From Alistipes sp. (lineage in GTDB: Bacteria; Bacteroidota; Bacteroidia; Bacteroidales; Rikenellaceae): a stretch of DNA of 64,000 nt. The stretch covers positions 1 through 64,000 of the forward strand of contig JAIDUZ010000017.1 of NCBI GenBank assembly GCA_029059935.1. Reading direction: 5' to 3'. The first letter of the stretch is position 1; every line of letters starts with the position of its first letter. This document shows, piece after piece, positions 1 through 64,000 of this stretch. A program made the translations under genes and the position numbers. The notes below the pieces were generated by a model that was not told the DNA's origin, made no database searches, and was given only the letters and a program-made list of their open reading frames with translations.

Positions 1-425
1 GTTCGGCTCTGCATCTCGGCTCAAAGGAAACGTTCATTTTCATGCAGGTTTCCTCCGCCTCGGCATAGCTCAAGCGAACTTGGCTCTGCATCTCGGCTCA
101 AAGGAAACGTTCATTTTCATGCAGGTTTCCTCCGCCTTGGCATAGCCTGAACAAGTTCGGCTCTGCATCTCGGCTCAAAGGAAACGTTCATTTTCATGCA
201 GGTTTCCTCCGCCTCGGCATAGCTCAAGCGAACTTGGCTCTGCATCTCGGCTCAAAGGAAACGTTCATTTTCATGCAGGTTTCCTCCGCCTCGGCATAGC
301 TCAAGCGAGCTTGGCTCTGCGCTCGGCTCAAAGGAAACGTTCATTTTCATGCAGATTTCCTCCGCCTCGGCATAGCCTGAACAAGTTCGGCTCTGCGCTC
401 GGCTTAGAGGAAACGTTCCGCAACG
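1..425. repeat. Tandem array of ~5.4 copies of a 76-77 bp unit, each with a GGAAAC...GTTTCC inverted repeat
   Basis: CGGCTCAAAGGAAACGTTC (or a variant) starts at 17, 94, 171, 248, 324 and 400, a spacing of 76-77 bp. Confidence 0.95.
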
Positions 426-724
426 GCTATCAGCAGACCCAGCACCAGGGCGTTGAGCAACACCATGGGCGTGGCCTTGCGGTCCTTGCCCGTAAAGTTG
501 AGCACCACGGGCAGCGCCAGCATCAACGCCACGGCCATGCCTTCGGCCCACCAAGGCAGATAAGGCAGATTGCTGTGGAAAATGATGACCGAGGCGAACA
601 GATAGGTGCAGAACGCCGACAGGCACGAACGCAGCGAAAGCCGCTGCGCCAGCATCGGAATCACGTCGAGCGCTCCGGCCGCGGCGCCGACGCAAAGGGA
701 CAAAGTAAAAGTATTCATGCGCAA
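404..724 (-). CDS. Small hydrophobic membrane protein, 106 aa, unknown function; its stop lies in the last tandem-repeat unit
   Basis: ORF directly downstream of and co-directional with typA; multiple hydrophobic segments. Confidence 0.65.
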   Translation of the reverse strand: MRMNTFTLSLCVGAAAGALDVIPMLAQRLSLRSCLSAFCTYLFASVIIFHSNLPYLPWWAEGMAVALMLALPVVLNFTGKDRKATPMVLLNALVLGLLIAVAERFL

Positions 725-727
725 AAA

Positions 728-2530
<1,803 letters not shown>

Positions 2531-2666
2531 TCGAATGTTTTTTTACGACGCAAAGGTAGAAAAAAGCGCATTAAGAATTAAAAATTAGGTATTAAAAATT
2601 CATCTCCGCACAAGACACGTCCGACAAAAAGCCGGGATTCGTAATATCGCAGGTCACGAATGCTTC

Positions 2667-2710
2667 GTTGCCCGGCTGGGGGCGGTCGCGCATAGCGCGA
2701 GCCGGGCAAC
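2667..2710. repeat. Nested-hairpin intergenic element (family A)
   Basis: GTTGCCCGGCT-gggggcgg-TCGCGCatagCGCGA-GCCGGGCAAC. Confidence 0.85.
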
Positions 2711-3203
2711 GAAAAATTGTTTCGTCATTTTGAACGGTTATTCTGTTATTCACCCGTACCGTCATTCTGAGGCAAAGCCGAAGAATTTATATAACAGCAA
2801 AAACAGATTCTTCGTCGCTACGCTCCTCAGAATGACCATTGCTTTAGTCCCTAATAAAATTCCGCCCCGATGTCGAAGCCGTCAGCGGAGGAGAACGACA
2901 AATGTAGCGCAATCAAGAATCTGTCTTCTCTTTTCTAACTCCCGCATCTTAACCATGCAGGCCGCAAAATAACAAAACCCCGTTCTTAACGGGGCGGGCC
3001 GGAGCCTCCCCCCGCGGAGGCCCGCAACTATCCGGCTGACGCCGGGCGTGCCCCGCAGGCTCCTGCCCGAAAACCCCGCCTTGTCATTCTGAGGCAAAGC
3101 CGAAGAATCTTGCCCCGTCATCCCGACACGCCGTCAAGAACCGCCATCCACAAGAATTCATTTCATCACTTCCGCAGACGTTCCCGAATCGCTATTTTTC
3201 CCT

Positions 3204-3252
3204 CGGGGGGGGGCGGCTCGCACCGTAGGTGCGCCCCCCGCAGCCGCCCCCG
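3204..3252. repeat. Nested-hairpin intergenic element (family A)
   Basis: Outer GGGGGCGGCT/AGCCGCCCCC, inner CGCACCgtaGGTGCG. Confidence 0.85.
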
Positions 3253-3567
3253 AAGAGTTTTTCCGTCCGACGCGTCATCGTTCCTTTCTACCCGCCCGTC
3301 CTGCTAAAAACATTTTTCCGCCGCAGGTAGTTTCCCCGGACAATCGTAAAACTCCGCCCTCCCCGCACCGACACAAGCGGAATTGGAATACGGAAAACCG
3401 GAGAACCGGGAAAAACCTTTCATTTTTCACCTTGTACCGTCCACCTCAATATAAGGTTCCGTTCTAATCAGCACCTTTTCGGTCGGCACGGACCCGACCG
3501 GCGTGCCGACTGTTGGATTTAAGGACGAATTGTCCTATATTTGTTCGTTCAGAAATCCGACGAAACC

Positions 3568-4587
3568 ATGAAACCTGCCTTCCACGTCCGGGAAGAGAGC
3601 GAAATCTACATCGGCTCCGCAGCCGAACTGTTGCCGGGACTCCTGCCCCCGGGGCGCATCGTCGTCGTGTGCGACGCCACCATCGACCGCCTCTATCGGC
3701 CTTTGTTGGAGCCTTGCGAGCGAGTGTTGGTCGGTTCGGGCGAGAGCATCAAGACCTTGCAGACCGTCGAGAACATCTACCGGCGCTTCATCGAACTCGG
3801 CGTCGACCGGCAGACTTTCGTCCTGGCCGTCGGCGGCGGCATCGTCACCGACATCGCCGGCTTCGCCGCTTCGACCTACATGCGAGGCCTCTCTTTCGGC
3901 TTCATTCCCACCACCTTGCTGGGGCAGGTCGACGCTTCCGTCGGCGGCAAGAACGGCGTCAACATCGACGGTTACAAGAACATGGCCGGAACCTTCACCC
4001 AGCCGCGTTTCGTCATCTGCGACCCTTCGCTGCTGGGCACCTTGCCCGAGCGCGAGTTCCGGGCCGGCCTGGCCGAGGTCGTCAAAACGGCCATCATCGC
4101 CGACTCCGACCTCTTCGCACGGCTCGAACGAACTTCATTCGACACCTTGCGCAGCAACCTCGACCTGCTCGCCGACGCCATCTCGGCTTCCGTTCGCGTC
4201 AAGACCGACATCGTGGGGCGCGACGAGCGCGAGGCCGGCGAGCGGCGCAAGCTCAACCTCGGCCACACCCTGGCCCACGCCATCGAGAAGTGTTCGTCGG
4301 CCATGAATCACGGCGAGGCCGTGGCCGTCGGCACGGCCATGATCGCCGACGTCGCCGTGCGGCTCGGACTGCTCACGCCCGACGACCGCGACCGCATCGT
4401 GGCCCTGCTGCTCGCTTTGGGCTTCAACCCCGCTCCTCCCGTCGACGCCCGACGATTGCTCAAGGAGATCGACAAGGACAAGAAAAGCGAGGACGGCACC
4501 CTGCACATCGTCCTCCCCGTCGGCATCGGCGACTGCGAGGTGCGCCCCATGCCCGTCGAGGAGTTCGCCACACTGGTCCTCGCCTGA
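3568..4587 (+). CDS. aroB: 3-dehydroquinate synthase
   Basis: GGGIVTDIAGFAASTYMRGLSFGFIPTTLLGQVDASVGGKNGVN, LNLGHTLAHAIE; ATG 24 nt after a TATATTTG box. Confidence 0.95.
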   Translation: MKPAFHVREESEIYIGSAAELLPGLLPPGRIVVVCDATIDRLYRPLLEPCERVLVGSGESIKTLQTVENIYRRFIELGVDRQTFVLAVGGGIVTDIAGFAASTYMRGLSFGFIPTTLLGQVDASVGGKNGVNIDGYKNMAGTFTQPRFVICDPSLLGTLPEREFRAGLAEVVKTAIIADSDLFARLERTSFDTLRSNLDLLADAISASVRVKTDIVGRDEREAGERRKLNLGHTLAHAIEKCSSAMNHGEAVAVGTAMIADVAVRLGLLTPDDRDRIVALLLALGFNPAPPVDARRLLKEIDKDKKSEDGTLHIVLPVGIGDCEVRPMPVEEFATLVLA

Positions 4588-4661
4588 CGCTCGGCAGCCG
4601 CAAAACCCTCTCTGCCGGCATTTTCGCGCAGCCGCACGACCGCAGTCCCTACCCGCTGCAA

Positions 4662-5936
4662 CTACATCGCATCCCGCTGCCGCAGCTCTTCCGCATAGGC
4701 TTCCCAATCCTCCACCGGACACCGCGCCACACCCGATTCCACGGCGGCACGCGCCACGGCGGTCGACACCGCACACAGCAGCCGAGGGTCCAGCGGCTTG
4801 GGTATCAGATAGCCGCGGCCGAACTCCAGCCGGTCGAGCGCATAGGCGCGCAGCACGCTCTCGGGCACCGGCTGCCGCGCCAGGTCGGCCAAAGCATGCG
4901 CCGCGGCCAGCTTCATGGCATCATTGATTTTCGTGGCCCGTACGTCGAGCGCCCCGCGGAAGATAAACGGAAATCCCAGTACGTTGTTCACCTGGTTGGG
5001 ATAGTCGGAGCGCCCCGTGGCGAAGATGATGTCGGGGCGCGAGCGCATCGCTTCGTCATACGCTATCTCGGGGTCCGGATTGGCCAGCGCCAGCACCATC
5101 GGGTCGACGGCCATCGTGCGGACCATCTCCCCGGTCAGAATGCCCGCCTTGGAGACTCCCACGAAGAGGTCGGCTCCGTGCAGCGCCTCGGCCAGCGAGA
5201 CCAGCCGGCGCGACGTCGCGAATTCGCGCTTCTCGTCGTTCAGGTCGTCGCGGTAGCGCGTCACCGCACCCCGGCTGTCGCACAGCACCATCTGCTCGCG
5301 CGGGATGCCCAGCGTCACGAACATTCGCGCGCAAGCTATGGCCGCAGCCCCCGCCCCCGTAATCGTCACCCGCAGCTTGGTCACCTCCTTGCCTGCTATG
5401 CGCGCTCCGTTGAGCACCGCGGCCGACACGATGACGGCCGTACCGTGCTGGTCGTCGTGCATCACCGGAATATCCAGTTCGTCGCGCAGCCGGCGGTCTA
5501 TCCCGAAGCATTCGGGTGCCTTGATGTCTTCCAGATTGATGCCGCCGAACGTGGGCGCCAGCGCCTTGACGATGGCAATCAGTTTTTCGGGGTCCGTTTC
5601 GTCGACTTCGATGTCGTAGGCGTCGATTCCCGCAAAACGCTTGAAAAGCATGCTCTTGCCCTCCATCACGGGCTTCGAGGCCAGCGCCCCGATGCCGCCC
5701 AGCCCCAGCACGGCCGAGCCGTTGGAGACCACCGCCACCAGGTTGCCCTTGTTCGTGTAGCGGTAGGCTTCGGCTCCGTCGGCCGCTATGGCGCGCGCCG
5801 GCGCCGCCACTCCGGGCGAGTAGGCCAGCGAAAGGTCGTGTTGCGTGTGACTCGGTTTGGTCGGTTCGATGCCTATTTTGCCGGGGCGCCCTTCGCTGTG
5901 GTAGCGCAGCGCCTCCAGGTCGAGAGAAGTATTCAT
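4662..5936 (-). CDS. NAD(P)-dependent malic enzyme, short form (424 aa)
   Basis: [72 protein letters not shown]. Confidence 0.95.
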
Positions 5937-5984
5937 GCGACGGTCGTTTTGCCGTCGAGCGGAACAAATACCGCGCCCGGCGCC

Positions 5985-6845
5985 CTATCGGCGCACCGCG
6001 TCGAGCGTTTTTCGCTCCACGTAGCTGGGAAATTCGAATTCCGGCATGCCCAGCGCCATGCCTGCATGGATGGTTCCCTCGATGCCGAAACGGCGGGCCA
6101 GCCGCTTTTTCCGGTCGGCACGGGCGGCCGTCAGCACGAAACCCGTATAGATCTGACTCACCCCGAGCGCCTCGGCCATCAGCGAACCGTTCTGATAGGC
6201 CAGCTGGCTGTCCGCAGCCCCGAAACGGCACCCTGCGGGCGTATGGATCAGAATCAGCGCCGTGGCTCCGCGCAGCACGCGGTCGATGCCGTGCCGGTCG
6301 TATTCGTCGAGCAGCCGGTGAATCGACGTCCGGTAGCGTTCGCCGCCATTCACCGCCTTGCGAACGAGGGGTCCCAGCACCGGCAGTTCGAGCAGCCGCA
6401 GCATCCGGCGGCAGAATCCCAGCGTATATTCCACCACGAACCGCAGGTCGGCCGGGTCGGTCAGCACCGTATAGCTCACCTGTTGCAGATTGCTGGCCGT
6501 CGGGGCCGCATGCGCCGCTTCCAGGATGCGGTCGACATACTCCGACGGCACCGGTTCGCGGCTCAGCGCCCGATTCGAACGGCGTGCCTTGCACAGCAGC
6601 AGCAGTTGTTCGGGCGTCGGCAGCTGCGTCCGGTCTACGGGATGCACCTTTTCCGCCGGAAAGTCGGCATGGTTCACGGCTCCCGCCGGACACGCCGCCG
6701 CACAATGACCGCAGCCGATGCAGTCTTCCGGCCTTTCGACCGCAACGGCGGCCTGCGCCGCCGCCTGCCCGAACACTTGCGACGGGCACACTCTCACACA
6801 ACGGCCGCAACGGATGCAGCACCGGGGGTCGATGGCAATATTCAT
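5985..6845 (-). CDS. Nitroreductase with N-terminal 2x[4Fe-4S] ferredoxin domain
   Basis: CIRCGRCVRVCP and CIGCGHCAAACP followed by RRSNRALS...NLQQVSY nitroreductase features. Confidence 0.9.
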   Translation of the reverse strand: MNIAIDPRCCIRCGRCVRVCPSQVFGQAAAQAAVAVERPEDCIGCGHCAAACPAGAVNHADFPAEKVHPVDRTQLPTPEQLLLLCKARRSNRALSREPVPSEYVDRILEAAHAAPTASNLQQVSYTVLTDPADLRFVVEYTLGFCRRMLRLLELPVLGPLVRKAVNGGERYRTSIHRLLDEYDRHGIDRVLRGATALILIHTPAGCRFGAADSQLAYQNGSLMAEALGVSQIYTGFVLTAARADRKKRLARRFGIEGTIHAGMALGMPEFEFPSYVERKTLDAVRR

Positions 6846-6851
6846 AAGATT

Positions 6852-7856
6852 CTAAAACAACGAGTTATCGCCTCGGGGCGTCGTGAATCCCAGATGTTCG
6901 TAGGCCAGCCCGGTCGCTTCGCGGCCGCGGGGCGTGCGTTTCAGGAAACCCTCCTTGATAAGAAACGGTTCGTAGACCTCCTCGACCGTGCCGGATTCTT
7001 CGCCCACGGCCGTGGCTATGGTGTTCAGCCCCACCGGACCGCCGCCGAATTTCTCGATGATGGCGGCCAGTATCTTGTTGTCCATGCGGTCCAGGCCGCG
7101 CGAGTCGATGTTGAGCGCCGAGAGCGCCACCCGCGTGATTTCCAGGTCGATGTGACCCTCGCCCTTCACCATGGCGAAATCCCGCACACGGCGCAGCAGC
7201 GCATTGGCTATGCGGGGCGTGCCGCGCGAGCGCAGCGCCACCTCGTGGGCCGCATCGTCGTCTATCGAGACATCCAGAATGCGGGCCGAGCGGCGGACGA
7301 TGCCGGCCAGCACCGGAGCGTCGTAGTATTCCAAGTGGCACTGGATGCCGAAGCGTGCGCGCAGGGGCGACGTCAGCAGGCCGCTGCGCGTCGTGGCGCC
7401 CACCAGCGTAAAAGGCGCCAGTTCGATCTGTATCGAGCGCGCCGAGGGGCCCTTGTCCAGCACGATGTCTATCTTGTAGTCTTCCATTGCCGAGTAGAGA
7501 TACTCCTCCACAATGGGACTCAGCCGGTGGATTTCGTCGATGAACAGCACGTCGCCCGGACTGAGGTTCGTCAGCAGCCCCGCCAGGTCGCCCGGTTTGT
7601 CCAGCACGGGCCCCGACGTCACGCGCAGCTGCGCCCCCATCTCGTTGGCGATGATGTTGGCCAGCGTTGTTTTGCCCAAGCCCGGAGGGCCGTGCAGCAG
7701 TACATGGTCGAGCGAATCGCCCCGCATGAGGGCGGCCTTGATGAAGATGCGCAGATTCTCGACAATCTTCTCCTGCCCCGAGAAGTTTTCCAGTTCCTGG
7801 GGCCGGATTTTGTTTTCGAATTCGAGATCGCTTTCGGTATTGCGTACGACTGACAT
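6852..7856 (-). CDS. ruvB: Holliday junction branch migration DNA helicase RuvB (start MSVVRN; the ORF extends to 7892)
   Basis: [57 protein letters not shown]. Confidence 0.97.
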
Positions 7857-8605
7857 GATGCAAAGATACGAATAAGCCGAATACAAAACCAAACGCAGTT
7901 TGGATTTTGTTGAGGCGGGAGTATCTTGGACGCAGCCAAAAAATAAGGTAAAAGGTTAAAGGTGAAAAGTGAAAAGTGGTTTTCCGGTTCTCTATTGCGA
8001 AAATACATAATACGGAATTCGAAATCGGTTCCGGTTACGTTGTCGCGAGGAGGGCATCGGACGGAAAGGCTCTTCGGGGGCGGATATAAAATAATAAAAC
8101 CCCGTTCTTAACGGGCCGGAGCCTCCCCCGGCGGAGGCCCGCAACTATCCGGCTGGCGCCGGGCGTGCCCCGCAGGCTCCTGCCCGAATTCCCATTTGTT
8201 TGTACAGATTCTTCGCTCCGCTCAGAATGACAAACGTAGCGCAGTCAAAAATCTATTTCATCCGCATCTCTTCTTCAACTCCAGCCTTGTCATTCTGAGG
8301 AGCACAGCGACGAAGAATCTGTTTCTTGCTTGTTATAGATTCTTCGCTACGCTCAGAACGACAAGCGTAGCGTCGTCAAGAATCCGTTTTCTGCCGTTTA
8401 TGGATTCTTCGGCTTTGCCTCAGAGCGCTCCCGAAACATATCCGGCCGCCCCTCGATGGGGCGGCCGGATGTTCTCTGTCCGCTGCGCAAATCTCCGGAA
8501 GTCCGATGCTCGGACATCCAAACGTCCGACACATCGGGCATCGGACCACCCTGCGCACCGGCTCGAAGCCTCCGCGCAGGGCGTCAAAAATCCCGCGTCA
8601 GAGCG

Positions 8606-9301
8606 TCAGAGCGACTGAGCGTTTATCGCCGTACGCTCGATTTCCACTTTCTGGTCCTGCATTCCGTCATGGAACGTAATGACGACTCCTTCCTTGTCGG
8701 CAAGCAGGTCGCGAATCGCATTCGTGTTGAACGAAAGATAGCGGTCATAGTAGATGCCCGCCACCTCCCCGTCGGCATCATGATACAGCTCCAGTTTCAG
8801 ATAGTCGTCCCTGACATCCGACGACTCTTCCGTTTGATTCACCACCAGACGGAACTTGTGTTTCTCCGGGTCGGTCGAGGTCGCAGCATAGCGCACGATC
8901 AGATTGATCCAGTCGCCCACCAGCTGGCCTTTGAGCACTACCGTCGGGTCGTCTTTGAGTTCTTCCAGTTCTTCTTTCGTCCCGATCACTTCCACCGAGG
9001 CCGACGTGATGCGGCCCACCGCATAAATCGCAGCATTGAAATCGTATCCTTCGGCCGGCGTCTCCAGCAGGCTCAGATAAATCACCGCACGTTCGCCGTC
9101 TTCGGGTACATAGGTGCTCACGCGGGTCTTGTCGCCGGGATAAATCGTCCGGTTGTTGTCCATCACAAAATAGTAGTCGCCCGGCAGCGTGCGCACCGTC
9201 ACCACGCTCGATGTGGTCGGACCGTCGTATTTCGAGTCGTTGCACGAGGCAAGGCCTGCGGCTGCGGCCAGAGTCAAGAAAAACAAACCGATTCTTTTCA
9301 T
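8606..9301 (-). CDS. NigD-like lipoprotein
   Basis: Signal peptide with lipobox MKRIGLFFLTLAAAAGLASC; NigD-like organisation. Confidence 0.7.
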   Translation of the reverse strand: MKRIGLFFLTLAAAAGLASCNDSKYDGPTTSSVVTVRTLPGDYYFVMDNNRTIYPGDKTRVSTYVPEDGERAVIYLSLLETPAEGYDFNAAIYAVGRITSASVEVIGTKEELEELKDDPTVVLKGQLVGDWINLIVRYAATSTDPEKHKFRLVVNQTEESSDVRDDYLKLELYHDADGEVAGIYYDRYLSFNTNAIRDLLADKEGVVITFHDGMQDQKVEIERTAINAQSL

Positions 9302-9420
9302 GCGTAATCTTCTTTTTGGGTTCTTTTCGTTCTATAAACGTATGCCGATACAAAAATACTATATTTTCGTCGAAAAAAAATTGCGGCCCCCTCTTTTCGC
9401 ACCGGCCGCATACGGCGCGG

Positions 9421-9942
9421 TCACTCCGCCGCGTCCCGGAACGTAAAATATTTGGCTGCAAGATAGCTGTACAGCGCTGTCAGCAGCGTCGTGACAACCT
9501 TGGCCGGCGTGGGCCACACGCCGCACACCTCCACAAAGAACTTCATGCCCGCATAGGTCAGCGCCACCGAGCCCGCCACCGACAGCGCATAGCGCCACAG
9601 CTGCGTGCGGGTGCGCAGGGGCGACCTCCCGAAAGCCACATGACGGTTGAGCCAGAACCCCACCAGAAACGTCAGCGGGAAGACCAGCACCAGCGCCGCT
9701 ATGTGGGGCGACAGCGTCACGAAGCCCAGCGGCACAAAGCGATGGGCCACCGCATAGTTGTAAATCAGATAGTAGCACGCCGGGTCGAACACCCCGTAGG
9801 TCGCCGCTCCGCAGACAACATAGCGGAACGTCTGCCTCGGCAGCACGGCAGCGACCGGCGCAACGTAGAAACGGTCGACCAGCCGGACTATCGCCTCCCC
9901 CAGCGGCATCAACGGGCCGTATAGGTCCAGATGTCGGGCCAT
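9421..9942 (-). CDS. GtrA-family polytopic membrane protein (alternative start at 9909)
   Basis: FRYVVCGAATYGVFDPACYYLIYNY...FPLTFLVGFWLNRHVAF. Confidence 0.85.
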   Translation of the reverse strand: MARHLDLYGPLMPLGEAIVRLVDRFYVAPVAAVLPRQTFRYVVCGAATYGVFDPACYYLIYNYAVAHRFVPLGFVTLSPHIAALVLVFPLTFLVGFWLNRHVAFGRSPLRTRTQLWRYALSVAGSVALTYAGMKFFVEVCGVWPTPAKVVTTLLTALYSYLAAKYFTFRDAAE

Positions 9943-10913
9943 TGCGAGCGATGGGCGCGCATGAAGCGCTGGCAGGCGGCCGGGTCGTCCGATTCAAAGG
10001 GCGAAACCATCAGTTTGCCCCGGAAGCGGTAGACGCGGCAGACCAGCGTTCCGTCCACGGCCCGTATCTTGGTTATTTCCGCCTCGGCATTTTCCGGTTG
10101 GACGAATACGCCGGCCACCACATAGCTGCGGCCCGACACCAGAGCCGCCGGTGCCCCGACGCTCCCCTGCACTGCCGCCGGAGCCGTCTCCGCCGCATTT
10201 TCGGCAGGCCGCTCCGTGAGTTGTTCCGCGGGTTGTTCCGCCGTTCCCGAGGTTCCCGGCGCTTCCGGCATCGCCGTCGTCGCTATCGAGTCCGCCGCAG
10301 CCGGTGTCCCGGGCATCGCCGCCGCATCGCCGACCGAAAGAATCTCCGGTGCCGGCATCTCTTCCGCCACCGTCTCAGCCGGACCATTGCGCATGCCGAG
10401 CACGCGCTGCACCGCCTCCGGAAGTTCGATTCGCTCGGCAAAGAAGGCAAAGTAGCCGATAGCCAGGGCCGATACCAGAGCCAGCAGCGCAATCCACAGG
10501 GCGCAGTCGCTCCGTTTTTCCCGAAGTCTCACCGGGTCGCTCCCGTACGGGTTGAGCATCAGGTCGAACTCCGGGTCGGAGTTGAAGCGGGTCCCCTTGA
10601 GCTGCCCCACGCCCGCAATGGTCAGCGTGCGTTCGCCCACCACGTTGTCCAGCCAGCGGTCGTAGATCGACTGCGCTTTCTCGTGGTCGCAGCGGGCCGC
10701 CCGCACTATTTCGTCGACCAGCGACACGCCTTGTTCCCGGTCCGTGAATCCCACGGCACGGCACGGCGGCACCACCCGGTCGTCATCGAGCCGCCGGGCG
10801 CCGCGCTGTTCCACATACAACGACCCCACACCGGGCAAAAAGAGTTCGCAACCGGCGGCAAGCCGATTGGCAATCAGACGGTTGACCTGTTCGGTCATCG
10901 GATTCGCGTTCAT
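9909..10913 (-). CDS. HU/CCDC81-like N-terminal domain, TM segment and SPOR-like C-terminus
   Basis: MTEQVNRLIANRLAAGCELFLPGVGSLYVE...; TM at LWIALLALVSALAIGYFAFFA; C-terminal SYVVAGVFVQPENAEAEITKIRA. Confidence 0.75.
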   Translation of the reverse strand: MNANPMTEQVNRLIANRLAAGCELFLPGVGSLYVEQRGARRLDDDRVVPPCRAVGFTDREQGVSLVDEIVRAARCDHEKAQSIYDRWLDNVVGERTLTIAGVGQLKGTRFNSDPEFDLMLNPYGSDPVRLREKRSDCALWIALLALVSALAIGYFAFFAERIELPEAVQRVLGMRNGPAETVAEEMPAPEILSVGDAAAMPGTPAAADSIATTAMPEAPGTSGTAEQPAEQLTERPAENAAETAPAAVQGSVGAPAALVSGRSYVVAGVFVQPENAEAEITKIRAVDGTLVCRVYRFRGKLMVSPFESDDPAACQRFMRAHRSQWPDIWTYTAR

Positions 10914-11770
10914 GGTTTCCGTTTTTTAGCGGTTCGTGCGGCGGGTTCCGGCAGCCGTTCGGGCTGCGAGAAGCCCCGCCAAATCATATAAATTCCTAAC
11001 AGAATGAAAGGTATGCTGAGCCACTGGCCCATGTCGAGCGCCCAGCTCTTCTCGAAAGCCTCTTGTTCGGTCTTGATGAATTCGATAAGGAAGCGCGTCA
11101 GGAAGATGCCTTCAAGACCGATGCCGAAAAGCACGCCGGGACGCCGGCGCGCCATGTCGCGGGCAAAATAGAGCCACGCCAGCAGAGCGAAGGTCGCCGC
11201 ATAGCACAGCGCTTCGTATATCTGCGTGGGGTGCACCGCCGCCGGGGCATACTCGACTACCCACTTGTGCGAGCGTACGAATTCGAAACCCCACGGCAAC
11301 GTCGTCGTCGTGCCGAAAATCTCCGAGTTGAACAGGTTGCCCAAGCGCACCAGCGCCCCGCCGATGCCCACCGCTATCATGATGCGGTCGAGCGACCAGA
11401 TGTAGGGCAGTCTGTTCTTGCGCGAGAAGAGCCACAGACCTATCAGCAGGCCGATCGCCGCTCCGTGACTGGCCAGACCTCCGTCGCGGAATCCCGTGAT
11501 GATGGTCCACGGCCGGCTCAGATACTCCGCCGGGTCGTAGAACAGGCAGTGTCCCAGGCGCGCACCGATGATGGTGGCCAGCGTGCCGTAGAGGAAAATC
11601 GATTCCGACACCTTCTCCGACAGCCCTTCGCGCCGGCAGAAGCAGTCGAACAGCTTGGCGCCCGCCAGAATGGCCAGCACCCACATCAGGCCGTAGTAGC
11701 GGATGTCGAGCGTTCCGATCCGGAAAAACACCGGGTCGAAGTTCCATACGATGGTCAGAGGTTCCGTCAT
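10910..11770 (-). CDS. lgt: Prolipoprotein diacylglyceryl transferase
   Basis: RYYGLMWVLAILAG, GARLGHCLFYDP, HPTQIYEAL, FLIEFIKTEQ. Confidence 0.96.
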   Translation of the reverse strand: MTEPLTIVWNFDPVFFRIGTLDIRYYGLMWVLAILAGAKLFDCFCRREGLSEKVSESIFLYGTLATIIGARLGHCLFYDPAEYLSRPWTIITGFRDGGLASHGAAIGLLIGLWLFSRKNRLPYIWSLDRIMIAVGIGGALVRLGNLFNSEIFGTTTTLPWGFEFVRSHKWVVEYAPAAVHPTQIYEALCYAATFALLAWLYFARDMARRRPGVLFGIGLEGIFLTRFLIEFIKTEQEAFEKSWALDMGQWLSIPFILLGIYMIWRGFSQPERLPEPAARTAKKRKP

Positions 11771-11881
11771 CTCTTGCGTAAAATTCAGTTTCTTGCATCT
11801 TTTCCCGCCTCGGCACGGCCCTTGTTCGTTCGGCTCCGCCCCGGTTCAAGAAAAGTTCGTTTTTCGTTCTTTTTCCGTCTC

Positions 11882-12045
11882 GCAGCCTCAGCGCTTTCCG
11901 GCAAGTCTTCCGACCGCCTCAACAAACGCCCGGCCCCGAAACGGTATTCTCTAATTCTTCATCCCTCAACTTCGGCAGCCTCAGCGCTTCCCGGCAGGTC
12001 TTCCGACCGCCTCAACCAACGCCCGGCCCCGAAACGGCATTCTTC
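11882..12045. repeat. Two imperfect direct repeats (~70 bp), 93 bp apart
   Basis: GCAGCCTCAGCGCTTtCCGGCAaGTCTTCCGACCGCCTCAACaAACGCCCGGCCCCGAAACGGtATTCT at 11882 and 11975. Confidence 0.9.
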
Positions 12046-12079
12046 ACCAAGTCCCCCTCGGCCCAGGAGAGCCCCGGTT

Positions 12080-13129
12080 CTACTTGATGTCTTGCAGGGC
12101 TACCTTCTTCAGCGTGAACGAGAAGGTGCTTCCTACGCCCGGTTCGCTGCGCACCGTGATGCGTTCGCCGTGCGCTTCGACAATATGTTTGCATATCGCC
12201 AGACCCAGGCCCGTGCCGCCTTGTTCGCGCGAACGGCCCTTGTCCGTGCGGTAGAAGCGTTCGAACACGCGCGGCAGGTCTTCCTTGCCGATGCCTTGGC
12301 CGTTGTCTTCGATTTCCACCAGTATCTTGTCCAGCATGTCGCGGAAGCGGATGCGCGTCGCCCCGCCTTGCTTGCCATAGCGTATCGAGTTGATTATCAG
12401 GTTCACAAAAACTTGCCCGATAAAGTGTTTGTCGGCCAGCACCCAGAACGCCGAGGGCAGGTTCTCGGCCCCTTTCACCGTGATTCCGATCTCTTTCTTG
12501 TCGGCTTCCATCTCCGCCTGCTCGGCTATCTCCCGGGCCAGCGCCACCACGTCGAACTTCTCCAGATTCAGACGGTTCATGTTGCTCTCCAGCTTCGAAA
12601 TGGTGTCCAGGTCGTTCACAATGTTGATCAGACGGTCGATGCTCTTCTCCGCCCGTTCCAGGAATTTGCGGTTGATAAGTTCGTCTTCCAGTCCTCCGTC
12701 CAGCAGGGTCGAAATGTAGCCTTGGATGTTGAAAATCGGGGTCTTCAGTTCGTGGGCCACATTGCCAAGATATTGTTTGCGGAAGTGTTCCGCTTCCTTC
12801 AGCCGCGCTATCTCCTTGTCGTTGGTGTCGGCCCAGGCGGTCAGTTCCTCGCCGATGTTTTCCACCCGTTTGTCGCGCAGTTCGCTGAAAATCTCCGTCG
12901 TGTGCACATCGCGCGACAGCACGATCGAGTAGATGGGCTTCAGTTTGTAGGCCACATACTTGCGGATAATGAAGAGCGCCGACAGCGCCATCACAACGAA
13001 GGCTCCGCCGGCTGCGCTCAGCGCCAGCCACCACGTCGCGCGGCTCCACCACATGATGCCGCCCGCTATCACCGCCGCCAGCAGCGCAATCCACAGCGAC
13101 GCCCCTTCCTTGGTCTTGATTCTTATCAT
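12080..13129 (-). CDS. Membrane sensor histidine kinase (PhoR-like)
   Basis: Two TM segments; NVAHELKTPIFNIQGYIST, NGQGIGKEDLPRVFERFYRTDKGRSREQGGTGLGLAICKHIVEAHG. Confidence 0.95.
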   Translation of the reverse strand: MIRIKTKEGASLWIALLAAVIAGGIMWWSRATWWLALSAAGGAFVVMALSALFIIRKYVAYKLKPIYSIVLSRDVHTTEIFSELRDKRVENIGEELTAWADTNDKEIARLKEAEHFRKQYLGNVAHELKTPIFNIQGYISTLLDGGLEDELINRKFLERAEKSIDRLINIVNDLDTISKLESNMNRLNLEKFDVVALAREIAEQAEMEADKKEIGITVKGAENLPSAFWVLADKHFIGQVFVNLIINSIRYGKQGGATRIRFRDMLDKILVEIEDNGQGIGKEDLPRVFERFYRTDKGRSREQGGTGLGLAICKHIVEAHGERITVRSEPGVGSTFSFTLKKVALQDIK

Positions 13130-13356
13130 GTCGTTCCCGTTTTTTCAATTAACGATTGCCTGACTACTCGATGTGCCGCAATCCGCAACCGACCGGATTC
13201 GAAACCGCGCTCCTCAAATACCTGTACATCAAACACACAAACAATCTTTCAATATTTTCTTGTATTCGCCTGCCGAACGATTCCGTCCGGGTCCGTCACA
13301 GCCCGAATCCGTCCGAAACCGGCCGGAACGAGCAACGCCGCCCGCTCCCGCTACGA

Positions 13357-13953
13357 CTATTTGTCGTAGCGTTCCATCAGCCGGGCAATGTACTTGCCCA
13401 CAATGTCGAATTCAAGGTTCACCACCGAGCCCGGTTCTATGCGGCAGAAGTTCGTGTGTTCCATCGTGTAGGGTATGATGGCCACCCGGAAGCTCCGCGG
13501 CGTCGGGTCGCACACCGTCAGACTCACACCGTTGACCGCCACCGAGCCTTTCTCCACCGTGCAGAGACCGCCGCCGCGGGGTTCGTATTCGAACGTAAAA
13601 TACCAGCTGCCCCCGGCGTCTTCTTTCGCCGTGCAGCGGGCCGTCTGGTCCACATGCCCCTGAACTATGTGGCCGTCCAGCAGCGCATCGGGTTTCATCG
13701 AGCGTTCCAGATTCACCAGATCGCCCACTTCGAGCAGCCCCAGGTTGCTGCGGTCGAGGGTCTCTTTCATCGCCGTCACCGTGTAGGTGTCGCCGTCGAT
13801 CGCCACCACCGTCAGACATACGCCGTTATGGGCTATGCTCTGGTCTATTTTCAGTTCCTGCGCAAAGTCCGCACGGAGCGTGAAATCCTTGTTCTGACGG
13901 TCGACGCGGATTCCCACTACCTCGGCCGTTCGTTCCACTATGCCCGAAAACAT
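13357..13953 (-). CDS. ribE: Riboflavin synthase alpha chain
   Basis: MFSGIVERTAEV, SIAHNGVCLTVV, GHIVQGHVDQTARC, GVSLTVCD (duplicated lumazine-binding fold). Confidence 0.95.
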   Translation of the reverse strand: MFSGIVERTAEVVGIRVDRQNKDFTLRADFAQELKIDQSIAHNGVCLTVVAIDGDTYTVTAMKETLDRSNLGLLEVGDLVNLERSMKPDALLDGHIVQGHVDQTARCTAKEDAGGSWYFTFEYEPRGGGLCTVEKGSVAVNGVSLTVCDPTPRSFRVAIIPYTMEHTNFCRIEPGSVVNLEFDIVGKYIARLMERYDK

Positions 13954-13957
13954 CTTC

Positions 13958-14587
13958 CTACGTGTTGATTATCAGCTTGCCTTTCACTTTGTACACCGCT
14001 TGTATGTCGTTGACACTGAGTTCTATGTCATCATAGTTCTCCTTGTCGCCGGCAACCAGGCGGAGCCGTTTTCCGCTCTCGGCGGTACGTACTATACGCA
14101 AAGTTACAATTTTTCGGCTGATAATCACGTATTCTTCACCGGGAATAATTTCATCGCGCTCCACATTTTTCAGAAATACCACCGTTCCGGCCGGCAGCGT
14201 CCGCCCCATGGCACGCCCCGAGTAGAGCATCGCCAGGTCGCAGGCTCCCAGCTGGGGCACCACGAATTCGCTTTCGGGTTCAAGATGCTGGAGATTGGCG
14301 ATTCCTTGTTCGACGTCTATATTATAATAAGGTATCTGCACCCCGCGCAGCTGTTGTTCGGCAAACATCTGCCCGTCGCCCGTCAGCAGCCACAGTTTGT
14401 CTATCTGCGGGAATTTGGCCACGATGCGCTGGGCCACATCGCGCGAAATGCCGTTGTTGCCGCGTTTTATCTGATAAAGATTCTCGCCGCGCGCCAGGCC
14501 GATATGACGGGCAAAATAGTTGGTCGACATGTTCGCCCACTTGATCACGGCCTCGATTCGCTGCCAATTATTCTGTTTTTCCCGCAT
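13958..14587 (-). CDS. Helix-turn-helix regulator with S24/LexA-like C-terminal domain
   Basis: N-terminal HTH; C-terminal S24-like GRAMGRTLPAGTVVFLKN...EEYVIISRKIVTLRIV. Confidence 0.8.
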   Translation of the reverse strand: MREKQNNWQRIEAVIKWANMSTNYFARHIGLARGENLYQIKRGNNGISRDVAQRIVAKFPQIDKLWLLTGDGQMFAEQQLRGVQIPYYNIDVEQGIANLQHLEPESEFVVPQLGACDLAMLYSGRAMGRTLPAGTVVFLKNVERDEIIPGEEYVIISRKIVTLRIVRTAESGKRLRLVAGDKENYDDIELSVNDIQAVYKVKGKLIINT

Positions 14588-14630
14588 TTCGGTTTCGCAA
14601 TTTAAAAATAATTCGTATCTTCGCGCATCC

Positions 14631-14702
14631 GGTCCCGTAGTTCAATGGATAGAATACAAGATTCCGGTTCTTACGATATGGGTTCGATTCCCGTCGGGAC
14701 TA
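14631..14702 (+). tRNA. tRNA-Arg (anticodon CCG)
   Basis: 72-nt cloverleaf: GGTCCCG/CGGGACT acceptor, GTTC-D-loop-GAAT, loop TTCCGGT, T-arm ATGGGTTCGATTCCCGT. One C-A mismatch at 27-43. Confidence 0.92.
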
Positions 14703-14706
14703 CTTC

Positions 14707-14741
14707 ACACAGGCATCGCTTCGCGCGGCGCCTGTGTTTTT
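14707..14741 (+). terminator. Rho-independent terminator after tRNA-Arg
   Basis: ACACAGGC...GCCTGTGT followed by TTTT. Confidence 0.8.
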
Positions 14742-14915
14742 CGTATCGGGCCCGATTCATCTTCGCAAAAATAGTAACAAATTCCGTGCGGGCAACAAAA
14801 AATATCATTTTTAAGTCTTTTTATAACATATTCGGACACCCTACCGCAGCTCTTCTCCGGCTCCCGCCCCTTCCCTCCTTTATTCGCCCTGCGGCACCGC
14901 ACTTGTCTTTTCCTC

Positions 14916-14960
14916 GTTGCCCGGCTGGGGGGGGGTCGCGCAAAGCGCGAGCCGGGCAAC
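14916..14960. repeat. Nested-hairpin intergenic element (family A)
   Basis: GTTGCCCGGCT-ggggggggg-TCGCGCaaaGCGCGA-GCCGGGCAAC. Confidence 0.85.
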
Positions 14961-15132
14961 GAAGCATCCGCGATTTGCAATATTATAAATCCCGACTCTT
15001 AGTCGGGCGTCATTCTGAGGAGCATAACGACGAAGAATCGCACCATCATCCCGACTGCACCGTCAAGAACCGCCATCCCAAAAGAATTCATCTCATCACT
15101 TCCGCTGACGTTTGCGAATCGCTGTTTTTCCT

Positions 15133-15177
15133 CGGGGGCGGCTCGCACCTTTGGTGCGACCCCCGCAGCCGCCCCCG
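15133..15177. repeat. Nested-hairpin intergenic element (family A)
   Basis: CGGGGGCGGCTCGCACCtttGGTGCGAcccccgcAGCCGCCCCCG. Confidence 0.85.
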
Positions 15178-15466
15178 AAGAGCCTTTCCGTCCGGTGCGA
15201 CATCCCTGCCTGCCCGGCACAGAGGTCCGCACTGTGGGACTGCAAACTCTTTTCAAAACCCGCCTCTCAGGCGGGCGGGCCCCGCAGGCTACTGCCCGCC
15301 TCGTCATGCTGAGACAAAGCCGAAGAATCTGTTTTTTTTGCTGTTATAGATTCTTTGTCGCTGTGCTCCTCAGAATGACCACCCCTTTAGTCCCTAATAA
15401 ATTCCGCCCCGATGTTGGAGCCGTAGCGAAAGGATAAAGCCGGCTCGGCATGATGAAAAGCAGTTC

Positions 15467-15702
15467 GCAGATGCTTGGACGCAGCGCACGGAGAAACCGT
15501 AAGCGCGATTGATGTTGTTCAGCGGGTTCACAAGGCTCGCCTTGAATAACAGGCGCCCCGCATTGTAATTGCCGCTGGCATACGAGGACGACGACCAGGC
15601 CGTGCCCTCGTCGCCGATGCCGCCCAAGGCTCCCGTCGTGTTGTTGCGGAAGCCCGAAGCAGGCACTCCGAACGATCGCTGGATTGGATGCCGCAGAGAG
15701 GG
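15467..15702 (-). pseudogene. 236-bp cassette, copy 1: headless C-terminal FISUMP/C-type-lectin-like tail
   Basis: Encodes SFGVPASGFRNNTTGALGGIGDEGTAWSSSSYASGNYNAGRLLFKASLVNPLNNINRAYGFSVRCVQ with no upstream protein. Confidence 0.75.
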
Positions 15703-15749
15703 AACAAACAATGCACAATTCAGAATTCACAATTTTGCGATTAAGCGAG

Positions 15750-15905
15750 TGTAAAGCCGAACTTGTTCGGGCTTTGCCGAGCGGGAGCGATGATGGTGCA
15801 AGCCTCGGTTATGCCGAACAAGTTCGGGCATAACCGAGGCGCCGCCCATCCAAGGCGCAGCCAGAGTCAAGACCCCGTAGGGGCTTGATTTAGAATTTGT
15901 CATTC
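15750..15905. repeat. Composite repeat containing a long palindrome (CCTCGGTTATGCC...GGCATAACCGAGG)
   Basis: Same modules recur at ~27555-27715 and ~62215-62370: TTAAGCGAGTGTAAAGCCGAACTTGTTCGGGCTTTGCCGAGCGGGAGCGATGATGGTGCAAGCC ... AGTCAAGACCCCGTAGGGG. Confidence 0.85.
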
Positions 15906-16091
15906 TTCGCTTCGCTCAGAATGACAGAACAAACTGCGGCCCGCACGGCTCTTGGAGCCGCCCTTACAGAAAAGGATTAATTTTGAATTGTGAATTAATC
16001 CCCTTATGGGGTCTTGACTTCGCTCATGCTCGGCAAAGCCTGCAAGCAGGCTCTGCACTCGCTTAATCGCGAAGTTGTGAATTGTGAATTG

Positions 16092-16262
16092 ATAAACCGG
16101 CTCTGCGGCAGACTGGAATGAACAGCCGGCGAGAGCGTTGAAAACTCTCGCCGGCGGATTGCTGAATCTGCCGACCACGCTGGCGCAAGCCGTGGCCTGC
16201 GTCACTCCGGGTGGCGGAACTGCTTGTATGACAGGCGAAAGCCCGGCAATGGATCGGCGCCG
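16092..16262. repeat. Hairpin + GGATTGCTGAATCT element, copy E1, abutting the ispE stop
   Basis: CGGCTCTGCGGCAGACTGGAATG...CCGGCGAGAGcgttgaaaaCTCTCGCCGG-CGGATTGCTGAATCT...CACTCCGGG. Confidence 0.75.
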
Positions 16263-16264
16263 AG

Positions 16265-17083
16265 TCAATCGTGAATCGTGTAGACGAAAGGTGTGATTTC
16301 GCGCAGGGCGTCGGCCTTGCGGCCATCGTCGAAGAGTCCGAACACCGCCGAGCCGCTGCCCGACATGGCGGCGTAGAGGGCGCCGGCGCGGAGCAAGCGC
16401 TCCTTGGCGGCGCGGATGGCGGGGCGTGCGGCGAAGACCGTGGGTTCGAAGTCGTTGGTGATGATTTCCTGCCACTCGGACAGCGGACGTCTGAGCCGCT
16501 CGGCGAGTGGTGTGTCGGGCACATGCGGCGTGATGCCGGCATAGGCTTCGCGCGTGGAGACCCCCTCGGCCGGTTTGACGATGACGATTCGCAGGCCGCC
16601 GAGGTCGATGGGGTAGGGGACGGTGATTTCGCCCTTGCCCGTGCACAACTGCGGGGTGTTGTCGATGAAGAAGGCCGTGTCGCTGCCCAAAGCGGCGGCG
16701 CAGGACGTCAGCTCCTCTTTGGACAATCGCAGGGCGAACTCCTCGTTGAGGCCCAGCAGCACGGCCGTGGCGTCGGACGAACCGCCGCCCAGTCCGGCAC
16801 CAAAGGGGATGCGCTTGTCGAGCCGGATGTCGGCGCCGTCGATGCCGTAGCGTTCGTGCATCAGCCGGAACGCCCGGATGCAGAGGTTCTGTTCGGGCGG
16901 GCAGTCGACAGCCAGTCCCTCGGCGCGGAATCCGACGCCGGCGGCCGGACGCCGCACCACCTCTATCTCGTCGAAGAGTCCGTGTACGGGAAACATGACG
17001 GTCTCCACGTCGTGGAACCCGTCGTCGCGGCGGCGCAGGACGTCGAGCCCGAGGTTGATTTTGCAGTTTGCGCGAAGAATCAT
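16265..17083 (-). CDS. ispE: 4-diphosphocytidyl-2-C-methyl-D-erythritol kinase
   Basis: MILRANCKINLGLDVLRRRDDGFHDVETVMFPV, KRIPFGAGLGGGSSDATAVL, MSGSGSAVFGLF (GHMP). Confidence 0.96.
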   Translation of the reverse strand: MILRANCKINLGLDVLRRRDDGFHDVETVMFPVHGLFDEIEVVRRPAAGVGFRAEGLAVDCPPEQNLCIRAFRLMHERYGIDGADIRLDKRIPFGAGLGGGSSDATAVLLGLNEEFALRLSKEELTSCAAALGSDTAFFIDNTPQLCTGKGEITVPYPIDLGGLRIVIVKPAEGVSTREAYAGITPHVPDTPLAERLRRPLSEWQEIITNDFEPTVFAARPAIRAAKERLLRAGALYAAMSGSGSAVFGLFDDGRKADALREITPFVYTIHD

Positions 17084-17150
17084 GATGCAAATTAAGAATT
17101 AAAAATGAAAAATTAAAAATTTTCCGGCCGATTTCCCCTACCTTTGCGTC

Positions 17151-18122
17151 ATGAAATTCCGCACTGAAATAAGGGTGGCGCCGCTGGGCACGGCCATCGG
17201 CCATGCCGACGGGGTGCTCTTCTTCGGGTCGTGTTTCGCCGATGAGATGTGCCGGCGGATGGCGTCGCTGAAGTTCCGTGCCGAGGGCAACTTCACGGGG
17301 CCGCTCTTCAATCCGGCGTCGGTGGCGGCGCTGCTGCGCCGGGCCGGAGATCCGGCTCCCGTGGCGGCGGACGAACTGCGGCAGGATGCCGACGGCTGGT
17401 GGTTCCACTACGATGCCAGCACGCTGCTGAGCGCTCCCGACCGCGAAACGGCGCTCGGACGCTGCAACGAAGCGCTCGACCGGCTCCGCACACTGCTGCC
17501 GGCGGCCCGCTGCGTGGTCGTCACGTTCGGTACGGCATGGGTCTACCGCCTCCGGGAGAACGGCCGCATCGTGGCCAACTGCCACAAGCAGCCGCAGTCG
17601 CTGTTCGAACGCGAACGGCTCGGGGTCGGGGCCATCGTGGAGGAGTGGTCGCAGCTGCTGGCCGGTCCGCTGGCGGAGAAGGAGGTGATTTTTACGGTGA
17701 GTCCGGTGCGCCACCTGGGCGACGGGCTGGAGGGCAACTCGCTGAGCAAAGCTGTGCTGCGTCTGGCTGTCGGCGAGCTGACGGAGCGTTTCGACCGGGC
17801 GCACTACTTCCCGGCCTATGAGATTCTGACCGACGACCTGCGCGACTACCGTTTCTATGCCGACGACTTGGTGCACCCCTCGCAGCAGGCGGTCGATTAT
17901 GTGTGGGAGCGTTTCGCCGAAGCGGCCCTTTCGGACGAGGCGCGGCGCTTGCTGCCTGAGGTGGAACGCCTTGCTGCCCAATGGAATCACCGCCCGCGCC
18001 GTGCCGACAGCGAAGCCTGGCTTGCACTCCGCCGCCGGACGCTGGAGCGTATGGCGGAGCTGGAGCGGAGCGCCGGAATCGACTTTTCGGAGGAGCGGGC
18101 GCAATTTAGCGGCAGCAGATAA
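17151..18122 (+). CDS. GSCFA domain-containing protein
   Basis: GVLFFGSCFADEMCRRM; VTFGTAWVY; SPVRHLGDG; DDLVHPSQQAVDYVWERF. Confidence 0.93.
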   Translation: MKFRTEIRVAPLGTAIGHADGVLFFGSCFADEMCRRMASLKFRAEGNFTGPLFNPASVAALLRRAGDPAPVAADELRQDADGWWFHYDASTLLSAPDRETALGRCNEALDRLRTLLPAARCVVVTFGTAWVYRLRENGRIVANCHKQPQSLFERERLGVGAIVEEWSQLLAGPLAEKEVIFTVSPVRHLGDGLEGNSLSKAVLRLAVGELTERFDRAHYFPAYEILTDDLRDYRFYADDLVHPSQQAVDYVWERFAEAALSDEARRLLPEVERLAAQWNHRPRRADSEAWLALRRRTLERMAELERSAGIDFSEERAQFSGSR

Positions 18123-18162
18123 CGTTAATTTTCGTATTTTTGTACTCCGGAACCGACGAACG

Positions 18163-19719
18163 ATGAAAAAACTCCTTCTGCTTCTGTTGGGGGCCTTGGG
18201 CTCCCTGCCCGTAGAGGCGGCGCGGCCGCGGCTGGTCGTGCAGATAGTCGTGGGCTCGATGCGGGCCGAAGACCTCGACCGCTATGCCATGCACCTGGGC
18301 GAAGGCGGGTTCCGACGCCTGGCGGAAGGCGGCGCGCGCTATGCCGGCGCCTGCTACGACTACCAGCAGACCACCACGCCCGTATCGCTGGCGACGCTGA
18401 CGACGGGGGCGCTGCCCTCGACCCACGGAGTCATCGGCTCGCGCTGGCAGGACTACACCGACAACAAGACCGTGTGGCTGACCGACGGCCGCCAGGGGCC
18501 GGGGCCCTATCATCTGATAGCGCCGACGCTGGGCGAGACGCTGGTGCAGCAGGTGCCGGGCAGCCGCTGCGTGACCGTGGCCGCGGAACCCGAATCGGCG
18601 GTGGTCATGGGGGGCCGCACGGACCGGGTCTACTGGCTCGACCCGCAGCACTGCGGCTGGACCACCTCCTACCATTATGCACCGGAGGTGCCCGAATGGA
18701 TCGCCCGCCGCAACCGCGAACGCTACCATCTGTCGTTCGTCGCCGAGACGTGGCGGACGCTCTACGACCGGAGCAGCTACCGCAACACGCGCCACTGGGA
18801 CATTGCGGTGACGGGGCAGGGCCGGAAGAACGGCGAGTCGGGCCCGGGCCGGCTGACGCTGGCCGACGACCGCGAACGGCTGCTCTACACGCCGGCGGGC
18901 AACACGGCGGTGCTGGACTTCGCCAAACAACTCATCGTGCAGAACAAACTGGGAGCCGATGCCGAACCCGACCTGCTGAACATCTGTCTGGATGCCTCGC
19001 GGCGCATTGTGGAGGCCTACGGACCCGAATCGGTGGAGGCGGAAGACATGTATTACCGCCTGGACCGCGACCTGGACGACTTCCTGACCTTTCTTTTTGC
19101 GCAGGTGAAGGAAGACGAGGTGCTGGTGATGCTGACCTCCGACCACGGCACGAGCCCTTCCTACGACCTGGCGGCGACGGCCGCCGACCGATTCAACGCG
19201 CGGCAGTTCGAAGTGATCGTCAACGGATTCATGAACGTGCGCTACGGTGTGGGCGACTGGGTGACGGACTATAACGAAAACTGCATTTGGCTGAACCACA
19301 ATCTGATATACGAACGAGGCCTGAACCTGGCCGAAGTGCAGAACGAAGTGGCCATCTTCGCCATGCAGTTCGGCGGCGTGTCGCACGCCCTGGCGGCGAC
19401 GGCCATGCGTACGAGCTACTTCGGGAGCGGCTATGCGCGGCGGCTGCAAAACAGCTTCTACCCGCGCCGCTCGGGCGACGTGGTGCTCAATCTGATGCCG
19501 GGGTGGATCGAGGAGCGCGACCGCTGTTCGTCGTCGTCGGGCTCGATGTACGGCTACGACACGGAGGTGCCGTTGCTCTTCTACGGCGCGGGCATCGCGC
19601 CGCAGCGCATCCGCCGGCGTGTCGACATGACTTCGGTGGCGCCGACGGTGGCGCGCCTTTTGGAGATTTCGGAGCCGGCGGCCTCGGAAGGCGACCCGCT
19701 GGAAGAGATAACGGAATAG
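18163..19719 (+). CDS. Exported alkaline-phosphatase-superfamily protein (type I phosphodiesterase/nucleotide pyrophosphatase-like)
   Basis: Signal peptide MKKLLLLLLGALGSLPVEAA; VSLATLTTGALPSTHGVIG; MLTSDHGTSP. Confidence 0.9.
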   Translation: MKKLLLLLLGALGSLPVEAARPRLVVQIVVGSMRAEDLDRYAMHLGEGGFRRLAEGGARYAGACYDYQQTTTPVSLATLTTGALPSTHGVIGSRWQDYTDNKTVWLTDGRQGPGPYHLIAPTLGETLVQQVPGSRCVTVAAEPESAVVMGGRTDRVYWLDPQHCGWTTSYHYAPEVPEWIARRNRERYHLSFVAETWRTLYDRSSYRNTRHWDIAVTGQGRKNGESGPGRLTLADDRERLLYTPAGNTAVLDFAKQLIVQNKLGADAEPDLLNICLDASRRIVEAYGPESVEAEDMYYRLDRDLDDFLTFLFAQVKEDEVLVMLTSDHGTSPSYDLAATAADRFNARQFEVIVNGFMNVRYGVGDWVTDYNENCIWLNHNLIYERGLNLAEVQNEVAIFAMQFGGVSHALAATAMRTSYFGSGYARRLQNSFYPRRSGDVVLNLMPGWIEERDRCSSSSGSMYGYDTEVPLLFYGAGIAPQRIRRRVDMTSVAPTVARLLEISEPAASEGDPLEEITE

Positions 19720-19803
19720 AACCGCCGGTTTCCCGCACCGGGGCAGCGTAGGATTCGGTCCGGACGCTGCCGGACGGAAAACCGCGAGAAAAAAGAGACG
19801 AAC

Positions 19804-20241
19804 ATGGACAAGATACAGGAAGAAATCATCGAGGAATTCTCGGTATTCGACGACTGGCTCGACCGCTACGACTATCTGATAGGTCTGGGCGAACAGGTGC
19901 CGGCCATCGCCCCGGAACACCGCACGGAACAATATGCCATCAACGGCTGCCAGTCGCGCGTGTGGGTCGATGCGCGGCAGGACGAAGCGGGCCTCGTGCA
20001 CTTCACGGCCGACAGCGACGCCATCATCACCAAGGGCATCATCGCGCTGCTGATCCGGGTGCTGAGCGGCCGGACGCCGCAGGAGATTCTGGACACGGAA
20101 CTCTACTTTGTCGACGCCATCGGTCTGAGCGCCAACCTTTCGCCGACGCGCGCCAACGGCCTGGCGGCGATGGTGAAGCAGATGCGGCTATACGCGCTGG
20201 CCTACGCCTCGAAGAACGACGCAAAAGAGAAGACGGAATGA
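19804..20241 (+). CDS. SufE family Fe-S assembly protein
   Basis: IIEEFSVFDDWLDRYDYLIGLGEQVPAI, INGCQSRVWVDAR, SPTRANGLAAMVKQM. Confidence 0.93.
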   Translation: MDKIQEEIIEEFSVFDDWLDRYDYLIGLGEQVPAIAPEHRTEQYAINGCQSRVWVDARQDEAGLVHFTADSDAIITKGIIALLIRVLSGRTPQEILDTELYFVDAIGLSANLSPTRANGLAAMVKQMRLYALAYASKNDAKEKTE

Positions 20242-20558
20242 CACCCGAAGAGATATTGAAGGTGGAGCAGGATATAGTCCTGACCCTGAAGAACATCTAC
20301 GACCCCGAAATCCCGGTCAACATCTACGACCTGGGGCTTATCTACGACATCGACTATGCGCCCGACGGCACGGTCGACATACGCATGACCCTCACGGCGC
20401 CCAACTGCCCGATGGCCGACATGCTGGTGGAGGACGTCAATGTACAGGTGGCCAAGGTGCCCGGTGTGAAGTCGGTCAACGTGGTGCTGACGTTCGACCC
20501 GGTGTGGGACCGCAGCATGATGTCGGAAGAAGCGCTGCTGGAACTCAACCTGCTGTAG
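20238..20558 (+). CDS. DUF59/MIP18 family Fe-S assembly protein (SufT-like)
   Basis: TLKNIYDPEIPVNIYDLGLIYDI, MTLTAPNCPMADMLVEDV; ATGA overlap with the SufE gene. Confidence 0.92.
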   Translation: MTPEEILKVEQDIVLTLKNIYDPEIPVNIYDLGLIYDIDYAPDGTVDIRMTLTAPNCPMADMLVEDVNVQVAKVPGVKSVNVVLTFDPVWDRSMMSEEALLELNLL

Positions 20559-20559
20559 C

Positions 20560-21678
20560 ATGGAGGCGGAGCGTGCGGGGGAACTGCTGGAGCGCCTGCG
20601 GGCCGGAGCGGCGGCGTATGCCTGCGGCGGACGGCTGGCCGCGCTGGACCCGCTGCAACGCCACGAAATCTGCACGCGTCTGGTTTTCGACCGGCTGGAA
20701 CGCAAGATGCGTCTGGTGGAGTCGCTGCACCGCGAGGCGGGCGAGAACTGGAACGTGACCTTCTATCTGCTCTATTTCCGCACGCTGGGCGATCGCAAAA
20801 ACCAGCGGGCCTATCTGGAGCTGGCGCGGCGCGTGCCCTACAAGGCGGTGCTGCGCGAACGGCTGGCGTCCCATGCGGTGGAGGCGATGCTGCTGGGGGC
20901 TTCGGGCCTGCTGGAACTCTACCGTCATGACGACCATACGCTCGACCTGCGCCGGGCGTTCGAACACCTCTCGGCCAAATACGAAATCGAGCCCATGCGC
21001 CCCGACGAGTGGGAGCTGAGCGGCATACGCCCGGCCAACCATCCGGTGCTGCGGCTGGCTCAGGCGGCGGCTTTCTTCGGGCAGGACGAATTCGTGATGG
21101 CCCGGGCCATGGCCTGCCGCACGGAGGGCGACATTCGGCAGCTTTTCTGCATCGAAGCCCCGGAGTACTGGCGCACGCATTATGTGCCGGGCGCTGCGGG
21201 CGACGAACAACCCAAGCGCCTCGGGGCGTTCAAAGCCAACATCATAGGCATCAACCTGGTGGCCATTCTTCAATTTGCCTACGGCAGCTATACCGACAAC
21301 GAGTCGCTGCGCGAGAGCGCACTGCTGCTGCTTGAGAAACTGCCGGCCGAAGAAAATCGCTACATCTTCGCCTGGCGCGACCGGGGTGTGCAGGCAGCCA
21401 ATGCGTTCGAGACGCAGGCGCTGCTGCAACTGGCCACCGAGTACTGCGCGCCGCCTGTCGAAACGGCGGCTTCTGCGGCGGAGAATGTTGCGGGGCAGGC
21501 GGAAACGTCAGCGGCAGGTGTGCTGCGTTCGCTGTGGTCCGGAAGCCGGAGAGGCTCCCGGGCGGTGTCCGCGTCGGGGGCTTCGTGCACGCCCCGCTGC
21601 GAAGAATGCCCGCTGGGGCGCCGCATTCTCCGCGAAGCCCGGGCCCTGGCCTGCCCGCCTAAGAGGCGGGATTTGTGA
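20560..21678 (+). CDS. DUF2851 family protein
   Basis: 372 aa; RLASHAVEAMLLGASGLL, GIRPANHPVLRLAQAAAF, C-terminal CTPRCEECPLGRRIL. Confidence 0.75.
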   Translation: MEAERAGELLERLRAGAAAYACGGRLAALDPLQRHEICTRLVFDRLERKMRLVESLHREAGENWNVTFYLLYFRTLGDRKNQRAYLELARRVPYKAVLRERLASHAVEAMLLGASGLLELYRHDDHTLDLRRAFEHLSAKYEIEPMRPDEWELSGIRPANHPVLRLAQAAAFFGQDEFVMARAMACRTEGDIRQLFCIEAPEYWRTHYVPGAAGDEQPKRLGAFKANIIGINLVAILQFAYGSYTDNESLRESALLLLEKLPAEENRYIFAWRDRGVQAANAFETQALLQLATEYCAPPVETAASAAENVAGQAETSAAGVLRSLWSGSRRGSRAVSASGASCTPRCEECPLGRRILREARALACPPKRRDL

Positions 21679-21714
21679 AAAGATACGGATTCTTGACGAC
21701 GCTAAGTTTGTTGT

Positions 21715-21875
21715 TTCCCTCCTTGCTGTTAACCTCTCTTTCCGACTGTCTTCGCCTGCTGCGGAGGTCCTAACGCTGCTTCGGGCGCCTATTCGCGGGT
21801 TCGTGGGCGAACCTGCCCCTGCGCTGACGCTTTTAGTCCCTCCTCCGCTACGGTTTCGACATCGGGGCGGAATTT
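21715..21875 (-). repeat. ~165-bp dispersed intergenic element, copy 1
   Basis: Reverse complement of the element at 58692-58862; contains GGTTCGcccaCGAACC hairpin. Confidence 0.85.
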
Positions 21876-21935
21876 TTTTTGCAAAAATGCGACTGCCATT
21901 CTGAGCGGAGAATAATAGGCAAAAACAATTCCTTC

Positions 21936-21978
21936 GTTGCCCGGCTGGGGCGGTCGCGCGAAGCGCGAGCCGGGCAAC
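21936..21978. repeat. Nested-hairpin intergenic element (family A)
   Basis: GTTGCCCGGCT-ggggcgg-TCGCGCgaaGCGCGA-GCCGGGCAAC. Confidence 0.85.
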
Positions 21979-22082
21979 GAGAAATCTTGATTTTAACGGT
22001 TCACTGTCCCGTCGCTGCGGCGCCGAATGAAAAAACGGCGAAAAATTGCGGAATCCGCGATAAAACGCTATCTTTGTCCTCA

Positions 22083-22260
22083 GATTTGGTGCCCGCGTCC
22101 CCTCGGCAGGGGAGCGGGTGAAAAGGGAATCGGGTGGAAATCCCGAACAGTCCCGCTGCTGTGAAGCTCCCCGGGAGTTCCGAACATCTCAGCCACTGGT
22201 CCGCCGAGGACCGGGAAGGCTTCGGAACCGGAGCAAGTCAGAAGACCTGCCAAGTCGATT
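22083..22260 (+). promoter_or_regulatory. Cobalamin (B12) riboswitch
   Basis: AAAAGGGAATCGGGTGGAAATCCCGAACAGTCCCGCTGCTGTGA ... AGCCACTG ... GGGAAGG ... AGTCAGAAGACCTGCC. Confidence 0.95.
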
Positions 22261-22423
22261 CGATGTCGGGAAGTCCCCGTGGGATGGGCGGCCGAAGTCG
22301 TGTAAGAAACAATTGAGAACATATTGCATCCGGAGCGTTGGCGCCGGGACCCGGTGCGGTCGGAGCGGGCGTATTGCGGCCTTGCGGCGGCATCGGTCCG
22401 GGGAAACGCAGCCGGAAGAAACG

Positions 22424-22496
22424 AAAGGTACGGCGGTCGGAGACCCGTTACTGCCATAACATGTCCAAAAGATCAAGTGGGCCGCCGTACCTTTTT
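22424..22496 (+). terminator. Candidate riboswitch expression-platform terminator
   Basis: Perfect 13-bp arms AAAGGTACGGCGG (22424-22436) and CCGCCGTACCTTT (22482-22494) ending in a T-run just before the ORF. Confidence 0.65.
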
Positions 22497-22507
22497 ATGG
22501 AATGCCC

Positions 22508-22936
22508 ATGAAGATTCTGCTGTATGGAATCCCGGCCGCCGTGACCGAACGTGCGGCCGTGCGCTACGGTTTCCGGCCGGCCGCGTCGCTCGACGACGAA
22601 GGCGGGGAAGCCGGCATCCTGCTGCCGGTCGGGCCGGTGCGTACGCCCGCCGAGCTGCTGTCGCTCTACAACACGATGCTTGCGCGCGAAGCGGAGATCG
22701 ACGCCGTGGTTGTCTGCGGCGCGGAGAACTGCGATGCCTGCAATACGGTGCGCTACTGCTCGCCGCCGGGGAAGTTCTACACCCTGAGCGGCGATGCCGG
22801 CGACGAGATGCTGGAGTATGAACTTGGGCGCATCGTCGAGACCTGCCTGGGACTGGTCTGCGCCCACGAGGGAGTGCGGCCGGTAGGTGCCGGGGAGTGC
22901 GCGGAACCCGCTCACTCCGCCGCCTCGAACTTGTAG
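22508..22936 (+). CDS. Uncharacterised 142-144 aa protein under the cobalamin riboswitch
   Basis: ORF MKILLYGIPAAVTERAAVRYGF...VVVCGAENCDACNTVRYC...; ATG at 22502 or 22508; no family recognised. Confidence 0.6.
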   Translation: MKILLYGIPAAVTERAAVRYGFRPAASLDDEGGEAGILLPVGPVRTPAELLSLYNTMLAREAEIDAVVVCGAENCDACNTVRYCSPPGKFYTLSGDAGDEMLEYELGRIVETCLGLVCAHEGVRPVGAGECAEPAHSAASNL

Positions 22937-24156
22937 AGCTGGTCGCCGCGGCGGACGAGGCCGGGGGTGCGGATGGCGCACAACTGCCCCTGGACGACCG
23001 TGCCGACGGGCGAACCCTCGGGCCCGTGCAACTCGTCGAGCTGCTGTTCGGCTACGCCCGTAGTGGGACCCATGAAGAAAATATCCTCGCCCCGATGCAG
23101 CGGGGCCGCCTCGATGAGGACCTCGGCGACGGAGAGCTTCTTGAAGAAATTGGTGACCTTGCCCACGTAGACCTTGCGCCGCGTGGCCGAAGAACCGTAG
23201 TGTTCGCTGTGCTCGGCGACGGGCCGTCCGGCGTAGTAACCCTCCCAGAACCCGCGGTTGAAGACCGTGCGCAGCCGCTCCTTGAGCGCGGCGGCCGAAG
23301 CGGGCGTGTAGGTGCCGGCCTCGATGGCGCGCAGGGCCTCGTCGTAACATTCGACCACGCGCTTGACGTACTCGGCGCCGCGGGCGCGCCCCTCGATTTT
23401 GAGCACGCGGACCCCGGCGCCGATCATGCGGTCGAGGAAGTCGATGGTGCAGAGGTCTTTGGGCGAGAGGACGTATTGTCCGTCGATGTCCAGCGCCGCG
23501 CCCGTCTCCTTGTCGGTGACGGTGTATTTGCGGCGGCACAGCTGGCGGCAGGCGCCGCGGTTGGCCGAACAGCCGGTCTCGTAGAGCGAGAGGTAGCATT
23601 TGCCCGAGACGGACATGCAGAGGGCTCCGTGGGCGAACATCTCGATTTCGACCAGCTCGCCGCGCGGTCCGCGGATGTCGTTGTCGACGATTTCGCGATG
23701 GATGCGCTCCACCTGCTCCAGCGTGAGCTCGCGCGCGAGGACGACGGTGTCGGCCCACTGCGAAAAGAACTTGACGGCCTCGGAGTTGGAGATGTTGCTC
23801 TGGGTGGAGATGTGCACCTCGACCCCGACGCGGCGTGCGTAGAGGATGGCGGCCATGTCGGTGGCGATGATGGCGTCGACGCCGGCCTCCTTGGCGCAGT
23901 CGATGACCTCGCAGACGGTGCCGAGCTCCTCCTCGTAGACCACGGTGTTGACCGTGAGGTAGGCTTTCAGCCCGGCGGCGTGGGCAGTGCCGACGATGCG
24001 CACCAGGTCGTCGGGTGTGAAGTTGGCGGCCGATGCCGACCGCATGTTGAGGCGTCCGATGCCGAAATAGACCGAATCGGCCCCGGCCTGGATGGCTGCG
24101 GCCAACGCCTCGTAGGACCCTACGGGGGCCATGATCTCTATGTCGCTGCGCTGCAT
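22912..24156 (-). CDS. U32 family peptidase / tRNA hydroxylation protein-like
   Basis: IEIMAPVGSYEALAAAIQAGADSVYFGIGRLNMR, ALCMSVSGKCYLSLYETGCSANRGACRQLCRRKY, SPKDLCTIDFL, KIEGRARGAEYV. Confidence 0.95.
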   Translation of the reverse strand: MQRSDIEIMAPVGSYEALAAAIQAGADSVYFGIGRLNMRSASAANFTPDDLVRIVGTAHAAGLKAYLTVNTVVYEEELGTVCEVIDCAKEAGVDAIIATDMAAILYARRVGVEVHISTQSNISNSEAVKFFSQWADTVVLARELTLEQVERIHREIVDNDIRGPRGELVEIEMFAHGALCMSVSGKCYLSLYETGCSANRGACRQLCRRKYTVTDKETGAALDIDGQYVLSPKDLCTIDFLDRMIGAGVRVLKIEGRARGAEYVKRVVECYDEALRAIEAGTYTPASAAALKERLRTVFNRGFWEGYYAGRPVAEHSEHYGSSATRRKVYVGKVTNFFKKLSVAEVLIEAAPLHRGEDIFFMGPTTGVAEQQLDELHGPEGSPVGTVVQGQLCAIRTPGLVRRGDQLYKFEAAE

Positions 24157-24308
24157 GTTCGAGGAAATTGAAGATGGAAATCGGGAACCCGGCGTGCGGA
24201 CCCGCTCTTTGCCGGCAGCCCGGGCGACGCTGTGTCGTACGGGGCTGCGAACACTCGGAGTTGTCGGCCGAAGAAGCCGATTTCTGATTTTTTATTCTTG
24301 ATTTTCAA

Positions 24309-25280
24309 TTACTTTTTCCGTCCCATCAGTCCGGCGGCGAATTCGCGCAAGGGGGCGGTGCGTGCGGGGTCGACCGGCAGGGTGTCGAGTTGGGCGAGGG
24401 CCCGCTCGAAACGCAGTTCGATCTGCTGCTCGGCGAGATGGGGCACGTCGAGCCGGTCGAAGAGGGCCTTCACGCCGGCGATTTTCCGGGCCGGGTCAAT
24501 GCCGCCGTCGTTCAGCAGCGTTCGCAGCTCTTCGCGCGTCGCTTCGTCGGCCCGGCTCATGGCGGTGACCGCCAGGTAGGTTTTCTTGCCTTCGAGGATG
24601 TCGCCGCCGATGGCTTTGCCCAGGCGTTCGTCGCCGTAGCTGTCCAAAAGGTCGTCCTGCAACTGGAACGCGAGCCCCAGTTCGATGGCGAAACGCCGGA
24701 GCTTGCGGCAATCCTCCTCGGAGGCGCCGCCCAGCTGGGCGCCGATCTGCACCGAACCTGCCAGGAGAGCCGAAGTCTTCAATTCGATCATGTGCATGTA
24801 TTCGACGACCGAGACCTTCTGCTTCTGCTCGAAGTCCATGTCGTACTGCTGGCCTTCGCACACTTCGAGCGCCATGGTGTCGAACGTGGCGAGCGCCTGC
24901 GGCACCTGCGCCGCGGGCAGCAGGCTCAGCAGCCGGTAGGCATAGATGAGCATGGCGTCGCCCGAGAGAATGGCCACGTTGCGGCCCCATTTGGCATGGA
25001 CCGATGGTTTGCCGCGGCGGATGGCGGCGTTGTCCATGATGTCGTCGTGCAGGAGCGTGAAGTTGTGGAACACCTCGACGGCCCCGGCCGCCGGCAGCGC
25101 CTGCTGGACGTTGTCGGAGAAGAGGGCGTGGGAGAGCAGCACCAGCATGGGACGCAGGCGCTTGCCGCCGCCTGCCAGCGAATAGGCGATCGGCGCGTAG
25201 AGGAGTTCGGGCTCGGCGGGGAACTCGGCCTGCGCGAGGTAGTTCTCGATCAGGGACTGCAACTGGTCGTTCGTGTACAT
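24309..25280 (-). CDS. Polyprenyl (geranylgeranyl/octaprenyl-type) diphosphate synthase
   Basis: AGGGKRLRPMLVLLS, LLHDDIMDNAAIRRGKPS, QLQDDLLDSYGDERLGKAIGGDILEGKKTYL. Confidence 0.95.
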   Translation of the reverse strand: MYTNDQLQSLIENYLAQAEFPAEPELLYAPIAYSLAGGGKRLRPMLVLLSHALFSDNVQQALPAAGAVEVFHNFTLLHDDIMDNAAIRRGKPSVHAKWGRNVAILSGDAMLIYAYRLLSLLPAAQVPQALATFDTMALEVCEGQQYDMDFEQKQKVSVVEYMHMIELKTSALLAGSVQIGAQLGGASEEDCRKLRRFAIELGLAFQLQDDLLDSYGDERLGKAIGGDILEGKKTYLAVTAMSRADEATREELRTLLNDGGIDPARKIAGVKALFDRLDVPHLAEQQIELRFERALAQLDTLPVDPARTAPLREFAAGLMGRKK

Positions 25281-25346
25281 GGTTTTCGGTGGTTCGTAAT
25301 TTGCTCCAAAAGTAGAAAAAAAGTTTGAAGTTCCCGAATTTTGGAT

Positions 25347-25354
25347 TACCTTTG
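25347..25354 (+). promoter_or_regulatory. TAnnTTTG -7 box of the ROK kinase gene
   Basis: TACCTTTG with TTTG 19 bp upstream; ~165-nt 5' leader. Confidence 0.6.
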
Positions 25355-25525
25355 TAAGAGATGGGCTGAGTCTCAGCGGTATCCCGGCGGGTCCGGTGCT
25401 GTGAGGCGCAGGCTGTCCTTGCAATGGATCGGCTGCGGCCGGGCAATTGCGATGCGATTCGCCGTTGCTTCCGGTTTGCGCCGTCCGAAAATCAACCAAC
25501 CCAAAAACAACTTTTCGGAACTTTT

Positions 25526-26530
25526 ATGAAAAAACTGGCTATCGGAATCGACATCGGCGGCATCAACACGGCTTTCGGTCTGGTCGACGAACAGGGCGAC
25601 CTCTATGCCGAATCGGTCATCTCAACGAAAAAATACCCTTATTTCGACGACTATCCTGCCTATGTGCAGGATCTGTGCGAGGCCATGCGGGCCCTGGCCG
25701 ACAGTCTCTCGTTCGAGTACGAGCTGGCGGGCATCGGCATCGGCGCCCCCAACGCCAACTTCCACCGCGGCACGATCGAGACGCCGGCCAACCTGTGGAA
25801 GTTCCGCGAAGGGGAGGAGAATCCCGACGAGAACCGCCGCATCTTCCCGCTGGTGGAGGACATATCCAAGTGCTTCGGCGGGGTGCGGACACTGATGACC
25901 AACGACGCCAACGCCGCAACCATCGGCGAGATGGTCTACGGCAATGCCAAGGGCATGCGCGACTTCATCATGATTACGCTCGGCACGGGCCTGGGCTCGG
26001 GATTCGTGGCCAACGGCGAGATGATCTACGGTCATGACGGCTTTGCGGGCGAATTCGGCCATATCTGCGTGGAACGCGACGGCCGGCAGTGCGGCTGCGG
26101 CCGCCGGGGCTGTCTGGAAGCCTACGTGTCGGCCACGGGCATCAAGCGCACGGTGTTCGAACTGATGGCCAGGATGTCGGAGCCGAGCAAGCTGCGCGAC
26201 ATAGCGTTCCACGACCTCGACGCCTCGATGATTTCGGTGGCGGCAGAGCAGGGCGATGCCATTGCCAAGGAGGCGTTCCGCTACACGGGCGAACTGCTGG
26301 GCCGCGCGCTGGCCGATGTGGTGACGGTGACGTCGCCCGAAGCGATTTTCCTGTTCGGCGGTCTGTCGAAAGCCGGCAAACTGATTTTCGAACCCACGCA
26401 GTGGTACATGGAGGAGAACATGATGTTCACCTTCAAGAACAAAGTGAAACTGCTCCCGAGCGGCATTCAGAGCAAGAACGCCGCCATCCTCGGCGCTTCG
26501 GCGCTGATCTGGCAGGAGTTGGCGAAATAG
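25526..26530 (+). CDS. ROK family sugar kinase (glucokinase-like)
   Basis: MKKLAIGIDIGGINTAFGLV, TNDANAATIGEM, GHICVERDGRQCGCGRRGCLEAYVS. Confidence 0.95.
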   Translation: MKKLAIGIDIGGINTAFGLVDEQGDLYAESVISTKKYPYFDDYPAYVQDLCEAMRALADSLSFEYELAGIGIGAPNANFHRGTIETPANLWKFREGEENPDENRRIFPLVEDISKCFGGVRTLMTNDANAATIGEMVYGNAKGMRDFIMITLGTGLGSGFVANGEMIYGHDGFAGEFGHICVERDGRQCGCGRRGCLEAYVSATGIKRTVFELMARMSEPSKLRDIAFHDLDASMISVAAEQGDAIAKEAFRYTGELLGRALADVVTVTSPEAIFLFGGLSKAGKLIFEPTQWYMEENMMFTFKNKVKLLPSGIQSKNAAILGASALIWQELAK

Positions 26531-27224
26531 CGGTCGCTGCGATTGCGGAAAAGGCGGAACCGGGCAGCCGGTTTCGCCTTGGTTTTGCAGAGCCGGTCGC
26601 TTGCGGGGAGCATTCGTCGCTGGGTTGCGGAGTTGCGGATGCTCCTGAGGTGCGGGCGTTCGGCATCGGCGCTTTTTCACGTTCGGTCTTTCGGGTGGAT
26701 TTGATTTGGGAGCGACCAGGACGGGCGCTGCTCCGCTCTCCGTTAAGGCCGGAGTTTGGGGATTGCACCGTATGTATTACTGCGAATCCGCTATTGCGAC
26801 TGGCGACATACCCTAATCAGTCCTTGCGTCTGCTTTTTACCTTTCACTTTTCACCTTTCACCTTTTCAGAGGCTGCCTTTCTGCGACCCGGAGCGGTGCG
26901 GACCATGGTTCGTGCCGGAGCGGTCGGGCAGATTCAGCGGTCCGCTGCCCCGTTCTTAACGGGGTTTTATAAACCGATACTGTTAAGGGGCAGCTATTCA
27001 TCCCAGTCTGCCGCAGAGCCGGTTTATCAATTCACAATTCACAACTTCGCGATTTAGCGAGTGCAGAGCCTGCTTGCAGGCTTTGCCGAGCATGAGCGAA
27101 GTCAAGACCCCGTAAGGGGATTAATTCACAATTCAAAATTAATCCTTTTCTGTAAGGGCGGCTCCAAGAGCCGTGCGGGCCGCAGTTTGTTCTGTCATTC
27201 TGAGCGAAGCGAAGAATCTATAAT

Positions 27225-27510
27225 AAAACCCCGTTCTTAACGGGCCGGGCCGCAGCCTCCGGACGCGGAGGCCCGCAAGCGTGCCCCGCAGGCTGCGCTC
27301 GACTCTCTGACACAAAAGAGCAGATGCCAAGGGTGAAAACCTTGCGCCCGGGGCCGGCTCGCGCTGAAAGCGCGACCCCCGCAGCCGGCCCGGGCGGGAA
27401 CGCAGGAAACTGGTTCTTGCAACCTCGCAACAAGCGTCATGTTGAACGAAGTGAAACATCTGTTCAGTCGATTCGATAAGATTAGATTCTTCGCTCTGCT
27501 CAGAATGACA
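27225..27510. repeat. Composite dispersed repeat, including a nested hairpin at 27346-27395
   Basis: Shares long stretches with 58190-58570 and 62388-62690; e.g. AAGCGTCATGTTGAACGAAGTGAAACATCTGTTCAGTCGATTCGATAAGATTAGATTCTTCGC. Confidence 0.9.
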
Positions 27511-27748
27511 AATCATGAATCAAACCCTCGAAAAGGATTTATTAATTGTGAATTAATCCCCCTTACGGGGTCTTGACTCTGGCTGCGCCTTGGATGGGCT
27601 GCGCCTCGGTTATGCCTGAACAAGTTCGGCATAACTCTCGGCTTGCACCATCATCGCTCCCGCTCGGCAAAGCTCGAACAAGTTCGGCTTTACACTCGCT
27701 TAATCGCGAAGTTGTGAATTGTGAATTCTGAATTGTACATTGATTTTT

Positions 27749-27984
27749 CCCTCTCTGCGGCATCCAATCCAGCGATCGTTCGGAGTGCCTGCTTCGGGCT
27801 TCCGCGACAACACGACGGGAGCCTTGGGCGGCATCGGCGACGAGGGCACGGCCTGGGCGTCGTCCTCGTATGCCAGCGGCAATTACAATGCGGGGCGCCT
27901 GTTATTCAAGGCGAGCCTTGTGAACCCGCTGAACAACATCAATCGCGCTTACGGTTTCTCCGTGCGCTGCGTCCAAGCATCTGC
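27749..27984 (+). pseudogene. 236-bp cassette, copy 2: headless C-terminal FISUMP/C-type-lectin-like tail
   Basis: Differs from copy 1 at two positions only (AAC/GAC, TCG/GCG). Confidence 0.75.
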
Positions 27985-28328
27985 CGGGCGGCCTTCTGAA
28001 AAGGTGAAAAGTGAGGAGTGAAAGCCGGACAGGGAGCGATGCTGTCGCATGCATGAAGCCAACTTCTGCGGCTGCCGGCAATATCCGTGTTTTGTATTTG
28101 AGGATAAATAGTGGAAAATTCAACTAAATAACCTTGAATCAATCAAAATTCGAAAAATGTTGAAAATGGCAAAACGGTCGAATTTTTGAAGTGATTTTCT
28201 GAAAAATGGCGTAAAAAAAATAGGGTATATCCCGAAAAATTGAGGCTATTTTTCTGAAAAACGATGAAAAAATCACGTGTTTTTGCAAAAAATGCGATTC
28301 CTGTAAAACAACGTTGCGGGAAAAGAAT

Positions 28329-28336
28329 TACATTTG
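28329..28336 (+). promoter_or_regulatory. TAnnTTTG -7 box for glutamine synthetase, downstream of an A-tract-rich region
   Basis: TACATTTG at the end of a ~270-bp AT-rich stretch. Confidence 0.6.
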
Positions 28337-28495
28337 CAGTCGGAAGAACGGACGACCGCCGCCGCAGTTTCGGTCCGGCCCGGAAAAGGCCGTCTGCCCA
28401 AGCAGGCGGAACCGGAACCGGCAGCGAATCCTGCCCCGGCAACGGGACTCTGCGTTCCCGACAAAACAGACAACCCGAACCTAATCCGCAACAGC

Positions 28496-30673
28496 ATGTC
28501 GCTTCTCAGATTCAAGATGGTCGATGCGGCCATCAACCACACGGCCGCGGAGGTCGACGTTCCCGCCGGCCGCCCCTCGGACTATTTCGGCGCCCGGGTC
28601 TTCGGGCGCGATGCCATGCGCAAGTACCTCAACAAAAAGACGTTCGACGCGCTTATCAACACCATGGAGAACGGCACGCCGCTGCCAGCCGAAATCGCCG
28701 ACAGCGTGGCTGCCGGCATGCGGCAGTGGGCTTTGGAGCACGGCGCCGACCACTACACCCACTGGTTCCAGCCCCTCACGGGCGGCACGGCCGAGAAGCA
28801 CGACGCTTTCGCCGAGCCCGACGGCTGCGGCGGCGTGCTGGAAGAGTTCTCGGGCAAGCTGCTCGTGCAGCAGGAACCCGACGCGTCGTCGTTCCCCAAC
28901 GGCGGCATCCGCAACACCTTCGAGGCGCGCGGCTACTCGGCGTGGGACCCTGCGTCGCCGGCTTTCATCGTCGACACCACGCTTTGCATCCCCACGGTCT
29001 TCATCGCCTACACGGGCGAGGCCCTCGACTACAAGGTGCCGCTGCTGCGCTCGCTCTCGGCCGTGGACAAGGCCGCGACGGAGGTGTGCCGCTATTTCGA
29101 CAAGAACGTCGAAAAGGTCTATTCCTACCTGGGCTGGGAGCAGGAGTATTTCCTGGTCGACGAGAGCCTGTGGGCCATCCGTCCCGACCTGGTGCTGACG
29201 GGCCGCACGCTGATGGGCCACGAATCGGCCAAGAACCAGCAGCTCGAAGACCACTATTTCGGCGCCATTCCCACGCGCGTGATGGCTTTCATGAAGGAGC
29301 TGGAATACGAATGCCTGCTGCTGGGCATTCCGGTCAAGACGCGTCATAACGAAGTGGCGCCCAATCAGTTCGAACTGGCCCCGGTCTACGAGGAAGCCAA
29401 CCTGGCCAACGACCACAACCAGCTGCTGATGACCATCATGGACAAGATAGCGCGCCGCCATCAGTTCCGCGTACTGCTGCACGAAAAACCCTTCAAGGGC
29501 ATCAACGGCTCGGGCAAGCACAACAACTGGTCGCTCGGCACCGACACGGGCGTGAACCTCCTGGGGCCGGGCAAGACGGCCTCGGAGAACCTGCAGTTCA
29601 TCACCTTCCTGGTCAACGTCATCTCGGCGGTCTACAAGCACAACGGCCTGCTGAAAGCCTCCATTATGAGCGCCACCAACGCCCATCGCCTGGGTGCCAA
29701 CGAAGCGCCTCCGGCCATCATCTCCGCGTTCCTGGGTTCGCAGGTTTCGGCCGTGCTGGACAAGCTGGCCGCCTCGAAGGGCGACGACGCCATCCGCTTC
29801 GACGCCAAGAACGTCTTCAAGATGAGCGGTATTTCGCATATACCGACGCTGCTGCTGGACAACACCGACCGCAACCGCACCTCGCCGTTCGCCTTTACGG
29901 GCAACCGCTTCGAGTTCCGCGCCGTGGGGTCGTCGGACAACTGCGCCGAGGCGATGATTACGCTCAACACGGCCGTGGCCGACGAACTTACGCACTTCAA
30001 GGCGGCGGTCGACGCCAAAATCGAAGCCGGTGCCAAGAAGGAGAAAGCCATCTACGAAGTGCTGAAGAAGATGATCAAGGAGTGCCGCCCCATCCGCTTC
30101 GACGGCAACGGCTACTCGGACGAATGGAAGGCCGAAGCGAAGAAGCGCGGTCTCGACTGCGAGACCTCCACGCCGCTGATTTTCGACCGTTATCTGGACA
30201 AGGAGTCGCTGCGCATGTTCGGCGACATGGGCGTCTACACCGGGGTCGAGCTCGAAGCCCGCACCGAGGTGAAGTGGGAGACCTACACCAAGAAGATACA
30301 GATAGAGGGGCGCGTGCTGGGCGACCTGGCCATGAACCACATCGTGCCCATCGCCTCGAAATACGAAGCGCTGCTTCTGGACAAGGTCTACAAGCTGCTG
30401 CAGATTCCCGAGCTCAAATCGACGGCCGACATCGCCCTCATCAAGAAGATTCAGGACCACACGACGGCCATTCAGAAGCTGACCGACGAGATGATCGAGG
30501 CGCGCAAGAAAGCCAACCGCATCGAGGACCAGCGCGAAAAGGCCATCGCCTACCACGACACCGTGGCGGTCTTCTTCGACGAGATACGCCACCACATCGA
30601 CAAGCTGGAGGAGATCGTCGACGACCAGATATGGCCGTTGCCCAAGTACCGCGAACTGCTCTTCATCCGGTAG
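28496..30673 (+). CDS. glnN: Glutamine synthetase type III
   Basis: ~725 aa; KPFKGINGSGKHNNWSLGTDTG, RFEFRAVGSSDNCAEAM, LLGIPVKTRHNEVAPNQFELAPVYEEANLANDHNQLLM. Confidence 0.97.
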   Translation: MSLLRFKMVDAAINHTAAEVDVPAGRPSDYFGARVFGRDAMRKYLNKKTFDALINTMENGTPLPAEIADSVAAGMRQWALEHGADHYTHWFQPLTGGTAEKHDAFAEPDGCGGVLEEFSGKLLVQQEPDASSFPNGGIRNTFEARGYSAWDPASPAFIVDTTLCIPTVFIAYTGEALDYKVPLLRSLSAVDKAATEVCRYFDKNVEKVYSYLGWEQEYFLVDESLWAIRPDLVLTGRTLMGHESAKNQQLEDHYFGAIPTRVMAFMKELEYECLLLGIPVKTRHNEVAPNQFELAPVYEEANLANDHNQLLMTIMDKIARRHQFRVLLHEKPFKGINGSGKHNNWSLGTDTGVNLLGPGKTASENLQFITFLVNVISAVYKHNGLLKASIMSATNAHRLGANEAPPAIISAFLGSQVSAVLDKLAASKGDDAIRFDAKNVFKMSGISHIPTLLLDNTDRNRTSPFAFTGNRFEFRAVGSSDNCAEAMITLNTAVADELTHFKAAVDAKIEAGAKKEKAIYEVLKKMIKECRPIRFDGNGYSDEWKAEAKKRGLDCETSTPLIFDRYLDKESLRMFGDMGVYTGVELEARTEVKWETYTKKIQIEGRVLGDLAMNHIVPIASKYEALLLDKVYKLLQIPELKSTADIALIKKIQDHTTAIQKLTDEMIEARKKANRIEDQREKAIAYHDTVAVFFDEIRHHIDKLEEIVDDQIWPLPKYRELLFIR

Positions 30674-31181
30674 GCGCCTCGCGTCCTGCTTCGCTTTACT
30701 TCCTGCCGCCGCGACCCATCCCCGGGTTGCGGCGGTTTTCGCTGCGCAGCCGTCAGAGGCGGCCGGCGATTCCGGCTCGGGAGCATAATTCGTGTCGACG
30801 TGTTTTGTTTCGAATCCGAGTGTCGCGCCCCGCTAAAAGCAGAATTCTACGAACGACTACTATCCCTCCCTTGCGAGGGGCTATGGTCGGAGAACCGAAC
30901 GGATTCGAATTTTCGCACCGTCATTACACCGACGTATCTAAGCCCTCTCGGCCATTTGGCGGTTCTCGGATAGCTGTGCGAACACCCACTCATCCTGTTA
31001 AAACGGCGTTTTGCGAATTATCGCAGGCTATGTCCCGAAATCAGCCGCAGAACCCGGCTCCTGACAGGACGCAGGCTGCGATTCGAAAACAATCACCACT
31101 CCCGCTGACCGACAGCCACGAAAAAAGCACCGACAAGAAAAAAGTTTTTTTGCGGATGAACATAAAAAACAATGCAAAATG

Positions 31182-31213
31182 TTTGGTTTATAAAATAAAC
31201 CGTTTTATATTTG
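31182..31213 (+). promoter_or_regulatory. Promoter (TTTG-20-TATATTTG) with palindrome GGTTTAT-AAA-ATAAACC in the spacer
   Basis: Palindrome 31185-31201 directly upstream of the TATATTTG box at 31206-31213. Confidence 0.75.
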
Positions 31214-31273
31214 CGCAAGAAATCAAAAAGGAGCAGCATCGCGCGGGTTCGCTCTTTTTCTTTTCCGGATGCA

Positions 31274-31288
31274 GTTTATATTATAAAC
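31274..31288. promoter_or_regulatory. Second candidate operator palindrome GTTTATA-T-TATAAAC
   Basis: Perfect 7-1-7 inverted repeat 16 bp before the ATG. Confidence 0.7.
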
Positions 31289-31304
31289 CATTAAAATCAT
31301 CATT

Positions 31305-32012
31305 ATGAACGACCGTAAAACAAGCGCGTTCGGTAACCCGAACGCAGAGCCGGACACGTTCGAGCCCGGCCAAGGCGAGAACACCGGCAACAAACTGAAC
31401 GAAAGGGAGAGCATCGAGCTGATAGCCCGCATGATTTCCGACACCAAAAGCCGTTTCGAAATCGGCGACGGCAATATTCTTCTGAACTGGGGCATACTCA
31501 CGGTAGTCATCGCCTCCGCAGTGTGGGCGGCGGTTGCCGCGACCGGCAATCCTGCATTCAACGGCCTGTGGGCGCTGATGGCCTTCGGTTGGATTTTCAA
31601 TCGCAGGCAGGTCGCAAAGCAAAACAGCCGCGGCTACCTCTCCTATACCGACAAGGTCTGCGCCGCCATCTGGAAGTCGGTCGGGATTCTCGGTGCGGCC
31701 GGGGTCGTCCTCTGTACGGTTCTCCACCTGGCGACGGGCAATTCGCCGTGGATGGTCATGTTCTTTTATGCGATTTTCGTGGTGGGGTTCGGCGTCATAG
31801 GTTCGGGCGCAGCCCTGAAAGTGCGGAGCATGGTGGCCGGAGGAGTCCTCAGCGTCGCTTTCGGCATGGTGTTGCTGGGCTGCATCTTCTCCGGGGTGAC
31901 GTTGTCGACGGCGTGGGTCATGCCGGGCTTTCTCCTTTGTTTCGTGCTGATGATGATCGTTCCCGGTCTGGAAATGCGGCGGCTGGCGCGCAAGGGCGAT
32001 GAAAGAGCTTGA
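31305..32012 (+). CDS. Polytopic membrane protein, 235 aa, in operon with wHTH regulator
   Basis: Multiple TM segments; 14-bp overlap with the next gene. Confidence 0.85.
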   Translation: MNDRKTSAFGNPNAEPDTFEPGQGENTGNKLNERESIELIARMISDTKSRFEIGDGNILLNWGILTVVIASAVWAAVAATGNPAFNGLWALMAFGWIFNRRQVAKQNSRGYLSYTDKVCAAIWKSVGILGAAGVVLCTVLHLATGNSPWMVMFFYAIFVVGFGVIGSGAALKVRSMVAGGVLSVAFGMVLLGCIFSGVTLSTAWVMPGFLLCFVLMMIVPGLEMRRLARKGDERA

Positions 32013-32280
32013 TCCGCTGCTTCACTCGCAGCTGCGGCTGGCGGTCATGTCCGTGCTGATGAACCTTGCCGAAGCGGACTTCGTCTATCTCCGGGAAAAG
32101 ACCGCCGCCACCGCCGGAAACCTCAGCGTCCAGCTCGACAAACTCGCGGCGGCAGGGTACATCGAAGTGGAAAAGGGATTCGTCGGCAAGAAGACGCGGA
32201 CGGTCTGCCGCGTGACCGCAGCGGGGCGCAGGGCTTTCGAAGAATATGTGCAAACCCTCAGGGGATATTTGAACCTGTAA
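31999..32280 (+). CDS. Winged-helix transcriptional regulator, 93 aa (MarR/PadR-like 'winged helix DNA-binding')
   Basis: LRLAVMSVLMNLAEADFVYLREKTAATAGNLSVQLDKLAAAGYIEVEKGFVGKKTRTVCRVTAAGRRAFEEYV. Confidence 0.9.
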   Translation: MKELDPLLHSQLRLAVMSVLMNLAEADFVYLREKTAATAGNLSVQLDKLAAAGYIEVEKGFVGKKTRTVCRVTAAGRRAFEEYVQTLRGYLNL

Positions 32281-32320
32281 TCCGAAAAAGGGCGCTTCCG
32301 AATGGCCGGAAGCGTTCTTT

Positions 32321-33217
32321 TTACAGATGGCCGATGCCGCGGCGGTAGGCGGCGAGGTCCGACTCGTCGCAGCGGGCCAATGCGTCGTCGAGCTCGCGGA
32401 GCAGGCGGGTGCGCTCCTCGGGCAGGCGTCCCAGGAGCGGCACGGTGTTCGACACGGTGTGGGCCATCAGCGTGGCAGGCACGGTGAGGGCGGCGATGAA
32501 CGTGCGGAGTTCTTCGAGCCGCTCGCGCTCGCTGGCTTCGATGAACCGCCCGGCGGCGACGTCGGCGGCCAGCGGAGCTTCGGGAAAGAGCGTGAGCGAG
32601 ACCACGCCTATTATATAAGGGTGCAGGCGGTTGAAGAGCGCCGCCGTAGCCATGGCCGCCCGCTGTCCGTTGCCGGCTCCTGCGAGCCCGGTCATGTAGG
32701 TGAAATAGTATTCGATGCCGGCCGTGTCGAGCCGGCGGCACTGCGCCAGCGTCTCGGCGGCCGTGTGCCCCTTGTGCATGAATGCGAGGGAGGGTTCGTC
32801 GCCCGTCTCGGTGCCGATGGTCAGTCCTGTGATGCCGCGGGCCCGGAGGTCGCGCAGCTCGTCGTCGCTCTTGGCCGCGATGTCGGTCACGCGGGCGAAC
32901 ATGCCGATGGTCCGTACCTTGGGCAGGTGGTCGCGGATGCGTTCGGCGAGTCGGACAAGACGGTTGTGGCTGAGCACGAACGGATTGGCCCCGACGAGAA
33001 AGACGCGCCGGGCCCGCGGCTGGAAGCGGGCGATGATTCGCAGGTCGGCCTCAATCTCCTCCGCAGGCGAGAGACGGAAGCGCAGGTCGTCGTAGAGCGA
33101 ACAGAACTTGCAGGCGTGGTGCGTGCAGCCGACGGTCGCCTGCAACAGCACGGAGTGGGCCTCGTAGGGCGGACGCCAGACGGTGCCGGTGAAGTGGAGT
33201 TGGTCCAAGTCGGTCAT
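32321..33217 (-). CDS. Radical SAM protein
   Basis: LLQATVGCTHHACKFCSLYDDLRFRLSPAEEIEADL (CxxxxCxxC-type site), VFLVGANPFVL, GLTIGTETGDEPSLAFMHKGH. Confidence 0.9.
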   Translation of the reverse strand: MTDLDQLHFTGTVWRPPYEAHSVLLQATVGCTHHACKFCSLYDDLRFRLSPAEEIEADLRIIARFQPRARRVFLVGANPFVLSHNRLVRLAERIRDHLPKVRTIGMFARVTDIAAKSDDELRDLRARGITGLTIGTETGDEPSLAFMHKGHTAAETLAQCRRLDTAGIEYYFTYMTGLAGAGNGQRAAMATAALFNRLHPYIIGVVSLTLFPEAPLAADVAAGRFIEASERERLEELRTFIAALTVPATLMAHTVSNTVPLLGRLPEERTRLLRELDDALARCDESDLAAYRRGIGHL

Positions 33218-33281
33218 AATTTTCGTAATTTTGCAACCGCAAGATAGACCGTTTCCCGGGACGAAACAAGAACGGAGCTGC

Positions 33282-33662
33282 ATGTCAGCTACTTACGCCG
33301 AAGTCAGTTTTCGTCATTCCGAAGCGGTTGCAACGCCGAAAAAAATGGAAAAAATTGCCGTCCCCTCCTCGCCCGCCTGTGCGCTGTTCGAACGTTTCGG
33401 CAGTCGCTGGGCGCTGCTCGTGCTGCTGACCCTCGCCCGACGGGGCGTACTGCGCTTCGGCGAACTGGCGCGCGCCGTGCCGGGCGGCATCTCCGAACGG
33501 ATGCTGGCGTCGACGCTCCGCGACCTGGAGCAGGCGGGGCTGTTGGCGCGCAAAGTGTGGCCCGAAGTGCCGCCGCGTGTGGAATATCGGCTGACGCCGA
33601 AAGGCGAATCGCTGGTTCCGCTGTTGGAACAACTGCTGGACTGGGCAGCGAAAAACGCCTGA
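33282..33662 (+). CDS. HxlR family transcriptional regulator
   Basis: CALFERFGSRWALLVLLTLARRGVLRFGELARAVPGGISERMLASTLRDLEQAGLLARKVWPEVPPRVEYRLT. Confidence 0.93.
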   Translation: MSATYAEVSFRHSEAVATPKKMEKIAVPSSPACALFERFGSRWALLVLLTLARRGVLRFGELARAVPGGISERMLASTLRDLEQAGLLARKVWPEVPPRVEYRLTPKGESLVPLLEQLLDWAAKNA

Positions 33663-33756
33663 AGCGGCAATCGGCCGAACGGTCGTGCAAAAACTGAAAA
33701 CGAGATGTGCAAACTGTTTTGCATATCTCGTTTTATGGCATCGAGTCGATTGAAAA

Positions 33757-34527
33757 TCAATTGTTTTTGCGAACCGGGAGCCGCTCCCACAACCAGGCGG
33801 GAATCAACCGCCACAGCAGGACGAGCAGGGCCCAGCGCCGGTCGATGACGATGCGGCGCCTGCGGCGGCGGATGGCCCGGAAGATGCGCCGGGCGACCGG
33901 CTCGGGCTGCATGAGCAACGGATAGTCGTCGCCCGAGAGGAGCGGCGTGGCGACGAATCCGGGCCGGATGTCGGTAAAACGGATGGGGAGCCGCTCCATG
34001 CGCGCGAGCTGCGCAAGGGCGTCGACATAGGTGTTCTGCATCCGTTTGGTGGCCGAATAGGCGGGTGCCGAACCCAGTCCGCGGGTGCCGGCGACGGAAC
34101 TGATGACGACGATATGACCGCCGCCGTGCGAGCGGAACCACCCGAACGCCGCGGTCACCATGCGCACGAAACCCTCGCCGTTGGTGCGGAGCGTGGCCAG
34201 CTCGATGCCGGGCTCCAACCCGGTGTTGCGGCGGCCGATGCCCGAGGTGTGGAAGTAGATGTCCATGCCGCCCAGGCGCCCGACGAGTTCGTCGAGTCGC
34301 TTTGGCGCATCGTCGTGCGTGATGTCGATGACGGCGGTTTCGACCAGCTCCGGAGCCAGCGCCCGGAGCCGTGCAAGGGCCTCGGCATTGCGTCCTGCGG
34401 CACCCACGCGCCATCCTGCACCGATGCAGAGCCGGGCTGTTTCGAAGCCCAGCCCCGAAGTGGCGCCCATGATGACGATGCGTTGCGTCGAACGGCTGTT
34501 CTTGCTTGCGGACCCTGAGGCTGTCAT
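33757..34527 (-). CDS. SDR family oxidoreductase
   Basis: RIVIMGATSGLGFETARLCIGAG, ISSVAGTRGLGSAPAYSATKRMQNTYVDAL. Confidence 0.93.
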   Translation of the reverse strand: MTASGSASKNSRSTQRIVIMGATSGLGFETARLCIGAGWRVGAAGRNAEALARLRALAPELVETAVIDITHDDAPKRLDELVGRLGGMDIYFHTSGIGRRNTGLEPGIELATLRTNGEGFVRMVTAAFGWFRSHGGGHIVVISSVAGTRGLGSAPAYSATKRMQNTYVDALAQLARMERLPIRFTDIRPGFVATPLLSGDDYPLLMQPEPVARRIFRAIRRRRRRIVIDRRWALLVLLWRLIPAWLWERLPVRKNN

Positions 34528-34539
34528 TCGTCCCTATTG

Positions 34540-35013
34540 TTACTGTTGGTCGGAGGGCCGTTCCTCCTCTTCCTTCCATGCTGCCCGGTTCCGGCTGCTG
34601 CGCGGTGCGGCGAGTGCGGCCGCCACCGTCTCTTCCGGCAATTCGGAGGCGGGGATACGCAGAAGCATATGGGTCTTTTGGTTCTCCTCGCCCGAGGACC
34701 AAGCCTGCACGAACTCCCAGCCGCGGGCGGTCATGTAGTTGAGGGCCTGGATGCCCGAGTTGAAGACGAGGTCGCGCCCGAGGCTGTCGGTGAGCACGTT
34801 GTATTTCCAGAATCCGGTTTCTTGACCGAAATCGAACACGACGCTTTCGCCCTTGGTCGTCGGCATGTGGAAATGGATGATCTGACAATAGAGGTATTCG
34901 GGAACGGCGGCCGGAGACGCTGTGGAATCGGCTGCAGGAACGGGCTCCTGCGCCTGCGCCGGCAGGATGAAGCCGCAGAGGAAGAACAGGAATATCGGAA
35001 GCCGTGTCATCAT
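34540..35013 (-). CDS. Exported hypothetical protein, 157 aa
   Basis: Signal peptide MMTRLPIFLFFLCGFILPAQAQ; ATG overlaps the stop of the upstream deaminase gene. Confidence 0.75.
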   Translation of the reverse strand: MMTRLPIFLFFLCGFILPAQAQEPVPAADSTASPAAVPEYLYCQIIHFHMPTTKGESVVFDFGQETGFWKYNVLTDSLGRDLVFNSGIQALNYMTARGWEFVQAWSSGEENQKTHMLLRIPASELPEETVAAALAAPRSSRNRAAWKEEEERPSDQQ

Positions 35014-35423
35014 CCCATGCATTCGTTGGTATCCGAAGCGTACTGCACGCATTCGATGCCGACCTTGCGCAGGAGGTTCAGACCGTCCTCCGAGCGGTAG
35101 TCCTCGCTGTAGACGACGCGCCGGATGCCGGCCTGGATGATGAGTTTCGAACATTCGAGGCACGGTGCGGCGGTGATGTAGAGCGTCGAACCGTCGCAGT
35201 TGTTGGCGCTCTTGGCCACCTTGGTGATGGCGTTGGCCTCGGCGTGGAGGACATAGGCCTTGGTCTTGCCCGTCTCGTCCTCGCAGACGTTCTCGAAACC
35301 CGAGGGGGTGCCATTGTAACCGTCGGAGATGATCATCCGGTCCTTGACGATCAGTGCTCCCACCTTGCGGCGCACGCAATAGGAGTTCTCGGCCCAGATG
35401 CGCGCCATGCGCAGGTAGCGCAT
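35010..35423 (-). CDS. dCMP deaminase (ORF extends to 35516)
   Basis: HAEANAITKVAKSANNCDGSTLYITAAPCLECSKLIIQAGIRRVVY (HAE / PCxxC zinc sites). Confidence 0.94.
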   Translation of the reverse strand: MRYLRMARIWAENSYCVRRKVGALIVKDRMIISDGYNGTPSGFENVCEDETGKTKAYVLHAEANAITKVAKSANNCDGSTLYITAAPCLECSKLIIQAGIRRVVYSEDYRSEDGLNLLRKVGIECVQYASDTNECMG

Positions 35424-35543
35424 GTCCAGCTGACGCAGTTTTTCTTCGTTGTAACCCACTTCCGTAAGGTGAAAGATTAAAAGTGAAAAGTGAAAGGCAG
35501 AGGGTCGGAAAATCACCTTTCACCTTTCGCTTTTCACTTTGTT

Positions 35544-38837
<3,294 letters not shown>

Positions 38838-39116
38838 AGGTGTGCGTTGTTGACTGAATTGGTGTACGGAATCTTACAAAAGTAGTGATTTTCTTCGTAA
38901 AACACAAAAGCGGGGCCACACAATTTTGTGCCGGCGATGCCGGGTGCCGCTGACGGCTCAGACATCGGGGCGGAATTTTATTTTTAAGACAAAAAGATGC
39001 GAATTGTCACTCTGAGCAGAGCGAATCGACGAACGAAGCGAGAGTCGGTATTTATGATTATAGATTCTTCGCTCTGCTCAGAATGACGAGACGGGTAAAT
39101 GATGAAACAATTTTTC

Positions 39117-39159
39117 GTTGCCCGGCTCGCGCTTGCGCGACCGCCCCCAGCCGGGCAAC
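39117..39159. repeat. Nested-hairpin intergenic element (family A), inverted orientation
   Basis: GTTGCCCGGCTCGCGCttGCGCGAccgcccccAGCCGGGCAAC. Confidence 0.85.
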
Positions 39160-39334
39160 TAAGAAAAGACAGGTGCATGCGGTGCGAGTAAAGGTGGTGC
39201 GGGCGGAGCTCCTTGGAACGGAAGAATGGAAAACGGATTTTTCGTCGCATTGCTCCTCAGAACGAAGCCCGGCCAATCCTTACGAATCCGGCGACGCCGG
39301 AAAGCGGCGGGCGGCCTGCTGAACGGAAAAGCAT

Positions 39335-39360
39335 CGGCCCGACCTCTGAAGGTCGGGCCG
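39335..39360 (-). terminator. Hairpin terminator downstream of the Wzz-like gene
   Basis: CGGCCCGACCT...AGGTCGGGCCG, followed on the minus strand by ATGCTTTTC. Confidence 0.6.
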
Positions 39361-39437
39361 AGGAAAACAAATATTACGAAACTTCGCCTTTAACGGAGCG
39401 GGCCGGCGGGCCGAATAGGCTGCGGTCGCGAGCGGCT

Positions 39438-40568
39438 CTATTCCTCCTTGGGCGCTTCGTTCAGTCCTTGCCGCAGGTTGGCGCAAAGACCGCGCCCGAA
39501 AAGAATCCAGGCTACGGCCGCGGCTGCGGCGAAGAACACGAATCCTGCGAGCACCATCGTTTTCGAGGGTTTCGCTGCCTTGAGCGGAACCGTCGCGGGC
39601 TGCACGACGGCATAGACCGGCGTGCTCTCCTGCACCTTGGCCTTGGCCACCTGCAGCTGCTGGGCCATCTGATTGTAGATGTTGTAGGCCAGCGTCATCT
39701 CGTTCTGCAGCCGTTCCTGCTCGGTGCGCACCGCACGCCGCACGACATTCTGATTGGCATCCATGTAACGGGCATAGCGCTGTTGTGCGCCGTAGTAGTC
39801 CCGCTGCGCTTCGTCGTAGAGCTGTTGGGTGAATTTCAGGTCGTTGCGCGCCTTGTTGGTGCGGTAGTCGGTGACGTAGTTCTGCAAGTTGCGCATCACG
39901 GTGTCGGCCACGGTGGCCGAGATGAGCGGGTCCTGCATCGTCACCGAGAGCGTCACCAGCGAATTCTTCTTGTCCACGGCGACCGTTACGCGACGGCCCA
40001 GCGCCTCCACGATGCGGTCTTCGTCGGGCGTCAGCCGGAACGGATCGACCGACGAACCGTCGGATTCGGGCATCTTCTCGCGGAAGAGCGACATGCACCA
40101 TCCGAGCGCCTTGAACGGAGCCGAAATCACCGCGCTCCACCAGGGCCGCCGGGTGTGTTTCTTCAGATAGTCGTAGAGGTCGGTACGCAACGTGCCGTCG
40201 GCCGTCTCGACCTGCACGGGGAAGAGTTCGATGACGAACGGCACCGACTTCACCACATCGGGGTAGAGGTCGGGGTTCACGGCGTCCGTTTCGGTCATGT
40301 TGCCCACGTTGATGCCGGCCATGCTGGCCAGGGCGCCCAGGCCGCCGAGCGAATTCTTGCTCGACGTGGTCTCGGGGGCCAGCACCGCGGCGGCGGTGTA
40401 CTCCCGGGGAATGCTGAACGCAACGATCAGTCCGACGACGGCCGCATAGCAGCACCAGCGCAGCACCAGTTTGCGCTCGGCCCACACCTTGCGGGCGAGT
40501 TCCAGCAGATCGATTTCATCCTCGGCCGTCTGCCGGGGAGCGGTGTTTTCCTGCAAGTCGTTCTTCAT
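39438..40568 (-). CDS. Wzz/chain-length-determinant-like protein
   Basis: TM-flanked; EIDLLELARKVWAERKLVLRWCCYAAVVGLIVAFSIPREYTAAAVLAPE...; C-terminal TM. Confidence 0.9.
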   Translation of the reverse strand: MKNDLQENTAPRQTAEDEIDLLELARKVWAERKLVLRWCCYAAVVGLIVAFSIPREYTAAAVLAPETTSSKNSLGGLGALASMAGINVGNMTETDAVNPDLYPDVVKSVPFVIELFPVQVETADGTLRTDLYDYLKKHTRRPWWSAVISAPFKALGWCMSLFREKMPESDGSSVDPFRLTPDEDRIVEALGRRVTVAVDKKNSLVTLSVTMQDPLISATVADTVMRNLQNYVTDYRTNKARNDLKFTQQLYDEAQRDYYGAQQRYARYMDANQNVVRRAVRTEQERLQNEMTLAYNIYNQMAQQLQVAKAKVQESTPVYAVVQPATVPLKAAKPSKTMVLAGFVFFAAAAAVAWILFGRGLCANLRQGLNEAPKEE

Positions 40569-40575
40569 CGCTGTT

Positions 40576-43113
40576 CTATTTTGCAAGGTTGGCAATCGAG
40601 GCGGCCATCGTTCCGAGCGAGGCGGCCGAGGTCGCCAGGCCCATGATTTCCGTCACGCCCAGACCGGCCCGGACACGTTTGCGGGGCACGATGATTTCGC
40701 AGCCCGGTTCGATGCGGTTCTTCTTGCGCGAAATCATGCCGTTCATGTAGACGATATAGGTGCGGCTCTTCTTGGCGCGCACGGCATAGCCGCCGGCCTG
40801 GTCGATATAGTCCTTGTACCGCTTGCCCTTGGAGTAGAGCACCGTGTTGGGACGCATCACTTCGCCCACGATCTTCACCGTGCTGACATATTCCGGCACG
40901 AACAGGCGGTCGCCCTCGCGCAGCACCACGTCGTAGTCCGACCCGGGGTTGGCCAGCGCCTTTTCGAGTTCGATGCCCACGGTGTAGGTGTCGTTCTCGC
41001 GCAGTTTCTCCACCGAGAGCGAGTCGGGGCCCCCGTCGAGCTGGGCCATGCGCAGCACATCGTCGCGCAGGGCGCGCTCCTCTTCGTTCATCTGGCGCAT
41101 CAGCCGGCTGCCGCGGATGTAGGCGTCGTCCGTCAAGCCGCCGGCACGCTTCACCAGGTCGGAGATGCGTTCGTTCTTATGCAGCAAGGCATATTCGCCC
41201 GAGAAGACCACTTCGCCCGCAACGCTCACCATGCGCTGTTCCTTGTAGCCGGGACTCTTGCGCACGGCCACAACGTCGAAAGGTTCGAGCTTGAACCCGG
41301 GAGTTCCGTCCACCACCAGACCGTCTTTGAGCGAGAAGGTGAAAACCTGTCCCAGGCGGCTCGAAGCGGCCGTGCTGCGGGGATTCTTCAATCGCCGGGC
41401 CACCTCCACGCGCACCGTCGACGCACCGTCGAGCAGACCGCCGGCCTGCACGATGAGGTCTTCGAGGGTCATCTCCTCCACATAGGGGTAGGTCCCCGGC
41501 TGCGCCACTTCGCCGCTGATGGTGAAGCCGCCCAGTTCGGTCAGATCGTGACGGCTGGGAATGACCAGCACATCGTTGCGCTGCAACGCGATGTCGGGCG
41601 CGGTTCCCTTGACGATGCCGGCCAGATCGACCGAAATCATCCGTTGCAGCAGGTCGTCGCACTCGCGGTAGAGCAGTGCACGCGACAGGAAAGCCTCCTC
41701 TTTGAGACCCTCGGCACGCTTGACCAGCTGTCCCACCGTAGCCACGTCGTCGCACAATTCATACAATCCCGGGCGGAAAACCGCACCGCGCACTTCGACC
41801 CGGTTGGCGAAACGGTCCAGCACGGCACCGGCCTCGATTTCGTCGCCGTCTTCAAGCACGAACGCGTCAAACTTGTCGACCGGCACGCTGAAAAACTCGT
41901 ACTCGCGCCCCGAACGGCGCACCACGCACACCTCCTTGTTATAGGCATCGCCCGAGAAGCCGCCCGCGTAATCGAGCAGATTGCGCATCGTCTCGCCCTC
42001 CTTCATTTCATAATACATCGGGCGCTTCACCTTGCCTCTGACCTCGACCAGTCTGCCGTAGGGGTGCACCAGGATAACGTCGCCCTCTTCCAGGCGCACC
42101 TCCTGCCCGAACTTGCCCGAAAAGAGGTATTCGTAGAGGTCCAGCAGCGCAACGCGGCGTCCGTTGCGCAGAACTTCGACCTGGCGGAGCGTACCGATGT
42201 CGGTCACGCCGCCGGCCCGGTAGAGCGCATGGAACACCGATGAAAACGACGAAAGCCGGTAGGTGCCCGGCACCTCGACCTCGCCCATGACATGTATCTG
42301 AATGGTCCGTATCTGCCCCAGCGTCACCCGTACCTCCGTGGCGGGCGATTCGCCCTCGACGCCGGCATACTTGCGTGCGAAGAGGTTGCGGACCCGCGCG
42401 GCGGCCTCGCGGACGGTCAGCCCGTTGAGATAGACCGGCCCGATCTCCGTCACCATGATGCTGCCCTCGGGCGAGATGACTTCGCAAACATAGTCTTCGC
42501 TGGCGCCCCATACGTCGATGACCACCTCGTCGCCCGGACCGAGCCGGTAATCCTCGGGGGTCGCCATGTTGGCGTTGGGTTCGAACGTCAGCGTCTTGCC
42601 GCTGAACACGCTGCGGCCGAAGACCCGGCGCTTGCCCACCGTGTCGCGGGCCTCGACATAGTTGTAACCGGAAGCGGCAGACTGGGCGCCGGGCATCCCG
42701 GCGTTCGGGTCCGACAATCCGGCAGTTCCGGGAACCGTAGCGACCGTTCCCGACTGCGCATCTTCGGCCGTCCGGCTTGCGGTGCGGACCGCCACGCGCG
42801 AAGGCTCGTCGTCGGAAACGTCGCGCAGGATGTCCGTACGCTCGGTCGCCGACGTCAGCGACTGCCCCGACTTCGAGCTGCCCGTGCTGCCCGAAGCGCT
42901 CAGTTCGCCGGCATCGTATTTGGCTTTCAGCTGCAACAGCTGCGACTGCGACACGCCGCGCACGAGCAGTTCGCGGGCGATCTGCTGCTGATTCTTCCCG
43001 GCGGTCACTCCGCGCTGCACATAGTCGATGATCTGGTCGTCGGTCATCTGGGCGAAGGCCCGTCCGACAAGACAGCTCAGAACAATAAAGACGATCAAAA
43101 ACTTACGGTTCAT
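40576..43113 (-). CDS. Polysaccharide export outer-membrane protein, multi-SLBB (Wza-like)
   Basis: Signal peptide; YRLGPGDEVVIDVWGASEDYVCEVISPEGSIMVTEIGPVYLNGLTV; repeated SLBB segments. Confidence 0.94.
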   Translation of the reverse strand: MNRKFLIVFIVLSCLVGRAFAQMTDDQIIDYVQRGVTAGKNQQQIARELLVRGVSQSQLLQLKAKYDAGELSASGSTGSSKSGQSLTSATERTDILRDVSDDEPSRVAVRTASRTAEDAQSGTVATVPGTAGLSDPNAGMPGAQSAASGYNYVEARDTVGKRRVFGRSVFSGKTLTFEPNANMATPEDYRLGPGDEVVIDVWGASEDYVCEVISPEGSIMVTEIGPVYLNGLTVREAAARVRNLFARKYAGVEGESPATEVRVTLGQIRTIQIHVMGEVEVPGTYRLSSFSSVFHALYRAGGVTDIGTLRQVEVLRNGRRVALLDLYEYLFSGKFGQEVRLEEGDVILVHPYGRLVEVRGKVKRPMYYEMKEGETMRNLLDYAGGFSGDAYNKEVCVVRRSGREYEFFSVPVDKFDAFVLEDGDEIEAGAVLDRFANRVEVRGAVFRPGLYELCDDVATVGQLVKRAEGLKEEAFLSRALLYRECDDLLQRMISVDLAGIVKGTAPDIALQRNDVLVIPSRHDLTELGGFTISGEVAQPGTYPYVEEMTLEDLIVQAGGLLDGASTVRVEVARRLKNPRSTAASSRLGQVFTFSLKDGLVVDGTPGFKLEPFDVVAVRKSPGYKEQRMVSVAGEVVFSGEYALLHKNERISDLVKRAGGLTDDAYIRGSRLMRQMNEEERALRDDVLRMAQLDGGPDSLSVEKLRENDTYTVGIELEKALANPGSDYDVVLREGDRLFVPEYVSTVKIVGEVMRPNTVLYSKGKRYKDYIDQAGGYAVRAKKSRTYIVYMNGMISRKKNRIEPGCEIIVPRKRVRAGLGVTEIMGLATSAASLGTMAASIANLAK

Positions 43114-43408
43114 ATCTCTGTACCTTGGTTTCGTATTCGCAGTTGCCGGCCCGGCACCGTCCGTGCCGGCCGGGTTCCGCATTGGGCTTAAAGAATGCCT
43201 TTAAGTGTACAAAAGTAGGTCATTTTCTCCGTCCCGCCAAACAAATCGGGATTTTTCGTTCGGCTGCCGAATACCCCGGCCGTCGGATGCCGGGCCGCCG
43301 ACACGGAACTGCGGACCGGCGGGGCGGTGGATGCCGGCCGACAGACCGTAAGGCGGCGGGCGGCGAAGCCCGTATGCGTGCGGTTCGGGATGGCTTTTGA
43401 GACCGGGG

Positions 43409-45460
43409 TTATTTCCGGTTTTCGTCGCGGAGCTTCTGCAACTCGTACATGCGGTCGCGGTAGCGGGCGGCCGCCAGGAAGTCGAGCGACTTGGCCGCAC
43501 GTTCCATATCTTCGCGGGCCCGTTCGATGAGGGCGTCGAGGTTCTCGCCGGCCGTGGCGTCGTAGGCTTTCTGCACGTCGGCCGCCGTCATGCTGTGCGC
43601 TTCGGCAAGAGGGTAGAGCGCGGCATCCGTCCCGCCGGCTGTCTGGGCGCTGCCCGCCAGCAGGGCGCTCTGTCCCGTGCCGCTGCGCCGGGCCTGCCGG
43701 GGCAGCACGCCGTGCTCCATGTTGTAGCGCACCTGGATTTCGCGGCGGCGGTTGCTCTGCTCGATGGTCTGGCGCATGGAGTCGGTGCAGGTGTCGGCGT
43801 AGAGTATCACGTTGCCCTGCGAGTGGCGCGCGGCGCGACCGGCTATCTGCGTCAGCGAGCGTACGTTGCGCAGGAATCCCTCCTTGTCGGCGTCGAGGAT
43901 GGCCACCAGGGCCACTTCGGGGAGGTCGAGCCCCTCGCGCAGGAGGTTGACGCCTATCAGCACGTCGAACATGCCGGCGCGCAGGTCTTCGAGGATGCGG
44001 ATGCGTTCGAGGGTGTCGACGTCGGAGTGGATGTAGCGGTTGCGGACGCCCACACGGTCGAAATACTTCGAGAGCTCTTCGGCCATGCGCTTGGTGATGG
44101 TCGTGACCAGCACCTTGTCGTCGTTCTTCACCCGCTTGTCTATCTCCTCGATGAGGTCGTCTATCTGGTTGAGGGTCACGCGCACTTCCAGGGGCGGGTC
44201 GACGAGGCCCGTGGGGCGTATCAGCTGTTCGACGATGACCCCTTCGCTCTTCATCAGCTCCCAGTCGGCCGGCGTGGCGCTGACGTAGATGCTCGTGCCT
44301 TGCAGCTGCTCGAATTCGCCGAACGTCAGCGGGCGGTTGTCTTTGGCCGCGGGTAGGCGGAATCCGTATTCCACGAGATTCTCCTTGCGGGCCCGGTCGC
44401 CGCCGAACATGGCGTGGACCTGCGGGATGGTCACGTGGCTCTCGTCCACCACCATCAGATAGTCCTGCGGGAAGTAGTCCAGCAGGCAGAACGGGCGCGT
44501 GCCTGCGGCCCGGCCGTCGAAGTAGCGCGAGTAGTTCTCGATTCCGGGGCAGTAGCCCAGTTCCTTGATCATCTCCACGTCGTACTCCACGCGTTGTTTG
44601 ATGCGCTGCGCCTCCGTCATGCGGCCTTCGCGTTCGAACATCTCGACCTGCTTGCCGAGGTCGAGATAAATCTGCTGCACGGCCGAGTGGATGCGTTCCT
44701 TGGTCGTGACGAAGAGACTGGTGGGGTAGAGCGTCAGCGAGTCGAGCGGGTGGAGCCGCTGGCCCGTCACGGGGTCGATGGCGTAGATGGCCTCCACTTC
44801 GTTGTCGAAGAACATGACGCGGAAACACTGGTTGCCGAACTCGCCGAAGGCCGCCATGATGTCGACCGTGTCGCCGTTGACGCGGAACGTGGCCGGCTCC
44901 AGCTCGCGTTCGGTGCGGGTGTAGAGCGCCTCGACCAGTTTGTAGAGGAAGTGTTTGTAGTTGACGATCTGCCCGACCTCTATCTTGATGGCCGTGGCAT
45001 GGAAGTCGGCCGGGTTGCCGGCGCCGTAGAGACACGAAACGCTCGACACGACGATGACGTCGCGGCGCCCCGAGAGGAGCGTGGCGACGGTCTGCAACCG
45101 CATCTTCTCGATTTCGTCGTTGATCGAGAGGTCCTTTTCTATATAGGTGTCCGACGCCGGGAGGTAGGCTTCGGGCTGGTAGTAGTCGTAGTACGATACG
45201 AAGTACTCGATGGCGTTCTCGGGGAAGAAGTTCCTGAACTCGCCGTAGAGCTGCGCCGCCAGGGTTTTGTTGTGGCTCAGCGCCAGCGTCGGACGCTTCA
45301 GCTCCGCGATGACGTTGGCCACCGTGAAGGTCTTGCCCGAGCCCGTGACGCCCAGGAGCGTGTTGTGCTGCGAGCCGTGGCGGATGGCCTCCAGCAGCTG
45401 CGCGATCGCCTCCGGCTGGTCGCCCGTCGGGGCGTAGTCCGATACCAGTTTGAAGTCCAT
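43409..45460 (-). CDS. uvrB: Excinuclease ABC subunit B
   Basis: MDFKLVSDYAPTGDQPEAIAQL, GVTGSGKTFTVANVI, VSYYDYYQPEAYLPASDTYIEKD, GINLLREGLDLPEVALV-type motif. Confidence 0.98.
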   Translation of the reverse strand: MDFKLVSDYAPTGDQPEAIAQLLEAIRHGSQHNTLLGVTGSGKTFTVANVIAELKRPTLALSHNKTLAAQLYGEFRNFFPENAIEYFVSYYDYYQPEAYLPASDTYIEKDLSINDEIEKMRLQTVATLLSGRRDVIVVSSVSCLYGAGNPADFHATAIKIEVGQIVNYKHFLYKLVEALYTRTERELEPATFRVNGDTVDIMAAFGEFGNQCFRVMFFDNEVEAIYAIDPVTGQRLHPLDSLTLYPTSLFVTTKERIHSAVQQIYLDLGKQVEMFEREGRMTEAQRIKQRVEYDVEMIKELGYCPGIENYSRYFDGRAAGTRPFCLLDYFPQDYLMVVDESHVTIPQVHAMFGGDRARKENLVEYGFRLPAAKDNRPLTFGEFEQLQGTSIYVSATPADWELMKSEGVIVEQLIRPTGLVDPPLEVRVTLNQIDDLIEEIDKRVKNDDKVLVTTITKRMAEELSKYFDRVGVRNRYIHSDVDTLERIRILEDLRAGMFDVLIGVNLLREGLDLPEVALVAILDADKEGFLRNVRSLTQIAGRAARHSQGNVILYADTCTDSMRQTIEQSNRRREIQVRYNMEHGVLPRQARRSGTGQSALLAGSAQTAGGTDAALYPLAEAHSMTAADVQKAYDATAGENLDALIERAREDMERAAKSLDFLAAARYRDRMYELQKLRDENRK

Positions 45461-45461
45461 T

Positions 45462-45701
45462 TTATGAAAACAGGGCGAGAGTCCGTTTCTTTTTTTCGAG
45501 TTCCTCCTGCAAGGGAGCGACACAGAACCGATAGTAGTCGTTCATGTGCTGCGACATTTCCCATGCCAGTTCCGAGTCCTGATCGGGATATTGCCGCCGA
45601 TGTTCTTCCCGCATCCGGTCGTATTCGAAGCGACGGTCGGCCAGCAGCCGCTCCATCTCTTCGATTTCGAGCCGCAATGCATATTCGATGTCTTCTTCCA
45701 T
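45462..45701 (-). CDS. Small acidic hypothetical protein (79 aa), in operon with uvrB
   Basis: MEEDIEYALRLEIEEMERLLADRRFEYDRM...; ends 1 nt before the uvrB start. Confidence 0.55.
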   Translation of the reverse strand: MEEDIEYALRLEIEEMERLLADRRFEYDRMREEHRRQYPDQDSELAWEMSQHMNDYYRFCVAPLQEELEKKKRTLALFS

Positions 45702-45838
45702 AGGGATGATTGGTTCTGCCGGGTAAATATAAGCATAATTTTTTGTTTTAGAGCGCCGCTTCCCGTTATATCCGCACAACCTGCCGATAGGATGATTTTA
45801 TTTCGTTAATTTTCGAATTATCGCTACCTTTGTACGCT

Positions 45839-47812
45839 ATGATCGACCGGGAGACAGTAGACCGCATCTATGCCGCCGCCAATATCGTGGACATCGTCGG
45901 CGACTTCGTCACGCTCAGACGCAAGGGCGTGAACTACCAGGCGTGCTGTCCGTTCCACAACGAGAAGACCCCGTCGTTCGTCGTGTCGCCCTCCAAGGGC
46001 GTCTACAAGTGCTTCGGCTGCGGCAAGGGCGGCAATGCCGTGACTTTTCTGATGGAGCACGAGAACGTCACCTACCCCGAGGCCCTCAAAATGGTGGCCA
46101 AGCGCTACGGCATCGAGGTCCGGGAAAAGGAACTCACTCCCGAGGAGGAGCGCCGCAACAACGACCGCGAGTCGATGTTCGCCCTGAACGGCTGGGCCGC
46201 CGACTACTTCGCCCATTATCTCCACCACGAGAGCGAGGGCATGAGCGTCGGCATGACTTACTTCCGCCAGCAGCGCGGCATGACCGACGCCACCATCGAG
46301 AAGTTCGGCCTCGGCTTCTGCCCCGCCAAGGGCGACAAGATGTCCAAGGACGCTCTGGCGGCCGGTTACAAGGAGGAGTTCCTCGTTTCGACGGGTCTCT
46401 CGCTCAAACGCGAGTCCGACGGGTCGCTCTTCGACCGTTTCCACGACCGCGTGATGTTTCCCGTGCACAACATCTCGGGCCGCATCGTGGCGTTCGGCGG
46501 GCGTACGCTCCGCACGGACAAGAAGGTCGCCAAGTACCAGAATTCGCCCGAGAGCGAGATTTACAGCAAGAAACGCGAGCTCTACGGTCTCTATTTCGCC
46601 AAGAAAGCCATCCAGCAGCAGGATTTCGCCATCCTGGTGGAGGGCTATACCGACGTCATCTCGATGCATCAGGCCGGCGTCGAGAACGTCGTGGCTTCGT
46701 CGGGCACGTCGCTCACCACCGAGCAGATACGCCTGCTCAACCGCTTCACCAAGAATATCACCGTCATCTACGACGGCGACTCGGCGGGCATCCATGCGTC
46801 GCTGCGCGGTATCGACATGATCCTCAAAGAGGGCATGAACGTGCGCGTGGTGCTGCTGCCCGAGCCCGAGGACCCCGATTCGTTCGCCCGCAGCCACACG
46901 GCCGAGGAGTTGCAGGCCTACATCCGGGCCAACGAGCAGGATTTCCTGGCGTTCAAGGCCCGGCTGTTGTTGGAGGATGCGCAGGGCGACCCCATCCGCA
47001 AGGCGTCGCTCATCGGCGACATGGTGCAGTCCATCGCGCAGATTCCCGATTCCATCCAGCGGGCGGTCTACATCAAGGAGTGCGCCCGCATCATGGAGAT
47101 CGACGAGCAGATTCTCGTCTCCGAGGTGGCGCGCAAGCGGCTGGCGACTACGGGCGACCGCGAGACCGACGAATTCGTGCGGCGGCAGACCGCCCTGCGG
47201 CGCGAGGCGCCCCGCGAACCCGAGGTGGAGTTCGTGCAGCGCGTCGAGGCGGGGAGCAGCACTGAGGCCTTGGAGCGCGAGTTGTGCAAATACCTGCTCA
47301 AATACGGCCATTGTTCGTTCGAGTTCAAGGAGGGGCGCAACATGGTGGCCTGCAACGTCGCCGAAGTGATTTTCGACGAACTGGCCGACGGCGACCTGAC
47401 GTTCCGCAATGCGCAGTACGACAAGATACGCGCTGCCTACCTGGAGCAGTGGCAGCAGTCGGGCGTGGGGGCGGAGGTCCCGGCGCACGTCTTTCTGAAC
47501 CATGTCGACCCCGAGGTGTGCAACGTCTCGGTCGACCTGCTCACGTCGGACGACAACTATGTGCCCAGCGAGCTGTGGCGCCGCAAGGAGGTGCACGTGG
47601 AGAGCGATGCCGAGATGCTGGCCGTGGGGGTGCCCAAGGCCGTGGCGCTCTACAAGACCAAGGTCATCGAGGGGCTTATCCGCGAGTGTCAGGAGCGCCT
47701 TTCGGACGAGAACCTCACCGAGGACGAGGAGTGCGAAATCACCCAGCGTCTCGCGGCGCTCAACCGCGCCAAGGTGACCATGGCCAGGAAGTTGCAGCGG
47801 CTGATTTTGTAA
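45839..47812 (+). CDS. dnaG: DNA primase
   Basis: YQACCPFHNEKTPSFVVSPSKGVYKCFGCGKGGNAVTFLM; EGYTDVISMHQAGVENVVASSGTSLT. Confidence 0.97.
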   Translation: MIDRETVDRIYAAANIVDIVGDFVTLRRKGVNYQACCPFHNEKTPSFVVSPSKGVYKCFGCGKGGNAVTFLMEHENVTYPEALKMVAKRYGIEVREKELTPEEERRNNDRESMFALNGWAADYFAHYLHHESEGMSVGMTYFRQQRGMTDATIEKFGLGFCPAKGDKMSKDALAAGYKEEFLVSTGLSLKRESDGSLFDRFHDRVMFPVHNISGRIVAFGGRTLRTDKKVAKYQNSPESEIYSKKRELYGLYFAKKAIQQQDFAILVEGYTDVISMHQAGVENVVASSGTSLTTEQIRLLNRFTKNITVIYDGDSAGIHASLRGIDMILKEGMNVRVVLLPEPEDPDSFARSHTAEELQAYIRANEQDFLAFKARLLLEDAQGDPIRKASLIGDMVQSIAQIPDSIQRAVYIKECARIMEIDEQILVSEVARKRLATTGDRETDEFVRRQTALRREAPREPEVEFVQRVEAGSSTEALERELCKYLLKYGHCSFEFKEGRNMVACNVAEVIFDELADGDLTFRNAQYDKIRAAYLEQWQQSGVGAEVPAHVFLNHVDPEVCNVSVDLLTSDDNYVPSELWRRKEVHVESDAEMLAVGVPKAVALYKTKVIEGLIRECQERLSDENLTEDEECEITQRLAALNRAKVTMARKLQRLIL

Positions 47813-48341
47813 AGGTGAAAAGTGAGAAGTTAAAGGTGAAAGGTGAAGAGTGAAAGGCCGGCCGCAAAAAAACTCCTCGCCGGTTCCGTATCCAGGTTGT
47901 CGGACGGCGGCACGCCGCAGACTGCGGGGCACGCCCGGCGACAGCCGGATGTTTGCGGGCCTCCGCCGGGGGAGGCTGCGGCCCGCGCGGCTCGCGGAGC
48001 CGCCAAAAACGGCATAGGGATATTTTGCGGATAAGCGTAAGAAGCGATGCCGGAGCGGAGCCCGTTTGGCCTTGGGCCCTTTCGCGTTCGACTTCCGGCC
48101 AAAAGAAAAAGGGGCGGGATTCGGGTCGTACACGCATCGCTGCGCATACCGTGTGCAAACAGAAAATAAACAGAAAGATGTGTAAAAACATATCGGAGAC
48201 GAGGCGTACCGAAAGCCGTGCCGGATTTGTCCGGATACCGTCGGGGCGCCGTCCGTCTCCTGCGAAGATAAGGAAATTGGTTACCTTGACCGATTCCCGC
48301 CCCTGCGACGGAATGTTGCAAACAATGTGCCGTTTTTGAAT

Positions 48342-48806
48342 ATGAGCGAACAGAAAAAGATAAATGTCCGGAACAAGCGCGCCACCTTCGACTACGAGAT
48401 TCTCGAAGAGTGGACCGCCGGCATCGTGCTGGTCGGCACCGAAATCAAGTCGGTGCGTGCCGGCAAGGCTTCGATGACCGATTCCTATTGTTATTTCGAC
48501 AAGGGCGAGGTGTGGATCCGCGGTGTCAACATCGCCGAATACGACTGGGGCACCTGCAACAACCACTCCCCGCGCCGCGACCGCAAACTGCTGCTGACGG
48601 CCCGCGAGATAGGCAAGATGCAGCGGCTCGCGCAGGACAAGGGCCTTACCGTCGTGGGGCTGCGGCTCTTTTTGAACGACCGCGGCCTGGCCAAGGTCGT
48701 CGTCGGCCTGGCCCGCGGCCGCAAGTCCTACGACAAGCGCGAGTATCTCAAAGAGAACGACGCGCGACGCGAGATGGACAAGGCGCTGAAAAACTTCCGG
48801 CGATGA
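48342..48806 (+). CDS. smpB: SsrA-binding protein
   Basis: [43 protein letters not shown]... Confidence 0.97.
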
Positions 48807-49597
48807 TTCGGGCCCTCTTCTTCGACGTCGACGGCACGCTGGTGAGTTTCGACACCCACCGGGTGCCCGATTCCGCCCGCGAGGCGCTGGCCGAGGCGCA
48901 TGCACGCGGCGTGAAGGTCTTCATCGCCACCGGGCGGCCTTTCGCCAGCCTGGGGGTCGTCGCCGGGCTGCCCTGCGACGGCATCGTCTCGCTCAACGGC
49001 GCCGAATGCCTCCTGCCCGACGGCGGGCGCATCGCCTCGGTTCCCATCCCGCCCGCGGAGTTCGCACGGGCGTTGGCAGCGGCCCGGCGCTTCGGTTTTC
49101 CCGTGATGCTGGAGTTGAACGAGGGCATGTTCGTCGACCGTCTCACGCCCGAGGTCGTCGAGTTCGCGCGGCAGGTCGACCTGCCCGTGCCGGCCGAGGC
49201 CGATTTGCAGGAGTTGTACGGGCGCTATGCGTGTTGCCAGATGTGTTTCTTCGTCGGGCCCGGGCTCGAACCCGAGGTGATGGCCGAGGTGCCTGCTTTG
49301 GAGGCCGCACGCTGGAGCCCGCTCTTCGTCGACGTCAACGTGCGCGGGGTCAACAAGGCCGAGGGCGCCGCGGTGTTCGCTTCGCGGTTCGGGTTCTCCA
49401 TGGCCGAGGCGATGGCGTTCGGCGACGGGGGCAACGATGCGCCCTTGCTGAGGGCTGCCGGCATCGGCGTCGCCATGGGCAATGCGTGCGACGAGGCGCG
49501 CCGGGCGGCCGATTACGTCACGGCGTCGGTCGACGACAACGGCGTGCGCCGGGCCCTGGAGCATTTCGGAGTAATCGGGCGCGGAAACCGTACATGA
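48803..49597 (+). CDS. Cof-type HAD-IIB hydrolase
   Basis: [40 protein letters not shown]. Confidence 0.95.
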
Positions 49598-49637
49598 AAA
49601 TTTCACTTTTAACCTTTCACCTTTCACTTCGAAAGTC

Positions 49638-50345
49638 ATGTCTTTGATTCTCTGCATAGAAACCGGCACCGACATCTGTTCGGTGGGTATCGCCCGCGAC
49701 GGCGAACTGTTGTCGCTGCGCGAGAGCGACGAGGGGCGCGACCATGCCCGCAAGGTGGGACTTTTCGTCGACGAACTGCTGCGCGAGACGGGCATTGCGC
49801 CCGACGAACTCGACGCCGTGGCCGTCGGCAAGGGCCCCGGTTCCTACACGGGGCTGCGCATCGGCGTGTCGTTCGCCAAGGGACTCTGCTACGGACTGGG
49901 TAAGCCGCTGATCGCCGTCGGGTCGCTCGACGCTCTGACGGAGGTGGCGCGCGAGGACCACGAGGCGGGCATCCTCTCGGTCGACGACTGGGACCGGGCG
50001 CTGCTGTGTCCGATGGTCGACGCCCGGCGCATGGAGGTCTATGCACAGGTGTTCGACAGCACAGGTGCGGCGCAGTCGGAGGTCGCGGCCGAGGTCGTCG
50101 ACAGCGAGAGCTTCGCCGCGTTCCGGCAGTCGGGGCGGCCGTTCGTCATCTTCGGCAGCGGAGCCCGCAAGTGCGCCGGCCTGCTGCCCGACGCCCGCCT
50201 GGTCGAGGTGGCCCCTTCGGCCCGCGGCCTGGCCCGCCTGGCTCAGCAGGCGCTCGATGCCGGACGCACGGAGGACGTCGCCTACTTCGAGCCTTTCTAT
50301 CTTAAGGATTTCGTCGTCACGGCGTCCAAGAAGAAGATTTTCTGA
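49638..50345 (+). CDS. tsaB: tRNA t6A biosynthesis protein TsaB
   Basis: LILCIETGTDICSVGIARDGEL; VGKGPGSYTGLRIGVSFAKGL. Confidence 0.95.
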   Translation: MSLILCIETGTDICSVGIARDGELLSLRESDEGRDHARKVGLFVDELLRETGIAPDELDAVAVGKGPGSYTGLRIGVSFAKGLCYGLGKPLIAVGSLDALTEVAREDHEAGILSVDDWDRALLCPMVDARRMEVYAQVFDSTGAAQSEVAAEVVDSESFAAFRQSGRPFVIFGSGARKCAGLLPDARLVEVAPSARGLARLAQQALDAGRTEDVAYFEPFYLKDFVVTASKKKIF

Positions 50346-50508
50346 GTTCTCCTCCCTGAAATTGCGTTTCGCTCTCCGTTGCCGGTTGTTGGCGTAACGA
50401 CGGGTCTCGTTCGTCGACATGGGGGCGGAGGGGTGCCGCATCCTTACGTTCGTCGAACGGGACGGTACGTGGCTTTTCGATGCCGATGGGTAACCGTTGC
50501 CGACCGGT

Positions 50509-51882
50509 TCACGCTTCCGACGGCGGTTCCGTCTCGGGCGTGCGGACGCCGGTTTCCGGGATTTCTTCGCCGTCGCTGCCGGCCAGTTCCAGCGTGCGGG
50601 CAGCGTGTTGGCGCTTGGTTTGGAGCCGTGCCGTTTTGCGCAGGCGTTCGCCCACGCGGATGATGTTGTCGTTGCCCGTGCAGAGGCGTTTGTGGGCGTC
50701 GTCGTAGGCGTCGCGCGCCTTGTCCAGCGCCGCCCCCACTCCTTCGAGCGAGGAGGTGAAGGCCACTAACTGTTCGTAGAGTTTCAGCCCGCACGAGGCT
50801 ATCTCCTTGGTGTTCTTGTCCTGGTCGTTGTATTTCCACAGGTCGGCGACCAGTTTCAGCAGCGCGAAAAGATTCGTGGGCGACGAGACGATGACCTTCT
50901 TTTCGTAGGCGTCGGCCCAGATGGCCGTGTCGTTCTGCAAGGCGGCCAGAAAAGCCGGTTCGTTGGGCACGAACATGATGACGAAGTCCGGCGAGTCGAG
51001 CAGCCGCTGGTACTCCTTGCGCCCCAGCTCCGCCACATGCTGGCGCACCGAGGCCACGTGGGCGGCCATGTGGCGGCGGCGTTCTTCTTCGTTGTCGGCC
51101 GCCGTGTAGTTGACGAAAGCCGTCAGCGATACTTTCGAATCGATGACGATGTTCTTCTTTTCGGGCAGATGCAGCACCACGTCGGGCCGCAGGTTGCGCC
51201 CTTCGGCATCCTTGATGTTGTATTGCGTTTCGTAGTGGATGCCTTTCAGCAGCGACGAGTTGTCGAGGATGGTCTCCAGCAGCATTTCGCCCCAGTCGCC
51301 CTGCACCTTCGAGTTGCCTTTGAGCGCGTTGGTCAGGTTCTGCGCATCGGCCGAGATGGTGCGGTTCAGCTCCACGAGCCGCTGCAGTTCGTTTTTCAGT
51401 TCGCCGCGCTGCGAGGTGTGCGTCGTGTGTATCTCTTCCACGCGCTTGCGGAACTCCGTGATGTTCTCGCGGAAAGGCTTGAGCAGCAGGTCGAGCGATT
51501 CCTGACTCGTCTGCCGGAAGCGCTTCGACTGTTCGCCCAGCACCTCCGTCGCCAGGTCGCGGAATTGCAGGCGCAGGGTCTCCTCCTCCTTTTCGCGGCG
51601 TTGTTTCTCGGCTTCGCGTTCCTCGGCCATGCGGCGGCGCAGGGCTTCCAGTTCGGCGTCGGTGCGGGCGCGCAGGGCCGCCAGCTCCTTTTCGGCTTCG
51701 GTGCGGGCCTCGGTCAGGGTGCGGTTTTCGGCTTCGGCTTTTCCGCGGGCCGCGTCGGCCGCGGCTTTCTCCGCCCGCAGGCGTTTCGTTTCGCGGCGCT
51801 GGGCCGCGCAGACGGCCGCCAGGGCCGCAGCTGCGGCTCCGAGGAGGACAAGGACGATGATAAGGGTCGTGTTCATACCCAC
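50509..51882 (-). CDS. rmuC: DNA recombination protein RmuC
   Basis: N-terminal TM + coiled coil; KGNSKVQGDWGEMLLETILDNSSLLKGIHY; RPDVVLHLPEKKNIVIDSKVSLTAFVNY. Confidence 0.95.
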   Translation of the reverse strand: MGMNTTLIIVLVLLGAAAAALAAVCAAQRRETKRLRAEKAAADAARGKAEAENRTLTEARTEAEKELAALRARTDAELEALRRRMAEEREAEKQRREKEEETLRLQFRDLATEVLGEQSKRFRQTSQESLDLLLKPFRENITEFRKRVEEIHTTHTSQRGELKNELQRLVELNRTISADAQNLTNALKGNSKVQGDWGEMLLETILDNSSLLKGIHYETQYNIKDAEGRNLRPDVVLHLPEKKNIVIDSKVSLTAFVNYTAADNEEERRRHMAAHVASVRQHVAELGRKEYQRLLDSPDFVIMFVPNEPAFLAALQNDTAIWADAYEKKVIVSSPTNLFALLKLVADLWKYNDQDKNTKEIASCGLKLYEQLVAFTSSLEGVGAALDKARDAYDDAHKRLCTGNDNIIRVGERLRKTARLQTKRQHAARTLELAGSDGEEIPETGVRTPETEPPSEA

Positions 51883-51991
51883 GAAGGTAGTAAATTATTT
51901 CGAGCCGTGCGGGCCCGGCGGCCCAAAATTATCGGCTTCGGGCGTTGCGGCCTGCGATTTGTTTGCTACATTTGTGGAAATTCTCTGCCTT

Positions 51992-52642
51992 ATGCCCCGT
52001 ATCGTTGCCCCTTCGATGCTCTCGGCCGACTTCGGACACCTCGACCGCGACACCCGCATGGTCGACCGCAGCGCCGCCGAGTGGATTCACATCGACGTCA
52101 TGGACGGATTGTTCGTGCCCAACATCTCGTTCGGATTCCCCGTGCTGAAAGCCATCCGCAGGGCATCGGCCAAGTGTCTCGACGTGCATCTGATGATCGT
52201 CGACCCCGAGCGCTACGCCGGGCGGTTCGTCGAGGCGGGGGCCGACATCGTCACGTTCCACTACGAGGCCGCCCGCGACATTCCCGCCTGCATCGGGTCG
52301 ATCCGCCGGGCCGGGGCGCGGGTCGGCATCTCCGTCAAGCCCGCCACGCCCGTCGAGGTGCTGTGCGACCTCCTGCCGTCGGTCGACATGGTGCTCGTCA
52401 TGAGCGTCGAGCCCGGGTTCGGCGGGCAGGCGTTCATCCCCGAAGCGTTGCAGAAGGTCGCCGACCTGCGGGCCATGGCCCGCCAATTGGGGCTCGAAAC
52501 GCTCATCGAGGTCGACGGCGGCATCTCGGCCCGCAACGCCGGTGCAATCTTCGCCGCCGGGGCCGATGTCCTGGTGGCCGGCAGCAGCATCTTCGGCGCC
52601 GCCGACCCCGAGGCCGAAATCGTGCGGATGCTCAACGCGTAG
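51992..52642 (+). CDS. rpe: Ribulose-phosphate 3-epimerase
   Basis: IVAPSMLSADFGHL, IHIDVMDGLFVPNISFGFPV, VLVMSVEPGFGGQAFIPEAL, EVDGGISARNAG. Confidence 0.97.
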   Translation: MPRIVAPSMLSADFGHLDRDTRMVDRSAAEWIHIDVMDGLFVPNISFGFPVLKAIRRASAKCLDVHLMIVDPERYAGRFVEAGADIVTFHYEAARDIPACIGSIRRAGARVGISVKPATPVEVLCDLLPSVDMVLVMSVEPGFGGQAFIPEALQKVADLRAMARQLGLETLIEVDGGISARNAGAIFAAGADVLVAGSSIFGAADPEAEIVRMLNA

Positions 52643-52702
52643 GGCCGCCATTTATTTCTGCCGGCAGCATCGGGATTGGGGATAAATCGCTACCTTTGCG
52701 CC

Positions 52703-54640
52703 ATGATTTCTTTGGACAATCTCACGGTCAGCTACGGCGGCTGGACCCTTTTCGACAATATCTCGTTTCTCATCAATCCCAAGGACCGCATCGGGCTGGT
52801 GGGCAAGAACGGCGCGGGCAAAACCACGCTTCTGCGCATCATCACCGGCGAGCAGCAGCCCACGTCGGGCGCCGTGACGGTCAACGGCGAGTGCACCGTC
52901 GGCTACCTGCCGCAGACCATGCGCGTGGCCGACACCACCACGCTGGCCGACGAGACGGCCAAGGCGTTCGATGAAGTGCTGCGTCTGGAAGCCGAGATCG
53001 AACGGCTCACGCGCGAGATCGCCGAGCGCACCGACTACGAGAGCGCCGATTACGAGGCTTTGTTGCACCGGCTCAACGACGCGCAGGACCACTACCATAT
53101 CCTCGGCGGCGAGACGCGCGATGCCGACATCGAGAAGACGCTTCTGGGCCTCGGTTTCAAGCGCGAGGATTTCGGCCGTGCCACGAGCGAGTTTTCGGGC
53201 GGCTGGCGCATGCGCATCGAGCTGGCTAAATTGCTGCTTCGGCGTCCCTCGATCTTTTTGCTCGACGAGCCGACCAACCACCTCGACATCGAGTCGATCC
53301 AGTGGCTCGAAGAGTATCTGCGCAACTACAACGGCGCCGTGCTGCTCATTTCGCACGACCGGGCTTTTCTGGACAACGTGACCAACCGCACCGTCGAACT
53401 CTCGCTGGGCAAGGTGACCGACTACAAGGTCTCCTACTCCAAATATGTGGTGCTGCGGGCCGAGCGGCGGGCGCAGCAGCTGGCGGCCTACGAGAACCAG
53501 CAGCGCATGATCGAGAAGACCGAGGAGTTCATCGAGAAGTTCCGCTACAAGCCCACCAAGTCCAACCAGGTGCAGTCGCGCATCAAGCAGCTGGAGCGGC
53601 TCGACCGGCTTGAGATCGAGGAGGAGGACCTGGCAGCGCTCAACATCAAGTTCCCGCCTGCGCCGCGTTCGGGCCAGATCGTGGCCGAGATCAAGGATGC
53701 GGGTATGTCGTTCGGGACGAAGCATGTGTTCGGCGGCGCGAATTTCACCATCGGGAAGGGCGACCGCATCGCCCTGGTGGGGCGCAACGGCGAAGGCAAA
53801 ACCACGCTGGCGCGCATGCTCATCGGGCAGCTGACCCCCACCGAAGGGTCGGTCCGGCTGGGCGCCAACGTCAATATAGGCTACTATGCGCAGAACCAGG
53901 ACGATCTGATGGACGGCGAATTCACGGTCTACGATACGCTCGACCGCGTGGCCGTGGGCGACATCCGCACGCGCCTGCGCGACATCCTGGGTGCGTTCCT
54001 CTTTCGCGGCGAGGAGATCGACAAGAAGGTGAAGGTGCTCTCGGGCGGCGAACGGGCGCGGCTGGCGATGGCCCGCATGATGCTCGAACCGCGCAACCTG
54101 CTGGTGCTCGACGAGCCCACCAACCACATGGACATGCGCTCCAAGGATATTCTCAAGAGCGCCATCATGAAGTACGACGGCACGGTGGTGGTCGTGTCGC
54201 ACGACCGCGAATTCCTCGACGGCATGGTCGACAAGGTCTACGAATTCCGCGACGGCGCCGTGAAGGAGTACCTTGGCGGCATCTACTATTTCCTCGAAAA
54301 ACGCAAGATCGAATCGTTGCAAGAGATCGAGCGGCGCGACGCCCCCGCGGCCAAGCATGCTGTGGAGAAACCCGCGGCGACTACCGGAAAGCTCTCCTAC
54401 GAGCAGAAGAAAGAGCAGGAAAAGCAGGTGCGCAAGCTCCGCAAGGCTGTCGAGGCCGTCGAAACCGAACTGGCCGACATCGAACGCCGGATCGCCGGCT
54501 ACGATGCGAAGTTCGCCGCGGCGACCCAATACAACGAGGACGACTACAAGGCCTATAACGAACTCAAGGCCCGCTACGATCACCAGATGCACGAGTGGGA
54601 GAAGGTCTCCTACGAGTTGGAAATAACGGAGGAGCAGTAG
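52703..54640 (+). CDS. ABC-F family ATP-binding protein
   Basis: Two ABC cassettes (GLVGKNGAGKTTLLRI; ALVGRNGEGKTTLARM), LSGGERARLAMARMML, LDEPTNHLDIES linker. Confidence 0.96.
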   Translation: MISLDNLTVSYGGWTLFDNISFLINPKDRIGLVGKNGAGKTTLLRIITGEQQPTSGAVTVNGECTVGYLPQTMRVADTTTLADETAKAFDEVLRLEAEIERLTREIAERTDYESADYEALLHRLNDAQDHYHILGGETRDADIEKTLLGLGFKREDFGRATSEFSGGWRMRIELAKLLLRRPSIFLLDEPTNHLDIESIQWLEEYLRNYNGAVLLISHDRAFLDNVTNRTVELSLGKVTDYKVSYSKYVVLRAERRAQQLAAYENQQRMIEKTEEFIEKFRYKPTKSNQVQSRIKQLERLDRLEIEEEDLAALNIKFPPAPRSGQIVAEIKDAGMSFGTKHVFGGANFTIGKGDRIALVGRNGEGKTTLARMLIGQLTPTEGSVRLGANVNIGYYAQNQDDLMDGEFTVYDTLDRVAVGDIRTRLRDILGAFLFRGEEIDKKVKVLSGGERARLAMARMMLEPRNLLVLDEPTNHMDMRSKDILKSAIMKYDGTVVVVSHDREFLDGMVDKVYEFRDGAVKEYLGGIYYFLEKRKIESLQEIERRDAPAAKHAVEKPAATTGKLSYEQKKEQEKQVRKLRKAVEAVETELADIERRIAGYDAKFAAATQYNEDDYKAYNELKARYDHQMHEWEKVSYELEITEEQ

Positions 54641-54832
54641 GCCGGTATTGTTTCTGAGTTCTTTTGTCATTTTGCGGTTGGGCGGTTACGTCATTCTGAG
54701 TGCGCGGTAATCTGCCATGTTGCAAATAGATTCTTCGTCGCGAATGCTCCTCAGAATGACGTGCAGAGATTGTCATTCTGAGCGAAGCGAAGAATCTGGT
54801 TATGGTAAATGATACGATACTATAAACAATAT

Positions 54833-55564
54833 ATGAACGACAACCTTATTTTCGGCATCCGGCCCGTGGCCGAGGCCATCGAGGCGGGCCGGCAAATCGA
54901 GCGGCTCTACATCCGCAAGGGGGCCGAGGGCCAGCTGATGCAGGAGTTGAAAGACCTCTGCGCGCGCCACCGTGTGCGTTATCAGGAGGTGCCCGTCGAG
55001 AAACTCAACCGCCTCACGCGCGGCAATCACCAGGGTGTGGTGGCGCAGACCGCCGCCATCGCCTATGTCGAGCTGTCGGACATCCTGGAGCGGGTCCCCG
55101 ACGACGAGACGCCCCTCATCGTGTTGTTCGACGGGGTGACCGACGTCCGCAACTTCGGGGCCATCGCCCGCTCGGCCGAGTGCGCCGGGGCCCACGGGTT
55201 GATTGCCCCGTTGAAGAACTCGGCACCCGTCAACGCCGAGGCCATCCGTTCGTCGGCCGGAGCGCTGACGTCGATTCCCGTCTGCCGCGTCGGTTCCGTC
55301 CGCAACACGCTCAAGGCCTTGCAGACCGAGGGCTTCCAGGTTGTCGCCGCTACCGAAAAGAGCCGCAAGCTGCTCTACGACGCCGACTTCCGCAAACCTA
55401 CGGTCATCGTCATGGGGGCCGAGGATACGGGCATCTCCAGGGAGGTGCTCAAGATGTGCGACGAGCAGCTGGCCATTCCGCTGATAGGCCATATCGAGTC
55501 GCTGAACGTTTCGGCCGCCGCCGCCGTCATGCTCTTCGAGGTCGTGCGGCAGCGGATCGGGTAG
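54833..55564 (+). CDS. rlmB: 23S rRNA 2'-O-methyltransferase, RlmB/SpoU family
   Basis: NDNLIFGIRPVAEAI; DGVTDVRNFGAIARSAECAGAHGLI; MGAEDTGISREVL; LNVSAAAAVMLFE. Confidence 0.95.
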   Translation: MNDNLIFGIRPVAEAIEAGRQIERLYIRKGAEGQLMQELKDLCARHRVRYQEVPVEKLNRLTRGNHQGVVAQTAAIAYVELSDILERVPDDETPLIVLFDGVTDVRNFGAIARSAECAGAHGLIAPLKNSAPVNAEAIRSSAGALTSIPVCRVGSVRNTLKALQTEGFQVVAATEKSRKLLYDADFRKPTVIVMGAEDTGISREVLKMCDEQLAIPLIGHIESLNVSAAAAVMLFEVVRQRIG

Positions 55565-55590
55565 TCGCAAATTTGAAAACCGGGTTCGTC

Positions 55591-57327
55591 ATGAAGTTCA
55601 GTCTGAAACATTGTTTCCGCATCTTCCGCGAAGGGTTGATGCAGGTCTTGCGGGTGTATCCCGTCGAACTGGCGCTGGCGGTCTATGCCGCCGCCGTGTG
55701 GCTCGCCGTCTCCGAAGCCGGTTGGTCCGGGGGTTATTGCCGCGTTCAGGTCGTGCCGATTTTCTTCGCCTGGGTGCTGACCGTCAACCGGCTGGCCGGC
55801 CGGGGACCTTGGCGCAGGGTCTATTGGGTCGCCTGGATGCCGTTGGTTCCCCTTTCGGTGTGGAGCGGGCTCGGCGAATGGGTCGGCACCACGCCTTATT
55901 TCGTCACGTTGGGCATTCTCGCCCCGCTGGCTTTGTTGCTCAGCCGCCGGGCGGCCGGCAATGACCGGTTCGTGAGCGATGCCGTCGTGTGGCTGCGGTC
56001 GTTTCTGTTGGCCGAGCTCTTCGCCAACGTCGCTCTGGGGCTCTTCGCCGCCATTCTCTATTCCGCAACCTATATCTTCGGTCTCCACGGCAGTTGGATC
56101 GGCCGCGTGTGCACCGATGCCGCCATTCTCACCGAGGCGCTCGCCGTGCCGTGCCTCTTTCTGATGATGGCCGAGCGGTGGCGCGACGCCACGATCGAGG
56201 GCAACCGCATCCTCGAAGTGTTGTTGGATTACATCGTCGCTCCGGCACTGTTGATTTACACGGCCATCCTTTACCTCTATGTCGCCAAGATACTCGTCGT
56301 CTGGTCGTTGCCCGAGGGCGGCGTGGCTTACCTGGTCTTCGGATTCACCTTGACGGCGTTGGTCGTCAAGGCCTTGCAGCTCGTCCTCGCACGGCGGCGC
56401 TACGGTTGGTTTTTCGACCGCTTCAGTCTGGTCGCGCTGCCTCCGCTGGTGCTCTTCTGGACAGGCGTCGCCCGGCGCGTCGGCGAGTACGGTTTCACCG
56501 AGGACCGCGTGTGGCTCGTGGCCTGCGGTCTGTTGATGACGCTGTGCGTGTTGTTGTTTCTCGCACGTCGGACGGGGCGTTACCGTTGGGTCTGCACCGC
56601 CGGCTTCGTGCTCTTCGCTTTGTTGGCCTACGTCCCGGCGTTCAACCCCGGGCGGGTCGCCGTGCGGTCGCAGCTGGGGCGGGCCATGGAGGTCGCTTCC
56701 AGGCTGGAGCTGCTCGACGATGACGGCCGCCTGCGGCTCGACCGATTCGGCGCCGACACCGCCGCCAGGGCCGATTACCGTCGTTTCTACGAGGCGCTCG
56801 AATATGTCGCCTGGCGCGATACGGCGGCTTTCCGTCGTTTCGGCGCCGATATGGACGCCATCCGTGCCGCCGTGCCGCAGTCCATGCGCGACTATGTGGT
56901 CTTCGGGTGGCGGGATGCGGTCGCGACCGAGGCCGTTGTCGTCACGGAGGACATCTATCTCGCGCAGACTTCGCGCCGTGTGCCGTGCGGGGGCTATGCA
57001 ACGCTCTATCCCGACTGGGATACGTTTTGGCGGGACGATGCCGCAGGCGATTATTCCTATTGTTTCCGCAACGATACGCTTATCCTCCGCTTCGACGGCC
57101 GGCGTGCCGGCCGGGCGATTCCGGGTTCGGCGTTGCTCGCCGCACAGCTGCGCCGTGCCGGCATCGACGGTATTCCGAGCGAGAAACGGCTGATCGATTC
57201 GGCCGACGAGCTGCTGGTTTACAGCGACGACGAACTGTTGGTCGTTTTTCAGAGGATGTCGTTCGAGCGGAGCGATTCGACGCTGCGCATCTCCGATTTG
57301 TCGGTCGACGTCGTGATGACCCGATGA
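55591..57327 (+). CDS. DUF4153-type polytopic membrane protein
   Basis: ~11 TM segments; large soluble C-terminal domain. Confidence 0.8.
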   Translation: MKFSLKHCFRIFREGLMQVLRVYPVELALAVYAAAVWLAVSEAGWSGGYCRVQVVPIFFAWVLTVNRLAGRGPWRRVYWVAWMPLVPLSVWSGLGEWVGTTPYFVTLGILAPLALLLSRRAAGNDRFVSDAVVWLRSFLLAELFANVALGLFAAILYSATYIFGLHGSWIGRVCTDAAILTEALAVPCLFLMMAERWRDATIEGNRILEVLLDYIVAPALLIYTAILYLYVAKILVVWSLPEGGVAYLVFGFTLTALVVKALQLVLARRRYGWFFDRFSLVALPPLVLFWTGVARRVGEYGFTEDRVWLVACGLLMTLCVLLFLARRTGRYRWVCTAGFVLFALLAYVPAFNPGRVAVRSQLGRAMEVASRLELLDDDGRLRLDRFGADTAARADYRRFYEALEYVAWRDTAAFRRFGADMDAIRAAVPQSMRDYVVFGWRDAVATEAVVVTEDIYLAQTSRRVPCGGYATLYPDWDTFWRDDAAGDYSYCFRNDTLILRFDGRRAGRAIPGSALLAAQLRRAGIDGIPSEKRLIDSADELLVYSDDELLVVFQRMSFERSDSTLRISDLSVDVVMTR

Positions 57328-57899
57328 CCTCCCGCTTCGACCATCCCCGGTTGGGTCCGGTGACCTTGGCGCAGTCGCCGCAGGCCCGGCGCATAGCCAT
57401 CCGGGTGCGGCCCTCGGGCGACGTGCGGGTGTCGTTTCCGCGCGGGGTTTCGCAGCAGCGGGCGCTGGCTTTTCTCGACGCCAAGGCCGCCTGGGTCGAA
57501 AGCACCCGCCGGCGTCTCGCAGCTCGGTGCGTCGCGCTTCCGCCTGCTTTGCCGCCCGAGGAGGAGAAAGCCCGTGTGGAGCAGTTGCGCCGTGCCGCCA
57601 AGGCCGACCTGCCTGCCCGCATCGAGCGGCTCTCCCGACAGACAGGGCTGAAATTCGGGAAACTCTCCGTCCGCGCCGCCCGCACCAAGTGGGGGAGTTG
57701 TTCCGTAAACGGCAATATCTCGCTGAGCCTCTTTCTGATGACGCTGCCCGAACACCTGCGCGACTTCGTCATCATTCACGAGCTCTGCCATACCGTCCAC
57801 CACAACCATTCGCCCCGGTTTCACGCGTTGGTCGACTTCCACGTCGGCGGATGCGAGAAAGCCCTCGTCCGCGAGTTGAGGGCCTTTTCGATTCGTTGA
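57324..57899 (+). CDS. YgjP-like / DUF45 metallopeptidase domain protein
   Basis: RAARTKWGSCSVNGNISLSLFLMTLPEHLRDFVIIHELCHTVHHNHSPRFHALV (HExxH-like HELCH). Confidence 0.93.
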   Translation: MTSRFDHPRLGPVTLAQSPQARRIAIRVRPSGDVRVSFPRGVSQQRALAFLDAKAAWVESTRRRLAARCVALPPALPPEEEKARVEQLRRAAKADLPARIERLSRQTGLKFGKLSVRAARTKWGSCSVNGNISLSLFLMTLPEHLRDFVIIHELCHTVHHNHSPRFHALVDFHVGGCEKALVRELRAFSIR

Positions 57900-57909
57900 A
57901 AGCAGCCGG

Positions 57910-58144
57910 CAGATGCTGGACGCAGCGCACGGAGAAACCGTAGGCACGGCCGCTGTTGTCCAATGGTTTCACGTTCTCCGCGTGGCACCAAAGGTCGCTT
58001 GCTCCGGGCAGCTCCGTGGAGGCGGGGGACGACGTCCACGACGTCATGATCGTGCCGACATTGACCAAGGCTCCCGTCTCACGGAAGCGGTAACCCGCAG
58101 CAGGCGTTCTGTAGCAATCGCTGGTTTGAATGCCGCAGAGAGGG
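57910..58144 (-). pseudogene. 235-bp cassette, copy 3: headless FISUMP/C-type-lectin-like tail
   Basis: RTPAAGYRFRETGALVNVGTIMTSWTSSPASTELPGASDLWCHAENVKPLDNSGRAYGFSVRCVQ; 10 bp after the DUF45 gene stop. Confidence 0.75.
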
Positions 58145-58189
58145 AACAAACAATGCACAATTCAGAATGCACAATTAATCCTTTTCTGT

Positions 58190-58570
58190 GTAGATGGCTC
58201 GAAGAGTTGTGCGGGCCGCAGCCTCCCGGCGCGGAGGCCCGCAAGCGTGCCCCGCAAGCTGCGCCCGGCCCTTTGAAACAAAAGAGTAGATGCCAAGGTT
58301 GCAAACCTTGCGCCCGGGGCCGCCCCGTTAAGAACGGGGATTCGTAATGTTTGCTCGCAGTAGCAGGCGGAGACCCAAGAATAATTAAGGTCTTCGACCT
58401 TGCGCCCGGAGCCGGCTCGCATCGGAGATGCGACCCCCGCAGCCGGCCCGGGCGAGAACGTAGGAAACAGGTTCTTGCAACCTCACAACAAGCGTCATGT
58501 TGAACGAAGTGAAACATCTGTTCAGTCGATTCGATAAGATTAGATTCTTCGCTCTGCTCAGAATGACAAA
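58190..58570. repeat. Composite dispersed repeat, including a nested hairpin at 58404-58453
   Basis: Matches 27225-27510 and 62388-62690; GCCCGGaGCCGGCTCGCATcggagATGCGAcccccgcAGCCGGCCCGGGC. Confidence 0.9.
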
Positions 58571-58691
58571 TTCGAATTTTTAATTGTGAATTTTGCATTT
58601 TGAATTGATAATCCGGCTCTGCGGCAGACTGGAATAGTCAACTACCCATCTCTCTTTCCGACACTCGAAATCTTTCAAGTCGGGATTAAAA

Positions 58692-58862
58692 AATCCGCCC
58701 CGATGTCTGAGCCGTGAGCGGAGGAGGGACTAAAAGCGTCAGCGCAGGGGCCGGTTTGCTTGCAAACCCGCGAATAGGCGCCCGGAGCAGCGTTAGGCCC
58801 TCCGTAGCAGGCGAAGACAGTCGGAAGGAGAGGCTAACGGCGCTTCGCTTGTTTTCCTCCTC
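58692..58862 (+). repeat. ~165-bp dispersed intergenic element, copy 2
   Basis: GGAGGGACTAAAAGCGTCAGCGCAGGGGCcGGTTTGCttGCAAACCCGCGAATAGGCGCCCGgAGCAGCGTTAGGcCCTCCG..; matches the reverse complement of 21715-21875. Confidence 0.85.
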
Positions 58863-58904
58863 CTTGCATGGCATAGCTCACCTACGGTGGCTTTGCCCAT
58901 GCTG

Positions 58905-59035
58905 CGAGCGTCGGTTTTTCCGCCGCTTTTTGCCGGTACAAAAAGCGGCAAAACAAAGAGTAGCGGATTGCTGAATCTACCAAACCTCGCTGACGGCAGC
59001 CGTGGCCGCCGGCACTCCGGGTCGCAGGCTGCTTT
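58905..59035. repeat. Hairpin + GGATTGCTGAATCT element, copy E3
   Basis: GCCGCTTTTTGccggtaCAAAAAGCGGC ... GCGGATTGCTGAATCTACC ... CACTCCGGG. Confidence 0.75.
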
Positions 59036-59097
59036 CCGCGAAATCGAAAATGAATCGAAAGAAAATCGAAACGGCTTCGAAGAAAGCCGAATAAGTA

Positions 59098-59131
59098 AAA
59101 AAGGTGAAAGGTCGCTTCCTTTCACCTTTTG
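59098..59131. terminator. Bidirectional-looking hairpin terminator
   Basis: AAAAAGGTGAAAGGtcgcttCCTTTCACCTTTTG. Confidence 0.55.
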
Positions 59132-59234
59132 TTTCTTTGTTCCGTTCGGGCCGTCCGTTCATTTCTCCGGGGCGGCTTTTTCCCGCCCGGTCAGCGAATA
59201 TCTCTGTTCGGCAGCCCTCTCTCGGCCCGCCCGG

Positions 59235-60914
59235 TCAGCGGCCTTGTTTCTCCTGTTCGGCAGCCGGAGCCGCATTTCCGTTCTCCTTCTTGCCGCGGTT
59301 GTAGAGGAAGCGTTTGATTTTCTGCGTGGGCGTCTTCACGAACTCCTCTTTCTCTTCGACCACTTCCGAGATGCGCGAGAAGCGGCTGACCTTGGCGTTG
59401 ACGAAATCCATGATTTCCTTCTTGAGTTGTTCGGTCTTGGCTTCCCAGGCTTCTTTCTTGGTGTTCCATTCGTCGCGCCAGTCGTCTATCATGGCTTCGA
59501 TTTCGTCGCGGTTGAAGTGCACCAGGGCCACCAGGCGTCCTTCCTGTTCGGTGACGATCGAGTCGGCGATGCAGACGTGCGAGTTCAAGACGCTTTCGAT
59601 GTCTTCGGGGTAGATGTTTTCGCCGCCGGGGCCTACGATCATGTTTTTCAGACGTCCCTTGATGTAGAGCCAGCCGTCTTCGTCGAATTCGCCCAGGTCG
59701 CCCGTGCGGAACCAGCCGTCGGCGGTGAAGACTTCGGCCGTGGCTTCGGGGTTCTTGTAGTAGCCCAGCATGATGCTCGGGGTCTTGGCCACGATTTCGC
59801 CCTGCCGCGTCTCGGGGTTCACGTTTTCCAGCCGCAGCGTCACGCCCGGCGCCTGGGGGCCCGTCGAGCCCAGCCGCACCTGCGCGGGCGCGGCTCCGGC
59901 CAGCAGCGGCGCCGTCTCCGTCAGTCCGTAGCCGATGGCGTAGGGCACGCCCGATTCGAGCAGGAACTTCTCGGCTTCGCCGTCGAGTTTCGAGCCGCCG
60001 ATGCCCAGGAAGCGCAGACGCCGGCCGAAGAGCTTCATCAGTTTCTTGCCCGCCACACGGTGGAGGTAGCGGCGCGTGAAGCCGATGCGGTAGAGCAGGC
60101 GCCAGAAGCGGGTGGAGTTGAATTTGGCCAGCACCTGGTGGCGGTAGATTTTCTCGATGATCAGCGGTACGATAAGCATCACCGTGGGTCTTACGGCGCG
60201 CAGGGCCGGCATCAGGGCCGAGGCCGTGGGCGGACGGTCCATGTAGACCACGCGCGAACCCATCGAGAAGGGGTAAATCAGTCCTATCGAGCATTCGTAG
60301 GTGTGCGACAGGGGCAGTACCGAGAGGAAGACGTCGTTCGCGTCGATGGGGAATATCGACGACGAGAGCCGCACCTGGGCGCAGAGCGCCGCATGGGTGA
60401 GCATGACACCCTTGGGTTTCGACGTCGTGCCCGAGGTGTAGATGATGGCGGCCAGGTCGTCGGGCCGGGGTTCGGCCGGGGTTCCCTGGCCGTGGACATG
60501 TTGGGCGATGACGCCCAGGTTCTTGGTGCGGACCACTACGTTGAGCCGGTCGATGGTCTCCTTGGAGAGTTTGGTGAAGAGTTTGTCGGAGACCAGCAGG
60601 GCCTTGGCTTCGGAGTGGCTGATGATCATGTCGAGTTCTTCGCCCGAGAAGTCGGGGAGAATCGGCACCACCACCATGCCGGCCGAGACCACGGCGAAGT
60701 AGCAGATGCCCCAGTTGGGCATGCTGCTGCTCAGCAGGGCCACCTTGTCGCCGGCCGAGAGACCGGCTCCGGTGAGTATCTGTTGTACCTTTTCGATGCG
60801 GCGGCCCGCTTCGGCGTAGGTGACGTCGTCGCCCTCGAACATCGAGAATGCCGTGCGCGACGCGAATTGTTCCACGCTGTTGCGAACCAGTTCGCAAAGT
60901 GTATTGAATGTCAT
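59235..60914 (-). CDS. AMP-dependent long-chain acyl-CoA synthetase
   Basis: IIYTSGTTSKPKGVMLTHAAL; YGLTETAPLLAG; GWFRTGDLGEFDEDGWLYIKGRLKNMIVGPGGENIYPEDIE. Confidence 0.96.
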   Translation of the reverse strand: MTFNTLCELVRNSVEQFASRTAFSMFEGDDVTYAEAGRRIEKVQQILTGAGLSAGDKVALLSSSMPNWGICYFAVVSAGMVVVPILPDFSGEELDMIISHSEAKALLVSDKLFTKLSKETIDRLNVVVRTKNLGVIAQHVHGQGTPAEPRPDDLAAIIYTSGTTSKPKGVMLTHAALCAQVRLSSSIFPIDANDVFLSVLPLSHTYECSIGLIYPFSMGSRVVYMDRPPTASALMPALRAVRPTVMLIVPLIIEKIYRHQVLAKFNSTRFWRLLYRIGFTRRYLHRVAGKKLMKLFGRRLRFLGIGGSKLDGEAEKFLLESGVPYAIGYGLTETAPLLAGAAPAQVRLGSTGPQAPGVTLRLENVNPETRQGEIVAKTPSIMLGYYKNPEATAEVFTADGWFRTGDLGEFDEDGWLYIKGRLKNMIVGPGGENIYPEDIESVLNSHVCIADSIVTEQEGRLVALVHFNRDEIEAMIDDWRDEWNTKKEAWEAKTEQLKKEIMDFVNAKVSRFSRISEVVEEKEEFVKTPTQKIKRFLYNRGKKENGNAAPAAEQEKQGR

Positions 60915-61014
60915 AACGTTACGCTTTTGGTGAATGCCCGCAGGCATGCAAAAGTTCGGTGCAAACTTACGAATTTCCGCTTAAAAATCACTATTTTTGG
61001 CGTAAAATATCATC

Positions 61015-61938
61015 ATGCTCGTCCGTCAGACCATCAAAAAACTTGCCGCCGAAGCGGGGTTCGACCTCTGCGGGGTGGCGCCGTGCCGCCATTTGGCCGA
61101 CAGCGAGCGGCGGTTCCGTGCGTGGCTGGCCGAGGGGCGCCAGGCTTCGCTGGGTTATATGGAGCGCAATGCCGAGAAGCGCTTCGACCCCCGGCTGTTG
61201 GTCGAGGGGGCCCGTACGGCGGTGGTCTGCGCCGTGGGCTACAAGAACCGCACGGGCGAGGGCTATCCGGCCGGCCACCGGGCCAAGGTGGCGTCGTATG
61301 CCTGCAACCGCGATTATCACACTACGATTCGGGAGATGTTGCTGCGGCTCTTCGACGGACTGAGGGCGCTCCATCCGCAGCTCGGCGGGCGGGCGTTCGT
61401 CGATACGGCCCCTTTGGCCGAGAAGCAGCTGGCCGTCGAGGCAGGGTTGGGTTGGATCGGGCAGCAGTCGCTGTTGGTAACGCCCCGGCTGGGTACCTAT
61501 GTGTTGTTGGGCGAACTGTTGCTGTGCGACGAGGCCGACAGCTACGATGCTCCGCTGGCGGGTGCCGGTTGCGGAAATTGCCGTGTTTGCGTCGATTCCT
61601 GCCCGACCGGAGCCGTCGGCCCTGACCGTACGATAGATGCCGGGCGCTGCATCTCGTGCCACACCATCGAGCGCGAGCCGGCCGCGGGAGTCGACCTCCA
61701 CGGGTGGATTTTCGGTTGCGACGAGTGCCAGAGCCGTTGTCCCTACAACCGGCGGGCGCCTCTCCATGTCCATCCGGCTTTCGACCCGCTTTTCGACCCG
61801 GCGGCCATGACGCCGGACGAGTGGCTCGGGCTGACCGACGGGGAGTTCGACCGCCGTTTCGGCGCCACGCCGCTCACCCGCAGCGGCCGGGAGCGTATCT
61901 GCCGCAATATCGGCAAAGAGAAAAAGCGACTTCCGTAG
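61015..61938 (+). CDS. queG: Epoxyqueuosine reductase QueG
   Basis: FVDTAPLAEKQLAVEAGLGWIGQQSLLV; CGNCRVCVDSCPTGA; CDECQSRCPYNR. Confidence 0.96.
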   Translation: MLVRQTIKKLAAEAGFDLCGVAPCRHLADSERRFRAWLAEGRQASLGYMERNAEKRFDPRLLVEGARTAVVCAVGYKNRTGEGYPAGHRAKVASYACNRDYHTTIREMLLRLFDGLRALHPQLGGRAFVDTAPLAEKQLAVEAGLGWIGQQSLLVTPRLGTYVLLGELLLCDEADSYDAPLAGAGCGNCRVCVDSCPTGAVGPDRTIDAGRCISCHTIEREPAAGVDLHGWIFGCDECQSRCPYNRRAPLHVHPAFDPLFDPAAMTPDEWLGLTDGEFDRRFGATPLTRSGRERICRNIGKEKKRLP

Positions 61939-62172
61939 ATGCTGGACGCAGCGCACGGTAAGGGCGATCGCACGTCCCGAGAAGCCATTGAGGGGATTGA
62001 CGTTGCCTGAGTTGAAGTTCAGACCGCCCGGCGAGACGCTCCCGGATGCGTGGGGCGAGGAGGCCCAGGCGTACCCGTTCGCGCCGACGGCCGTCAAGGT
62101 GCCGTCCTCACGGTTGCGGTAGCCCGTAGCAGGATTCGGGCGCAATCGCTGGATTGAATGACGCAGAGAGGG
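61937..62172 (-). pseudogene. 236-bp cassette, copy 4: headless FISUMP/C-type-lectin-like tail, overlapping the queG stop
   Basis: NPATGYRNREDGTLTAVGANGYAWASSPHASGSVSPGGLNFNSGNVNPLNGFSGRAIALTVRCVQ. Confidence 0.75.
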
Positions 62173-62387
62173 AAAAATCAATTCACAATTCAGAATTTAC
62201 AATTCACAACTTCGCGATTTAGCGAGTGTAAAGCCGAACTTGTTCGGGCTTTGCCGAGCGGGAGCGATGATGGTGCAAGCCGAGAGTTATGCCGAACTTG
62301 TTCGGACATAACCAAGGCGCAGCCCATCCAAGGCGCAGCCAGAGTCAAGACCCCGTAGGGGGGGGATTGATTTAGAATTTGTCATTC

Positions 62388-62690
62388 TGAGCAGAGCGAA
62401 GAATCTAATCTTATCGAATCGACTGAACAGATATTTCACTTCGTTCAACATGACGCTTGTTGTGAGGCTGCAAGAACCTGTTTCCTGCGTTCTCGCCCGG
62501 GCCGGCTGGGGGGCGCACCAAAGGTGCGAGCCGGCCCCGGGCGCAAGGTTTTCAACCTTGGCATCTGCTCTTCTGTTTCAAAGAGTCGGGCGCAGCCTGC
62601 GGGGCACGCCCGGCGACAGCCGGATGTTTGCGGGCCTCCGCGCCGGGAGGCTGCGGCCCGCCCCGTTAAGAACGGGGTTTTATTATTTTG
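62388..62690. repeat. Composite dispersed repeat (inverted), including a nested hairpin at 62495-62542
   Basis: Inverse of 27225-27510 and 58190-58570. Confidence 0.9.
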
Positions 62691-62784
62691 CATGTCCCGC
62701 AACTCGCATCCTGCGCCCGCACGATTCTTCGAGCTACCCTTATAGAAAAAGGATTGATTTTGAATTTTGCATTCTGAATTGTGA

Positions 62785-62930
62785 ATTGATAAACCGGCTC
62801 TGCGGCAGACTGGGATGCACAGCCGCTTTTTGCCGGCACCGGAAGCGGCGGCAAGGAGCGGCGGATTGCTGAATCTACGTGCCTCTCCGGCACAGACCGT
62901 GGTCTGGGCCGCTCCGGGCATGGGAAGTCG
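62785..62930. repeat. Hairpin + GGATTGCTGAATCT element, copy E2
   Basis: GCCGCTTtttgccggcaccggAAGCGGC ... GCGGATTGCTGAATCTACG ... CGCTCCGGGC. Confidence 0.75.
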
Positions 62931-62949
62931 CTTTTCGCTCAAAAACGCA

Positions 62950-62974
62950 ATCCCGACCTTCCGAAGGCCGGGAT
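62950..62974 (-). terminator. Rho-independent terminator of the TPR protein gene
   Basis: ATCCCGGCCTTCGGAAGGTCGGGAT then GCGTTTTTG on the minus strand. Confidence 0.7.
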
Positions 62975-62999
62975 CGCAATATTAAAATAGGTGCAGGGC

Positions 63000-63938
63000 C
63001 TACTTCGTCAGTTCGGCCAGCGCGGCGGCAGCGTTCTGCACGGCCGGGCCTGCGGTCACCTGCTTGAAGGCGGCAACGGCCTGGGGCTTCATGTCGCGGG
63101 CGTTGTAGGCGGCGCCCAGCAGGTAGTACATCAGCGACTTGTCGGCTTCTTCGGTCTGCGCGGCGGCCGCAGCCTCGCCCAGTTCGATTACCTTGGCATA
63201 GTCTTTCTTGTTGGCATAGGCCTGCAGGCGTACGTTCTGGAACAGAGCGCTCGCAGGGTTCTTCTCCAGCTGGGCGTCGGCCATGGCGATGATGCCGTCG
63301 AAATCGCCGGCCTGCTGCATGCCGGCCACCTTGTTGTTGGTGTAGAGCGCCATCATCTCGTTGGCTTTGGCCACGTCTTCGGCATACTTCGGATTGGTCT
63401 TGGCCGCTACGGCTTCGTAAATCTCCATGCCCTCGGCGTAGCTGCCCATCTCACAGTAGCTCATGGCCAGGTTGAGGGCCATCGACGTGTTGTTGGGGTC
63501 GGCCTTGTAGCCTTTGGCGAAAATCTCGGCCGCCGTGGCGTAGTCCTTGTTGTTGAAGGCTTCGCCGCCTTGTCCCTGGTAGATTTTGGCCACCCAGCCG
63601 TTGGCCTTGGCCATCTGCTGCATGTCGCCGTAGAGTTCGGCCAGTTCGGCCGACTTGGAGAAGTTGTCGAGCGCCTCTTCGTAGTTCTTCGTGCGCATGG
63701 CCGCACCGCCCAGCATGTAGTAGCACTTGGGCAGCGTCGATTTGGCCGTGGCCACCATCGTGGCCGCATCGTCGAGGTCGATGCCCTGGTCGATGACCTG
63801 CTCGAACTTGGCGGCTGCCGTGGCGAAATCCTTGGCGCCGTATGCGGCCGCCGCTTCGTTGTAGACGGAGGTTACGTCCTGCGCCGAGAGCGACACGGTC
63901 GCCAGCAGCGCGATTGCCGAAACAAACAGTTTTTTCAT
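63000..63938 (-). CDS. Exported tetratricopeptide-repeat protein
   Basis: Signal peptide MKKLFVSAIALLATVSLSAQ; repeated TPR-like units (YEEALDNFSKSAELAELYGD, YATAAEIFAKGYKADPNN). Confidence 0.85.
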   Translation of the reverse strand: MKKLFVSAIALLATVSLSAQDVTSVYNEAAAAYGAKDFATAAAKFEQVIDQGIDLDDAATMVATAKSTLPKCYYMLGGAAMRTKNYEEALDNFSKSAELAELYGDMQQMAKANGWVAKIYQGQGGEAFNNKDYATAAEIFAKGYKADPNNTSMALNLAMSYCEMGSYAEGMEIYEAVAAKTNPKYAEDVAKANEMMALYTNNKVAGMQQAGDFDGIIAMADAQLEKNPASALFQNVRLQAYANKKDYAKVIELGEAAAAAQTEEADKSLMYYLLGAAYNARDMKPQAVAAFKQVTAGPAVQNAAAALAELTK

Positions 63939-64000
63939 TATGAACAGTTTTTTGAAGTTCGTTGTTTTGCCGTCTTTCCGGACAGCGATGGAGACAAAAG

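What the first reader, a model, noticed from the sequence alone, without database searches (positions are those of the whole stretch)
15467..15702. Fixed-end 235-236 bp cassette carrying a headless, DGR-target-like protein tail, four dispersed copies
Seen directly: copies at 15467-15702 (-), 27749-27984 (+), 57910-58144 (-) and 61937-62172 (-) all run from CCCTCTCTGCG to ...GTGCGCTGCGTCCA(A)GCATCT and measure 236, 236, 235 and 236 bp. The interior encodes a C-terminal domain of the type P(A/S)(S/A/T)G(Y/F)RxxxxG(A/T)L...W(S/A/T)SS...VNPLN...RAYGFSVRCVQ, but no N-terminal protein precedes it. Established knowledge: FISUMP/C-type-lectin-fold tails ending in VRCV are common surface-protein C-termini in Bacteroidales and are typical variable regions of diversity-generating retroelements (DGRs). 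Inference: this is a dispersed store of VR-like or TR-like tails, or a mobile cassette derived from such tails, that could recombine into full-length genes. Divergent decayed gene ends are a plausible alternative.
Basis: partly seen in the sequence, partly recalled or inferred. Interest (0 to 1): 0.75.

Follow-up and report, generated by a model that had tools for sequence, protein, structure and literature searches.

The report
Genome-wide template library for adhesin mutator
The four "headless" gene tails are four of about 78 spare template copies scattered through a gut Alistipes genome, from which a reverse transcriptase appears to write mutated versions into the tip of one surface adhesin, so this bacterium seems to keep a whole library of templates where known systems of this kind usually have one.

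Summary
The genome (an Alistipes MAG, 1.83 Mb) holds 78 distinct headless tails: 13 in a tandem array beside the genome's only reverse transcriptase (RT) gene and 65 dispersed, four of them in the window. The RT is of the diversity-generating-retroelement (DGR) type. The array locus also has an avd-like gene and one full-length adhesin gene ending in the same tail. Upstream of the array tails, and of all four window tails, lies a structured RNA leader matching Rfam RT-7. So the cassette is a DGR template-repeat (TR) unit, not a gene remnant.

The decisive evidence comes from relatives. The single target (VR) differs from one TR only at template adenines: 22/22 for a TR on another contig in one Alistipes, 6/6 for a remote TR in another, 12/12 for an array TR in a third. 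In Alistipes muris (an isolate) the VR is a mosaic whose last 138 nt derive from a remote TR.

Dispersed tails are all in frame, have Ka/Ks 0.33, keep the leader stem through compensatory changes, and have exchanged contents between syntenic slots.

This is a DGR with an inverted architecture: one VR, dozens of dispersed TRs. I found no precedent in the open-access literature. Activity in this exact genome is inferred.

The parts
15467..15702 (-). Copy 1: template repeat (tail ...PASGFRNNTTGALGGIGDEGTAWSSSSYASGNYNAGRLLFKASLVNPLNNINRAYGFSVRCVQ) plus the last ~40 nt of its leader; TR-type 3' end GTCCAAGCATCT
16048..16211 (-). RT-7-like leader RNA of copy 1 (terminal stem TGCCGCAGAG / CTCTGCGGCA, with ~0.35 kb insert in its loop)
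   Evidence: Rfam RF03028, E 1.3e-10, below the gathering score; stem
27749..27984 (+). Copy 2: template repeat, 99% identical to copy 1 but in another intergenic slot
26887..27071 (+). RT-7-like leader RNA upstream of copy 2
   Evidence: Rfam RF03028, E 9.6e-6, below gathering
57910..58144 (-). Copy 3: template repeat (PAAGYRFRETGALVNVGTIMTSWTSSPASTELPGASDLWCHAENVKPLDNSGRAYGFSVRCVQ); site syntenic with G081 C5:120522, which holds a different tail
58946..59021 (-). RT-7-like leader RNA upstream of copy 3
   Evidence: Rfam RF03028, E 1.4e-5, below gathering
61937..62172 (-). Copy 4: template repeat (PATGYRNREDGTLTAVGANGYAWASSPHASGSVSPGGLNFNSGNVNPLNGFSGRAIALTVRCVQ); 82% identical to G081 C5:120522, which sits at the slot orthologous to copy 3
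62762..62918 (-). RT-7-like leader RNA upstream of copy 4
   Evidence: Rfam RF03028, E 8.5e-7, below gathering

Best explanation
Each cassette is a template-repeat (TR) unit of a diversity-generating retroelement: a structured leader RNA (RT-7) followed by a ~200-nt template that encodes the variable C-terminal tail of one fimbria-associated adhesin. The genome carries one target (VR) gene, one avd-like gene and one DGR RT, but ~78 TRs: 13 in an array between avd and RT and 65 dispersed. Proposed working: a TR unit is transcribed; the RT, with Avd and guided by the leader and the invariant 3' end GTGCGCTGCGTCC, makes cDNA with random bases at template adenines; the cDNA replaces the tail of the single VR gene. 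Because any TR can act, and because a conversion may cover only the 3' part of the VR, the adhesin tip is diversified in three ways: choice of template, mosaic joining of templates, and A-to-N mutation. Shown in sequence: the architecture, adenine-only derivation of VRs from array and dispersed TRs in relatives, coding and RNA-structure constraint on dispersed TRs, exchange of TR contents between slots. Inferred: transcription of the dispersed units, activity in the window's own genome, the identity of the priming site, and that slot exchange uses the same RT.
For: RT: only RT gene in the genome, next to the array; best PDB sequence match 8ub7 (labelled reverse transcriptase; I take it to be the BPP-1 DGR RT, from memory), E 6e-41; motif GLPIGNLTSQ. 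Avd-like gene, Pfam bAvd E 4e-9. Array and full-length target. Adenine test: G113 VR vs dispersed TR on another contig 22/22; G081 VR vs remote TR 6/6; G191 12/12 (array TR); single-TR relative G057 15/15; Paludibacter array 9/9; A. muris VR vs remote TR 17 A + 4 non-A, the 4 all in the first 36 nt, i.e. a mosaic. TR-TR control: 21.7% of mismatches at A. Exactly one VR-type 3' end per genome in 7 genomes. RT-7 RNA: 84 hits in this genome, 0 in 14 control genomes; 40 of 41 hits checked have a tail downstream on the same strand. Leader helices: 27 of 38 pairs with compensatory changes; terminal stem 6.59/8 paired vs at most 5.44 in 1000 shuffles. Ka/Ks 0.325 in tail frame vs 1.14 and 1.61 in other frames. 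78/78 TR-type ends, 70/70 in frame. GTGCGCTGC invariant in 91/91 dispersed 58-codon tails.
Against: In the window's own genome a VR written from a TR with adenine-only changes is not shown: the assembled VR is joined to a 3.5-kb exact copy of the array, so its history is unreadable, although its 5' part matches TR 13970 with one A-to-T change. Dispersed TRs are poorer in Asn codons than array TRs (4.0 vs 8.2 per tail). Their leaders score below the Rfam gathering threshold and have large loop inserts. No expression data. The target's Pfam FISUMP match is below cut-off and no fold could be predicted. G113 and G191 are MAGs; contig binning could in principle mislead, but A. muris DSM 112343 is an isolate.
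Confidence: 0.87

Rival explanations
1. Divergent decayed gene ends: each copy is the surviving 3' end of a former full-length surface-protein gene.
For: No N-terminal coding region precedes the tails, and the flanks differ.
Against: No stop in 87/87 tails and no frameshift in 70/70; Ka/Ks 0.325; a structured RNA leader in place of gene remnants; all carry the TR-type, not the VR-type, 3' end.
Confidence: 0.02
2. Silent-cassette gene conversion without an RT (like Borrelia vls or Neisseria pilS): homologous recombination copies cassettes into the expression site.
For: One expression site plus many silent cassettes, and mosaic VRs in A. muris and this genome; exchange of cassettes between slots; a 3.5-kb exact duplication of the array into the VR looks like ordinary recombination or an assembly artefact.
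Against: VR differs from its donor only at donor adenines (22/22, 12/12, 15/15, 9/9, 6/6), whereas cassette-cassette differences hit A at base composition (21.7%); a DGR RT and Avd-like gene sit at the locus. Recombination may still contribute to mosaics and slot exchange.
Confidence: 0.05
3. The dispersed copies are TR units but mostly inert: relics of past TR duplication that are rarely or never used, with only array TRs active.
For: Dispersed TRs have fewer Asn codons, weaker RT-7 scores and loop inserts of up to several hundred bases.
Against: In three of the four multi-TR Alistipes relatives with a readable VR (G113, G081, A. muris) the current VR was last written from a dispersed TR, not an array TR. 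Dispersed tails remain under coding constraint and keep the leader stem.
Confidence: 0.1
4. The cassette is an independent mobile element (MITE-like) derived from a DGR tail.
For: High copy number at scattered sites, with AT-rich repeats inside the leader loop.
Against: Ten syntenic slots keep the same tail between two species and nine keep the slot but not the tail, so sites look stable and contents move; no terminal repeat or target duplication was identified (not tested systematically).
Confidence: 0.05

Closest known systems
Canonical DGR (Bordetella phage BPP-1; Bacteroides DGRs that diversify type V pilus tip pilins, Macadangdang et al. 2024, cited in PMC12632263)
   Same: DGR-clade RT, Avd-like protein, TR/VR pair, adenine-specific changes, target tail at the 3' end of a surface adhesin gene beside fimbrillin-like genes.
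   Different: Normally one TR serving one or several VRs near the RT; here one VR served by ~14-90 TRs, most of them far from the RT, and VRs demonstrably written from remote TRs.
Multi-TR DGR calls in a large survey (Yan et al. 2019, PMC6642488)
   Same: More than one TR reported in some DGRs (two TRs in Stenotrophomonas; six TRs in Pseudomonas costantinii).
   Different: Few TRs and many VRs, the P. costantinii case with few A-to-N changes; no genome-wide template library, no leader RNA, no template exchange described.
Treponema denticola TR variants (PMC4891356)
   Same: Different TR types for related targets.
   Different: Variants occur between strains or within an individual's metagenome, not as dozens of TRs in one genome.
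Borrelia vls / Neisseria pilS silent cassettes
   Same: One expression site, an array of silent tails, mosaic expressed sequences.
   Different: DNA recombination without reverse transcription; no adenine-only mutation.
Rfam RF03028 RT-7 RNA (candidate structured RNA; by my recollection from Weinberg et al. 2017)
   Same: The leader before each template matches it, above threshold in two relatives.
   Different: Rfam lists it as an sRNA; here it is identified as the 5' leader of DGR templates and found in ~84 copies in one genome.

Membership tests
Diversity-generating retroelement (DGR) | RT of the DGR clade ([ILV]GxxxSQ-type motif) | tested here: met
   Best PDB sequence match 8ub7, E 6e-41; GLPIGNLTSQ read in the sequence; PHROG reverse transcriptase E 1e-93. 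No RT tree was built.
Diversity-generating retroelement (DGR) | Accessory protein (Avd) at the locus | tested here: met
   C85:14812-15225, Pfam bAvd E 4.4e-9, 37.2 bits, slightly under the curated 40
Diversity-generating retroelement (DGR) | VR differs from TR at template adenines | tested here: met
   In relatives: 22/22, 6/6, 12/12, 15/15, 9/9. In the window's own genome inconclusive (chimeric VR).
Diversity-generating retroelement (DGR) | VR at the 3' end of a target gene with a ligand-binding (C-type-lectin-like) fold | tested here: inconclusive
   VR is the C-terminus of an 804-aa lipoprotein-like ORF with DUF4906; Pfam Fib_succ_major E 9e-5 but below cut-off; AlphaFold model uninformative; no PDB relative
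Diversity-generating retroelement (DGR) | Recipient-specific element after the VR that distinguishes it from TRs | tested here: met
   TGCGTCCA..GAGCGAGC occurs exactly once per genome in 7 genomes, at the VR; TRs end GCATCT
Diversity-generating retroelement (DGR) | Mutagenic retrohoming occurs in the cell | not testable with these tools
   Needs culture and sequencing
Silent-cassette gene conversion (vls/pilS type) | Expressed sequence is an unmutated mosaic of donor cassettes | tested here: not met
   Donor-VR differences exist and lie at adenines
Rfam RF03028 RT-7 RNA | Match above the family's gathering score (116.8 bits) | tested here: inconclusive
   Met in G191 and G057 (125 bits); in the window's genome best 91 bits, array units 64-81, window units 39-57, all significant by E-value
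Decayed gene remnants | Stops, frameshifts and neutral substitution | tested here: not met

The most novel reading that the evidence does not exclude
The dispersed TRs are a heritable, renewable library: fixed chromosomal slots whose template contents are themselves overwritten by RT-made cDNA (TR-to-TR or VR-to-TR homing), so that successful variants are archived and later recalled into the single expressed adhesin. That would be a reverse-transcription-based memory coupled to a mutator. Consistent with it: 9 of 19 syntenic slots carry unrelated tails while the displaced tail can be found elsewhere at 82-96% identity in the clearest cases, and dispersed tails have fewer Asn codons than array tails, with a mild excess of NNY codons at Asn columns. 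Ordinary recombination between slots is not excluded.
Probability: 0.35. Interest if true: 0.95.

Novelty: new variant of a known kind. Interest (0 to 1): 0.86.

Why it matters
Known DGRs are usually described as one template feeding one or a few nearby targets. Here, in a cultivable gut commensal genus, one target is fed by dozens of templates around the chromosome. That joins the two classic strategies of surface variation, a silent-cassette repertoire and targeted hypermutation, in one RT-driven system. It also gives the Rfam motif RT-7 RNA a proposed role (leader of DGR templates), offers dozens of natural variants of a template RNA for working out what the RT recognises, and makes questions about template choice, homing direction and archiving directly testable in Alistipes muris DSM 112343. 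DGR surveys that look only near the RT would miss most of these templates.

Tried and rejected
Decayed gene ends: rejected (open frames, Ka/Ks, leader). Pure recombination cassettes: rejected as the whole story (adenine-only differences). Reading the VR of the window's genome: not possible, because C85:9405-12909 is repeated without one mismatch at 17062-20566 inside the VR gene, either an assembly join or a recent recombination; zero differences over 3505 bp argues against mutagenic cDNA. AlphaFold model of the A. muris target C-terminus: mean pLDDT 41, discarded. PDB profile search of the target: nothing. First VR-end pattern was mistyped and found nothing; corrected. NNY-codon test for an A-to-N origin of dispersed TR diversity: only mild (0.72-0.74 vs 0.60-0.62 in other columns), suggestive, not proof. 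Copies 1 and 2 as a direct adenine-mutated pair: undecided (one A/G and one G/T difference). Gene orientation around dispersed units was measured only with longest ORFs and is weak. Literature: open-access PMC only; the large DGR survey (NAR gkx1150) and the RT-7 source paper (PMC5737381) are not held, so a passing earlier mention of multi-TR arrays cannot be excluded.

Full report
What is in the window. The four copies are as described. Each encodes, in one open frame, a tail of the type P(A/S/T)xG(Y/F)R....G(A/T)L...VRCVQ, preceded by no protein. A DNA search of the window's own genome (G000, 1.83 Mb, 90 contigs, 85% complete) found 45 matching places, and a profile search found 87 full-length tails, all without a stop. 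Removing one repeated stretch leaves 78 distinct copies: 13 in a tandem array on contig C85 (period about 420 bp) and 65 dispersed over the other contigs, including the four in the window.

The array sits at a DGR. The genome has a single RT gene, lying directly after the last array copy. Its best sequence match among solved structures is 8ub7 (E 6e-41), which I take from memory to be the Bordetella phage DGR RT, and it carries GLPIGNLTSQ. Before the array lies an avd-like gene (C85:14812-15225, Pfam bAvd E 4e-9). Before that is the only full-length protein with this tail, an 804-aa lipoprotein-like ORF with DUF4906. The equivalent gene in Alistipes muris follows an Mfa-like fimbrillin gene, so the target is probably a fimbrial tip adhesin (inference).

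Relatives. The RT is 96, 89, 88, 87 and 82% identical in five same-genus genomes and 71% in a genome of another genus, G057. Named records identify the genus as Alistipes, including the isolate A. muris DSM 112343. G057 has the classic form: one TR next to the RT and one VR. The Alistipes genomes have arrays of TRs plus dispersed TRs: 87 matches in G000, about 92 in G081, 26 in A. muris, 20 in G113, 51 in G160, 14 in G191. A genus survey found the tail in 35 of 180 genomes, most with few copies. Arrays of several TRs also occur in Rikenella and Paludibacter.

The template test. Aligning each VR with every TR held from the same genome: in G113 the VR differs from a dispersed TR on another contig at 22 positions, all at template adenines; in G081 at 6 positions from a TR on another contig, all adenines; in G191 at 12, all adenines (array TR); in G057 at 15, all adenines. 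In A. muris the best donor is again a dispersed TR, with 17 adenine and 4 non-adenine differences. The four non-adenine ones are in the first 36 nt, and reading the printed alignment leaves 12 of 12 at adenines in the remaining 138 nt, as expected of a VR whose 5' end stems from a different template. A Paludibacter VR matches one of its eight array TRs with 9 of 9 at adenines. As a control, TR-TR mismatches fall on adenine 21.7% of the time, the base composition. Thus remote TRs of this kind have been the last writers of the VR in three genomes.

One recipient, many donors. The VR-type 3' end (TGCGTCCA...GAGCGAGC) occurs exactly once in each of seven genomes. All 78 distinct tails of G000 have the TR-type end GTCCA(A)GCATC(T). 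VR and TR are homologous from CCTGC(T/C)(G/A)CG to GCGTCCA, about 200 nt.

The leader is a structured RNA. The conserved non-coding stretch before each array tail matches Rfam RF03028, RT-7 RNA (E 1e-13 to 3e-18); the window has four such matches, one upstream of each tail. The genome has 84, G081 85, A. muris 24, G113 18, G160 43, G191 12, G057 1, and 14 control genomes none. Forty of 41 G000 hits checked have a tail downstream on the same strand. Most are below Rfam's gathering score. An alignment of 35 array leaders supports four helices, with 27 of 38 pairs changed on both sides in at least one sequence. The last stem, next to the template, is kept by compensatory changes over 151 units (6.59 of 8 pairs versus at most 5.44 in shuffles), including dispersed units whose loop holds inserts of hundreds of bases.

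The tails are constrained as protein, the 3' end as DNA. Between G000 and G081, 41 reciprocal-best tails give Ka/Ks 0.325 in frame and 1.14 and 1.61 in the other frames; the downstream flanks are no more alike than random. Seventy of 70 measurable G000 tails keep the frame. The 3' nine bases GTGCGCTGC are invariant in all 91 dispersed 58-codon tails, whereas codons inside the tail vary synonymously. This explains a cassette with fixed ends and a variable interior.

Slots and contents. For 19 dispersed sites both flanking genes are orthologous between G000 and G081. Ten keep the same tail (84-90% identity). Nine hold an unrelated tail (51-68%), and in the clearest cases the displaced tail sits at another site: G000 C72:14916 is 96% identical to G081 C7:108263, and window copy 4 is 82% identical to the G081 tail at the slot orthologous to window copy 3. 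Window copies 1 and 2 are 99% identical but sit in different slots. So the slots look stable while their contents are exchanged; whether by RT-made cDNA or by recombination is open.

Limits. The window's genome is a MAG, and its VR is assembled with a 3.5-kb exact repeat of the array inside it, so its own last donor cannot be read. No expression data exist here. The fold of the tail was not confirmed. The literature search covers open-access PMC papers only; the most it returned was six TRs in one DGR (PMC6642488).

Verdict. The finding is real and is best explained as template units of a DGR with a genome-wide template library: membership in DGRs is well supported, and the one-target, many-dispersed-templates architecture appears to be a new variant.

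Noticed in passing
G000 contig C85 9405-12909 and 17062-20566 (L031/L032): 3505 bp of the TR array are repeated without a mismatch inside the VR gene, bounded by tail homology at both ends: an assembly join or a recent recombination.
   Followed up: partly
L216 (Rikenella MAG) 275-5566: Several short tails with a VR-type-looking end (CTCCAGGAATAGGGAGAGG) lie near few TRs, i.e. the opposite TR:VR ratio, and some also seem headless.
   Followed up: no
L215 (Rikenella MAG) 4065-8465 and L223 (Paludibacter sp. 221) 6353-9886: Tandem TR arrays outside Alistipes (about 15 and 8 tails), so arrays are older or more widespread than the dispersed form.
   Followed up: partly
L222 5997-6189: The assembled VR of another Alistipes MAG contains N at about ten positions clustered in the 5' half of the VR, possibly population polymorphism.
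   Followed up: partly
G000 C85:235-419 and A. muris C8:29804, C6:133490, C2:204947, C12:73120: RT-7 leader hits with no tail in the material held; may be solo leaders or units not fetched.
   Followed up: no
window 22070-22268: Cobalamin riboswitch, E 1.3e-26.
   Followed up: no
window 1-405: Tandem repeat with a 77-bp period at the contig start.
   Followed up: no
window 2665, 14915, 21933, 39114: Dispersed ~46-bp hairpin-like repeats (GTTGCCCGGCT...AGCCGGGCAAC), and AT-rich AATTGTGAATTCTGAATT repeats inside the leader loops.
   Followed up: no
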